In this document: positions 1-48,711 of the stretch, piece by piece | Layout of the letters: every line of letters begins with the position of its first letter | Position numbering within the stretch: position 1 is the stretch's first letter | Source: Bacteroidia bacterium | GTDB taxonomy: Bacteria > Bacteroidota > Bacteroidia > Cytophagales > Cyclobacteriaceae | NCBI GenBank assembly: GCA_030425425.1 | Contig: JAUIAO010000047.1 | Span: 1 to 48,711 of the forward strand | Length of the DNA: 48,711 nucleotides | Reading direction: 5' to 3' | Made by a program: the position numbers and the translations under genes | Notes under the pieces: model-generated | What the model was told of the DNA's origin: nothing | What the model saw: the letters and a program-made list of their open reading frames with translations, nothing else | Databases searched by the model: none

Positions 1-6
1 GGATAA

Positions 7-603
7 GAAAAATTCGAACCAGATAGCTATTACCATATTTTCAATCATGCCAATGGGGATGAAAATCTCTTTCGAGAAGAGCGCAACTATTATTTTTTCC
101 TGGAAAAATGGTCGAAGTATATAGAGCCGGTTGCGAATACTTACGCCTATTGCCTGATGCCTAACCATATTCATTTTTTAATTCGTACTAAAGGGGTGGC
201 GGAGATTCTAAACCTCCAAGGTTTCGAAAACCTTGGAGGTTTGGCTAGATACGAAAAAATCCTCTCCCAGCAGTTTAGCAACCTTTTTAACTCCTACACT
301 AAATCATTCAACAAACTCTACCATCGCAGAGGCAGCTTATTTATCCCCAATTTCAAAAGAAAAGAAGTCAACAACTCTGAGTATCTGAGAGTATTGATCA
401 ATTACATTCACAACAATCCGGTTCATCATGGGTTCACCGATGATGTACAAAGCTGGCCGCACAGTTCATATTCGTCACATCTATCTGCCAAACCTACCTC
501 ACTCAACCGCGATGATGTTTTGGACTGGTTTGGTGGTACAGAAGAGTATGTGAAATTTCACCTTTCCAATACTAGTCAACTCTTGGAGGATTGGGAGTGC
601 TGA
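7..603 (+). CDS. REP-associated tyrosine transposase (RAYT, Y1_Tnp/IS200-like), 5' end disrupted or cut
   Basis: The reading frame is open from base 7 and encodes a RAYT-type HUH endonuclease, a domesticated relative of IS200/IS605 transposases that acts on REP-type palindromes. Visible family signs are the N-terminal YYHIFNHANG stretch, the HUH motif in MPNHIHFLI, and the tyrosine region NYIHNNPVHHGF. The first in-frame ATG (157) would remove about 50 residues that are clearly homologous to the family, so it is unlikely to be the true start. An in-frame TAA lies at 4-6, and the A-run just after it (GATAAGAAAAATTC) could have lost one base: with six A's, a start just outside the window would read straight into EKFEP. 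The gene may therefore be frameshifted, or the base call may be wrong. A perfect palindrome sits inside the coding region at 210-242, in frame, and another hairpin follows the stop. Confidence 0.8.
   Translation, partial: EKFEPDSYYHIFNHANGDENLFREERNYYFFLEKWSKYIEPVANTYAYCLMPNHIHFLIRTKGVAEILNLQGFENLGGLARYEKILSQQFSNLFNSYTKSFNKLYHRRGSLFIPNFKRKEVNNSEYLRVLINYIHNNPVHHGFTDDVQSWPHSSYSSHLSAKPTSLNRDDVLDWFGGTEEYVKFHLSNTSQLLEDWEC
210..242. repeat. Perfect palindrome (REP-like) inside the RAYT gene
   Basis: Two 15-bp arms (AAACCTCCAAGGTTT and its exact reverse complement) flank a 3-base loop CGA. The element is 33 bp, so it adds 11 codons without breaking the frame, giving the peptide NLQGFENLGGL between the HUH motif and the helix that follows. 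Its form, ACCT-NN-AAGGTTT with a GAAA centre, matches the left half of the hairpin at 627-673 downstream of the gene. Confidence 0.85.
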
Positions 604-626
604 AACCTTAAGAAATTAGATAACTC

Positions 627-673
627 AGACCTATAAGGTTTTTGAAACGGGAACGCCTAGTTCTTATAGGTCT
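627..673. repeat. REP-like hairpin downstream of RAYT
   Basis: Perfect 11-bp arms AGACCTATAAG (627-637) and CTTATAGGTCT (663-673) enclose a 25-base spacer. The left half continues as GGTTTTTGAAAC, which resembles the palindrome within the RAYT gene with the two central stem bases changed. A further half-element, GAAACCTTA, lies at 602-610 over the stop codon. RAYT genes are typically flanked by the REP sequences they act on, so this is a plausible target, and it could also act as a terminator-like structure. Confidence 0.65.
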
Positions 674-862
674 AGTTGATCATAAACCTCCTTAGGTTAA
701 TTCTACCAACGGAAGACAGGCACTAGTCGATGATGTAAATTCATCAACACCTTTTTATGATTCATACATCTGGCCTGTAAAAAAAAATTTCCCCACCACC
801 TCGTGACGATTCCAGAAAACCGGATTATGGTACTAAAACGTATCATAAAACGATCATTTGAA

Positions 863-1549
863 ATGGAACTGAAGAAACACGAAAAGCACAACCTGGACAG
901 CAAGCGTCCACTATTCTTTAACATCGGCCTGGTCATTGCCCTGTCACTCTCCATCGCAGCTTTCAACTGGAAGGGGCAATATGGAGGAATGGTTATCGAA
1001 CCACAGGCTGAAGAGTTTGAACCGACATTCGAGATCCCGATCACCAAAATACCTGAGCCAGAACCACCAAAGCCAAGAATTGTCGCTCCAAAGCCAAAAC
1101 CTACTTCTACAGTGGCCTTCATCATTAGTGATCTGCCGGAGGTTGACGAAAGTGAGCCATTGGATCTTGACAATGATATCGATATTGATCTGAGCGAGGA
1201 TATTGACAACAGTCAGTATGTGGAAGTTCCTGATGATCCATTTCTAATAGTGGAGGATATGCCCAGTTTTCCGGGAGGCTTGCAGGCTTTTTATCAGTAT
1301 GTCGCCAAGAATCTGGACTATCCCAGAATAGCGAAGCGAATGGGAGTATCTGGCAAAGTGACTTTGGAGTTCGTGATAGACCGGGATGGCAGGATCATAG
1401 AAGTGAAGACTGTGAAGGGTATTGGTTTTGGCTGTGATGAAGAAGCCATGGAAGTCCTCAAAAACTCTCCTAAATGGAATCCTGGCAAGCAAAGAGGGCA
1501 GGAGGTGAAGGTGAGAATGGTGTTGCCGATTTGGTTTAAGTTGAATTGA
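863..1549 (+). CDS. TonB family energy transducer
   Basis: This is an inner-membrane TonB protein that passes proton-motive energy from ExbB/ExbD to outer-membrane TonB-dependent receptors. A short charged cytoplasmic N-terminus is followed by one membrane helix (LFFNIGLVIALSLSIAAF), a proline/lysine-rich periplasmic stretch (PEPEPPKPRIVAPKPKP), an acidic linker rich in Asp and Glu, and a C-terminal TonB_C domain containing YPRIAKRMGVSGKV and FVIDRDGRI. The ATG at 863 (MELKKHEK) is chosen because Bacteroidota TonB proteins usually begin this way; the frame is open back to an ATG at 803, which would add 20 atypical residues. No exbB or exbD lies nearby, so its receptor partners are unknown; the receptor at 4443-6842 and the SusC at 20299 are candidates. 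Confidence 0.88.
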   Translation: MELKKHEKHNLDSKRPLFFNIGLVIALSLSIAAFNWKGQYGGMVIEPQAEEFEPTFEIPITKIPEPEPPKPRIVAPKPKPTSTVAFIISDLPEVDESEPLDLDNDIDIDLSEDIDNSQYVEVPDDPFLIVEDMPSFPGGLQAFYQYVAKNLDYPRIAKRMGVSGKVTLEFVIDRDGRIIEVKTVKGIGFGCDEEAMEVLKNSPKWNPGKQRGQEVKVRMVLPIWFKLN

Positions 1550-1550
1550 T

Positions 1551-1613
1551 TTCGCTTTACGCCGTACGCATTCCGCTTTACGCTGACCGCTGTTCGCTTC
1601 TCGCCGTACGCTT
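1551..1613. repeat. Nine degenerate 7-bp repeats with invariant CGC (three 21-bp units)
   Basis: Read in steps of seven from 1551, every unit has the form NNCGCNN: ttCGCtt, taCGCcg, taCGCat, tcCGCtt, taCGCtg, acCGCtg, ttCGCtt, ctCGCcg, taCGCtt. There is also a 21-bp higher-order period, with units starting at 1551, 1572 and 1593. The array starts directly after the stop codon of the TonB gene. Confidence 0.8.
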
Positions 1614-1839
1614 TGTATATTTATTAGTTGAGTTGGCATCCCTATAGGTACTGAGAGTATTAAAATTCCCACGACTGCATCTCTAAAAAGCCTTCATTCT
1701 CCAACGAAGCGTAATGGAGATTGGGGGATTTGGCTTTGGGAATTTGATGAGGTTTGGTGCAAGTAAAAGAGACTCCCCGGTATTTTTTCGTTCCTCAAAA
1801 TCCGTGGAGTGACGTGCGGTGGTATTGCTATTGACTATA

Positions 1840-1874
1840 ATACCGAATGCCGATAACCGAATACTGATCACCGA
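1840..1874. repeat. Five degenerate 7-bp repeats ending in C(C/T)GA
   Basis: Five consecutive heptads fit NN(A/G)C(C/T)GA: ataCCGA, atgCCGA, taaCCGA, ataCTGA, tcaCCGA. This is a second heptad array with a different fixed core, about 225 bp after the first one and upstream of the gene at 1950. Confidence 0.7.
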
Positions 1875-1949
1875 AAAATCGGCCATGAAAAAAGCACTAA
1901 AATCCTAATCTCCCCAAAAACCTAACTGACCAGCAACTAACTTCGCGGT

Positions 1950-2426
1950 ATGGCAATCAAACCAAAATACCGGGAGCTGACAAGCGAAGAACTGAAAGAG
2001 CTGGAGAAGGAATTTGTGGACTATCTGATAGTGAATGGCATCACGGCAGATGACTGGGTAAAACTCAAAGAAGATGACAAAGAAAAAGCCAATGATATCA
2101 TTACTTTGTTTAGTGATGTGGTGTTTGAAGGAGTGATGCGCAAGGTACAGTTTCTGGAGTTTGTGAGTGCCAGTGAGATCAGGACGTTTCAGTGTCTGGA
2201 GCAGAAAATGGTATTGGTAGGAATGACAACCGACAATCCCAATCATGATTTTACAGATAAGGATTTTATCGCTCAGGCATCAAGTCAGCCACCTCAGGGA
2301 ATTAAGGTTTATACCAGCGAAAAAGCTTACAATCAAAGTCGAGAAGCTGAATTGTTCGACATGATTCAAAATGGCTGCTATATCTCTGATGGTAAACTTT
2401 TTAAGGTGCTTTCGATGAGTTTGTGA
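1950..2426 (+). CDS. Conserved Bacteroidota protein, probably DUF6495 family
   Basis: A small, highly charged, soluble protein of 158 residues with no signal peptide or membrane segment. The arrangement (N-terminal KYRELTSEELKELEKEFVDY, a middle part with FSDVVFEGVMRKVQFLE, and a C-terminal segment ending in a short ISDGKLFKVL strand) matches my memory of the DUF6495 family, which is confined to Bacteroidota and has no established function. This family call is from recall and was not checked. It stands alone between repeat-rich intergenic regions. The sequence encoding its last residues (VLSMSL) is echoed at 2512-2538. Confidence 0.7.
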   Translation: MAIKPKYRELTSEELKELEKEFVDYLIVNGITADDWVKLKEDDKEKANDIITLFSDVVFEGVMRKVQFLEFVSASEIRTFQCLEQKMVLVGMTTDNPNHDFTDKDFIAQASSQPPQGIKVYTSEKAYNQSREAELFDMIQNGCYISDGKLFKVLSMSL

Positions 2427-2511
2427 TAGTAACCGCAGAGAAGAGAGAGAACAGAGGTAAACGAAGTGTCAATATCCCTTCCTTACTTAAGAAAGTAGTT
2501 TTTGTATTTCC

Positions 2512-2538
2512 TTTTTGGTGCTTTCAATGAGTTTCTGA
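2512..2538 (+). repeat. Partial duplicate of the 3' end of the gene at 1950-2426
   Basis: GGTGCTTTCAATGAGTTTCTGA repeats the coding end of the upstream gene (GGTGCTTTCGATGAGTTTGTGA at 2405-2426) with two mismatches. In the matching frame it reads VLSMSF and a stop, against VLSMSL and a stop in the gene. It suggests a small tandem duplication or a gene-end remnant. Confidence 0.55.
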
Positions 2539-2614
2539 ATGGATCTGAAGTACTTCCAAATCAGATATAATTTTAATCTTGAAAATTATCAGTTCTATTG
2601 AGCCATGATCTTCA

Positions 2615-2670
2615 TTTTCTTTTGCTTCTCCAAAAGAAAACGAACCGAGGGGTCGGACCCCAAAAGAAAA
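2615..2670. repeat. Hairpin-rich A/T block, probably a dispersed repeat
   Basis: An inverted repeat with 10-bp arms TTTTCTTTTG (2615-2624) and CAAAAGAAAA (2631-2640) is followed by a GC palindrome GGGGTCGGACCCC (2649-2661). A second copy of CCAAAAGAAAA (2660-2670) lies exactly 30 bp after the first (2630-2640). Blocks of this wording recur between genes in many Bacteroidota genomes, as far as I recall; only one copy is in this window. Confidence 0.5.
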
Positions 2671-2822
2671 AGAGACCAACGCCAAAAATCATTTTAATAA
2701 ATTATTGGATCAAAATTGAACAGTAATTTTTATTCAAAATGATTCACGCTGGCCTTGGATGAATCAGCCGCACATTTCAATTTTTCTTAAAAATGATGTT
2801 TAGAGTTTATAGAATTGAAAAT

Positions 2823-3404
2823 TCAAATAATCCTTTTCACTTCTTCCAGGCCTTTCCGTAGGTCGTCTGCAATCGGTTTATGATCGCTCAGTCGATTGAT
2901 TTCGTTCATTAGGCGGTATTCAGCCTGGATGTTGGGGTTTTTGGAAAGTGTCACCGCGTCGTGTAGATAGTGCTGTGCCATTCGGATGGCTCCACGTGCT
3001 TTTACCAGTTCTTGATGTTCGGTGAAGTAAATGGCATCCTGCAATTCCAAATAGGAGAGTCTGTTGAGTATATCACTAAACATCTTATGATACATGGGGA
3101 TGTCTTCATTACTGAATTCTGATTCTTCTTGGAGCTGTCGGATTTCCATAATCGCCTGTGCTAAAACTGTATCACTTTCATTGCGATAGCTATGCACATG
3201 GCTGTAAATGGCCTCTGTGAGGTCTTCAAAATCTGAAACGGCCCGCAGCACCTCGTGCGCTTTAATGTCTTCACAAGCGTAGGTGATGAGTTTACCTTCC
3301 TCTGATTGGTGCTCGTGTCTCAAAAATTCTGAAAGTGTCAGTGCTACTCCTAGTATGACAAATACGAGGAAAAATCCGGTGATGATTTGTTTGTTTAATT
3401 CCAT
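2823..3404 (-). CDS. Membrane-anchored hypothetical protein
   Basis: Unrecognised. The 193-residue product begins with a single hydrophobic helix (residues about 7-26, ITGFFLVFVILGVALTLSEF) and the remainder is helical and charged, rich in Glu, His and Leu, with no cysteine pair or known motif. It is probably anchored in the inner membrane with a soluble helical domain, possibly a sensor-like four-helix bundle, though this is only an impression from composition. It stands alone, convergent with the gene at 1950 and divergent from the lipoprotein gene at 3550. Confidence 0.65.
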   Translation of the reverse strand: MELNKQIITGFFLVFVILGVALTLSEFLRHEHQSEEGKLITYACEDIKAHEVLRAVSDFEDLTEAIYSHVHSYRNESDTVLAQAIMEIRQLQEESEFSNEDIPMYHKMFSDILNRLSYLELQDAIYFTEHQELVKARGAIRMAQHYLHDAVTLSKNPNIQAEYRLMNEINRLSDHKPIADDLRKGLEEVKRII

Positions 3405-3549
3405 ATTAAAAAAGAATAAAATCTGTAGTGAAGCTAGTATTCGATTCTGGAGTCATTCTGGATATTTGGGTTGAAGAATTATTTTTTGATTCTCACCAAC
3501 CAAACAAGTCTTAGACGGGTCTTTGAATTTGTAAACTACCCTGAATGCC

Positions 3550-3975
3550 ATGAGACCTTTGTTACTGCTTTCCTTCCTCGTTTTAATCGGAGCTTGCTAT
3601 GAAGAAGAACCACGCACCTATTCTGATTATGAATTGATTGCCGGACAGGATGCGTTTGGGAAGAGCTGGAAAATCACTGGGATAGAAGTGACAGGGTTGG
3701 GTAGTTTGGATCCGTTTCCTTGTATAGCTGATAACAACATCGTTTTTTATACGGATGGGAGATATGAAAATAGTGAAGGCTATGTAAAGTGTGACCCCAA
3801 TGATCCACCTGCTTTTGAAGGAAACTGGTATTTCAATTCTCGCTCCGATTCGATGACTATTTCGCTGGAAGATTCAGTGAGAAGTTGGTCTGTTGATTAT
3901 TTATCAGATTATAAAATGAGGCTGACCAGTGAGTTTGCCAATGATAGCCGCACTTATGTTTTTTCAGTGCGATAG
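3550..3975 (+). CDS. Small lipoprotein, possibly lipocalin-like
   Basis: A 141-residue lipoprotein. The signal peptide (LLLLSFLVLIGAC) has a clear lipobox LIGAC, so lipidation at Cys16 is expected. The mature part has the wording of small Bacteroidota lipocalin-like proteins: a Lys-Ser-Trp-Lys-Ile strand at the start of the domain, FYTDGRY in the middle and a GNWYFNSRSDSMTIS segment near the end, consistent with a small beta-barrel. The ligand is unknown. It is monocistronic and is followed by a strong hairpin terminator. Confidence 0.72.
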   Translation: MRPLLLLSFLVLIGACYEEEPRTYSDYELIAGQDAFGKSWKITGIEVTGLGSLDPFPCIADNNIVFYTDGRYENSEGYVKCDPNDPPAFEGNWYFNSRSDSMTISLEDSVRSWSVDYLSDYKMRLTSEFANDSRTYVFSVR

Positions 3976-4010
3976 TATGAAGAAGTATTTGAATTAGGTG
4001 AATCAAAAAA

Positions 4011-4040
4011 CCGAACGTCTTTGACGTTCGGCTTTTTTTT
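4011..4040 (+). terminator. Rho-independent terminator after the lipoprotein gene
   Basis: A perfect 9-bp stem CCGAACGTC / GACGTTCGG with a TTT loop is followed by eight T's (4033-4040) and preceded by six A's. It lies 35 bp after the lipoprotein stop codon. Confidence 0.85.
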
Positions 4041-4325
4041 GTATGTCATTCATATTCGCTGAGGTATGAAATTAAAGGTTTACAATTATTCGATCTATTT
4101 TGTTAAAACAAGGAGTTGATGAATCAATAGTTTTTTTCCAATCGCTGAGAAAATCGAGAAAGAACCTTGTGTTCATTTATTCTCGGAGAACTCTACTTTC
4201 TCTGTAGGTCAAAAAAGGAATATTCATTTTTTGAATGAACTAAATCAGGACTCTTGGACTCTGTAAAGTAATATTTAAGTTGCTAACTATTTATCTGAAA
4301 TTATGAACTCATTTAACCCCACCAG

Positions 4326-4376
4326 CCTCCCCTTAATAAGGGGAGGTGCCCTTCGATTTATCGTTGGGCGGAAGGG
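4326..4376. repeat. Two adjacent GC-rich hairpins
   Basis: A perfect inverted repeat with 10-bp arms CCTCCCCTTA / TAAGGGGAGG around a single A (4326-4346) is followed by CCCTTC (4349-4354) paired with GAAGGG (4371-4376). Neither is followed by a T-run, so they look more like an intergenic repeat element than a terminator. Confidence 0.55.
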
Positions 4377-4389
4377 TGAAAGTACCTTA

Positions 4390-4422
4390 ATAAAACCGAA
4401 CGCTTTTGGCGTTCGGTTTTAT
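4390..4422. terminator. Bidirectional hairpin terminator beside the TonB-dependent receptor
   Basis: A 14-bp perfect stem (4390-4403 with 4409-4422), core AAAACCGAACGC, around the loop TTTTG. The outer stem is A-rich on one side and T-rich on the other, so it can serve both strands; it lies 20 bp past the stop of the minus-strand receptor gene. Confidence 0.75.
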
Positions 4423-4442
4423 GTTTTATTACCATTTACAAG

Positions 4443-6842
4443 TCAAAAACTTGCTTTCACTGCCAAAACAAAATTTCTTCCAGCCCCGGAGAGTCCTGAA
4501 CTGTATGGTCTGTATCGCTGGTCGGTGATGTTTTCCACACCAGCCGAAACAGATAGAAAATCACTAAGCTTATATTTTCCCTTAAAATTCAGGGTGTACC
4601 AGGATGGAGCATAGGCCAGACCATTGTTATCCAATGCGTAAATCTCCGTTTTGTCACGTTCTTCTACTGCCAGGTCTTTTGCCGATCGTTCACTTTGAAA
4701 ATTGGTATAAGCCTGAAGGCTCAGCTTCTCGTGTCGGTAGGAGAGTCTCACATTCCCGAAAAGTGGAGCTGCATGCCTCGACGCACTGGTGGTGCCGTCT
4801 TCCAGTTCTTCTTCACCTTCCTGAAAATTGATATCAGATGACAGATTGAAACCTCCGCCCAGCTGGATTTCGACCCCTGCCTGAAGACCATAAACCGTCG
4901 CTTTCGCCGCATTTTGTATGGCCTGCACTTTGCTCATCTCACCAAAATATAAGATGCTGTCCTGACCATTCAGCAAGTAATCCCATCTTACCATCGCACC
5001 GTCCAGCATCGTGTAAAATACAGTCATGTCCAGTTTGACTTTCTCTGCGATTACTTTCGCCAATCCAATATCAAAGTTATAGGCATATTCTGCTTGTAGA
5101 CCTGGATTTGGAACGGTAACAGCTCCAGGTTCAGAATCAAAGATTTTACCGACATCATCCACATTCGGAGAGCGGAATGCGGTAGAGAGATTGGTGCTCA
5201 ATACCCATGTGCTTTCAGGGCGGTATACCAATCCAAGACTACCTGTCAATGCATCCTTGTTGACATTGGCTTCTGTGAATGGAAGTGGGTAATAGTCTGT
5301 ATCAAAATCCGCTTTCAATTTGAATCCGCTATAGCGAATGCCACCACTTATCAGCCATTGTTGATTGATACGGTATTGATCGTTGATAAACAGACCATAA
5401 GCCTGCCAGGTAGAGATTGGGTATCTGGAAGGACCCTCAGTGGTGGTTTCAGTGCTGATATCGGTTATTTTTCCAGACGATTGGACAGCATTCAGTACAT
5501 ACTCCACACCGTAGTTTACAGAGTGTTTGCCGAGTGCTTTAATCAGATCCAGGTTGACCGAATAGGCATTGACCGATTCTTCATTGGTCGCTCGATCCGA
5601 TTTATTGAACCCCCGATCTATTCTGCTTTCTTCAAATCGCTGAGCAGCCAGTCTGAGAGACAATTGATCATAAATCTTCGTGGAATTTTGATTGGTCAAA
5701 TCTAAATGATGCATTTGCCAGATCTGCGGCCCATAGTTCCACTCTGCATATCTTGGTAGCTTATCCCTTATTCGATTGTGCCGGTCATATCGCCCGTATG
5801 GTGAGGTTTCAGAATAGTGAAATGCATATTTCAGGTCCAGATTTTCTGATGGTTTGAATCGAACTTTTTGCATAAAGTTCATCTGGGAATATCCTGAAGG
5901 TATTTGCAGCAGCGGATCATCCTGTGAAATCACCACGTCAGTACTATCAATCCTTTGTACATGATACGGCTTCAGATAGTCATCAGGGCCATGCCGTCCC
6001 TGGCGCAGATGGTCATAATCGAAAGAACTGAAACTCGTTACAAAAGCCCACTTTTTCCATCCTACATTCACATCGAAATGGCCGGTTTTTTCATTGTTGG
6101 CCGAGGAATAACGTGCGTTCACATTTCCAAATACCAAAGGCCCATCATTGAGCGAAAGCTCCGGTACAAGGGTCTGAAAGCTCATTACTCCACCTATCGC
6201 ATCACTACCGTAACTGACCGTACCTGGTCCGAAAAGCACTTCCGTGTTTTCAATGGCAAAAGGATCCAGAGAGATCACATTCTGAATATTACCTCCTCTG
6301 AAAATGGCGGTATTCATTCGCACACCATCTATAGCATATAAAAGCCTGTTAGTGGCAAAGCCTCTAATCATGGGGCTACCTCCACCTTGCTGGCTTTTCT
6401 GGATGAATACTTTTCCGGAGAGATTGAGTAAATCAGCGGCTGTCTGTGGATTCTGCAGATTCATGTCCTCCCGGGTGATCGAAGCGATTTTCATCGGCAA
6501 GTCCGAGGAAGTTTGCTTCCACCTGGTAGCAGAAACGACTACCTCGTCAAGATTAAGGTTAGAAGGATCCATTTTGATGACAAAATCAAGCCCTTCTATT
6601 TCGGCATAACTGGTCAGTAATGTTTTGTGTCCCAGTTTGCGGATTTCGATTTTTTCTGATCCTTTAAAATCAGAAATATCTGCTTGTCCCTTAGCATTGG
6701 TAATGGTAAAGGCCTGAGGATGTTCACTGCCTAAGGTTACCCATTCCAGTGGTTCCTCTGTTGATTTTTCTTTGATAATCAGGGTTTGAGCATGAATAGC
6801 ATGTACCATGCAAAACCCCACTATCATCAATAAATACTTCAT
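4443..6842 (-). CDS. TonB-dependent outer-membrane receptor, heme/hemoglobin-receptor type
   Basis: A 799-residue outer-membrane beta-barrel that imports a ligand with TonB energy. A signal peptide ends at HAQ (residue 19). Next comes a carboxypeptidase-regulatory-like beta-sandwich (about 20-95), a TonB-box-like LNLDEVVVSATR, the plug (about 110-230, with MIRGFATNRLLYAIDGVRMN and GPGTVSYGSDAIGGVMSF), and the barrel ending in aromatic F. The plug wording and the FRSPNVDDVGKIFD segment followed by NPGL in the barrel resemble the FRAP and NPNL boxes of heme receptors. Binding of heme is inferred from family resemblance; another metal chelate is possible. The small gene at 7006-7587 lies upstream on the same strand. 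No HmuY or heme-oxygenase gene is nearby. Confidence 0.88.
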   Translation of the reverse strand: MKYLLMIVGFCMVHAIHAQTLIIKEKSTEEPLEWVTLGSEHPQAFTITNAKGQADISDFKGSEKIEIRKLGHKTLLTSYAEIEGLDFVIKMDPSNLNLDEVVVSATRWKQTSSDLPMKIASITREDMNLQNPQTAADLLNLSGKVFIQKSQQGGGSPMIRGFATNRLLYAIDGVRMNTAIFRGGNIQNVISLDPFAIENTEVLFGPGTVSYGSDAIGGVMSFQTLVPELSLNDGPLVFGNVNARYSSANNEKTGHFDVNVGWKKWAFVTSFSSFDYDHLRQGRHGPDDYLKPYHVQRIDSTDVVISQDDPLLQIPSGYSQMNFMQKVRFKPSENLDLKYAFHYSETSPYGRYDRHNRIRDKLPRYAEWNYGPQIWQMHHLDLTNQNSTKIYDQLSLRLAAQRFEESRIDRGFNKSDRATNEESVNAYSVNLDLIKALGKHSVNYGVEYVLNAVQSSGKITDISTETTTEGPSRYPISTWQAYGLFINDQYRINQQWLISGGIRYSGFKLKADFDTDYYPLPFTEANVNKDALTGSLGLVYRPESTWVLSTNLSTAFRSPNVDDVGKIFDSEPGAVTVPNPGLQAEYAYNFDIGLAKVIAEKVKLDMTVFYTMLDGAMVRWDYLLNGQDSILYFGEMSKVQAIQNAAKATVYGLQAGVEIQLGGGFNLSSDINFQEGEEELEDGTTSASRHAAPLFGNVRLSYRHEKLSLQAYTNFQSERSAKDLAVEERDKTEIYALDNNGLAYAPSWYTLNFKGKYKLSDFLSVSAGVENITDQRYRPYSSGLSGAGRNFVLAVKASF

Positions 6843-6943
6843 TTATGATAATTATGATTGTTCTAAAAAAATTCTAAAGTATAGTTGAGATTGTCTCAGT
6901 TCAGAGATTGAAGAAAATATCATCCAATTCAATAGCCGTTGTT

Positions 6944-6957
6944 CGCTTTTAAAAGCG
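6944..6957. repeat. 14-bp perfect palindrome between two minus-strand genes
   Basis: CGCTTTTAAAAGCG lies between the genes at 7006-7587 and 4443-6842. It may be a weak terminator or attenuator, but no T-run follows on the minus strand. Confidence 0.35.
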
Positions 6958-7005
6958 TTTCATATTGGCAATTATTGGAATGGGAATGCTCAAAACTGAG
7001 ATCAA

Positions 7006-7587
7006 TTAATCATGGTCAGGAGGAGGGGTGGGTGGAGTTGAAAGTATGCTCGTATGGGAACGAATATAGTTCGTGTGAAAATCTTGCTGAAATGAGAAAG
7101 GACAGTGAGCCAACAAAATGCCGTCTGGAGACTGATAGTCTACTTTTAGGTAACTGATAAGCGTTCGTTTGCCTTTTTGGCTTTCCAGATCATTGCTTAG
7201 AGCTTTTTGGAGTGAATCTGCCAATTGTTGCTCGATGGCTGTTTCTTCATGATCCCACCAGCAGTAATAGGTAATGCTATCGTCGGTTACTGATGTTTGG
7301 ACTACATCATACTTTTCGCCCTGAAACTTGAATTCTTTTTCATGTTCCCATTCCAGTTTTTCATGTGCGTCATCTTTGTGAAATTTCAGCTTAGTCAGAT
7401 CATCCGCACTCAATCCTGAAATAATCATCTCTTTTACTTCATGACGCACCTTTTCCTGTTGATAAGTCAAGATGGATAAGGGCATTATCAATGGACTGAT
7501 CAGAATCAAAAGGAACGATATGGCTACAAGAGATCTTTTCAACAAATTCAATTGTGATACAAATATTCCTGAATTTGAACAATCCAA
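7006..7587 (-). CDS. Conserved hypothetical protein with N-terminal membrane helix
   Basis: Function unknown. One hydrophobic segment (about residues 20-40, LVAISFLLILISPLIMPLSI) suggests a signal anchor; the rest is a small exported domain containing EKEFKFQGEKYDVVQ and a YYCWWDHEET segment, and it ends in a proline-rich tail (STPPTPPPDHD). I recall similar small proteins being encoded next to TonB-dependent receptors in Bacteroidota, which matches the receptor gene 163 bp downstream on the same strand, but I cannot give a role. The ATG at 7587 adds a hydrophilic lead; translation from a TTG about 14-15 codons later, just before KRSLVAIS, would give a more usual signal sequence. Confidence 0.72.
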   Translation of the reverse strand: MDCSNSGIFVSQLNLLKRSLVAISFLLILISPLIMPLSILTYQQEKVRHEVKEMIISGLSADDLTKLKFHKDDAHEKLEWEHEKEFKFQGEKYDVVQTSVTDDSITYYCWWDHEETAIEQQLADSLQKALSNDLESQKGKRTLISYLKVDYQSPDGILLAHCPFSFQQDFHTNYIRSHTSILSTPPTPPPDHD

Positions 7588-7648
7588 CTATGAATCACCT
7601 GACTTTTTGAAGATCGGTAATCACGCATGATAAGCAGGGGAGATATGT

Positions 7649-10132
7649 TTACTTTGGTTTTCTCTTTACCCCTCTCACGGCTTCAGCATTCCACGGGTCA
7701 TCCGGCCAGGAGTGTTTAGGATATCGTCTTTTCAGGTCTTTTTTCACTTCGAAATAGGCATCATTCCAGAAACTTCTAAGGTCGGCCGTAATCTGCACCG
7801 GCTTAAATCCGGGAGATAGCAACTGCATCAATACAGGCGTTTTTCCGTCATTAATCCTTGGGGTTTCTTCTAATCCGAAGCATTCCTGTAAGCGCACATT
7901 GAGCAATGGTGGCTCGCCATTGTCTCTGTAGAGCAGTTGGATGTTCGACCCACTGGGCACTTCCATTCTCAGCGGTGCAGCATTGTCCAGCTTTTTTTGC
8001 AACTCTACAGGCAGGCTATACTGAAGCACTTCTACAAGGTTGATTTTCTTCAGGTCCTCTGGCTTTTTAATATGGGTCAGGTAAGGAGCCAGCCATTCTC
8101 CATTGGATTGTAGGAGGGATGCAGTGCTCACTTCTGGCCAGCCATCCTGCGGGTTCCATTGGCGCAGGCTCATCACACGAGCTTGCCATTGTTTTACTTC
8201 GTCGTTCCAATCCAGAAGGCGTTCTCCTTCTTTCTTGAGGGCATCTGAAATGGCCTTGACCAAATGTGTTTCATCAGGATCGGGCAGAGGCTTGCTTTGC
8301 AAAACAATGTTTCCGATTCGCAGATCCTTCGAGGCAATCAGCCCTCCATTTCTGGTATCCCAGGTGATGATTTCTTTTTCTTTAACGAGCGGTGCCAGAT
8401 CCCTTGGGTTGAGCGGAGCAGCCATCCAGATTTTGCCTAATCCATCACGAGCATCCATATGCGCTACGGCAAGCCATGCTTCATGCGCCAGATCATCTTT
8501 GTGACCTACCACGGCATATCTTCCATTGGCTAGTTGAAACTGTGCGTTGTTTCCAGGTCGGGCAAATGCTATTCGCTCAGGATATGCCTGGGAGAGAATA
8601 AGCCCCGTCTCATATGGGTCAATCGGGCTGTTGTCAGGTTCTATGTTGAAGAGTCTTCTGTAAGACTCAGCCACTTTTTCAATTCTCTGAAATTTCTTAC
8701 CTAGTCGATTTTCTTCTCTGAATCGTCTCAGCGTTTCGATACGAATATTCAGATCAATGCCCTCTTTAGGCATTGGATCACGCTCTTCCAGCAGAGCTGC
8801 CAGGTCGGTTGCCAATTCTACATTTTCAAGATCCTCAGCCTCTATGAGCATGTGGGCGATTCTTGGATGACAAGGCAATTGATGAATGCGCTGGCCATGT
8901 TCGGTAATCTTGCCATGCTCCAAGGCAGAAAGTTCGTGGAGTAATTCACTGGCTTTCATCAAATGACCATTTGGAGGAGGATTGAGCCACGTGAGCTGAC
9001 GAGCATCTACGATTCCCCATTGTGCCATGTCCAAGACCAGATTGCTTAGATCTGCTTCCATGATCTCAGGAGTTCCATGCTCCTCCATTCTTTCCTGTGT
9101 GGCTAGTGTCCACATCCTGTAGCAATATCCCGGCCCCAGTCGTCCGGCTCTTCCAGCGCGTTGGTCAGCTGAGTCTTTGGAGATTTGAACTGTTTCCAGT
9201 CTTGACAACCCTGATCTCGGGTCAAAGACAGATTTTCTCCCAAATCCACAATCAACAACAGTAGATATGCCTTCAATGGTCAGACTGGTTTCTGCAATAG
9301 AAGTAGCTAAAACTACTTTTCTTTTTCCCTCTTTATTAGGCAGAATGGCTGCAATCTGCTTGCCTTGTGACAGCTGTCCAAACAGCGGATGTATGGCAAA
9401 TCCCTTGAGCTGACGCTTTAGAATTTCCTCGCATTTTCTGATTTCTCCTTCTCCCGGAAAAAAGGCCAGAATATCTCCCTGTTGCTCCTTTGAAGCTTGT
9501 AGGATTACGCGAGCAGCCATTTCGGGGATCATTCTCATGTCAGATTCACCAGCATATTTGATTTCTACCGGATATTGTCTTCCCTTGCTGACTACCGCAG
9601 GGGCTTTTAGCAAACTTGTCAGTTCCGGCATATTCAGTGTTGCTGACATGATCATTATTTTCAGATCTGGTCTTAACACCTGCTGAGCTTCCCTACATAG
9701 GGCAAGCGCTACATCAGCATGAATGCTGCGCTCATGAAACTCGTCAAATATCACCATTCCCACACCTTCCAATGCATTGTCACTTTGGATCATTCTCGTT
9801 AGAATCCCTTCAGTGACTACCTCGATTTTGGTTTTATCAGAAACCTTGTTGTCAAACCTTATCCGATACCCAACCAGATTACCTACCTGATCATCTATCA
9901 GTTGAGACATTCTCGTAGCTATACTTCGGGCAGCAAGCCTTCTTGGCTCCAGCATGATTATTTTCTGACCCTTGAGCCAATCTTCTTCCATTAGCGCAAG
10001 TGGAAGTAGCGTGCTTTTACCAGCTCCAGGAGGTGCATTGACAATGAGTGTATTGGTTTTTTGTAAATGAGACTTTACTTCTTCAAATACCTCAGTAATC
10101 GGAAGATCTATGGTTTTTGGATCGAAATTCAA
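7649..10132 (-). CDS. hrpB: ATP-dependent helicase HrpB
   Basis: A DEAH-box RNA helicase-like protein of 827 residues, close to the E. coli HrpB length of about 809. Domains in order: RecA-like ATPase core 1 with Walker A PPGAGKST (Lys39), the DEFHER box and SATLNMPEL (motif III); core 2 with VVLATSIAETSLTIEG and SADQRAGRAGRLGPG (motif VI); the helicase-associated domain; and the HrpB C-terminal domain, recognisable from residue about 690 on, with the closing KRRYPKHSWPDDPWNAEAVRG. HrpB is cytoplasmic and its RNA substrate is not established. It stands alone, about 60 bp upstream of the hypothetical gene at 7006-7587. Confidence 0.95.
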   Translation of the reverse strand: MNFDPKTIDLPITEVFEEVKSHLQKTNTLIVNAPPGAGKSTLLPLALMEEDWLKGQKIIMLEPRRLAARSIATRMSQLIDDQVGNLVGYRIRFDNKVSDKTKIEVVTEGILTRMIQSDNALEGVGMVIFDEFHERSIHADVALALCREAQQVLRPDLKIMIMSATLNMPELTSLLKAPAVVSKGRQYPVEIKYAGESDMRMIPEMAARVILQASKEQQGDILAFFPGEGEIRKCEEILKRQLKGFAIHPLFGQLSQGKQIAAILPNKEGKRKVVLATSIAETSLTIEGISTVVDCGFGRKSVFDPRSGLSRLETVQISKDSADQRAGRAGRLGPGYCYRMWTLATQERMEEHGTPEIMEADLSNLVLDMAQWGIVDARQLTWLNPPPNGHLMKASELLHELSALEHGKITEHGQRIHQLPCHPRIAHMLIEAEDLENVELATDLAALLEERDPMPKEGIDLNIRIETLRRFREENRLGKKFQRIEKVAESYRRLFNIEPDNSPIDPYETGLILSQAYPERIAFARPGNNAQFQLANGRYAVVGHKDDLAHEAWLAVAHMDARDGLGKIWMAAPLNPRDLAPLVKEKEIITWDTRNGGLIASKDLRIGNIVLQSKPLPDPDETHLVKAISDALKKEGERLLDWNDEVKQWQARVMSLRQWNPQDGWPEVSTASLLQSNGEWLAPYLTHIKKPEDLKKINLVEVLQYSLPVELQKKLDNAAPLRMEVPSGSNIQLLYRDNGEPPLLNVRLQECFGLEETPRINDGKTPVLMQLLSPGFKPVQITADLRSFWNDAYFEVKKDLKRRYPKHSWPDDPWNAEAVRGVKRKPK

Positions 10133-10216
10133 TGGATTAATAATAATTAGAGTGCGAAGATAGAAATCTATTCGGCTAAAGGTATTTCAGAAATCTGCAA
10201 GGAAAGAATATCTATC

Positions 10217-10639
10217 TTAATTCCAATCCTTTTGGTAGGACTTGATGATTTCCAGATTCATTCTTAATAATCCGACCATACCAATTGCCAGAACAAACAC
10301 ACCCGTAGATAATTCCTGTATTTTTTCATTCGGAGCAATGAAATGTAGAAATATGGCTATACCGAATAGTAAGATCACTAAAAGAACTACATATATCAAC
10401 CATCTTCTGGCGTTTTTAGGCTTTCCGAATACATAGTCACCTAGTTTAGTCCTTTTCTTGATATCGGCAAGAGATGCAAAACTCAAAGCTATACCCAGGA
10501 ATAGCAATCCATTATTATAATCCTGAATCATTGTTTCAAACCCTACGAAAATGGGCTTATAGCAATAAAATATGGCAAGTGCCAAAAACGGATACTGTAT
10601 GAAACTTAGATAATGAAAGAGCCTGAAGGTTTTTTCCAT
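10217..10639 (-). CDS. Small four-helix membrane protein
   Basis: An unrecognised integral membrane protein of 140 residues with four likely membrane segments: about 13-30, 43-58, 82-104 and 110-127. A positively charged loop (KKRTKLGDYVFGKPKNARR) joins helices 2 and 3. No catalytic motif is visible. It is on the same strand as hrpB, 84 bp upstream of it, and may share a transcript. Confidence 0.7.
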   Translation of the reverse strand: MEKTFRLFHYLSFIQYPFLALAIFYCYKPIFVGFETMIQDYNNGLLFLGIALSFASLADIKKRTKLGDYVFGKPKNARRWLIYVVLLVILLFGIAIFLHFIAPNEKIQELSTGVFVLAIGMVGLLRMNLEIIKSYQKDWN

Positions 10640-10688
10640 CCAATAAAACTAGAATAAATGGTTGAAAGAATAAAGAGAAGCTCGATTC

Positions 10689-12524
10689 TTACTTGATGAT
10701 CAGTTTTTGGGTATGTACACTTTCATCACTTTCAATTTGTATTAGATATACTCCTCGTTTCAAAAAAGACAGGTCATAGGTGTTTCTTTTTGGTGAATCG
10801 TAGAGTAATTGCCCTGATAAGCTAAGAATTTTCAATGATTGGTGTGGTTGGTTGACTTTTACCCAGCCTTCAGAAGGGTTCGGGTAGATGCGGTAGTTTG
10901 AAGTCTCCTCGGGATGATGTAGAATAAAAGTACTATCCTGACCAAAGACAGGTCTAATCATCATAGCACCTGATAGACTAGTGTTTTGCTCCCAGGTATC
11001 TGAAACTTTCGTGAATAATTCTGAGGTGGCGTCAGCATTGGTTCTATCAAAGCCGATACCAATGAAATCCTCAGTTGACTGCTGATAACCGATGTAAATG
11101 GTGTCACTCACATATACTGATTTCAAGAGTGCAATTCTAGTAAATTCATCCCGGCTTGTTGGTGATTGGATGGTGTGAGAAACACTGGAGATAGCCTTTG
11201 AGTTTCTGTTTAGGTTCTGGTAGATTTTCACAACAATGTTCTTACCATCAGAACTTGGTGCAATATTGGGGAAGTATAAATCCACATGAGTAAGGGTGTC
11301 AGGGTGTATAACTGCATATCTCACCGATACTTCACCCTGATACACATTGAGCCCAACTGCAAATTCGGCTGTTCCATCATCATAAGCATAATAATCATCT
11401 AATAAGTATTGTGTCCTGATCGTGTCGTTTACTTTCAAATCAATACTAGAGAAGATGGTGTCCGAACCAATTACTTCTTCAAAAAGGTTCTTATCATTGG
11501 TATACTCGTAAAAAGTAGTCTGAAGCACTACAGAATCTAACGAGCCTGAAGGAACCGAAAAATTATTAAGATCAGCACCTGCAACCGTTTGATAGGCAAA
11601 TGCTGGCATCAGAACATTACTAGACTGTGTTGAGCTATATTCCTCATCTGTTGTCAGATTTTTTAACTCATAGTAAAAATATTCTATAGGATGTTCGAGA
11701 TTATCAAGATTATAAGTGCTGATTGTCTGAGTATTTAAACTAAGATCAGTTGCATTGAAAAAGTGATTAGCCGGCACCTCATAGTATTTTCCGAATAAAT
11801 TACTCACATGTCCTGTCAGGCCTCTGTCGAAGTGTGTTGTATCTCCTTCGTTTCTGTTTTTATTTAAATAAATATAGTCTAAATGCCAGGTGTCAAAAGG
11901 TCCTTTCTGACTCGTGACAGATTCGAACCTGAGTCTGAATTCATCATGAAAATAGGTGGAGTCATCTACTGGTACAATTACCTGCCTGAATCGATCATGA
12001 TTATTTTCTTGTCCACCAATCTGGTACCAAACAGTTTCATACTGTCGCTCAGAAGTGTAAAACATCAATCTTAATGAGTCTTTTTCGTCTGGCAATTCGC
12101 CATTTCCTCCCGCCTGCCAGAAAAAACTAAGAAAGACGCTGTTCTTATTCTCATCTGAGATCTGGCTCAGATCGATGTAGTGAGATTCGAGAACATCCGT
12201 AATGGCATTTTCGGAATCAGAGCTGATTCCGTACGCTAAGCCGTTTTGCTTGAGACCGTCAAAAGTTGCTGATCGATAGGTCGGTGGGTTTTTTGCTATT
12301 GTTTCATTCACAAAAACATCTTCACCCGTTGACCAAAGCATGGTGTCGGGTACGAGAAAAGAGGTAGAAAAGTCATCCCAAAATGGTAACTCCAAAGTAT
12401 AAATACTGTCGGTGTTCAATACTCTGAGGTTTTCTGATTCGTGCTCAATAGGGATGATGCTCAATTGACCGAAAACAGTCACTGAACTCGATAATATAAA
12501 CACTAAAAAAACGGCTATTCTCAC
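10689..12524 (-). CDS. Secreted protein with T9SS type A sorting domain
   Basis: A 611-residue protein that starts with a signal peptide (IAVFLVFILSSSVTVFG) and ends in a T9SS type A C-terminal sorting domain (YRIYPNPSEGW, ILSLSGQLLYD, LKRGVYLIQI, QKLIIK), so it should be exported through the type IX system and attached to the cell surface or released. The bulk is beta-rich with large-insert jelly-roll wording (PFWDDFSTSF, WHLDYIYLNKN) typical of surface proteins of unknown function. Its start overlaps the stop of the upstream PASTA gene by 4 bp (ATGA), so the two are translationally coupled. I recall the PASTA plus T9SS pair as a recurring arrangement in Cytophagia. Confidence 0.82.
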   Translation of the reverse strand: MRIAVFLVFILSSSVTVFGQLSIIPIEHESENLRVLNTDSIYTLELPFWDDFSTSFLVPDTMLWSTGEDVFVNETIAKNPPTYRSATFDGLKQNGLAYGISSDSENAITDVLESHYIDLSQISDENKNSVFLSFFWQAGGNGELPDEKDSLRLMFYTSERQYETVWYQIGGQENNHDRFRQVIVPVDDSTYFHDEFRLRFESVTSQKGPFDTWHLDYIYLNKNRNEGDTTHFDRGLTGHVSNLFGKYYEVPANHFFNATDLSLNTQTISTYNLDNLEHPIEYFYYELKNLTTDEEYSSTQSSNVLMPAFAYQTVAGADLNNFSVPSGSLDSVVLQTTFYEYTNDKNLFEEVIGSDTIFSSIDLKVNDTIRTQYLLDDYYAYDDGTAEFAVGLNVYQGEVSVRYAVIHPDTLTHVDLYFPNIAPSSDGKNIVVKIYQNLNRNSKAISSVSHTIQSPTSRDEFTRIALLKSVYVSDTIYIGYQQSTEDFIGIGFDRTNADATSELFTKVSDTWEQNTSLSGAMMIRPVFGQDSTFILHHPEETSNYRIYPNPSEGWVKVNQPHQSLKILSLSGQLLYDSPKRNTYDLSFLKRGVYLIQIESDESVHTQKLIIK

Positions 12525-13369
12525 AGTTCGTCGAGCAAGTTGGTGCTATTACTAATTGAATCTGGCCGATATACCCAGATATTCACAGATTGTTTCAGGA
12601 TCATGCCCTTACCGGGTTCTGGAAACTGCTTGAAAACAGCTCCCGGAGATACCTGCTCCTCCACTGTGTAGGTACTATCGCCTTCCTCCATCTCAATAAC
12701 GGCAATTCCTTCCTGATCGTACCCAATTTCCCCGATTTTTAACCCAGAGCCTACAATAGCCAATTCTGCGCTTTCCTGATCCAGCCCAATCAGATTCGGA
12801 GACTCCAGACTCTGCTTACCCAAACCATCACCAACGACAAGGTCAATAACTGAGCCTTTGGTGATTTTATCGCCTTCTTCAATCTCTTCGTCCTGAAACC
12901 GCTGTTCCAGCACATAATTAAGTGCCAAATCAGACACATATTTAATCTCACCCAATTTTAGATCGTAGGTTCTAAGTATTAGCTGAGCATTCTTTACTGA
13001 TCCACCTACGAGTTTTGGCATTTTGATATGTGGAGGAGTTTCCGAATTGAGGGTAACGTATATTTTTCTATTCTCTTTTACTTTGCTATTAGGCTTAGGC
13101 ACCTGCTTCAGCACAGCTAATGGAGGTAGGTTCGCATCATAACCAGAGTCCACAGTTACTTCAAATCTCAAGTTTCTTGAGTCCAGAAAGTCATCCAGAT
13201 CAGAAAGAACAATGCCAGTTACATCAGGTACAGTGATAGATTCACCATGATTGGTAGTGACTGGTAAGTAGATGAAAAAGAATATAAAAACCAGAATGAC
13301 ACTTAATCCTATCGCTGCAAAAATATGCATCAGGGCATCCTTCCAATTATTGACTTTAAAAATGGACAT
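12521..13369 (-). CDS. PASTA domain membrane protein
   Basis: A 282-residue protein with a short cytoplasmic N-terminus, one membrane helix (about 15-37, IFAAIGLSVILVFIFFFIYLP) and three extracytoplasmic PASTA domains (about 42-112, 113-184 and 186-270). Each PASTA unit begins with a VPDVTGI- or MPKLVGG-like strand and ends with a strand such as IYVTLN or IDLVVGDG. PASTA domains bind uncrosslinked peptidoglycan or beta-lactam-like ligands in kinases and penicillin-binding proteins; here no kinase or transpeptidase domain is attached. A cell-wall role is inferred. The T9SS protein gene follows with a 4-bp overlap. Confidence 0.88.
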   Translation of the reverse strand: MSIFKVNNWKDALMHIFAAIGLSVILVFIFFFIYLPVTTNHGESITVPDVTGIVLSDLDDFLDSRNLRFEVTVDSGYDANLPPLAVLKQVPKPNSKVKENRKIYVTLNSETPPHIKMPKLVGGSVKNAQLILRTYDLKLGEIKYVSDLALNYVLEQRFQDEEIEEGDKITKGSVIDLVVGDGLGKQSLESPNLIGLDQESAELAIVGSGLKIGEIGYDQEGIAVIEMEEGDSTYTVEEQVSPGAVFKQFPEPGKGMILKQSVNIWVYRPDSISNSTNLLDEL

Positions 13370-13564
13370 ATTCAGTTTTCTATTTTAATGCTTTCGAAGA
13401 TAATCAAACTCTAAATGAATCGTGATTCGTGTATGGTCTGCCCACCGAATTACCCGCAATTTTGATTCATATTACCAACACTGCCCGATAACGAATATTA
13501 CATATGCTCATGAAATCAACTCTTTGGTAAATCGAACGACGCAAAACTATAGGGAATTATGATT

Positions 13565-16531
13565 TTATTGTTTGATGAAAAGTTTTTCAGTGTAATTAAA
13601 ACCATCACCATCCACCATGACGATGTAAATACCTTTCTGACTTGGGGCATTAAAGCTGAATGTTTGGTTGATTAAGTTTCCAAAATTCTCATCAAAAACT
13701 ACTTCGCCACTCAGGCTGATTACACGCACACGAACAGATTGTTTGTCCTTGAAATTGAAAGCCAGATTAAAGCTACCCGTAGCTGGATTTGGGTAGACAG
13801 TTGCAGGTTTTGGAAATTCTGGAAGTCCGGGGTTATTAGTCGTTAGCACATTGATATCATCAATGTAAATATTGTTGCCTCCACCATTGATGAGCTCAAT
13901 GGCCACCCTAATTTCAGGCCAATTAATGAATTCTGTAATATCAATGAATGCCTGCCTCCAGTCATTTGAAGATTCTGGTACCCACATCACACCAGAACTA
14001 GCCACTGACATTTGCTCGGCACTAAGACTTAATAACTCTTCACTGTATGTGCGACCGCAATCAATTGATAGCCATACTTTGAGGTTATCATTGAAATTTT
14101 GACGTTGGGCATAAGAATAGTTGAATCGGATGGCTGCCTGCTCGTATGCACCTGTTTCTAATATTGGTGAAACCAAAAAGCTGCTTCCGGTTTCAATATT
14201 GTCAAAACTTGTAGAAGATAACATACTATTTCCTTCCACCTCAACTACCTCCAGAAAGGTAAATCCATCTGGATGAGCGATTTCCCAATTGAGGTCATCA
14301 AATTTTTCCTGTACAGGGATAATGTCGGTCTCTGAAGATAACCGGGTCACATAATCAAATTCATTGTTTTCTATCTGATCATCTGTTTGTCCATTGATTG
14401 TTGTGATCTGAAAATGAAAACTATTATTTCCCTGCTGAAGATTGAAGTTGTCATTTAAGTACAAAGTCTCAGATTCACCAGACCTGAGATCAAGTTCTTC
14501 GAACAATTCAGTTGAAGTCACTCCATCATGAGTGAGTTCTAATTCTAATGATTCGATATCCTGATACCCATAATTTTTAATTTCAACTCTGGGTCTAACA
14601 GTTTCAGTACAGGTAACCACTGGCAAGTTGACTACATCTTTGATTCCAATATCCAGAGCTTGTAAGTTGGCGGAAGTGACTTCAATATTGTCCAGATAAA
14701 TATTGTTACCTGAACCATTGACACCTGCAAAGGCAACCTGAATGTTTTCCAAACCTGCAAATCTGGTGATATTCCGACTGATTCTGGTCCAATTCGAGGA
14801 TCTGGTAGGCGCAAAGGAGTCAGCGGAGTTACTGGTAGTCCTTAATGATCTTCCATACCGCTCAAATACGATGTTTTCGCGCGGGAAAGTGGCTCCACAA
14901 TCAGTGGAAACTATCACTACCAATCCATCCTGATAATATTCTCCCGAAGAGATCTCACGAGAAGCATAGGCATAGCTAAAATCCAGCTGAGCCGAGGTGA
15001 GCGAGGAAAGATCGATTGTTTGAGTCTGCACAATGTCACGATACCCAAAATTGAGCATATTGTCATAGAATGGTAGCATTAATGACTTATTGTCAACCGT
15101 GCTATCAGGAGCTGATACCAATTCCCATTGGGAAACCGTGTTATTCTCAGTACTATAGAACAGGTCGTTCTCATCTGAAAAATAGACCGAATAAGGTGGG
15201 ATTTGGGTCTTGAATGGAGCGATTAATTCTGTTTTAATGTTATTAGCGCTGTTCAAATCAAAATTGCCATTCACAGTCACTATTTCAAAACTGATTTCAT
15301 TGGTAATCTCTGGAGTAATGGTCAAAGGATCGAACGTTACTTCCATCGTTTCACCTGTCGCCAAACTGGATGTGACCGATTTGGATTGTTTCAGTTCATT
15401 ATTGATGTAAAAAACAATTTCAAAACTGGTAATTTTTTCTTCACCATAGTTTCTCACTTGTACACCCGGACTGACCGAAGAATTACATTGCGATTGTGTT
15501 GGGCTTATAATCGATCTAATGCCGAGATCATTAGTTACCAAATTTGGTTCGAGGAGTGCATGAGAGGAGAGGAGTGAATGTCTTCTGGGGCTTTCTTCAA
15601 GTATAGTCCTCATACGGGTAGTTTGACACTGGGTGAATAGATTCATACATTCATCATCAGTATAGTCCAGATAGTTTTGAACCATGTCAAGTGAACCACA
15701 GGTTTCTTTTTCCAGATCACAACCATTCGACGAGGAAGAAGCAAAGGGTGTGTCATCACAGAAATCATCCGTAGAGCAGTTGCCCCACGGGTGTTTGAGA
15801 CCCAGGAAATGACCGATTTCATGTGTGGCTGTTCTGCCGTAACTGTCAAAACCGCCAGTATTAGAATTAAACCCAAAAAATTTATAATCGATATAGGCTC
15901 CATCCATTTCTGCGTAATTACGAATTTCCGTTGCAATGCCATCAATATTCGAAAACGGGAACTGTGCATAACCAATATAATCGCCACGAAGGTCAGTTAC
16001 ATAAATATTGAAGTAATCCTGTGGAGGCCAATTGCTGTGAGAGGCGATGAGTGATAATTCGGATAGATCCACCCCAAAAGAGGGATTGGATCCCTCAACT
16101 CGGACAATCCCATCAGTTGGCATGCCTTCAGGGTCTTGCTTGGCCAATACAAACTGGATTCCTGTATTTGCAGCTACATCCTGAAATACCGTGAGTGTTT
16201 CAGTAGCATCTTCGTTAGTTCTGCTGTAGTCTTGATTGAGAATTTCTATTTGCTCTAATATCCGTCGGTCGGAGATATTACTGCCATCGCCAATTTCACT
16301 ACCATCATGAATGACATGAATTACTACAGGGATTGTATAGACTTCCTGATCTTGAACAGATGTAGTCCTTTGCTTTCTTTTTTGATGAATTTTCTGATCC
16401 AACCAGTATTCGAATTGCTCCTCAGATTCAGCACGCTCAATTGACGGCTGCAATTCATCAAAAGCACATTTTTTTTGTGCTGTTAATTGAAAAGTAACAA
16501 TGAAAGCAAAAAAAACTAAAGCTTGTTTCAT
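13565..16531 (-). CDS. Secreted M43 (pappalysin/cytophagalysin-type) zinc metalloprotease with T9SS sorting domain
   Basis: A 988-residue secreted metzincin. A signal peptide ends near TAQ; a short propeptide-like part is followed by the M43 catalytic domain with the zinc motif HEIGHFLGLKH (His237, Glu238, His241, His247), a DFCDDTP segment and the Met-turn region QNYLDYTDDECMNLF. The Met-turn methionine is replaced by leucine (Leu288, codon CTG). After this come two CARDB-like segments (about 335-435 and 635-735) alternating with jelly-roll domains, and a T9SS type A sorting domain (VYPNPATGSFNLAF ... EKLFIKQ). The start is placed at ATG 16531, which overlaps the NifU stop by one base (TGATG); a TTG three bases upstream is in frame but less likely. 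Its likely role is extracellular protein degradation. Confidence 0.9.
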   Translation of the reverse strand: MKQALVFFAFIVTFQLTAQKKCAFDELQPSIERAESEEQFEYWLDQKIHQKRKQRTTSVQDQEVYTIPVVIHVIHDGSEIGDGSNISDRRILEQIEILNQDYSRTNEDATETLTVFQDVAANTGIQFVLAKQDPEGMPTDGIVRVEGSNPSFGVDLSELSLIASHSNWPPQDYFNIYVTDLRGDYIGYAQFPFSNIDGIATEIRNYAEMDGAYIDYKFFGFNSNTGGFDSYGRTATHEIGHFLGLKHPWGNCSTDDFCDDTPFASSSSNGCDLEKETCGSLDMVQNYLDYTDDECMNLFTQCQTTRMRTILEESPRRHSLLSSHALLEPNLVTNDLGIRSIISPTQSQCNSSVSPGVQVRNYGEEKITSFEIVFYINNELKQSKSVTSSLATGETMEVTFDPLTITPEITNEISFEIVTVNGNFDLNSANNIKTELIAPFKTQIPPYSVYFSDENDLFYSTENNTVSQWELVSAPDSTVDNKSLMLPFYDNMLNFGYRDIVQTQTIDLSSLTSAQLDFSYAYASREISSGEYYQDGLVVIVSTDCGATFPRENIVFERYGRSLRTTSNSADSFAPTRSSNWTRISRNITRFAGLENIQVAFAGVNGSGNNIYLDNIEVTSANLQALDIGIKDVVNLPVVTCTETVRPRVEIKNYGYQDIESLELELTHDGVTSTELFEELDLRSGESETLYLNDNFNLQQGNNSFHFQITTINGQTDDQIENNEFDYVTRLSSETDIIPVQEKFDDLNWEIAHPDGFTFLEVVEVEGNSMLSSTSFDNIETGSSFLVSPILETGAYEQAAIRFNYSYAQRQNFNDNLKVWLSIDCGRTYSEELLSLSAEQMSVASSGVMWVPESSNDWRQAFIDITEFINWPEIRVAIELINGGGNNIYIDDINVLTTNNPGLPEFPKPATVYPNPATGSFNLAFNFKDKQSVRVRVISLSGEVVFDENFGNLINQTFSFNAPSQKGIYIVMVDGDGFNYTEKLFIKQ

Positions 16532-16818
16532 CAATTCGCAGTATGTGGAAGCCTTGCATTAGGGTCGTCAGGAGAAGTGATGTTCACCGCCTCCACTCCA
16601 GCTATCTCCGGAACAACTCTCTTAATAGCTTCCTCCACGCCGGCTTTCAAGGTCATGGTGGACATGGGACAAGAACCGCAATTACCCAACAGCTCCAGAA
16701 CGACGACTTTGGAGTCTGTAACGTTCAGGAGCTTTACATTCCCTCCGTCAGCTTCCAGATAAGGTCTGATATTATCCAGAGCATGCTCTATTTGATTTAA
16801 TAATTGTTGATCCGCCAT
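16531..16818 (-). CDS. NifU-like Fe-S scaffold domain protein
   Basis: A 95-residue stand-alone NifU C-terminal (Nfu-type) domain. The core IRPYLEADGGNVKLL is followed by the CxxC motif GNCGSCP (Cys47, Cys50), which holds a shared [4Fe-4S] cluster at the interface of a dimer. It hands clusters to target proteins in the cytoplasm. The gene lies 3 bp after the Mrp/ApbC gene, another Fe-S carrier, so the two form a functional pair, and the M43 protease gene starts within its stop codon. Confidence 0.92.
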   Translation of the reverse strand: MADQQLLNQIEHALDNIRPYLEADGGNVKLLNVTDSKVVVLELLGNCGSCPMSTMTLKAGVEEAIKRVVPEIAGVEAVNITSPDDPNARLPHTAN

Positions 16819-16821
16819 TAC

Positions 16822-17916
16822 TTAAACGGTTATTTCTACTTTTTTAGTCTTATCCAATGTAGCATTTCTGATTGCTACTTGCTGAGCCACAGATTGAGCC
16901 AGGTCTTCGAAAGCCCTGGCCGTGATGTCATCTTTCAGCACAGCAGGGTACCCATTATCTCCGCTCTCGCGAATACTTTCGACAATTGGAATCTGTCCAA
17001 GCAGACTCACGTCGTGTTTCTTAGCAAGTTCTTCTCCGCCGCCTTGACCGAAAATATAATATTTGTTTTCTGGGAGTTCCTCAGGTGTGAAATAGGCCAT
17101 GTTTTCCACTACGCCCAGAACCGGTACATTTACTTGCTGTTGTCTGAACATCGCAATTCCTTTCTGCGCGTCAGCAATTGCAACTTTTTGTGGAGTAGTA
17201 ACTACTATTGCTCCTGTGACTGGCACGCTTTGAACCAATGTAAGATGAATGTCACTTGTGCCGGGAGGCAGATCAATCAGCAGGTAATCAAGATCTCCCC
17301 ATAAGGTATCCGAAAGAAATTGTTTTAAGGCAGAGCTTGCCATAGGTCCTCTCCAAACTACGGCTCCATCCGCAGGAGCGAGAAATCCGATTGACATTAG
17401 TTTTACTCCATATTGTTCTATCGGCAATATTTTACTTTGTCCGTTTTCCTGACTCACAGTTGGTTGCTCATGTTCACAGTTAAACATGGTTGGAACAGAA
17501 GGTCCGAAAATATCGGCATCTATCAATCCAACTTTTGCACCGGATTTTGAAAGTGCCACAGCTAGATTTGCTGCCACGGTAGATTTGCCTACACCTCCTT
17601 TTCCTGATGATACTGCAATGATATTTTTTACACCTGGCAGCATTGGTCCCAATTCTTTTGCTGCAGTCACAGCACTTGACATCTCAATATCTAAATTCGC
17701 ATCAGTACCAAAATGCTTGAAAATGGCTTTTTCACAATCCTTACGAATCATTTCCTTGAGCGGGCAGGCAGGTGTGGTGAGCATTACTGTGAATTTGATC
17801 ACATCATCTTTGGTCTGCACATTATGAATCATGTTTAGTGAAACCAAATCTTGTTTCAGGTCAGGGTCTATTACCTCACTTAATGCTTTGAGGATGTTGT
17901 CTCTGTTTATTTCCAT
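16822..17916 (-). CDS. apbC: Mrp/NBP35 family Fe-S carrier ATPase (ApbC)
   Basis: A P-loop ATPase that assembles or carries Fe-S clusters. An N-terminal MIP18/DUF59 domain (about residues 4-80, with the reactive TTPACPLKEM cysteine) precedes the deviant Walker A motif SSGKGGVGKST, DADIFGPSVP (Walker A-prime region), and LLIDLPPGTSD. The usual C-terminal CxxC cluster ligands are missing: the site reads AYFTPEELPENKYYIFGQGG, a variant I recall from other Bacteroidota. The ATG at 17916 (MEINRDNIL) is chosen because the family starts here; the frame is open to 18003, adding 29 unrelated residues. It is first in an operon with the NifU-like gene. Confidence 0.93.
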   Translation of the reverse strand: MEINRDNILKALSEVIDPDLKQDLVSLNMIHNVQTKDDVIKFTVMLTTPACPLKEMIRKDCEKAIFKHFGTDANLDIEMSSAVTAAKELGPMLPGVKNIIAVSSGKGGVGKSTVAANLAVALSKSGAKVGLIDADIFGPSVPTMFNCEHEQPTVSQENGQSKILPIEQYGVKLMSIGFLAPADGAVVWRGPMASSALKQFLSDTLWGDLDYLLIDLPPGTSDIHLTLVQSVPVTGAIVVTTPQKVAIADAQKGIAMFRQQQVNVPVLGVVENMAYFTPEELPENKYYIFGQGGGEELAKKHDVSLLGQIPIVESIRESGDNGYPAVLKDDITARAFEDLAQSVAQQVAIRNATLDKTKKVEITV

Positions 17917-18230
17917 TTTCTTGTGTCTATAAAAGTATGCAATGTTAATCAAGCTAACTCTGTCCTCAAACAAATACAAGTGATGAATAGTTTGACCTGA
18001 CATTTAATCATCACCTTCGGTAACCTGGTTAACCTACATTATCCATCAGAAATGTAGATTTTTTGCTTCAAGTGATTGATTTTCAGTGATGAATGAGAAG
18101 ATATTACAAAAATTGATAGCTCAAATTTGGGTTATTCTATTTTTGGAATTTCGAATCAATCACTCTGTAAATCAAGGTGTTACCGTATTTTAATAACTTA
18201 GTCCCGAATTTTTAGGGTTAACTTTAATGA

Positions 18231-20030
18231 ATGATGATAAATTTCCTATTCATTCTATTCTTACAAACTACACCAATTATTATTTCTCCTGGCACTCAAG
18301 AGGTGCAGCTAAATTTGCAAGAATTAGAATACTATGAAGATTCAAGAGGAAAATTGACTTTTCAGGATATTTCTTCAGAGGGTTTCCAATCTCAATTCCG
18401 GCGCAATCAAAATTATACTCCACAGGATTACAATACTTCTTCGGTTTATTGGGTCAGATTGAGGTTGGTCATTCCTCGTGAAGACAATAACTATTTGGTT
18501 GAGTTTTTTGATCAGACGATTGATTCTCTGACAGTTTATATCCAACCTCCGGGAACGGATCGCTTCAATGTTTACGAAATGGGGGATATGCATCCTTTCC
18601 AAAGTAAACCAATTGCTCACAAAAATTTTGAAATTCAATTACCAGAAGCTGGTACTTACAAAATTTACTTTCGTGTGATTAGTCATGAGTATGCAGATGT
18701 GAGAGTAGGGATTCGTAGTTACAATCATTTTGTCAAGTACGCTCTGGCTGAATATGCACTCTATGGAATCTTTTATGGAATGATTCTTATTATTTCTTTA
18801 TACAATATTTTGATATACACGGCAATCAGGGAGGTGAAGTACCTTTATTATACCTTTTATATAATAAGTGTAGGATTGTTTGCTATGAGCGTAGATGGTG
18901 TCGCGTATCAATACTTATGGAGAAACAGTCCTGTATGGAATCAGATTGCTCATGGAGTATCACTTTTCTTAATTATTTTCTGGGCGATTCTTTTCTCTAA
19001 AAAATTCCTCAGCCTAAAAACACGGGCACCAAAGCTCAACCAGTATTTGAATGTGGTATTTGCACTTAGAATTGGTTTTTTTGTTTACTCACTCCTGTTC
19101 GATCATTCGCTGTTTCAGTTTAGAAATATTGAATTAATACCACTTACTATCATTTTTGTAGGGAGTATTCAGGTGTATCAAAAAGGATATAAACCTGCCA
19201 GGTTTTTCATTGTTGCATTTGGGTTTTTATATCTCGGCTTTGTACTGAAAGCATTTCTAATGTTATCAATCATTCCATTTTCTACTGTTTCCTATTACAG
19301 TTTGCACATTAGTTTTGTTTTTGAAATGCTGTTTCTATCCTTTGCTCTTAGTGATCGGGTAAGAATTCTCAAAGAAAACCGTGATAGAGCGCTGAAAAGA
19401 ATTATCAATCAGCATGAGGAAAATGCAAAACTTAAAGATGATCTCAATGCAAGGTTAGAACATCTTGTGGGGCAGCGAACGAAGGAAATACAAGAGAAAA
19501 ACGATCAGCTTTTTATTCAGAAACAGGAGATTTCAGAGATCAATAGTTTGCTTGACCTGGATAATTGGCGACTTAGAAATAATATCAAATCGATTCAGAG
19601 AGAAAGACTTCAAGATAAAGAACTTACCTATGATGAGTTCGTGGAGGTTTTTCCTGACAGACTTGCCTGTCTTCAGATTTTGGCAAAACAAAAGTGGACA
19701 CGCGATTATGAGTGTTTAAAATGCGAAAATCATTCTTACAGTGAAGGGAATATTCCTTTGAGCAGGAGATGTAGTAAATGTGGATATCAGGAATCACCAA
19801 CGACAAATACTATTTTTCACGGAATCAAAATACCGTTGGAAAAAGCCTTCTATATTCTGTATGAAACATTGAATCAAGATCAATATTCTTTATCCGAATT
19901 TTCAGAAATACTCCAAATCAGAAAAAATACTATAGCGGATTTCAAGAAACGTATCAAGTCAAAAACCGATGAAGAAAGGCGCTCGCTTATGAAAATCTTC
20001 AGAAACCTGGAGGATATTACTGTTTCCTGA
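18231..20030 (+). CDS. 7TM-DISM membrane sensor fused to an IS1595-transposase-like zinc-ribbon domain
   Basis: The 599-residue protein has a signal-like N-terminus, a periplasmic 7TMR-DISM-extracellular type 2 domain (about 20-160, with SSVYWVRLRL and GTYKIYFRVIS), seven membrane helices (about 172-383), and a coiled coil (about 384-465). The cytoplasmic end (about 467-580) resembles the N-terminal domain of IS1595 transposases: YDEFVEVFPDRLACLQILAK, then a zinc ribbon with Cys495-x2-Cys498 and Cys514-x2-Cys517, then SPTTNTIFHGIKIPLEKAF and a helix-turn-helix-like segment. No DDE catalytic domain follows, so it is not a transposase. DISM proteins normally carry kinase, cyclase or HTH outputs. 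It sits 268 bp upstream of, and co-directional with, susC; no HTCS, SusR or ECF-sigma gene is present. I infer a membrane-bound DNA-binding regulator of the PUL. Confidence 0.85.
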   Translation: MMINFLFILFLQTTPIIISPGTQEVQLNLQELEYYEDSRGKLTFQDISSEGFQSQFRRNQNYTPQDYNTSSVYWVRLRLVIPREDNNYLVEFFDQTIDSLTVYIQPPGTDRFNVYEMGDMHPFQSKPIAHKNFEIQLPEAGTYKIYFRVISHEYADVRVGIRSYNHFVKYALAEYALYGIFYGMILIISLYNILIYTAIREVKYLYYTFYIISVGLFAMSVDGVAYQYLWRNSPVWNQIAHGVSLFLIIFWAILFSKKFLSLKTRAPKLNQYLNVVFALRIGFFVYSLLFDHSLFQFRNIELIPLTIIFVGSIQVYQKGYKPARFFIVAFGFLYLGFVLKAFLMLSIIPFSTVSYYSLHISFVFEMLFLSFALSDRVRILKENRDRALKRIINQHEENAKLKDDLNARLEHLVGQRTKEIQEKNDQLFIQKQEISEINSLLDLDNWRLRNNIKSIQRERLQDKELTYDEFVEVFPDRLACLQILAKQKWTRDYECLKCENHSYSEGNIPLSRRCSKCGYQESPTTNTIFHGIKIPLEKAFYILYETLNQDQYSLSEFSEILQIRKNTIADFKKRIKSKTDEERRSLMKIFRNLEDITVS

Positions 20031-20080
20031 GAAAAAATAATTGTATTATTTGAATATTTTTTTTTGAACTTGATTGTGTG

Positions 20081-20157
20081 ATTAAATCGTTATATCAATT
20101 TTCAATATTTGGATGGTATTTAATATTGAATAAAAAATATTGATATTAAATCGTTAT
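20081..20157. promoter_or_regulatory. Candidate operator pair: 13-bp direct repeat spaced by 64 bp upstream of susC
   Basis: The 13-mer ATTAAATCGTTAT occurs at 20081-20093 and exactly again at 20145-20157. The 64-bp offset is close to six turns of B-DNA, so proteins bound at both copies would face the same side. Both lie upstream of the candidate susC promoter and next to the gene for the membrane sensor fusion. The region is very AT-rich, which makes chance matches more likely than usual. Confidence 0.45.
20101..20130. repeat. AT-rich inverted repeat between the two direct repeats
   Basis: TTCAATATT (20101-20109) and AATATTGAA (20122-20130) form a perfect 9-bp inverted repeat with a 12-base spacer, centred between the two copies of the 13-bp repeat. 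It could be a dimer-binding site. Confidence 0.4.
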
Positions 20158-20229
20158 GATGTGATAATCAAACTAATTTATAGGATTGTCATTTATTGTA
20201 TTTTACCAATATTTTTAATTTGCTAAAAA

Positions 20230-20260
20230 TTTGTTTTGTGGTTGATTTGCTCTAAAGTTG
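20230..20260 (+). promoter_or_regulatory. Candidate Bacteroidota-type promoter of the PUL operon
   Basis: A TTTG at 20230-20233 (-33 element) is followed after 19 bp by TAAAGTTG (20253-20260), one mismatch from the Bacteroidota -7 consensus TAnnTTTG. This places a transcription start about 30 bases upstream of the susC ATG. Confidence 0.45.
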
Positions 20261-20298
20261 TGGTAGTGAAAACGATTTCAAATTGACCTAATAACAAT

Positions 20299-23200
20299 AT
20301 GAAGCAAGTTTATCGGTTGAATTTTACCATTCTAGCAATGGTTTTTTTTGTTGTTTCTGCTTTCGGACAGAAACATACAATTACTGGGACACTGACGGAT
20401 AGTGAGACAGGGGAAGCGCTGATAGGTGCCACTATTTTGGAGAAAGGCACATCCAATGGAACGATTACTGACATTGATGGGAATTATGATCTTACTGTGT
20501 CCAGTGCAGAAGCGCTTCTGGTTTTTTCTTATGTAGGATATGCCAATCAGGAATTATCCGTAAACGGTAGAACCAGAATAGACGTAGCACTTGGTCTGGA
20601 TTTAATGGGGTTAGAAGAAGTGGTGGTAGTAGGGTACGGTACCCAGCAGAAAAAGGATTTGACTTCATCTATCGCGACTATTAAAAGTGAGGAAATCACT
20701 AAAACACCTACCAACTCGGCCATGCAAAGTTTGCAAGGAAAAGTAGCAGGTGTGCAGATAGTGAGCTCTGGAGAGCCGGGTGCAGGACCTACTGTCAGAG
20801 TAAGAGGGGTTGGTACATTGCAAGGTGATTCCAGGCCTCTATATGTTGTAGACGGGATGTTTTTCGATGACATCAATTTCCTTAATCCTGCAGATATAGA
20901 ATCCATTTCCGTTTTGAAAGATGCATCTGCTGCTGCTATTTACGGAGTTAGAGCTGCAAATGGTGTTGTATTAGTACAAACTAAAGGAGGAGCTTACGGA
21001 AAAGAAACCACTATCACCTACGATGGCTATTGGGGAGTGCAGCGAGCTCAAAACGTATTGGAAATGGCTGGCACAGAATTGTTTACTCAATATGCATTGT
21101 CTACGGGTGCAGATGCAGACGCTTCATTTATCAACAATGCTTTTCAACGATACGGGCGAAGCAGAACCAACACCACGCTACCTGCGGTTGATACAGATTG
21201 GTATGATGAGGTTTTGCAAAACACTTCACCTATTCAAAATCATACACTAACTGCCAGCGGTGGATCTGAATCAGCAAAGTACTCTCTGAGTGTGGGCTAC
21301 TTGAATCAGGAAGGTCTGGTAAAAGTGAGAAAAAACTCCTACGAGCGATTTAATTTCAGAACAAAAGTAGATGTCAACTTAAGAGATTGGATAGATGTAG
21401 GTGGTAATATTAATGTAACTCGATCTGAACAGCACGTAGCACCAAATTCAGTATGGTTCAATACATACTTTGCTGTTCCAATTTTCCCAGCTTATGACGA
21501 AACCAACGTAAATGCTTATCCATTGAAGCTTGGAAATGCCAGAAACCTTGGGTACAGAGGAAGGCAGAACCCTTTCTTTGAAATGTATAATGGTGATGAC
21601 CAAAATTTAGTGACAAAGCTTGTTGGTAACATGTTTGCCGATATTGAAATCATACCTAACAAGCTTCATTTCAAGTATTCCTACAACTACGACTACAATT
21701 CTTTGAATGTGAGAAATGTAAATTTCGAATACAATGATGGTACGGCTTTTAATCGTTCTAGTATTTACAAACGAAGTGCTTCTTCATTTCATCAGATTGT
21801 CAACAACTTATTGACATACAATGAAAATATTGGAAAACACAGCTTCACTGCTATGGCAGGATATGCATGGGATGTAACGCGTACTTCATCTATAAATATT
21901 CGAGTGGATAGTGCTTTAGTCAATCCGAGTTTTGATAATGAAGAGTTGTGGTATTCACAAGCATCGACTCAATTAGATCTCGCAGGTATCGGCGATGGAG
22001 GTAGTAGTTTAAATATCACATCGTATATCGGTCGACTTTCATATAACTATGATAACAGATACCTGGTATATGGTACACTGAGACGAGATGGTACTAACAA
22101 ATTTCAGAAGAAATGGGGCCTTTTTCCTACCATAGGTCTGGGATGGGTGATTTCAGAAGAGAGTTTCCTCAATGTAAATTATCTGGACTTTTTGAAGCTT
22201 AGAGGAAGTTGGGGTAAGCTCGGTAATGCGAATGTTCCTGCAGCTGATGGTGAGCCATCATATGATGTTCAGGATTTGGCGATAGATGATCAGTTGGAAA
22301 CAGGAATAGTGGCTGTAAAGCAATTTGATTATCTGGGAGAGTGGGAAACTACAGTGGAAACAAATATTGGAATAACCGCAAATGCATTTAATAGTAGACT
22401 ATCTGTAGACGCAGACTATTATGTGAGAGAAACCGAAAATGCCGCTGTAACCATCATCCTCCCGCTCGTACGCGCTAATGTGAGGAGAAACCTGGGAAGT
22501 ATCAAAAACCAGGGAGTAGAAATGAATATCAACTGGGCGGATAATTTAGCGAATGGGATAAAATATAATTTAGGACTCAACTTTGCTACACTCAAAAACG
22601 AAGTTACCGATTTGGGAGGTCAGCAATATCTAAATGCCGGTTCTGCGGAATTCAGACAAAGATCGATATTAGGTCAGCCAATTGAAGCATTCTATGGGTA
22701 CGAAGTAGAGGGGATATTCCAAAACGCTCAAGAAATTACCAATAGTGGGCTTATTGAAGACTTTATTGCCGACAATAGTATTGAACCAAGTGATTTCAAA
22801 TACAAAGACCAGAATGATGACGGTGTGATTGATGATTTGGATCGTGTGGTACTCGGGTCTAATCTCCCGTCCCTGACGTATGGATTTAATCTTGGAGCAG
22901 GTTACAAGCAATTTGAACTATCAGCAAACTTCCAGGGTCAGAGAGGATTTAGTATTCTCAACCGAAAAAGAGGAGAAGTCATTTTTACAACTGATGCCAA
23001 TCTGGACGCTGAGCTCCTTGATAATTTGTGGACTGGTGAGGGTACTTCAAACAAATACCCATCTGCTGCCGGTTTGAGAAAAGGATATAACCAATCGATG
23101 AGTGACTATTTCGTAGAAGATGGATCATATTTCAGAATTCAGAATGTCCGATTGAGTTATAATCTCCCTCAAGGACAATTATTTGGGAAAGACATACCAG

Positions 23201-23343
23201 AGACAAGGATCTCTCTTACTGCGGAAAAGCCATTGACTGTTTTCGATTACAATGGTTTCAACCCTGAAGTGGCCAGTGGAATAGACAGACAAACGTATCC
23301 GATTCCGGCTGTTTATACCATAGGAGTAAACTTAAAACTGTAA
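20299..23343 (+). CDS. SusC/RagA-type TonB-linked outer-membrane transporter
   Basis: A 1014-residue outer-membrane barrel that, with SusD as its lid, imports oligosaccharides using TonB energy. Signal peptide to about residue 24 (SAFGQ), a carboxypeptidase-regulatory-like domain (about 27-105, ITGTLTDSETGEALIGATI), the TonB box EEVVVVGYG, a plug with the SusC signature region (RVRGVGTLQGDSRPLYVVDG, DIESISVLKDASAAAIYGVRAANGV), then the barrel. It is the first gene of the PUL, 9 bp ahead of susD, behind a Bacteroidota-type promoter. The substrate is inferred from the enzymes downstream as a beta-1,2-glucan. Confidence 0.95.
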   Translation: MKQVYRLNFTILAMVFFVVSAFGQKHTITGTLTDSETGEALIGATILEKGTSNGTITDIDGNYDLTVSSAEALLVFSYVGYANQELSVNGRTRIDVALGLDLMGLEEVVVVGYGTQQKKDLTSSIATIKSEEITKTPTNSAMQSLQGKVAGVQIVSSGEPGAGPTVRVRGVGTLQGDSRPLYVVDGMFFDDINFLNPADIESISVLKDASAAAIYGVRAANGVVLVQTKGGAYGKETTITYDGYWGVQRAQNVLEMAGTELFTQYALSTGADADASFINNAFQRYGRSRTNTTLPAVDTDWYDEVLQNTSPIQNHTLTASGGSESAKYSLSVGYLNQEGLVKVRKNSYERFNFRTKVDVNLRDWIDVGGNINVTRSEQHVAPNSVWFNTYFAVPIFPAYDETNVNAYPLKLGNARNLGYRGRQNPFFEMYNGDDQNLVTKLVGNMFADIEIIPNKLHFKYSYNYDYNSLNVRNVNFEYNDGTAFNRSSIYKRSASSFHQIVNNLLTYNENIGKHSFTAMAGYAWDVTRTSSINIRVDSALVNPSFDNEELWYSQASTQLDLAGIGDGGSSLNITSYIGRLSYNYDNRYLVYGTLRRDGTNKFQKKWGLFPTIGLGWVISEESFLNVNYLDFLKLRGSWGKLGNANVPAADGEPSYDVQDLAIDDQLETGIVAVKQFDYLGEWETTVETNIGITANAFNSRLSVDADYYVRETENAAVTIILPLVRANVRRNLGSIKNQGVEMNINWADNLANGIKYNLGLNFATLKNEVTDLGGQQYLNAGSAEFRQRSILGQPIEAFYGYEVEGIFQNAQEITNSGLIEDFIADNSIEPSDFKYKDQNDDGVIDDLDRVVLGSNLPSLTYGFNLGAGYKQFELSANFQGQRGFSILNRKRGEVIFTTDANLDAELLDNLWTGEGTSNKYPSAAGLRKGYNQSMSDYFVEDGSYFRIQNVRLSYNLPQGQLFGKDIPETRISLTAEKPLTVFDYNGFNPEVASGIDRQTYPIPAVYTIGVNLKL

Positions 23344-23352
23344 AAACTGAAA

Positions 23353-24891
23353 ATGACTCTTAATATGAAATCTATGAAATTCAATATGATTAAAGCATTG
23401 ATGGCAGTGGTCATTTTCTTAGCTGCATCATGTGATTCTGTTCTGGACGATCCAAGAGAAACGCTGATAGTGGAGTCAGGAATTGATTATAGTAATCAGA
23501 ACCTGATGCACGAATTGTATAGAGGAGCATACTATACTTTATATAATATCCAGTGGGAATCATTTCCGTTGGTCTCAGTAAGAGGCGATGATGTGAGTGC
23601 AGAAGGGGACCAGGAACCTTTGTTGGAAACACAAGCATTCAGATATGATCGGTCATTCTGGATTTACAATTCTGTCTGGCTCAATTATTACTCTGATATT
23701 ATTAATTGGTATGCGGCCATTGAAGAGATTAAAAAATTCCAAACCAATTCCGCCACACCCGAGGTTGCAGATCGCTACATAGCGGAAATCAAAGTAATGA
23801 TTGGTTATGAATTACTACAGGTTTCCAGAATATGGGGAGATATTCTGATCCCAGAGACCTCACAAACCAATGAACTGTATGACGCGGAGGTGGTGCCGCA
23901 TGAGGATGTGCTGCAATACATCTCTGATAAAATGGATGAAGCCATGCCTCACCTTCTTACGGTGGCACCGAATGATCGATCCAATATACCTGGTGGTATT
24001 ACAGTTTACACAGCTTTGGCCGTTAAAGCCATGGCTAATCTGGAATTGAAAAACTGGCAGGAAGTTGTAGACGCTACTGGTGAGATCATAGGCTCTGGTG
24101 AGTTTTCATTGTTCTCAGATTACTATCATCTGTTCAAAACAGCCGGGAAATTAGCCGACGAAAACATTCTTGAGTTACAATATTCTGATTTTGGTGAAGG
24201 ATCTGGTATTGGAGTAAGATATCTGCATGCATTTTTTGGTCCCAATAATTGGACACCAGCCCAGGAGGGAATCAGTCCGGGATGGGGGTTTTGGGAGCCA
24301 ACCATGAAATACATCAAATTTATGCTGGACAGGGGTGAGACAGTTCGTCTTGAAACCAGCGTATTGTTTACCAATGAAGGTATAGACAGTTTGAAAGCTC
24401 AGCCTGGATATGAGACACTACCAGGATTTATCAGCAATACTACCAGAGAAGGCGACGTGTGGGGAACTACAGATGGGAGTGCCAACCCACGATCAATATT
24501 TTCAAGTGGTAAGCATTACCTACCATCAACAGAAATTATATCAGGAAGAACTGATTATGGATCCAACAAAAACTTCATTTGTATCAGATACTCTGAAATT
24601 TTATTGATGCATGCAGAGGCATTAGTCAGTGGAGCTTCCAGCAGTGTGATGTCAGCGGATGAGGCAGTCAATGAAGTGAGAACCAGAGCAGGTCTATCCA
24701 CTTTGGCTGGAGTAACAATTGATGATGTTCTGGATGAAAAATTTGCCGAATTTGGAATGGAATGGGGTATCAGATTCTATGATTTGGTACGTCACGGAAA
24801 AACCAGTGAGCTTGATGGATACAGCGAGCAAGATCAGTTTATTCCTTATCCATTGGATCAGATAGACTTATTACCACAGTTGAATCAATAA
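23353..24891 (+). CDS. SusD/RagB-type surface glycan-binding lipoprotein
   Basis: A 512-residue lipoprotein partner of the SusC transporter. The lipobox LAASC marks lipidation. The N-terminal part (DSVLDDPRETL) and the helical TPR-like scaffold with RGAYYTLYNI, the MIGYELLQVSRIWGDILIP segment, YSEILLMHAEAL and EFGMEWGIRFYDLVRHG near the C-terminus are standard SusD features. It forms the hinged lid over SusC that captures the glycan. Alternative ATGs at codons 5 and 8, and at the MIKALM position, also precede the hydrophobic stretch, so the exact start is uncertain by a few residues. Confidence 0.94.
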   Translation: MTLNMKSMKFNMIKALMAVVIFLAASCDSVLDDPRETLIVESGIDYSNQNLMHELYRGAYYTLYNIQWESFPLVSVRGDDVSAEGDQEPLLETQAFRYDRSFWIYNSVWLNYYSDIINWYAAIEEIKKFQTNSATPEVADRYIAEIKVMIGYELLQVSRIWGDILIPETSQTNELYDAEVVPHEDVLQYISDKMDEAMPHLLTVAPNDRSNIPGGITVYTALAVKAMANLELKNWQEVVDATGEIIGSGEFSLFSDYYHLFKTAGKLADENILELQYSDFGEGSGIGVRYLHAFFGPNNWTPAQEGISPGWGFWEPTMKYIKFMLDRGETVRLETSVLFTNEGIDSLKAQPGYETLPGFISNTTREGDVWGTTDGSANPRSIFSSGKHYLPSTEIISGRTDYGSNKNFICIRYSEILLMHAEALVSGASSSVMSADEAVNEVRTRAGLSTLAGVTIDDVLDEKFAEFGMEWGIRFYDLVRHGKTSELDGYSEQDQFIPYPLDQIDLLPQLNQ

Positions 24892-24930
24892 ATTTTAAAT
24901 AACCCTAAACTTTTAATTAAAACGAAGCAT

Positions 24931-26739
24931 ATGAAAATTCTAAGAGGATTATCAATTATTGCATTGCTTGCATTTTTGATTACCGCAGTTTCATGCGGCG
25001 AGGATGAAGAACCACAGCAGACAGTAGAGGATACTGAAGATCCTGTTGTGACGATTACTGCACCAGCTGATGGGTCTACTATCAGCGTATTAGATGCTAC
25101 CACATCTGTGACGATCACTTATTCGGTGACTGATGATGTAGAGATTGGCTCTGTAGTGGTGAATTTTGACGGAACACAATTAGAAGAGGTCACCTCTTTT
25201 GTTGATTTTCTGAATTATTCCGGACAAGTAGTAAAAGATGACGTGAGCGATGGTGAGTATACCATTACTGTGATCGCTACCGATCTTGCTGGTAATTCTA
25301 CTACCGCTTCTTCCACTTTCACAAAGGTGACAGCTAATCCTTATACTCCTTTGGCCAATGAGGTGTTTTACATGTCATTCGAAGGAAACTACACAGAGTT
25401 AGTAACAGAAGAAGATGCTACTCAGGAAGGTACGCCAGGATTTGCAGGTGAGGGTAAAGAAGGAGATAATGCATATGCTGGAGCAGCAGATTCATATATC
25501 ACTTTCCCTACTACTGATTTGCAAAATACAGAAATGACGGCATCCTTCTTCATGAAGTTGGATGTGACAGCAGATAGAGCTGGTATTTTGGCCATGAGCC
25601 CTGAAGATGCGGAAAACCCTGATGCTCAGAATGTAAGAACAAGTGGATTTAGATTCTTCCGTGAAGCGAGTGGAGATCTTCAGATCTTCAAATTGAATTT
25701 TGGAACAGGTGATGCAGAAGTATGGCTAGATGGAGGAGATGCTGCTAAGCTGGATCCAACTGATGACGTTTGGCATCACTTCGCATTCGTAATCGAAGCT
25801 ACAATGGCCAGAGTGTATATTGACGGTATCTTGGTAGCGCAGAATGAAGAGCATATTGGCATGGACTTAACCGGTTGCGATCTTTTATCAATTGGTTCTG
25901 GAGCGCCACGATTTACAGGATGGGGTCACATGTCTGACAATAGCTACATCGATGAGTTGAGAATCTTCAACAAAGCACTTACCGACGCAGAGCTGGAGGC
26001 GGCTTCAGGTGTTGAAATTTTGGGAGAACAAGAATTTGATCCGAATCCACAATTGACACCAGTAGATGGTGCTGATGCTACCGAATTGATGAGAATGACA
26101 TTTGATACTGATTTCACTACTTCAGGAACGGTAACACCTACTGTGACCACTGTTGGTTCTCCGACTGTCTCTGGTGCAGCATATGTAGGAGCTGCAGATT
26201 CTTACATTACTATGCCAGCAACAGACCTGATGAAAACAAATATTTCTGTTTCTTTCTGGGTAAATGTGAATAACACACCAGACAGAGCTGGAATCATCGT
26301 GATAGGGCCTGAAGATACTGGAAATGCTGACTACCCGGATGTTCAGAATAATAGAACAAGTGGATTCCGTTTCTTCCGTGAAGCTGGAACAAGAGGTCAG
26401 AGATACAAACTCAATGTTGGTAATGGAACAGCTGACTCATGGGCTGATGGCGGTGAATATGCTGAAATTCCAGATGATGTAAATGAAATGAGACACATTG
26501 CATTTACTATTTCAGATACCTTGGCGCAAGTTTACATGAATGGAATACTGGTTACACAGTCTTCTATTGGCGGACTGGACTGGACAGGATGTGATATCAT
26601 GTCATTCGGATCTGGAGCTCCAAGATTTACAGAATGGGGTCACCTGGCTGATGAAAGTACATTTGATGACTTGAGGGTTTATGAAGGAGTATTGACTTCT
26701 ACTCAAGTGGCAGGCTTGAAATCTGATGGACCACAATAA
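24931..26739 (+). CDS. Surface lipoprotein with Ig-like domain and two LamG-like domains (SusE/F position)
   Basis: A 602-residue lipoprotein (lipobox TAVSC) in the position of a SusE/SusF-type surface glycan-binding protein. After an acidic linker it has a bacterial Ig-like domain (about 37-135, VTITAPADGSTI ... TVIATDLAGN) and two concanavalin-A/LamG-like jelly rolls (about 143-355 and 385-597). The two jelly rolls are internal duplicates: RTSGFRFFREA begins at residue 236 and again at 475, and FGSGAPRFTEWGH mirrors IGSGAPRFTGWGH. Such domains bind glycans; ligand specificity cannot be read from sequence. It follows susD by 39 bp and is followed by a strong hairpin that may reduce transcription into the enzyme genes. 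Confidence 0.88.
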   Translation: MKILRGLSIIALLAFLITAVSCGEDEEPQQTVEDTEDPVVTITAPADGSTISVLDATTSVTITYSVTDDVEIGSVVVNFDGTQLEEVTSFVDFLNYSGQVVKDDVSDGEYTITVIATDLAGNSTTASSTFTKVTANPYTPLANEVFYMSFEGNYTELVTEEDATQEGTPGFAGEGKEGDNAYAGAADSYITFPTTDLQNTEMTASFFMKLDVTADRAGILAMSPEDAENPDAQNVRTSGFRFFREASGDLQIFKLNFGTGDAEVWLDGGDAAKLDPTDDVWHHFAFVIEATMARVYIDGILVAQNEEHIGMDLTGCDLLSIGSGAPRFTGWGHMSDNSYIDELRIFNKALTDAELEAASGVEILGEQEFDPNPQLTPVDGADATELMRMTFDTDFTTSGTVTPTVTTVGSPTVSGAAYVGAADSYITMPATDLMKTNISVSFWVNVNNTPDRAGIIVIGPEDTGNADYPDVQNNRTSGFRFFREAGTRGQRYKLNVGNGTADSWADGGEYAEIPDDVNEMRHIAFTISDTLAQVYMNGILVTQSSIGGLDWTGCDIMSFGSGAPRFTEWGHLADESTFDDLRVYEGVLTSTQVAGLKSDGPQ

Positions 26740-26781
26740 TAATTAATTTCAGCTTTGATAAATACTGGTTGAAAACCATCT

Positions 26782-26807
26782 ACATCCCGGGGACTTCCCC
26801 GGGATGT
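26782..26807 (+). terminator. GC-rich hairpin between binding-protein and enzyme genes
   Basis: A perfect 12-bp inverted repeat ACATCCCGGGGA / TCCCCGGGATGT with only two bases between the arms, followed by TTAATTTCT. It sits 42 bp after the LamG lipoprotein gene and 21 bp before the first GH144 gene. Since no new promoter is evident, it may act as a partial terminator or an mRNA 3'-end stabiliser that keeps SusCD and the binding protein more abundant than the enzymes. Confidence 0.65.
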
Positions 26808-26828
26808 TAATTTCTAAATTAATTTTAA

Positions 26829-28835
26829 ATGCGAGACTTTATCGATTCTAATATGAATCTGCAATTGCTGCGATTATCCTTTTTTGTTTTACTCATTGGA
26901 ATGATCGTGGTTACAGGTTGTAATGAAGAAGAACAACCATCCCAAAGTCTTGAAATAAATTCAATACAAGTTCAAAACCAGGACTTACTTGACGGACTTG
27001 CGACAGGAGTTGAATTAAATGCTCCAATAATCATTTCATTCAATTTACCAATATCATCTACGGATCTTAGTTCATCTATTACTATCAAGGATCAGGACGG
27101 TCAAAATATTGGTATTGAAATCAATACCTTCAATCAAAACAAAAATATCAGCATATACCCCTCTGAAAACTATCAGCATTATTCCACCTACACCTTGACT
27201 TTTACGAACCTTCCAAGTGAGGATGGAAGTGTTGAATTCTCAGCTACAGACTTCTCATTTCAGACCATTGCGGGATCATTAGTGATGGAATCAATTATAT
27301 CTGATGGTAATGATTTGACAAAGTCAGGTACTCAAAAAGACATTTCTCTCAACCTGGATATTCAGGTTAGATTTTCCGCAGGTCTGGACGAACAAACGAT
27401 TAACTCTGATAATGTTTTCCTGAAGTGGAAAGGAATAAAGATTCCCATAAACACTGCTATCCGAGAAAACCTGCTAACAATTACAGCAAAAGAACCCCTC
27501 AAATACTGGAATGAATACGAGCTGGTATTAGACTCAGCAATAAAAGGAATAGGAGCTTATGCTTTCGGAGGGTTTCAAAAAGCATTCATTACCGAGCTGG
27601 ATTCCTCTTACAAGTTTGAGGAAATATCCGATGATGCATTATTGACAAAAATTCAGGAACAGACATTTAAATACTTCTGGGATTATGGCCATCCAACCAG
27701 CGGACTGTCTCGTGAACGGTTGAATTCTGGTGAGACAGTAACAATAGGAGGATCTGGATTCGGAGTGATGTCCATAATAGTCGGTATAGAACGAGGATTT
27801 ATTTCCCGCGAAGAAGGAGTGAATAGATGGTTGAAAATCGTCAATTTTTTACAAACAAAAGCGGATCGTTTTCATGGAGTTTGGCCCCATTGGCTGAACG
27901 GTGAGACAGGGGCTACCAGACCATTTAGCACCTATGATGACGGGGGTGATTTGGTAGAATCGGCATTTATGCTGCAAGGTTTACTTACTGTGAGACAATA
28001 TCTGGACGATCAGAATACAAAAGAAGCAGAAATCATCTCTAAAATAAATGAACTGTGGAACGAAGTAGAATGGGATTGGTATCAGCAAAATGGGCAAAAT
28101 GTTTTGTATTGGCACTGGTCGGCCAATCATGATTGGCAAATGAATATGCGTGTGACAGGGTGGAATGAGTCACTGATCGTTTACCTATTGGCTGCATCCT
28201 CTACTACACACACCATAGACAAAGCTGTCTACACAAATGGCTGGGCAAGAAATGGAGGTATGGCCAATGGAAATTCTTATTATGATATTGAATTACCTCT
28301 TGGGTATAGTTATGGAGGACCATTGTTTTTTACGCATTATTCGTTTTTAGGACTGGACCCTCGAAACTTATCAGATCAGTACGCGAATTATTGGACTCAG
28401 AATGTAAACCATAGTAAGATTAATTACAGTTACTGTGTTGATAATCCTAAAAACTATCTGGGATATAGCAGCGCCTGCTGGGGACTAACAGCCAGCGATA
28501 ATTATCAAGGATACTCTGCTCACAGTCCTACAAACGACCTGGGTGTGATAACACCAACAGCGGCTATTTCTTCGATTCCTTATACTCCTGAAGAATCGAT
28601 GAAAGCTATACGGTTTTTCTATTATCTGATGGGAGATCGGATTTTTGGAGATTATGGCTTCAAAGATGCCTTTGCTCCGAAAGAGGGATGGTATGCCTCA
28701 TCTTATCTGGCAATTGATCAGGGACCGATCATTCTAATGATTGAAAATTACAGGACAGGGTTACTTTGGGACTTGTTCATGTTAGCTCCAGAAGTTCAAA
28801 ATGGTTTAGACAAACTCGGATTTACTTATGAATAA
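26829..28835 (+). CDS. GH144 endo-beta-1,2-glucanase lipoprotein with N-terminal Ig-like domains
   Basis: A 668-residue lipoprotein (lipobox VVTGC). Residues about 40-260 form two SbsA/Ig-like domains (PIISFNLPISSTDL, ISLNLDIQVRFSAGL). The C-terminal part (about 268-668) is a glycoamylase-like (alpha/alpha)6 barrel, Pfam Glycoamylase, which is CAZy family GH144. Typical segments are FKYFWDYGHPTSGLSRER, GGSGFGVMSI, DRFHGVWPHW, DDGGDLVESAF, NVLYWHWS and AIDQGPIILMIENYRTGLL. The founding member from Chitinophaga pinensis cleaves linear beta-1,2-glucan into sophorooligosaccharides. An ATG at 26853 is a possible alternative start. The 3' end overlaps the next GH144 gene by 8 bp. Confidence 0.92.
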   Translation: MRDFIDSNMNLQLLRLSFFVLLIGMIVVTGCNEEEQPSQSLEINSIQVQNQDLLDGLATGVELNAPIIISFNLPISSTDLSSSITIKDQDGQNIGIEINTFNQNKNISIYPSENYQHYSTYTLTFTNLPSEDGSVEFSATDFSFQTIAGSLVMESIISDGNDLTKSGTQKDISLNLDIQVRFSAGLDEQTINSDNVFLKWKGIKIPINTAIRENLLTITAKEPLKYWNEYELVLDSAIKGIGAYAFGGFQKAFITELDSSYKFEEISDDALLTKIQEQTFKYFWDYGHPTSGLSRERLNSGETVTIGGSGFGVMSIIVGIERGFISREEGVNRWLKIVNFLQTKADRFHGVWPHWLNGETGATRPFSTYDDGGDLVESAFMLQGLLTVRQYLDDQNTKEAEIISKINELWNEVEWDWYQQNGQNVLYWHWSANHDWQMNMRVTGWNESLIVYLLAASSTTHTIDKAVYTNGWARNGGMANGNSYYDIELPLGYSYGGPLFFTHYSFLGLDPRNLSDQYANYWTQNVNHSKINYSYCVDNPKNYLGYSSACWGLTASDNYQGYSAHSPTNDLGVITPTAAISSIPYTPEESMKAIRFFYYLMGDRIFGDYGFKDAFAPKEGWYASSYLAIDQGPIILMIENYRTGLLWDLFMLAPEVQNGLDKLGFTYE

Positions 28836-30183
28836 ATATTTTACTTCCTTTTTCTTTTTAGTCATCCTACTAGCTACGTCTTGTGCCAACAAGCAAAAGC
28901 CAACTGGTGACTCTGAAAGTCATGTTACTGGGTTAGATCAGGATTCGTTATTGAATTTATTGCAATACCAGACATTCCAATATTTCTGGGATGGGGCAGA
29001 ACCGAACTCAGGCCTTGCCAGAGAAAGGGTGCATATGGATAATATTTATCCAAGTAATGACCGCAATGTTGTGACCTCAGGTGGGTCAGGGTTTGGAATT
29101 ATGGCAATTTTGGTAGGAGTGGAGCGTGGATTTATCACACGTCAGGAATCTGTCAATCGATTCGAGACCATTCTGGATTTCCTGGAAACGGCGGATCGTT
29201 TTCATGGGGTTTATCCGCATTGGTGGTACGGTGATACTGGCAAAGTAAAACCATTCAGTAAAAAAGATGATGGGGGTGATTTGGTTGAGACTGCTTTTCT
29301 GATGCAGGGACTGCTAGCTGCTCGACAGTATTTTCAAAATGGAACGGATCGGGAAAAGGCCATTGCTGACCGCATTGACAAAATCTGGAAGGGAGTAGAA
29401 TGGAACTGGCACACCAAAGGAGGCGAAAATGTACTTTACTGGCACTGGTCTCCAAATTTTGGATGGGATATGAACTTTCCGGTGGGTGGGTATAATGAAT
29501 GCCTGATCATGTATGTTTTGGCTGCTTCTTCACCGACTTATGGAATTGAACCAGAAGTATATCATGAAGGCTGGTCCAGATCTGGTGAAATCGAAACAAA
29601 GAGAAAGTATTACGGTCATGATTTAGTGCTCGATCATTATGAACACAATGATGATCCGGTAGGTCCTTTGTTTTGGGCTCATTATTCATATCTAGGGTTA
29701 GATCCCCGAGGATTAAAAGATCAGTACGGGGAGTATTGGAATTTGAACGAAAGTCATGCACTTTCTCACTATGACTATAGTCTAGAAAACCCTGAGGGGT
29801 TTGCGGGCTACGGTAAAAACTGCTGGGGTATGACATCCAGCTACTCAATGAGAGGTTATGCAGGTCACAGACCGGGTCAGGATTTAGGCGTTATTTCACC
29901 TACAGCAGCATTGTCTTCATTTCCTTATACTCCGGATGAGAGCATGCAAATGCTCAATTTTCTATATGAACCGTCAAGAGACTCACTGATTGGAAAATAT
30001 GGCCCATATGATGCTTTTAGCTTCGAAAGTAACTGGTATTTACCAAGATATCTGGCAATTGATCAAGGCCCTATTCCTGTGATGGTAGAAAACTATAGAA
30101 GTGGTTTGTTGTGGGATTTGTTTATGTCTGCTCCAGAAATCAAATTGGGACTCAAAAAATTAGGATTCGAATATGAAAAGTAA
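28828..30183 (+). CDS. Second GH144 endo-beta-1,2-glucanase lipoprotein
   Basis: A 451-residue lipoprotein (lipobox LATSC) made almost entirely of a GH144 barrel (about 42-451) with no Ig domains. It shares the segments of its neighbour (TFQYFWDGAEPNSGLARER, GGSGFGIMAI, DRFHGVYPHW, DDGGDLVETAF, NVLYWHWS, AIDQGPIPVMVENYRSGLL), so the pair looks like a diverged tandem duplication. Differences in the inserts (for example GETGATRPFSTY against GDTGKVKPFSKK, and a YYGHDLVLDHYEHNDDP insert here) may change chain-length preference or tolerance of substituents. The gene overlaps the previous one by 8 bp and the next by 11 bp, pointing to coupled translation. Confidence 0.92.
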   Translation: MNKYFTSFFFLVILLATSCANKQKPTGDSESHVTGLDQDSLLNLLQYQTFQYFWDGAEPNSGLARERVHMDNIYPSNDRNVVTSGGSGFGIMAILVGVERGFITRQESVNRFETILDFLETADRFHGVYPHWWYGDTGKVKPFSKKDDGGDLVETAFLMQGLLAARQYFQNGTDREKAIADRIDKIWKGVEWNWHTKGGENVLYWHWSPNFGWDMNFPVGGYNECLIMYVLAASSPTYGIEPEVYHEGWSRSGEIETKRKYYGHDLVLDHYEHNDDPVGPLFWAHYSYLGLDPRGLKDQYGEYWNLNESHALSHYDYSLENPEGFAGYGKNCWGMTSSYSMRGYAGHRPGQDLGVISPTAALSSFPYTPDESMQMLNFLYEPSRDSLIGKYGPYDAFSFESNWYLPRYLAIDQGPIPVMVENYRSGLLWDLFMSAPEIKLGLKKLGFEYEK

Positions 30184-30961
30184 TTTCATACTACTTACGC
30201 TCATTTTTCAGACTTTTCTGGCTTGGGGGCAAGATCACCTTGGCCTTTACGAGTCTGCGACTTTTAAAAATGAAACTGGTGAATTGAATTACCGGATCAT
30301 GTACCCTGAAAATTTTGATGCTAACATGGAGTATCCAGTAGTATTGTTTCTTCACGGTTCTGGAGAGCGCGGATCAGATAATCAAAAGCAGCTTGTGCAC
30401 GGTAGCAAACTTTTTGCTCACGAAAATACACGATCTGATTATCCAGCTGTGGTAATATTTCCGCAGTGTCCAAGGGAGGACTATTGGGTAAATGCCGATG
30501 TGGATAGAAGTAGTCTTCCATTTGGGATTTTATTTAAGAAAGAAAATCAACCCACCAAATCCATGCAATTGGTTATTGACCTCATGGATTCTATTCAGTC
30601 ACTGAACTACTCCAAAGATGATCAAATATATGTCGGAGGACTTTCTATGGGTGGAATGGGTACTTTTGATATACTTCGTTTCAGACCAGAGATGTTTGCT
30701 GCGTCATTCCCCATATGCGGCGGGGCAGACCCTGATATTACCAGTCAGTACAATTCCAATTTGAACATTTGGGTATTCCACGGAGCACGTGATAATGTAG
30801 TCCTGCCGGGTTATTCTACGGATATGGTGATTGCAATGCGCAAAGCTGGTATTGATACAAAATACACTTTGTACAAAAATGCCAATCATAACAGCTGGGA
30901 CAGCACATTCGCCGAACCGGGCCTTTTGCCATGGTTGTTTTCTAAAACTCTCAAACCTTGA
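30173..30961 (+). CDS. Secreted alpha/beta-hydrolase esterase (PHB-depolymerase/CE1-like)
   Basis: A 262-residue serine hydrolase with a signal peptide (ILLTLIFQTFLAWGQ). The oxyanion region is LFLHGSGERG, the nucleophile Ser158 lies in GGLSMGGMG, and the likely acid and base are Asp207 (HGARDNVV) and His239 (NANHNSWD). The fold resembles PHB depolymerase or CE1-type carbohydrate esterases, often labelled prolyl oligopeptidase family. It starts inside the preceding GH144 gene (11-bp overlap) and its stop overlaps the GH43 start, so it belongs to the operon. I infer removal of acyl groups (acetyl, succinyl or similar) from the glycan; it could instead be a peptidase-like hydrolase. Confidence 0.85.
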   Translation: MKSNFILLTLIFQTFLAWGQDHLGLYESATFKNETGELNYRIMYPENFDANMEYPVVLFLHGSGERGSDNQKQLVHGSKLFAHENTRSDYPAVVIFPQCPREDYWVNADVDRSSLPFGILFKKENQPTKSMQLVIDLMDSIQSLNYSKDDQIYVGGLSMGGMGTFDILRFRPEMFAASFPICGGADPDITSQYNSNLNIWVFHGARDNVVLPGYSTDMVIAMRKAGIDTKYTLYKNANHNSWDSTFAEPGLLPWLFSKTLKP

Positions 30962-32733
30962 TTAGACACTTATCATATTGCGTCTTGTTTTTTAGCCTGC
31001 TGAAAGTTTCTGCTCAGAACAGGACTTATTGTAACCCAATAGATATTGATTACTCTTACATGTCTCATTATGCATGGCGGGGTGTTTCGTACCGATCAGG
31101 TGCAGATCCGGCGGTAGTCAATTATAAAGGGAAATTCTACCTGTTTGTTACTCGATCACATGGATATTGGGTGTCGGACGACTTGGGAGAATGGGAATTT
31201 ATCAAGCCTCAGAGCTGGTATTTCAATGGGTGTAACGCTCCAGCTGTGGCAGTTTATAAAGATGAACTGATAGTACTCGGTGATCCGTCAGGGAGAGCGG
31301 CTGTCATTCATACCGACAATCCCGATCTTGGGGATTGGGAGACCACATATAGTGTGATTCCGATTGGGATTCAGGATCCGGATTTGTTTGTAGACGATGA
31401 TGACAAAGTATATCTCTACGAAGAGTCTTCTAATAAGTGGCCATTGCGGGTAGTTGAATTGGATGGCGAGAATATGTTCATTCCGAAAACTGATCAAAAG
31501 GATTTATTTAATCTGAAACCTGATGAACATGGTTGGGAACGATTTGGTCAGAATCACCGATCTGACATTGATCCGTATCTGGAAGGACCCTGGATGAGCA
31601 AGCACGGTGATACCTATTACCTCGAATATAGTGCTCCGGGAACTCAATGGAATGTTTATGCGGACGGTGTGTATACTTCTAAAAACCCGATGGGTCCATT
31701 TGAATACGCACCTTATAACCCAATTTCCTATAAACCTGGAGGTTTTTTGACCGGAGCTGGGCATGGTAGCACAGTGAAGGACAATAATGGCCAGTATTGG
31801 CATTTCGCCAGTATGCCGATTTCTGTTAATTATAAGTTTGAAAGAAGAATAGGTATGTTCCCGACAGGTTTTGAGGAAGATGGTCAAATTTACGTCAATA
31901 CAGCCTATGGTGATTATCCGCATTATCTGCCGGAGGTAGAAGTGCCGAATCATAAGCATCGATTTACGGGCTGGATGCTGCTCTCGAAGGACAAGCCTGT
32001 GAAAACGAATGCAGTGATTTCTGGTGTCAAACAAAATGTAGTTGACGAACATGATTCGGGATATATGCTGGCGCAGGAAGATCCCGACTACAGCGCCACT
32101 CAGGTCAATGATGAGAATATGCGGACCATGTGGGTAGCACCCAATAACAGTGATTCGCTTTACCTCGAAGTAGATTTGGGAGCTGTAATGTCCATTAATG
32201 CTTTGCAAATCAATTTTCAAGATTTTAATGCAAAGGTATTTGGGAGACCAGACACCCTTCATCAGCAGTTTTTAGTCAAGACGTCATTGAATGGAAAAGA
32301 CTGGAAAGTATCAATTGATCAATCACAAAATATGAGAGATCAACCCCATGCATATATGGAACTAGCGGAAGCAGAAAAAGCCAGATATGTGCGTTTTGAG
32401 AATGTCTATTTCCCTAATCAATATCTCACCATTGCTGAGTTTAGAGTTTTTGGAAAAGGTACCGGTAGGCCACCATCTACTCCAAAATCATTTGAATCCA
32501 CTCGAATGGAAGACACTAGAAACGCTATGATGAATTGGAAACCGGTAAAAGGAGCACAAGGCTACGTCTTGTATTGGGGAATCAAAGAGAATAGACTGAA
32601 TAATTCTGTGATGATCTATGGTCAGAATGAATATGAACTGAGAGCACTCAATAAAGGACAGAAATATTTCTATCAGGTAGAGGCATTCAATGAAAATGGA
32701 ATATCTGAAAAATCTAAAATAGTATCGAATTAA
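30958..32733 (+). CDS. GH43-type glycosidase with CBM32 (F5/8) and fibronectin III domains
   Basis: A 591-residue secreted protein. After a signal peptide (CVLFFSLLKVSAQ) comes a five-bladed beta-propeller of GH43/GH32/GH117 type (about 25-330). Candidate catalytic residues fit GH43: Asp50 in SGADPAVV, Asp140 in IQDPDLFVD, and Glu209 in YLEGPWMSK. Then follow a discoidin-like CBM32 (about 350-500, ending RYVRFENVYFP ... IAEFRVFGKG) and an Fn3 domain (about 508-590). The only credible start is TTG at 30958, overlapping the esterase stop by 4 bp. GH43 enzymes mostly act on arabinosyl, xylosyl or galactosyl links, so its place in a beta-1,2-glucan locus is unexplained; it may remove a side group. 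Confidence 0.85.
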   Translation: MIRHLSYCVLFFSLLKVSAQNRTYCNPIDIDYSYMSHYAWRGVSYRSGADPAVVNYKGKFYLFVTRSHGYWVSDDLGEWEFIKPQSWYFNGCNAPAVAVYKDELIVLGDPSGRAAVIHTDNPDLGDWETTYSVIPIGIQDPDLFVDDDDKVYLYEESSNKWPLRVVELDGENMFIPKTDQKDLFNLKPDEHGWERFGQNHRSDIDPYLEGPWMSKHGDTYYLEYSAPGTQWNVYADGVYTSKNPMGPFEYAPYNPISYKPGGFLTGAGHGSTVKDNNGQYWHFASMPISVNYKFERRIGMFPTGFEEDGQIYVNTAYGDYPHYLPEVEVPNHKHRFTGWMLLSKDKPVKTNAVISGVKQNVVDEHDSGYMLAQEDPDYSATQVNDENMRTMWVAPNNSDSLYLEVDLGAVMSINALQINFQDFNAKVFGRPDTLHQQFLVKTSLNGKDWKVSIDQSQNMRDQPHAYMELAEAEKARYVRFENVYFPNQYLTIAEFRVFGKGTGRPPSTPKSFESTRMEDTRNAMMNWKPVKGAQGYVLYWGIKENRLNNSVMIYGQNEYELRALNKGQKYFYQVEAFNENGISEKSKIVSN

Positions 32734-32753
32734 GGGAGATAGAGACGAATAAT

Positions 32754-35066
32754 ATGAAAAAGCTTGGGATATTATCAATGATTGGACTGCTGGTGCTGGC
32801 AAGTTGCCAACAATCAGCAAATAAAAATGTGGGTGGTTCTGTGGATCAGAAAGTAGATTCCCTGCTGTCCATTATGACTATAGAGGAGAAAATTGGTCAG
32901 TTAAATCTCCCATCTGCTGGAGAAATCACAACAGGTCAAGCCTCTAACTCTGACATAGCTGGAAAGATTAAAAGCGGATTAGTTGGTGGTCTTTTCAATA
33001 TTCGAACTGCTGAAAAAATCAGAGAAGTACAGCGAGTAGCTGTCGAAGAGAGTCGATTGGGAATCCCGTTGATTTTCGGTATGGATGTGATTCATGGCTA
33101 TAAAACAGTTTTTCCTATTCCTCTCGGTCTATCATGTTCTTGGGATATGGACTTGATCCAGCAGACGGCCAGAGTAGCCGCTAATGAAGCCACAGCGGAT
33201 GGTATCGCATGGACATTCTCTCCGATGGTAGATATTAGTCGTGACCCTCGATGGGGCAGAATGGCAGAGGGTGCAGGAGAAGATCCGTATCTCGGAAGTA
33301 GAATAGCTGAAGCCATGGTTCGAGGGTATCAGGGTGAAGATCTCACTGCGAATAATACCTTGCTCTCTTGTGTCAAACATTTTGCGCTTTATGGGGCACC
33401 AGATGCAGGAAGAGATTATAATACAGTAGATATGAGTCATCAGCGGATGTATAATTTTTATTTTCCTCCATATCAGGCCGCTATTGATGCTGGTGTTGGA
33501 TCTGTGATGGCATCTTTCAATGTGGTAGATAATATTCCAGCCACAGGAAATCAATGGCTATTGACTGAGGTGTTGAGGAATCAGTGGAGTTTTGATGGAT
33601 TTGTAGTGAGCGATTATACCGGGGTGACAGAAATGATTGAACATGGCCTGGGTGATACGTTGCAGGTTTCGGCTCTTGCACTGAAAGCTGGAAATGATAT
33701 GGATATGGTCAGCGAAGGATTTCTCAATACTCTGAAAAAGTCGCTAGAAGCAGGCATCATTAGTGAAGCAGATATTGATCTGGCTGCTGGCAGAATTTTG
33801 AAAGCAAAATTCGAACTTGGATTATTCGATGCTCCATATCAGTATTGTGATCCCGAACGAGCAAAAACAGAAGTATATACAGCAGAAAACAGGGACTTTG
33901 CCAGGAAGGCAGCAGCCGAGTCTTTTGTGTTGTTGAAAAATGAAGAGCAGTTGCTTCCCTTGAAAAAACAAGGAACCATCGCTTTGATTGGTCCCCTGGC
34001 AGACAACAAGTGGAATATGGCTGGTACCTGGAGTGTGGCAGGTGATTACGATAAATCAATATCTGTAAGGCAGGGCTTGGAAGAAGCTGTTTCTGGCAAG
34101 GCCAAAGTACTCTATGCTCGTGGCAGCAATGTGGTGGAGGATGCAGCGCTCGAATCACGAATAAGCATATTCGGTAAGCCAACCAATAGAGATTCCAGAT
34201 CTGAAGAAGAAATGATCAGAGAGGCTGTGCAGATAGCCAGAAAATCTGATGTGATAGTTGCAGCAATGGGAGAGTCTGCGGAGCTGTCTGGTGAGTGTTC
34301 TAGTGTTACCGACATTCAGATACCAGCAAATCAGCGAAGGCTTATTGAAGCATTACTGGAGACAGGTAAGCCTTTGGTCATGTTGGTATTCAATGGTCGT
34401 CCGATGGCACTGAAATGGGAGCAGGAAAATGTTCCTGCTATTTTGGATGTTTGGTTCGGTGGTAGTGAGGCCGGCTATGCGATTGCCGATGTTCTTTTTG
34501 GTGACGTGAACCCCTCTGGAAAACTATCAGCCACCTTCCCTCAAAATGTAGGACAGGTGCCTATTTATTACAATCATTTCCGTACCGGAAGACCAATTCA
34601 GACGGAGTGGTTTCAGAAATTTAAAACAAATTACCTGGATGTTTCTAATGATCCTGTTTATCCTTTTGGGTATGGATTGAGTTATGCTTCGTTTGAATAT
34701 GGGGACCTGACACTGACTAGTACTTCATTGAAAGGTGACACTGATCAGCTAAAAATAAAAGTGCCGGTGACCAATACAAGTACAGTAGACGGGAAAGAAG
34801 TGGTGCAGTTATATATCAGAGATTTAGTCGGGACGGTAACCCGCCCTGTCAAGGAGTTGAAAGCATTCGAGAAAGTAATGATTCCTGCGGGAGAAACTGT
34901 AGAAGTAGAATTTGAAATTACTACTGAGGATCTTAAATTTTACAAGACTGATTTGTCTAAAGATATGAGAGCACCAGTATATGATTGGGAGCCGGGAGAG
35001 TTTGAAATCATGGTAGGTTCTAATTCTCGAGATGTGCAAGTAGAATCAGTGGAGTGGGGTAAATAA
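32754..35066 (+). CDS. GH3 beta-glucosidase lipoprotein (BglX-like)
   Basis: A 770-residue GH3 enzyme with lipobox LASC. Domains in order: (beta/alpha)8 barrel (about 30-360) with MDVIHGYKTVFPIPLG, RDPRWGRMAEGAGEDP and the nucleophile Asp287 in GFVVSDYTG; alpha/beta sandwich (about 385-610) with SFVLLKNEEQLLPL and GECSSVTDI; and a C-terminal fibronectin III-like domain (about 660-765, PFGYGLSY to FEIMVGSN). It would release glucose from the non-reducing end of oligosaccharides made by the GH144 enzymes. Many BglX-like GH3s accept beta-1,2 bonds, which fits the context. It is 20 bp after the GH43 gene. Confidence 0.94.
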   Translation: MKKLGILSMIGLLVLASCQQSANKNVGGSVDQKVDSLLSIMTIEEKIGQLNLPSAGEITTGQASNSDIAGKIKSGLVGGLFNIRTAEKIREVQRVAVEESRLGIPLIFGMDVIHGYKTVFPIPLGLSCSWDMDLIQQTARVAANEATADGIAWTFSPMVDISRDPRWGRMAEGAGEDPYLGSRIAEAMVRGYQGEDLTANNTLLSCVKHFALYGAPDAGRDYNTVDMSHQRMYNFYFPPYQAAIDAGVGSVMASFNVVDNIPATGNQWLLTEVLRNQWSFDGFVVSDYTGVTEMIEHGLGDTLQVSALALKAGNDMDMVSEGFLNTLKKSLEAGIISEADIDLAAGRILKAKFELGLFDAPYQYCDPERAKTEVYTAENRDFARKAAAESFVLLKNEEQLLPLKKQGTIALIGPLADNKWNMAGTWSVAGDYDKSISVRQGLEEAVSGKAKVLYARGSNVVEDAALESRISIFGKPTNRDSRSEEEMIREAVQIARKSDVIVAAMGESAELSGECSSVTDIQIPANQRRLIEALLETGKPLVMLVFNGRPMALKWEQENVPAILDVWFGGSEAGYAIADVLFGDVNPSGKLSATFPQNVGQVPIYYNHFRTGRPIQTEWFQKFKTNYLDVSNDPVYPFGYGLSYASFEYGDLTLTSTSLKGDTDQLKIKVPVTNTSTVDGKEVVQLYIRDLVGTVTRPVKELKAFEKVMIPAGETVEVEFEITTEDLKFYKTDLSKDMRAPVYDWEPGEFEIMVGSNSRDVQVESVEWGK

Positions 35067-35224
35067 TAACGTGTAAATAATTAAGATCAAGTTTTCTTCA
35101 TACTTGTTAGGTAAGGCATTATCAGGTAGAGATTGGCCTTTTAGAGGGTCAGTTTCGCTTGATGGTGTTTTCTTTTACTAATTATTTACTAATAGTATTT
35201 TAACTATCTGAAAAATAGACTTTT

Positions 35225-36715
35225 ATGATACGGTACGTCAACTTACTATTTCTAATATTTTTAGCAGGAAGTTGTGCTAAAAATGAACAAAAATCACTTA
35301 AAGCTTCACTTGAGCAAAAGAACGTTGTTTTCATTTTGAGTGATGATCATCGGTATGATTTTATGGGCTTCACTGGTAAGGTTCCATTTCTGGAAACCCC
35401 GGGTATGGATCGAATGGCAACAGATGGAGTTCACATACGGAATGGTTTTGTAAGTACCTCTCTCTGCTCTCCGAGTAGAGCAAGTATTCTTACCGGACAG
35501 TATGCACACAACCATCGGGTAGTAGACAATCAATCATTGGTTCCCGAAGGTACAACGTTCTTTCCCGAGTACCTTCAGGCTGCTGGTTATCAGACAGGGT
35601 TCATTGGAAAATGGCATATGGGAGAGCATCATTTTGGCAAGCGCCCCGGGTTTGATTTCTGGGCAAGTTTTAGAGGTCAAGGTCAGTACTTCAATCCAGT
35701 TATAAATTTCAATGGAGAAGAAAAGGCTTTTACTGATTCTGCCTATGTGACTGATGTGTTGACAGACTATGCTTTGGAATTTCTGGAGAATAGAAATGAA
35801 GAAAAACCATTCTTTTTATACCTCTCACATAAGGGTGTTCATGCAGATTTTAAACCCGCACCGAGGCATTTAGGGAAATATCAAAATGAAGAAGTGGCTT
35901 ATCCTCCATCCATGTTTCCTCCTAATCATGAAAGAGCTACAGTGACGAGTGAAGAATATGATTATGAAAATGTACCCAATTGGGTGAAAGCTCAACGCAT
36001 TAGCTGGCATGGTGTGGACTATATGTACCATGGTCAGATCAATTTTGACGACTTCTATAAGCGATATTGTGAAACATTACTTTCGGTAGATGAGAGCGTC
36101 AATACCGTGATTGACTATCTGGAAAAAAATGGATTGTTGGAAAATACCGTAGTGATTTACATGGGCGATAATGGCTTTTCTTTCGGTGAGCACGGGTTGA
36201 TAGATAAACGCCAGGCTTACGAAGAATCCATGCGTGTGCCGATGCTGGCAATGGGCGGTGGAATTCCAGAAGGTTACAAAGTGGATGAAGTAATTCAAAA
36301 CATCGATATTGGTCCTACAGTAATGGATTTCGCAGGTGTGCAAAAAGCGGAAAATATGGATGGCAACAGTTTCAAAGATCTGCTCTTCCAAAAGCAAACA
36401 GATTGGAGAGATACTGTTTATTATGAATACTTCTGGGAGCGCCCGTTTCCACAGACACCTACTGTTCACGCCGTGCGAACTTCCAAATATAAATTCATTC
36501 GCTATCATGGAATCTGGGATATCAATGAATTGTATGACATTGAAAATGACCCATATGAAATGAAGAACCTGATTCGTGATACTACTTACAATGAAGTGGC
36601 TGCAGGTCTTAGAGATGCGCTATTCAAGTGGTTGGAGGAAACAGGAGGTGAGTCCATGCCACTCAAAAAAGACTATGGAAAAAGATTTGATCATATCTAT
36701 CGAGGGACATATTAA
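35225..36715 (+). CDS. FGly-dependent sulfatase-family lipoprotein (S1 type)
   Basis: A 496-residue alkaline-phosphatase-superfamily enzyme with lipobox LAGSC. The metal-binding N-terminus reads NVVFILSDDHRYDFMG, and the formylglycine motif CSPSRASILTG (Cys81) shows activation by a formylglycine-generating enzyme. HKGVHADFKP and VVIYMGDNGFSFGEHG complete the active site. Most homologues hydrolyse sulfate esters of glycans; some FGly members cleave phosphonate or phosphate diesters. It lies 158 bp after GH3, with no clear promoter in the gap, and its stop codon shares one base with the ATG of the next gene. A sulfated or phospho-substituted glycan is implied. No formylglycine-generating enzyme is encoded in the window. 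Confidence 0.93.
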   Translation: MIRYVNLLFLIFLAGSCAKNEQKSLKASLEQKNVVFILSDDHRYDFMGFTGKVPFLETPGMDRMATDGVHIRNGFVSTSLCSPSRASILTGQYAHNHRVVDNQSLVPEGTTFFPEYLQAAGYQTGFIGKWHMGEHHFGKRPGFDFWASFRGQGQYFNPVINFNGEEKAFTDSAYVTDVLTDYALEFLENRNEEKPFFLYLSHKGVHADFKPAPRHLGKYQNEEVAYPPSMFPPNHERATVTSEEYDYENVPNWVKAQRISWHGVDYMYHGQINFDDFYKRYCETLLSVDESVNTVIDYLEKNGLLENTVVIYMGDNGFSFGEHGLIDKRQAYEESMRVPMLAMGGGIPEGYKVDEVIQNIDIGPTVMDFAGVQKAENMDGNSFKDLLFQKQTDWRDTVYYEYFWERPFPQTPTVHAVRTSKYKFIRYHGIWDINELYDIENDPYEMKNLIRDTTYNEVAAGLRDALFKWLEETGGESMPLKKDYGKRFDHIYRGTY

Positions 36716-37614
36716 TGAAAAGATCAGGGTTATATTTTGTGTTCATTCTGTCAGCTTTTCTGTCTGAAGGTCAGGATTTTAAGTTCGAAAGAAAAACCAT
36801 GACTTATGCAGATACCCTGGGGCTTGATTTATTTGTGCCGAAAAAGTCTGGTGAGCCCATGCCACTCTTGGTTTATGTACACGGGGGTGGTTTTTCCGGA
36901 GGCAAACGAGACTTACCAAACCATCTGAATTTCTGTGAACGATTTGCCAAAAAGGGTTGGGTGACAGCAACTATTTCTTATCATTTGACCATGAAAGGAA
37001 AGTCATTTGGATGTGATCAACCAGTTCAAAACAAAATCAATACTTTCAGAAAGTCGGCGGAAAACATACATCAGGCAGTTGCTTTTTTAATGAAGCAAAA
37101 AGTAAATATTGATACCACTCAAATCGTGATTGCGGGAAGCAGTGCAGGAGCGGAGGCAGTGATTCAGGCGGCATACTGGCCTGAAACCAAGCGTGGAATT
37201 TTGCCGGCTTCATTCAAATATGCGGGTGTGATCAGTATGGCAGGAGCACTCTTGGATATTAACTGGATTACTGCAGAAACTGCTATCCCTACTGCACTTT
37301 TCCATGGCACTTGCGATAACCTTGTTCCTTACGGTACTGCCTCGCATCATTATTGCCGTGCAGAAAACGATGGCTATATGATGCTTTTTGGTTCTGCATC
37401 TATTGCAGATCGGCTGGAATCCCTTGGCAAATCTTATTATTTACTTTCAGACTGTGGAGGCGGTCATGAATGGAATGAATGGCCCATTCGGCCTGAGCAT
37501 GTGCATATGATTGAAGATTTTCTTGAATTTGATGTGTTAAAACAGAAAGAACGCCAAACCAGGGTAGTCTATCATATGGGAAAACGTGATTGTAAATTGG
37601 ATCTCTGCGAATGA
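36715..37614 (+). CDS. Secreted alpha/beta-hydrolase esterase (BD-FAE/Abhydrolase_3-like)
   Basis: A 299-residue serine esterase with a signal peptide (LYFVFILSAFLSEGQ). It has the oxyanion motif VHGGGFSGGKRD, nucleophile Ser143 in AGSSAGAEA, a likely acid Asp in HGTCDNLVP and base His in GGGHEWNEWP, the layout of acyl-carbohydrate or feruloyl-type esterases and carboxylesterases. Cysteines near the C-terminus (KRDCKLDLCE) may form a disulfide. The gene starts on the last base of the sulfatase stop codon (TAATG), so the two are co-translated. As the second esterase of this locus it suggests that the natural substrate carries acyl groups, though its activity is not readable from sequence. Confidence 0.86.
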   Translation: MKRSGLYFVFILSAFLSEGQDFKFERKTMTYADTLGLDLFVPKKSGEPMPLLVYVHGGGFSGGKRDLPNHLNFCERFAKKGWVTATISYHLTMKGKSFGCDQPVQNKINTFRKSAENIHQAVAFLMKQKVNIDTTQIVIAGSSAGAEAVIQAAYWPETKRGILPASFKYAGVISMAGALLDINWITAETAIPTALFHGTCDNLVPYGTASHHYCRAENDGYMMLFGSASIADRLESLGKSYYLLSDCGGGHEWNEWPIRPEHVHMIEDFLEFDVLKQKERQTRVVYHMGKRDCKLDLCE

Positions 37615-37689
37615 AAATTCGTCATAAATCAGTTTGATTTCCAATTTTAATCACCTCTTTGAATTGCTAATTCAGGTTTTTTTGCAGTC

Positions 37690-37719
37690 TTGTTGTTACA
37701 GAAGGAGTCACTAAATTTG
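37690..37719 (+). promoter_or_regulatory. Bacteroidota-type promoter of dnaG
   Basis: TTG (37690-37692) and, after exactly 19 bp, TAAATTTG (37712-37719), a full match to the TTG-N19-TAnnTTTG consensus of Bacteroidota primary sigma factors. The transcript would start about 30 bases before the GTG of dnaG. Confidence 0.6.
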
Positions 37720-37754
37720 TGATTCACATTCAATCAAAACTCTGACAAATCTCT

Positions 37755-39686
37755 GTGATCAGTCCTGCAACTATAGAAGAAATCAAAAACCGCGTAGATA
37801 TCGTGGAGGTGATCGGTGATTTTCTCACACTCAAGAGGTCTGGGTCCAGTTACAAAGCCAATAGTCCATTTACCAATGAAAAGACTCCATCGTTCTTTGT
37901 GGTGCCGTCCAAAGGTATTTTTAAAGACTTTAGTTCCGGTAAAGGTGGTGATGCCATCACGTTTTTACAGGAGATGGATGGGCTTTCATACATTGAAGCA
38001 CTCAAATACCTGGCACAGAAATATGGCATAGAAGTAGTGGAGGAAGAGATGAGTGATGAGGCTCAGGAAGCTCAGAACAAACGAGACAGCCTTTATATCT
38101 TACTCAATTATGCCAAGGAGTTTTATCAGAAATTGCTATGGGAAAGCGAAGAAGGACAGTCCATCGGGTTGCCTTATTTTCATGAAAGGGATTTTACGGA
38201 TCAAACCATTCAGGAATTTGAGCTAGGTTATTCGGTCAGTGAGTGGGATCACCTGCTCAAGAAAGCTACCAAGGAAGGTCACCGAAAAGAGCTGTTGGAA
38301 GAAGCCGGGCTGATTATTACCAAAGAAGAAGGTAGATCATACGATCGGTTTAGAAATCGCGTCATTTTCCCCATTCATAACGTATCTGGTAAGGTTGTAG
38401 CTTTTGGAGCCAGAATTCTGATAAAAGATAAAAAGCAGCCTAAATACATCAACTCACCAGAGACTGAACTTTACAACAAGAGTAAGATTCTCTACGGTTT
38501 GTTTCAGTCAAAACGAGAGATACATCAGAAAGACAATGTTTTTCTGGTAGAAGGGTATACTGATGTGATTTCCATGCATCAGACAGGAATCAAGAATGTG
38601 GTTTCTTCCTCCGGTACCGCGCTTACGGCTGATCAGGTAAAGTTGATCAAGCGATTTACCGAAAATGTGACGGTGATATTTGATGGAGATGCAGCTGGGA
38701 TAAGAGCTTCTATTCGTGGTATCGATATGCTACTGGAAGGAGGACTCAATGTTCGCGCTGTTGCATTGCCAGAAGGAGAAGATCCCGATAGTTATTCGAA
38801 AGAACTCGGGGCTAGTGCTTTTCAGCATTATATCGATGAGGAGTCCCAGGATATCATCCAGTTCAAGACCAAGCTTTTTCTCAAAGAGGCCAATAATGAT
38901 CCGGTAAAGAAAGCTGGAGTAATAAAGGATATCGTAAGATCGATTACCAAAATCGATGACCCTGTAAAGAGAAATGTGTATCTGAAGGAGTGTAGTTCCT
39001 TGATGGGCATCTCCGAATCTGCACTGATAGCAGAGCAGAATAAGATCCTCATTCAGAGATCCAAAGAGCAGGGCAGACCAGAATATCAAACTCCTGTTAG
39101 CCCTCAGGAACTTCTGAGTACTCAGCCTGATACGCTGGAGGAAACGGACCTGATTCACGTAATTGAGCTACAAGAACGCGAGAGCATTCGGGTGCTTGTG
39201 AATTATGCCCGTAATCATATTGCCGGACAGGAAGTACAGGATCAGGAAGTAGCTAATTATTTTCTTTCAGAAATAGATGAAGTTCAGTTTACCAATCCTG
39301 TTTATCGCGATATACTCGAAATATTCAAGAACAAATTGCAGGAAGGGCAGATTATCGACGGGGAATACCTGATCCAAAATGGAACTGAAGAAATTAAACG
39401 GACGGTTGTGGATTTAATGACCTCAAAGCACGAGGTGAGTGAAAACTGGGAAAAGCGGTTTCAAATCTATGTGCCGAAAGAGGAAGATCAGTTGAAGAAT
39501 GTAACTTATTCCAATATTTTGAGGTTAAAATTCCGGATTGTACAGCATTTGATTGAAGAAGAGAACAAAAAACTAAAGAATAACCTTTCAGATGAGGAAC
39601 TGGATGAAATTTTGGATGAAATTAGTGAGCTTAAAAAAATAGAAGTCAGCCTGGCCGGTTTTCTCGGCAATGTGGTTGTCAAATAG
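37755..39686 (+). CDS. dnaG: DNA primase DnaG, zinc-ligand-free variant
   Basis: A 643-residue primase that makes RNA primers for replication. The N-terminal CHC2-type domain (about 1-100) is recognisable from [19 protein letters not shown] and [11 protein letters not shown], but all four zinc ligands are replaced: positions 37, 40, 58 and 61 are Ser, Thr, Asp and Ser instead of Cys, His, Cys, Cys. The TOPRIM core is intact ([26 protein letters not shown]), followed by the helicase-binding C-terminal region. The start is GTG at 37755 (reading [20 protein letters not shown]), at the position typical of DnaG. I recall the same substitutions in other Cytophagia and Flavobacteria primases. The gene is read from its own promoter; ribBA follows 27 bp later. 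Confidence 0.95.
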
Positions 39687-39713
39687 ATAAGATTATAACT
39701 AACAATAAACAGC

Positions 39714-40931
39714 ATGAATGAGAATTTACTTGATCCTATAGAAGAAGCCATTGAAGCCATTCGAAATGGAGAAATAGTGATAGTGGTAGATGATGAAGAC
39801 CGTGAAAATGAAGGGGACTTTATCTGCGCTGCTGAGAAAGTAACCCCGGAGATTATCAATTTTATGGCCAAGGAAGGTAGAGGATTGATTTGTGCACCTT
39901 TACTGGAAGAACGATGTGATCAGTTAGGTCTGGAACTCATGGTTGGTAAAAACACTGCGGTTCACGAGACTCCATTTACGGTCTCTGTTGATTTATTAGG
40001 GTCTGGCACTACTACAGGTATTAGTACCTCGGATCGCTCCAAAACTATAAGAGCCCTTGTAGATCCTACTACAAAACCCGAACACCTGGGGCGCCCCGGA
40101 CATATTTTTCCATTAAAAGCTAAGGAAGGTGGAGTGCTTAGAAGAACGGGGCATACAGAGGCGGCTATTGACCTAGCAAGAATGGCTGGACTTACACCTG
40201 CGGGAGTATTAGTGGAGGTGCTCAAAGAAGACGGTACGATGGCCCGTCTACCAGACTTGAGAGTCATTGCAGATAAATTTGACCTGAAGCTGGTATCAAT
40301 CAAAGATCTGATTGAATATCGAATGCAGCATGAGTCTATGATCGAAGAGTTGATTGATGTAGACATGCCGACAGAACATGGATTATTCAAACTAAAGGCT
40401 TTTAGACAGAAAAACACCGGAGAAACTCACCTGGCTATGTACAAGGGCGAGTGGAAAGAAGATGAACCAGTGATGGTTCGTGTCCACTCATCGTGTGTTA
40501 CTGGGGATATCTTCGGGTCGTACAGGTGTGATTGTGGAAACCAGCTCCACAGTGCCATGGCCATGGTGGAGAAAGAGGGAAAAGGCATGGTGCTTTACAT
40601 GAACCAGGAAGGAAGAGGTATTGGTCTTGTAAACAAATTGAAGGCATACAAGTTGCAAGAAGAGGGATTGGACACTGTGGAAGCCAATGAAAAATTAGGT
40701 TTTCAGAGTGATCAGAGAGACTATGGTGTAGGAGCGCAGATATTGAGAAAAATGGGTGTAACCAAAATCAGATTGATTTCTAATAACCCGAAAAAAAGAA
40801 TCGGTTTGATGGGGTATGGTCTGGAAATTGTGGACAATGTGCCTATCGAGATTGCTCCAAACAAACATAATCAGAGATATCTCGAAACTAAAAGAGACAA
40901 AATGGGACACGAGATCCTGAAAAAGTTATAG
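39714..40931 (+). CDS. ribBA: Bifunctional DHBP synthase / GTP cyclohydrolase II (riboflavin biosynthesis)
   Basis: A 405-residue fusion enzyme. The N-terminal half (about 1-205) is 3,4-dihydroxy-2-butanone-4-phosphate synthase, with [35 protein letters not shown] and [12 protein letters not shown]. The C-terminal half (about 206-405) is GTP cyclohydrolase II, with the zinc site [20 protein letters not shown], the catalytic region [17 protein letters not shown] and [17 protein letters not shown]. Together they start both branches of riboflavin synthesis from ribulose 5-phosphate and GTP. It lies 27 bp after dnaG and 4 bp before a small exported protein, so the three may be co-transcribed. No FMN riboswitch is apparent. 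Confidence 0.96.
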
Positions 40932-40935
40932 ATAA

Positions 40936-41562
40936 ATGAATCGATATGGGATATTGCTTCTGGTACTTTTCGGAGTTTCATTTTCCGGAAAGTCCCAGAA
41001 TTTTTCTTCTGAAGTTTTCCATGATGGATTTTTGGTGACCGCAGATCAGGACACGGTAAGAGGTTTACTCAAGTATGATATGGAGGCCAATGTGATCCAG
41101 CTCGTTCAGGGCAATATTGTGAAAACCTATACCAGCAATAATGCTTTCTATTTTCAGATTTATGACAAAATCCTGCATACTTACAGACAATTCTATTCTA
41201 TTCCTTTCAATGTCAATTACAATTACAAAATCCCGATTTTTTTTGAATTGCAGTACGAAGGAAAACTTTCATTTCTAACCCGCGAAGCGATCGTACAAGA
41301 AGCAGTTAATAGCAATTCTGCCTATTGGGGTGGAGCCACTTACCTGCAAGACCGACTCAAATACTCCTTTTACTTTTTAGATAAATCCGGGAAAATTGAA
41401 CAGTTCACAGGTAAGCGTTCGGATTTATACAGTATTATGGCCAGGTATTCGAGGGATGTCAAAAATTATGTTCAGCAAAACAAACTCAGAACAGACGAAG
41501 TAAGAGATCTCATCAGGATTACAGCATTTTATAATGCTAAGCTCAACTCCAAAAAGAACTAG
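40936..41562 (+). CDS. Conserved exported hypothetical protein
   Basis: A 208-residue protein of unknown function with a signal peptide (GILLLVLFGVSFSGKSQ). The mature part begins FHDGFLVTADQDTVRGLLKYD, wording I know from small Bacteroidota envelope proteins of unknown role, continues with beta-strand-rich sequence (YKIPIFFELQYEGKLSFLTRE) and ends in a charged helix (NYVQQNKLRTDEVRDLIRITAFYN). It starts 4 bp after the ribBA stop, so it is co-expressed, but no link to riboflavin is suggested by sequence. Confidence 0.75.
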   Translation: MNRYGILLLVLFGVSFSGKSQNFSSEVFHDGFLVTADQDTVRGLLKYDMEANVIQLVQGNIVKTYTSNNAFYFQIYDKILHTYRQFYSIPFNVNYNYKIPIFFELQYEGKLSFLTREAIVQEAVNSNSAYWGGATYLQDRLKYSFYFLDKSGKIEQFTGKRSDLYSIMARYSRDVKNYVQQNKLRTDEVRDLIRITAFYNAKLNSKKN

Positions 41563-41777
41563 CCCGTACTTTTGATAGGAAACCATACTACTTCCTACTG
41601 CTTACAACCATAGCAGAGAAATAAGTATCTTAAGATTTATTGTGATGGACTTTGATGAGAAGACAAACGTCTTTTTAAGAATAATCTATAAGGTAATCAC
41701 ATTGAATCATTGCTGTATAGTTGATAAATAAATAATCACTTTATCTATAAATTCACCATCCTAAAACCCTTAAATGA

Positions 41778-44576
41778 ATGAAAAACCTGCTTAATTCTAT
41801 TGCCCTCTTTATTACTTCATTGTTTTTACTAACCCACTGTAGTCCATTTCAAAGTACTGACCATGTCGATATTGCAGATAGCTATAGGCAGAACATTGCC
41901 AATATCACTCAGGCTGATCAATTAGAAGGACCTGACAAGGCTACTCTGCGTGATATCATCATGACCATGAATCCGAAAACCGGAAAAATCCCGCAGCACA
42001 AATCATCGGTAATCAAAAACATGAACGGAGCGCGTATGGCTTCTTCTGATTTTCAATGGAAGCAAATCAATACAGAAATAGCGGGACGTGTAAGAGTCAT
42101 GCTGATAGACCCTGAGGACGATCAGAAACTGTGGGCAGGGGCAACCACGGGAGGACTATGGTATAATCCTGATTTCAGAAATGAAGGAGAATGGGTGCCC
42201 GTTTCCGATGACTGGGAGAACTTGTCTATTGGCAGTATGGCTTTTGACCCGCAGGATACTAAAGTTTTTTATGTAGGCACCGGAGAGTCTTTTACTTCAG
42301 TAAATATTTACAGGGAATCCACTTCAGCCGGGGTGGGGATTTATCAGAGTACAGATGGAGGCCATTCTTGGACTTTACTTTCTTCCACTTCTGGTTTTAA
42401 ATATGTGAATGATATACTGATTCGCGTAGAAGAAGGAGTGAGCGTTATTTATGCGGTTATAGCCTCAGGGCTGTATCAGGGTGGAGTCTTTGATTCTCAG
42501 CCTTCTGATGGTGTTTATCGATCAACTGATGGTGGTCAGACATGGGATCCGGTATTGACCAGTGAAATTAATGGGGAAGCTTTTGCTGTAGCTGATCTGG
42601 AAATGACCGATTCCAGAATCTATGCCGGTACGATGAGAAATCTGGGTATCGCCGGAGGAGGAAGAATTTTCAGTTCTTCGGATGGAATGACATGGGAAGA
42701 GGAGAATACCGGATATGTGAATGACGTGATCACAGAAGGGATGGAGTTATATGGTCTGGATATTAAACCAGGGAGAGTGAAACTAACAGCAAGTGGCAAT
42801 TATGTGTATGCCGCGCTCACTTCTGGTTGGTTAAATAATTTTAATCAAATCAGGGATCACTCAGTTTTTACCCGTCTGATGCGAAAAGATGAAATCACAG
42901 GCGATTGGCAATATTTGGTACAGCCGGAGACATCATGGGCAAGTATTCCCTGGCATGCGATGGCCATGGCTGTAGATCCCTCAAACCCCAAGAACCTCAC
43001 AATCGGAGGTTTAGACCTTTACAATAATGTGAGCGCATCTAATATTGGAGAACTCTCCTGGATTCGTGCTTCGGACTGGGTGTCGATGTATGCTTTCTCT
43101 CCGTATTTGATTCCATACTATGGATTGAGTCAGGAAGCTGATAGTCTGGTACAGCATTTCGTGCATGCGGATATTCATGCCATATTGTTTGGGAAAAGCT
43201 CCGATGAACTCCTCATAGCGACCGATGGTGGTATTCAGTACACTGATGACTATGCCAAAATATATGAACCATTAGAAGGTGATCGGCTGACGGAGTATCC
43301 GAGTTTCAGGCATGTCAATAAAGGGTTTGCAACCACACAGTATTACACCATTGCTTTGAACCCGGCAAAAGGCAGTAATGAGGTTTTAGCCGGGAGTCAG
43401 GATAATAGCACACACACGTCCGAGTCGGGAGAAATCAAATATTCGAGTATGATTGGAGGTGGCGATGGGGCTTATTGTTTCTTTGATCGTGATGATCCAC
43501 AACTGAGAATTACGTCTTCACAATCAAATGCTTACAATATCTGGATAGGGAATGAGGGTAACTATCTGGGTTTAGGCACCGGAACGTTTATCAATCCCGG
43601 GGCTTACGATGATCGATCTAATTTGCTATATGTTAATATGATGGTCGATGGAGGATTTGAAGCTTTGAATGTTGGGCTTCAAGGAAGATATATTGATACA
43701 CTTGGAATACTCAACATGAATGCTTATCTCAATAAAGATACCCTCAACCTGGATCGCATTTCTTACCTGAACATTGGATCTGGTAGTCAGGCTGCTTTTT
43801 CAGCGTTGAAAACATCTCCTCATGATGATGCACTTAGCGCTACCTTACTGTTAGGTAATCAATTGGGTGATGTTTACTTGGTCAAGGGTTTGCCATATAA
43901 TCCTTCCAGCTCTCAAATCGATAATGGCCGGTTACCAGTGGGGTATATTTCTGCGGTGGATTTTGGAGATAGCAATGATGATATTCTGGTGTCATTTTCA
44001 AACTATGGTGTCTCTTCGGTTTGGTTGACAAGAAATGGTGGTAAAAATTGGGTTAACCTGGACAGAGATTTACCAGATATTCCAGTGAGAGATGCACACT
44101 TCAGCCCCTTTGACGATCGGAAAATTATTATCGCTACAGAAGTTGGAATCTGGGGATTGGAGAATACCAATGATGAGGCCGAGAGCTGGGTTCATTACAA
44201 TGCAGGTTTGCCCAATGTGCGTGTAGATATGCTGGATATTCGTGAGTCTGACAGCACCATAGCCATAGCCACACATGGTAGAGGAGTCTTTCTTGGTAAA
44301 TACCAGCAAGGAGAGCGGATAGTTATTTTGTCTGATAAAGGACAACATTTGACCAGGTCTGTGGATGTATACCCGAACCCAACATCAGGCTATGTCCAGT
44401 TTACAGAGCCAGTGAGCCGTGTAGATATGTTTTCAATGAATGGAGTACTTGTACGCAGCTTAGAAATTAATGGGATGTCTGCGGATTTGTCCTCACTCAG
44501 AAGGGGAATCTACATCATGAAGATACAACGGCCAGACGGGAAAATTTCTGTCAAAAGAATCATGAAACAAGACTGA
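41778..44576 (+). CDS. Secreted BNR/sortilin-type beta-propeller protein with T9SS sorting domain
   Basis: A 932-residue T9SS substrate. An N-terminal signal sequence (LLNSIALFITSLFLLTH) is followed by a region rich in BNR/VPS10-like repeats: QSTDGGHSWTLL, RSTDGGQTWDPV, SSSDGMTWEEE and TRNGGKNWVNL, with FDPQDTKVFYVGTGE and FSPFDDRKIIIATEVGIWG as propeller strands. The C-terminus is a type A sorting domain (VYPNPTSGYVQFTEP ... GIYIMKIQRPDGKISVKRI). The LTHC before Ser-Pro is not a valid lipobox because His precedes Cys. The ligand or enzyme activity is unknown; similar proteins are often annotated as glycosyl hydrolases without proof. It stands alone, 52 bp ahead of surE. Confidence 0.85.
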   Translation: MKNLLNSIALFITSLFLLTHCSPFQSTDHVDIADSYRQNIANITQADQLEGPDKATLRDIIMTMNPKTGKIPQHKSSVIKNMNGARMASSDFQWKQINTEIAGRVRVMLIDPEDDQKLWAGATTGGLWYNPDFRNEGEWVPVSDDWENLSIGSMAFDPQDTKVFYVGTGESFTSVNIYRESTSAGVGIYQSTDGGHSWTLLSSTSGFKYVNDILIRVEEGVSVIYAVIASGLYQGGVFDSQPSDGVYRSTDGGQTWDPVLTSEINGEAFAVADLEMTDSRIYAGTMRNLGIAGGGRIFSSSDGMTWEEENTGYVNDVITEGMELYGLDIKPGRVKLTASGNYVYAALTSGWLNNFNQIRDHSVFTRLMRKDEITGDWQYLVQPETSWASIPWHAMAMAVDPSNPKNLTIGGLDLYNNVSASNIGELSWIRASDWVSMYAFSPYLIPYYGLSQEADSLVQHFVHADIHAILFGKSSDELLIATDGGIQYTDDYAKIYEPLEGDRLTEYPSFRHVNKGFATTQYYTIALNPAKGSNEVLAGSQDNSTHTSESGEIKYSSMIGGGDGAYCFFDRDDPQLRITSSQSNAYNIWIGNEGNYLGLGTGTFINPGAYDDRSNLLYVNMMVDGGFEALNVGLQGRYIDTLGILNMNAYLNKDTLNLDRISYLNIGSGSQAAFSALKTSPHDDALSATLLLGNQLGDVYLVKGLPYNPSSSQIDNGRLPVGYISAVDFGDSNDDILVSFSNYGVSSVWLTRNGGKNWVNLDRDLPDIPVRDAHFSPFDDRKIIIATEVGIWGLENTNDEAESWVHYNAGLPNVRVDMLDIRESDSTIAIATHGRGVFLGKYQQGERIVILSDKGQHLTRSVDVYPNPTSGYVQFTEPVSRVDMFSMNGVLVRSLEINGMSADLSSLRRGIYIMKIQRPDGKISVKRIMKQD

Positions 44577-44628
44577 CAGGCAGGTTGAAATTGATACTTT
44601 TGAAAGCTCAAAAGGATAACCGAATACC

Positions 44629-45402
44629 ATGTCAAAACCACTCATATTAGTCACTAATGATGATGGGATTACCTCCCAGGGGATTTCTGTACTTGTCAAA
44701 TTGATGTCCCGAATTGGAGAGGTGATCGTGATGGCACCCAATTCCCCACAGTCGGGGATGGGGCATGCGATTACCGTAGGAGAACCATTGAGGACCAAGG
44801 AAAACCGCTTGTTCGGTGAAGATATCGCATCATTCGAATGCAGTGGCACACCTGCTGATTGCGTGAAAATCGCGCAGTTCCAGCTTCCAAAGGGTAGAAG
44901 GTTTGATCTGGTGGTGAGTGGAATCAATCATGGGAGCAACACCTCTGTGAGCGTATTGTACTCAGGTACTATGAGTGCGGCCATTGAAGCTTCGCTGGAT
45001 GGTACACCGGCTATCGGGTTTTCTTTGTGTGACTATAGCAATCAAGCGGATTTTTCTCACTGCGAAGATTTGGTGGTCAACATCGCTAAGCAGACTTTGG
45101 AGAAAGGCATTCCCAGAGGTATCGCATTGAATGTAAATATTCCAGCCAAGCAGGGATTGCCAATCAAAGGAATCAAAGTATGCCGACAGACCAATGCCCG
45201 ATGGGGGCCATCTTTTGATCAGCGAAAGGACCCTCACGGTCAGGATTATTATTGGATGAAAGGTGACTTCATCAATCTGGACAAAGGTGAGGACCATGAT
45301 GAATGGGCCATAGGCAACAACTATATCTCAATCGTTCCTTGTCAGTTTGATATGACAGGACACCATGGCATCCGTCAGATGAATGATGAGTGGGATATTT
45401 AG
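44629..45402 (+). CDS. surE: 5'-nucleotidase SurE
   Basis: A 257-residue metal-dependent nucleotidase and phosphatase. The N-terminal LILVTNDDGITSQGI supplies the paired aspartates of the metal site; PNSPQSGMGHAIT, CSGTPADCVKIA and VSGINHGSNTSVSVLYSGTMSAAIE are the signature segments. It dephosphorylates nucleoside 5'- and 3'-monophosphates in the cytoplasm and is linked to stationary-phase survival in E. coli. Its length fits the family. A TACTTTTG at 44595-44602 resembles a -7 element, but no good -33 partner is seen. Confidence 0.96.
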   Translation: MSKPLILVTNDDGITSQGISVLVKLMSRIGEVIVMAPNSPQSGMGHAITVGEPLRTKENRLFGEDIASFECSGTPADCVKIAQFQLPKGRRFDLVVSGINHGSNTSVSVLYSGTMSAAIEASLDGTPAIGFSLCDYSNQADFSHCEDLVVNIAKQTLEKGIPRGIALNVNIPAKQGLPIKGIKVCRQTNARWGPSFDQRKDPHGQDYYWMKGDFINLDKGEDHDEWAIGNNYISIVPCQFDMTGHHGIRQMNDEWDI

Positions 45403-45524
45403 ATTAAAAAGTTCTTTCTTCTTTGACTTTGAAGACTAGTATTGATATTAACAGTTACTAATTAGGCGAATTACCTATAATTATAAATCCGATTTTTACT
45501 TACTCGTATCAACTAGTTAAAAAA

Positions 45525-45532
45525 TACCTTTG
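45525..45532 (+). promoter_or_regulatory. Possible -7 promoter element of the histidine kinase gene
   Basis: TACCTTTG matches TAnnTTTG and lies 34 bp before the TTG start at 45567, but there is no clear TTG at the -33 position. Weak candidate. Confidence 0.3.
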
Positions 45533-45566
45533 TAATCTATTGATTCAAATAAATCTCTGATTTCAC

Positions 45567-47864
45567 TTGAAGTCTAAAAATCCCAATAATAAGTGGCACA
45601 AAACTATTGTCTATAGTGTCATTGCCATTACAATTGTATTTCCTCTCATTGCTCCTTGTCAGAGCAGAATTGATAGCCTTTCCACTGCATACCAAAACGC
45701 GAAAAGCAGCATCAATAAAGTTGATGTACTGAACGAAATGGCTACAATTTATTTTTCTAGAGAGCCATTAGTTGCAGATTCTATTACATCCATTGCTATT
45801 TCTTTGAGTGATGCTGCTAATTATCAAATAGGAAAAGCCACAGCCTTGCGGTACAAAGGTATTTCCTTTGCTGTGAGAAATCTTTATGATTCGGCCAGAC
45901 ATTTTTATTTCCTGTCTCTCGATATACTCAAAAAGACCGACGATGTAGAAAAAATTGCGGCAGTTAATTATGCATTAGGCGTGTCGTATACAGAGACTAA
46001 TCATCGTGAAATTGCAAGTTTATATTTTAACAGCGCACTTCGTTTGCAAAAAGAAACCCTTGATAGTCTTGGTATGGCCAATACTTACTATGGTTTAGGA
46101 GGTATGTATGAATTTAATTTTGAATTAGACACGGCATTACTATACCTGGATAGTGCTTCGAAAATTTACAGAGCAAAACACCGGGAGAGAGAAATAAGGA
46201 TGGTGGAAAACAGACTGTCTGGGATCTATGAGATCAGAGGAGATTACGTCAAATCACTTGAATTGTTACATGCTTCTTTAGGCTATGCTGAGGCCAACGA
46301 CGATAAAAATCAAATAGCTATTGTTTATAATAATTTGGGCAGTATATATCTGAGACTTCAGGATTATGAATTGGCGATGAAATATTTCCAGAAAAGCTAT
46401 GACATGAAAAAAGAACTAGGCTCTACAGGGCGTCTGGTTTATTCTTTGAATAACATAGCCGAAATCAATAGATATTTGGGTAATAACGAGTTGTCATTGG
46501 CTCAATTTAGAGAAGTAGTAGAGATTGCGAAAAACGTAGGTATAGAATGTAAGTCGGTCCGTTCGCTCTTAAGTATTGGTAGTATCTATGATGAACAGGG
46601 AAGTGCTGATAGCTCTTGGTATTATTATAATAAGGCACTGAAATTGGGAGAGGAATGTGATTACAAAGAGGCGCTGGTAAGTGTTTATCTTGCTGTTGGC
46701 AATTGGCTAATGAATCAGAATAAAGAGAATCAAGCAGAGTTTTACTTAAAGAAAGCTTTAAGTCTCGCTGAGGAACTTAAATCATTCGACCAAGTTATTA
46801 GTGCATGTGAAACTTTATACGTTTTGAGTAAGGAGAATGGGAATATCTCTGATGCTCTTAGTTATCTGGAAACATCAAAGTTCCTAGGTGATAGCGTTTA
46901 TAATGCAAATACAGATAGACAAATTGCCCGAATAGAGAGTAAATATGCCTACGATAAAGAACGAACAATTTTGGAGCAACAACATGAGCAAGACCAAATT
47001 AAACAGGCGGCACTTTTAGAAGAGCAAATTCTAATTAGAAAAGCAGTTACGGTTGTTTTACTGCTTACAATTGCTCTTTCAATACTCATTTGGTTATATT
47101 ATCTGAAACATAAAAGCTCTAATTTGATATTAACCAATCAGAGATTAGAAATAGAAACGCAAAATAATGAGCTTATTATGCTCAACAATAACAAAGAAAA
47201 GCTGTTGTCTTTATTTGCTCATGATCTGAAATCACCTCTGGTTTCTCTTGATGGACTCTTCTTCTTGATCAAGAACAACAGGCTGAGTGCAGAAAAGTTC
47301 TTAAGTTTTTCTGAAATCATCAGTAAGAAAATTTCTAATATTTTGGAGTTTGTGGATTTATTATTGATTTGGTCCAAATCCAACTTTACTGAAATACAAG
47401 TGCAAAAAACAAACGTTTTATTTAGTGAACTGATAAGTGAATCTATTGCAATGATTGAAGAAAAGATACGTGAAAAATCTATTACCGTATCAATACGCAA
47501 TGAAGAAAACGTCGAGTTTATGGGTGACAAGGTCATGCTCCAAATTATACTTAGAAATCTGTTGAGTAATGCCGTAAAATTTAGCAGGGAAGCAGGTGAG
47601 ATACTTTTAATTGCTAAGATGATTGCCGGCTCAGTTCAAATTGAGGTAATTGATCATGGTGTAGGAATGGATGAAAAAACCAAAGATATGCTATTTAAAG
47701 AGCCAATACCCTCTTCAGTTGGCACTAAAAATGAGCAGGGTAATGGTATTGGACTATTCCTAAGCATGGATTTTATCAAATTGCATCACGGACAAATTAC
47801 TGCTGAAAGTGAATTAGGCAAGGGAACAAAGATGACCTTAGTTATGCCAATAGAAAATGCCTAA
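45567..47864 (+). CDS. TPR-repeat sensor histidine kinase
   Basis: A 765-residue sensor kinase. A signal peptide or first membrane segment (VYSVIAITIVFPLIAPCQ) leads into a periplasmic array of TPR-like repeats (about 30-440), for example AIVYNNLGSIYLRLQDYELAMKYF. A coiled stretch and a membrane helix (VVLLLTIALSILIWLYYL, about 492-512) connect to the cytoplasmic kinase: H-box FAHDLKSPLVSLD with phosphoacceptor His552, N-box ILRNLLSNAVKFS, G1 DHGVGMDE and G2 NGIGLFLS. Only a TTG at 45567 can start the frame, since a TGA lies three codons upstream (45558-45560). No response regulator is adjacent, so it is an orphan; such proteins may signal to distant LytTR or OmpR-type regulators. Confidence 0.9.
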   Translation: MKSKNPNNKWHKTIVYSVIAITIVFPLIAPCQSRIDSLSTAYQNAKSSINKVDVLNEMATIYFSREPLVADSITSIAISLSDAANYQIGKATALRYKGISFAVRNLYDSARHFYFLSLDILKKTDDVEKIAAVNYALGVSYTETNHREIASLYFNSALRLQKETLDSLGMANTYYGLGGMYEFNFELDTALLYLDSASKIYRAKHREREIRMVENRLSGIYEIRGDYVKSLELLHASLGYAEANDDKNQIAIVYNNLGSIYLRLQDYELAMKYFQKSYDMKKELGSTGRLVYSLNNIAEINRYLGNNELSLAQFREVVEIAKNVGIECKSVRSLLSIGSIYDEQGSADSSWYYYNKALKLGEECDYKEALVSVYLAVGNWLMNQNKENQAEFYLKKALSLAEELKSFDQVISACETLYVLSKENGNISDALSYLETSKFLGDSVYNANTDRQIARIESKYAYDKERTILEQQHEQDQIKQAALLEEQILIRKAVTVVLLLTIALSILIWLYYLKHKSSNLILTNQRLEIETQNNELIMLNNNKEKLLSLFAHDLKSPLVSLDGLFFLIKNNRLSAEKFLSFSEIISKKISNILEFVDLLLIWSKSNFTEIQVQKTNVLFSELISESIAMIEEKIREKSITVSIRNEENVEFMGDKVMLQIILRNLLSNAVKFSREAGEILLIAKMIAGSVQIEVIDHGVGMDEKTKDMLFKEPIPSSVGTKNEQGNGIGLFLSMDFIKLHHGQITAESELGKGTKMTLVMPIENA

Positions 47865-48208
47865 TAGAATATAGATTTTAGGTAATAGCCAGTTAAGTTA
47901 TCGATATATCAAGATTTGATAAGTGTAATTATCCTAATTATTACTTGTGAGCCGTTACTTGATTAAATATAGATTCTAGATTTCAGATCTATTTTCAAAT
48001 TTAACAATGAACTTATTAGTGTTAATTCTCCGTTTCCAAATTGTATTTACTACATCCAGTTGTTTTTAACCTATGCAAGATGTATGCTTTTTAAGATGGT
48101 AAATTGCTAGATGTCAAGTAAAATTTAGAAATATTATCAATCTGAATTACTATCTGAAGTCAGCTGAGTTTTAATAGATTATTAAACAAATTATAGTTCT
48201 CTATAAAC
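47865..48208. other. 344-bp AT-rich convergent intergenic region
   Basis: No gene is seen between the histidine kinase gene and the channel gene, which converge here. The sequence is strongly AT-rich. The only structure noted is a weak short inverted repeat TATCAAGATTTGATA at 47907-47921. There is no GC-rich terminator hairpin. Confidence 0.6.
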
Positions 48209-48711
48209 CTAAGCATCTGACTTTTCATCCAATTTTGCCATGAGCTGTGCAACCTTCTCATTTAGATCATCAATTTTTTCTTCCAGGTGATCATTGTTGT
48301 CCATGGTCATTTCATCCACGAAAATGGCATTCATGATGGACATCCCGAAGATTCCTCCTGTGAGAACCACAAAAAAGAAGAAGAAACGTGTGAAAACGGA
48401 TTTGCCTGAGGCGCCAGCAGCTGGCGGCTGTGACATGGATTCCGTAGCTGGGTCTATCGAAGCTGTCTCTGTCGCTTCACCTAATAATTCTTCAGCCCTA
48501 CGGCTTTCTATTCCTTCGATTACTGCACTCGGGATTTCATTCCAGCCTTCCAGAGTAAATACCTGGAAAATGGAGTAGAGAGCAATCGATGGATTGCCAA
48601 AGTACTCTGGAGCATCTTTTTTGAACAAATAACTGCTAAGTACTGCTATGAGCACATTATAGATAATCAAAACTGCAAATATGAAAGCTGAGGTCCTGAT
48701 GGCTCTGGCTA
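48209..48711 (-). CDS. Voltage-gated cation channel (bacterial NaV/Ion_trans type), 3' part only
   Basis: The reading frame runs off the right edge of the window, so only the C-terminal pore half is present. It shows helix S5 (RAIRTSAFIFAVLIIYNVLIAVL), a pore helix and filter (ALYSIFQVFTLEGWNEIP), S6 (FFFFFVVLTGGIFGMSIMNAIFVDEM) and a cytoplasmic coiled coil (HLEEKIDDLNEKVAQLMAKLDE). This is the layout of bacterial homotetrameric sodium channels. The filter LEGW differs from NaChBac LESW and resembles the domain I filter (MEGW) of vertebrate L-type calcium channels, so ion preference is uncertain. An insert of about 50 residues, polar and rich in Ala, Glu, Thr and Pro, sits between the filter and S6. 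Confidence 0.88.
   Translation of the reverse strand, partial: ARAIRTSAFIFAVLIIYNVLIAVLSSYLFKKDAPEYFGNPSIALYSIFQVFTLEGWNEIPSAVIEGIESRRAEELLGEATETASIDPATESMSQPPAAGASGKSVFTRFFFFFVVLTGGIFGMSIMNAIFVDEMTMDNNDHLEEKIDDLNEKVAQLMAKLDEKSDA

Follow-up and report, generated by a model that had tools for sequence, protein, structure and literature searches.

We found that a membrane receptor of the 7TMR-DISM type carries, as its cytoplasmic end, a module homologous to the DNA-recognition N-terminus of IS1595-family transposases, and that a conserved pair of short DNA sites in front of the glycan-uptake genes it most likely controls resembles the ends of IS1595 elements. The receptor gene (18231-20030, plus strand, 599 residues) lies in a 48,711-nucleotide stretch of DNA from a Bacteroidia bacterium of the family Cyclobacteriaceae (GCA_030425425.1, JAUIAO010000047.1), referred to here as the window. 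Our best interpretation, held with good confidence, is that the protein is a membrane-bound one-component regulator, probably an activator, of an adjacent SusC/SusD locus for beta-1,2-glucan, although DNA binding, zinc binding, ligand and sign are inferred from sequence and structure prediction. The original prediction, that a transposase DNA-binding domain had been domesticated as the output of a membrane receptor that acts from the membrane, is supported by the evidence presented below.

Architecture of the receptor and origin of its tail

Following a hydrophobic N-terminus, the protein contains a periplasmic 7TMR-DISMED2 domain (PF07696; residues 30-159, 18318-18707; E 1.3e-24) and a 7TMR-DISM_7TM domain (PF07695; residues 174-376, 18750-19358; E 2.2e-43). 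In an AlphaFold model of the full-length protein (mean pLDDT 81.1), a single helix spanning residues 357-460 (19299-19610) runs from the seventh membrane helix into a cytoplasmic coiled coil with a conserved linker, although pLDDT fell below 50 at residues 441-462. The compact module that follows (residues 465-576, 19623-19958) was modelled with a mean pLDDT of 94.4 as short strands around four cysteines and then three helices arranged as in an HTH. The protein ends 23 residues later, and no DDE domain follows the tail. PF12762, the IS1595 DDE domain, had no match in the home genome.

The relationship of the tail to IS1595 transposases is supported most directly by BLASTP, in which residues 465-576 aligned with residues 19-131 of the transposase of one IS1595 element (locus L223) at 42% identity over 113 positions (E 4e-29). 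A profile built from the tails also matched the N-termini of IS1595-type ORFs of roughly 300 residues, over nearly the whole length of the profile, at E 1e-17 to 1e-38, and the four of these ORFs that were scanned with Pfam all carried PF12762. The cysteines (C495, C498, C514 and C517; codons at 19713, 19722, 19770 and 19779) were invariant in 42 of 42 distinct homologues, and 29 alignment columns of the tail were at least 90% identical. By contrast, the test suggested in the original prediction, a PF12760 match in this single protein, did not reach the curated cut-off of 25.4 bits (13.6 bits for the tail alone, 10.5 for the whole protein), and NCBIfam scans of the tail likewise gave only sub-threshold hits. 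Of four other fusions scanned, two passed this cut-off (26.6 and 32.3 bits) and two did not (24.5 and 15.4 bits). Searches of PDB sequences with the whole protein and with the tail profile revealed no significant relative of the tail, and the best Foldseek match had an E of 0.58, with most matches covering about 39 residues of HTHs or ribosomal zinc ribbons.

Distribution of the fusion

The fusion is widespread in the order of the window, with paralogues. In the same family, 110 of 196 genomes had a tail match at E 1e-3. In the order, 105 of 291 genomes had a match at E 1e-15, several with many paralogues, when 16 candidates were scored per genome. In a sample of the phylum, 18 of 395 genomes had a match, which is a lower bound because 11 candidates were scored per genome; 11 genomes had frames of 599-718 residues, two of which are outside the order. 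A scan of close relatives identified three Marinoscillum records and a MAG labelled Rickettsiales (67-69% identity), then Fulvivirga, Echinicola, Algoriphagus, Litoribacter and others.

The same tail was found on other sensors. Two HTCS-type proteins with Reg_prop repeats and Y_Y_Y domains (loci L171, 2891-5890, and L172, 3006-6206) end in the IS1595 zinc ribbon/HTH instead of a kinase, both pass the PF12760 cut-off (32.1 and 26.6 bits, respectively), and the L172 gene sits directly before susCD. The tail also occurs on 238-residue proteins in two genomes (one on the minus strand) that have, by eye, one membrane helix and a coiled coil, although Pfam showed no PF12760 in the minus-strand protein; on a 307-residue protein; and alone, without a DDE domain, in a 137-residue minus-strand ORF (locus L181, 1194-1607) of a genome outside the class of the window. 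In another genome, about 20 frames of 154-190 residues had nearly the same score for the IS1595 N-terminus and appear to be short or broken copies of one element. In a tree of 76 rows, receptor-type tails and transposases fell on two sides of one branch in 90% of 200 bootstrap trees but with weak branch support (85/32). This tree omitted three long-branch fusions and three transposase rows, counted one row (L081) as transposase, and placed another (L079) in no group. An earlier tree of 81 rows, with 49 fusions taken from 99, gave support of 74/0. These results fit one capture followed by sensor swaps without proving it.

Linkage to a glycan-utilization locus

In the window, the receptor gene is followed on the plus strand by genes for SusC (20299-23343; TIGR04056, 826 bits; TonB-dependent receptor plug), with 268 bp between the receptor stop codon and the susC start, and SusD (23353-24891; PF07980, E 1.8e-19). 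Next are genes for a protein with two concanavalin A-like (Laminin_G_3) stretches and an Ig domain (24931-26739), a PF10091 glycoside hydrolase, probably GH144-type, with Big_5 (26829-28835), a second PF10091 protein (28828-30183), an alpha/beta-hydrolase-type protein (30173-30961; PF00326, PF01738), GH43 with F5/8 type C and fn3 domains (30958-32733), GH3 (32754-35066), a sulfatase (35225-36715), and an esterase-type protein (36715-37614; PF20434) that may or may not belong to the locus. The second PF10091 protein is a close relative of the solved endo-beta-1,2-glucanase 5gzh (E 1.5e-186), and PDB relatives of the GH3 protein include 3u48 (best) and 5xxl, the latter apparently a beta-1,2-specific enzyme. 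Beta-1,2-glucan is therefore the likely substrate. On the other side of the receptor gene, the minus strand carries genes for NifU-like and iron-transfer P-loop NTPase (NUBPL/Mrp type) proteins (16531-18003), with genes of similar length upstream in three of the other loci, and for an M43-type peptidase with a Por secretion tail (13565-16534).

Linkage to susCD recurred in other genomes. Of 78 distinct receptor genes, 42 had SusC as the next gene on the same strand, 41 of these then had SusD, 11 more had SusC or SusD nearby, and 25 had neither nearby. For comparison, the home genome shows 80 first-look SusC candidates in 5.8 Mb, of which only 32 were scored. Loci were chosen by hand from hits of the family, order and phylum scans (60 regions), plus 19 from the scan of close relatives and the window, and SusC and SusD were called with profiles built from the window's own genes and their relatives in these loci. 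Two of 80 sources gave no receptor ORF over 500 residues, and removal of duplicates by the last 150 residues reduced 79 rows to 78, which include the two HTCS-type genes and one locus in which our DISM profiles found no match. The fetched paralogues of two genomes (G634 and G685) sit beside other genes, and G685 also has two receptor genes of this class in tandem. PF10091 genes number 0-3 per genome and lay within 15 kb of a receptor gene in 26 of 33 genomes, which we picked from those with receptor loci that we had looked at. This link was absent in seven genomes, including the two outside the order. In three genomes, PF10091 matches fell inside frames of about 2,900 residues, as may be the case in cyclic beta-1,2-glucan synthases.

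A paired site between the receptor and susC genes

The choice of the DNA at 20031-20298 for a binding test in the original prediction is backed by a conserved paired site in this region. Expectation maximization on 42 receptor-susC intergenic regions (43 before removal of one duplicate) identified the motif TTGTTATTNAAGCGNNA, shifted by one base between starts, without information about spacing. In the window, box 1 is TGTGTGATTAAATCGTTA (20075-20092, plus strand) and box 2 is ATTGATATTAAATCGTTA (20139-20156, plus strand), which begins 64 bp after the start of box 1 and ends 142 bp before the susC ATG. Hits with scores of 9 or more formed 37 same-strand pairs 20-150 bp apart, of which 28 were spaced by 64 (16), 65 (9) or 66 (3) bp. 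In this set, on which the model was trained, 31 of 42 regions exceeded the 99.9% level of Markov-resampled sequences, whereas 11, including L172, did not reach the 99% level. When regions were aligned on box 2, most columns with high information lay inside the two boxes, making shared ancestry of the whole region an unlikely cause. No Bacteroidota promoter consensus was found at a fixed place after box 2.

Multiple tests support the association of the paired site with the receptor. First, a scan of 79 whole receptor loci and the window listed 33 pairs (32 distinct), of which 30 were before SusC, two were after the receptor gene but before another gene, and one was before the gene divergent from a receptor; the last three loci were not used in training. 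Second, pairs were absent from 16 of 16 other susC upstream regions of the window's genus, in which the best score was 5.1 compared to the threshold of 19 used in the scan of whole loci. Third, models trained without the genus or without the Fulvivirga group, with one additional locus left out of training in both runs, ranked both boxes first and second in 8 of 8 left-out loci. Fourth, in 15 loci not used in training, 13 exceeded the 95%, 12 the 99% and 10 the 99.9% level of the null when spacing was held to 63-67 bp, but with spacing left free the two best hits were 64-67 bp apart in only 8 of 15. These 15 remained from 20 fetched regions after 5 that shared sequence with training loci were set aside, and two of them come from the same records as loci already included in the scan of whole loci. 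The window site was the best match in the home genome to a pair model built in part from it (E 9.9e-5), and the next best was 0.28, so a single target is likely. The next hits of this model in other genomes (E 0.0015, 0.0028 and 0.012) showed no receptor ORF among the largest frames nearby and look like chance.

Resemblance of the boxes to IS1595 ends

Read outward, the ends of the L223 element are TTTGTTAGTTAAACGGTAATACCTA and TATGTTCCCTAAACGGTAATACCTA, in register with the box TTGTTATTNAAGCGNNA. Across 16 lineages (32 ends), the box model scored best in the outward orientation, 6 bp from the tip, and 7 of 2000 column-shuffled models did as well; in the inward orientation it was no better than the shuffles. 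The corresponding values were 10 of 1000 without L223 and 2 of 1000 for L223 alone. A subset of four lineages gave 0 of 1000 but was picked after looking, and we rely on the figures for all 16 or without L223. Mean scores on the ends were low (-4.85 for all, 8.35 for L223), indicating that these sites are similar, not equal, to the boxes. This test was designed after the L223 ends had been seen, and an earlier free scan of IS1595 loci for operator-like sites was negative or unremarkable for most. Moreover, the 16 lineages were chosen by eye from 33 rows for a plausible inverted repeat, one per lineage, with tips set by eye; the 17 others were left out as copies of a lineage or for lack of a credible repeat, among them one with a strong inverted repeat but an odd element length. 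We regard the result as good but not final evidence that the domesticated domain kept its old specificity.

Discussion

In the most likely mechanism, sugar binding by the DISMED2 domain, most likely of a beta-1,2-gluco-oligosaccharide, changes the seven-helix bundle and a long, presumably dimeric, coiled coil. The DISMED2 domain of NicD is reported to bind carbohydrates (PMC8544897). Two tails of a dimer, or two dimers on the same face of DNA about six turns apart, would then hold the boxes, and RNA polymerase would be recruited at susC while the protein is still anchored in the membrane. The geometry, the absence of kinase or receiver domains, and the position of the boxes suit an activator that works from the membrane, but sign and mechanism are inferred.

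Alternative models appear less likely. Nothing in the sequence fixes the sign of regulation and no promoter was located, and thus the protein could repress susCD or be cut from the membrane to reach DNA. We consider this possibility doubtful, as box 2 ends 116-178 bp before the susC ATG in the 31 high-scoring pairs, a distance that would generally suit an activator upstream of a promoter, and the modelled helix reaches from the membrane to the tail without a break, albeit with low confidence over residues 441-462. It is also possible, but improbable, that the boxes are the operator of another regulator encoded elsewhere and that the tail has a different role, such as protein contact. The lack of binding data and the 11 of 42 intergenic regions without a pair above the 99% level leave room for this model. 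However, pairs occur after receptor genes and not before the 16 other susC genes, the motif resembles the ends of elements whose transposases share the tail, and zinc-ribbon and HTH residues are strongly conserved.

The reverse direction of transfer, in which IS1595 transposases acquired a host zinc-ribbon/HTH domain, seems similarly unlikely, although the receptor/transposase split is weakly supported, the root is a midpoint, and receptors were sought mainly inside the phylum of the window. Among 14 distant control genomes, PF12760 gave matches in 6, over its cut-off in 2, and PF12762 in 1. Two remote IS1595 elements fell outside both groups in the 81-row tree but on the transposase side in the 76-row tree. 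The similar site at IS1595 ends also argues against this model.

The receptor shares DISMED2, DISM_7TM, a coiled coil and a cytoplasmic output with 7TMR-DISM receptors, but an IS1595 zinc ribbon/HTH replaces outputs such as kinase, GGDEF, phosphatase or HTH domains. A ChiS-family DNA-binding domain occurs in proteins with 7TMR-DISM (PMC8092284) but is a different domain. Compared to IS1595 transposases, the protein has the N-terminal zinc ribbon and HTH but no DDE domain, and its tail is strongly conserved as part of a receptor. HTCS regulators of polysaccharide utilization loci also appear to combine a periplasmic glycan sensor and DNA recognition in a single protein next to susCD, but the window protein has no histidine kinase, receiver or AraC domain, and thus no phosphotransfer is expected. 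CadC and ToxR probably also have a DNA-binding domain tethered to the membrane, apparently by one helix, but the window protein has seven helices, a C-terminal DNA-binding part, and a different DNA-binding domain. In agreement with the original prediction, which knew of no description of this combination, searches of open-licence literature by title and the start of the abstract found no paper that joins 7TMR-DISM with a transposase or IS1595 domain, and the word transposase does not occur in two 7TMR-DISM papers (PMC1592074; PMC8092284), although a description elsewhere cannot be excluded.

Somewhat more likely than not, both halves of this regulatory circuit come from a transposon, with the DNA-binding domain derived from an IS1595 transposase and the operator boxes derived from, or modelled on, the terminal inverted repeats of that element. 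After one capture, the module would have spread and moved among several kinds of membrane sensors, giving a whole class of glycan-locus regulators in Cytophagales and their relatives. If our interpretation is correct, it would add a new class of sensors that switch on glycan uptake in Bacteroidota and what we believe is a rare bacterial case of a transposase DNA-binding domain turned into a signal-controlled transcription factor, with its likely target site identified.
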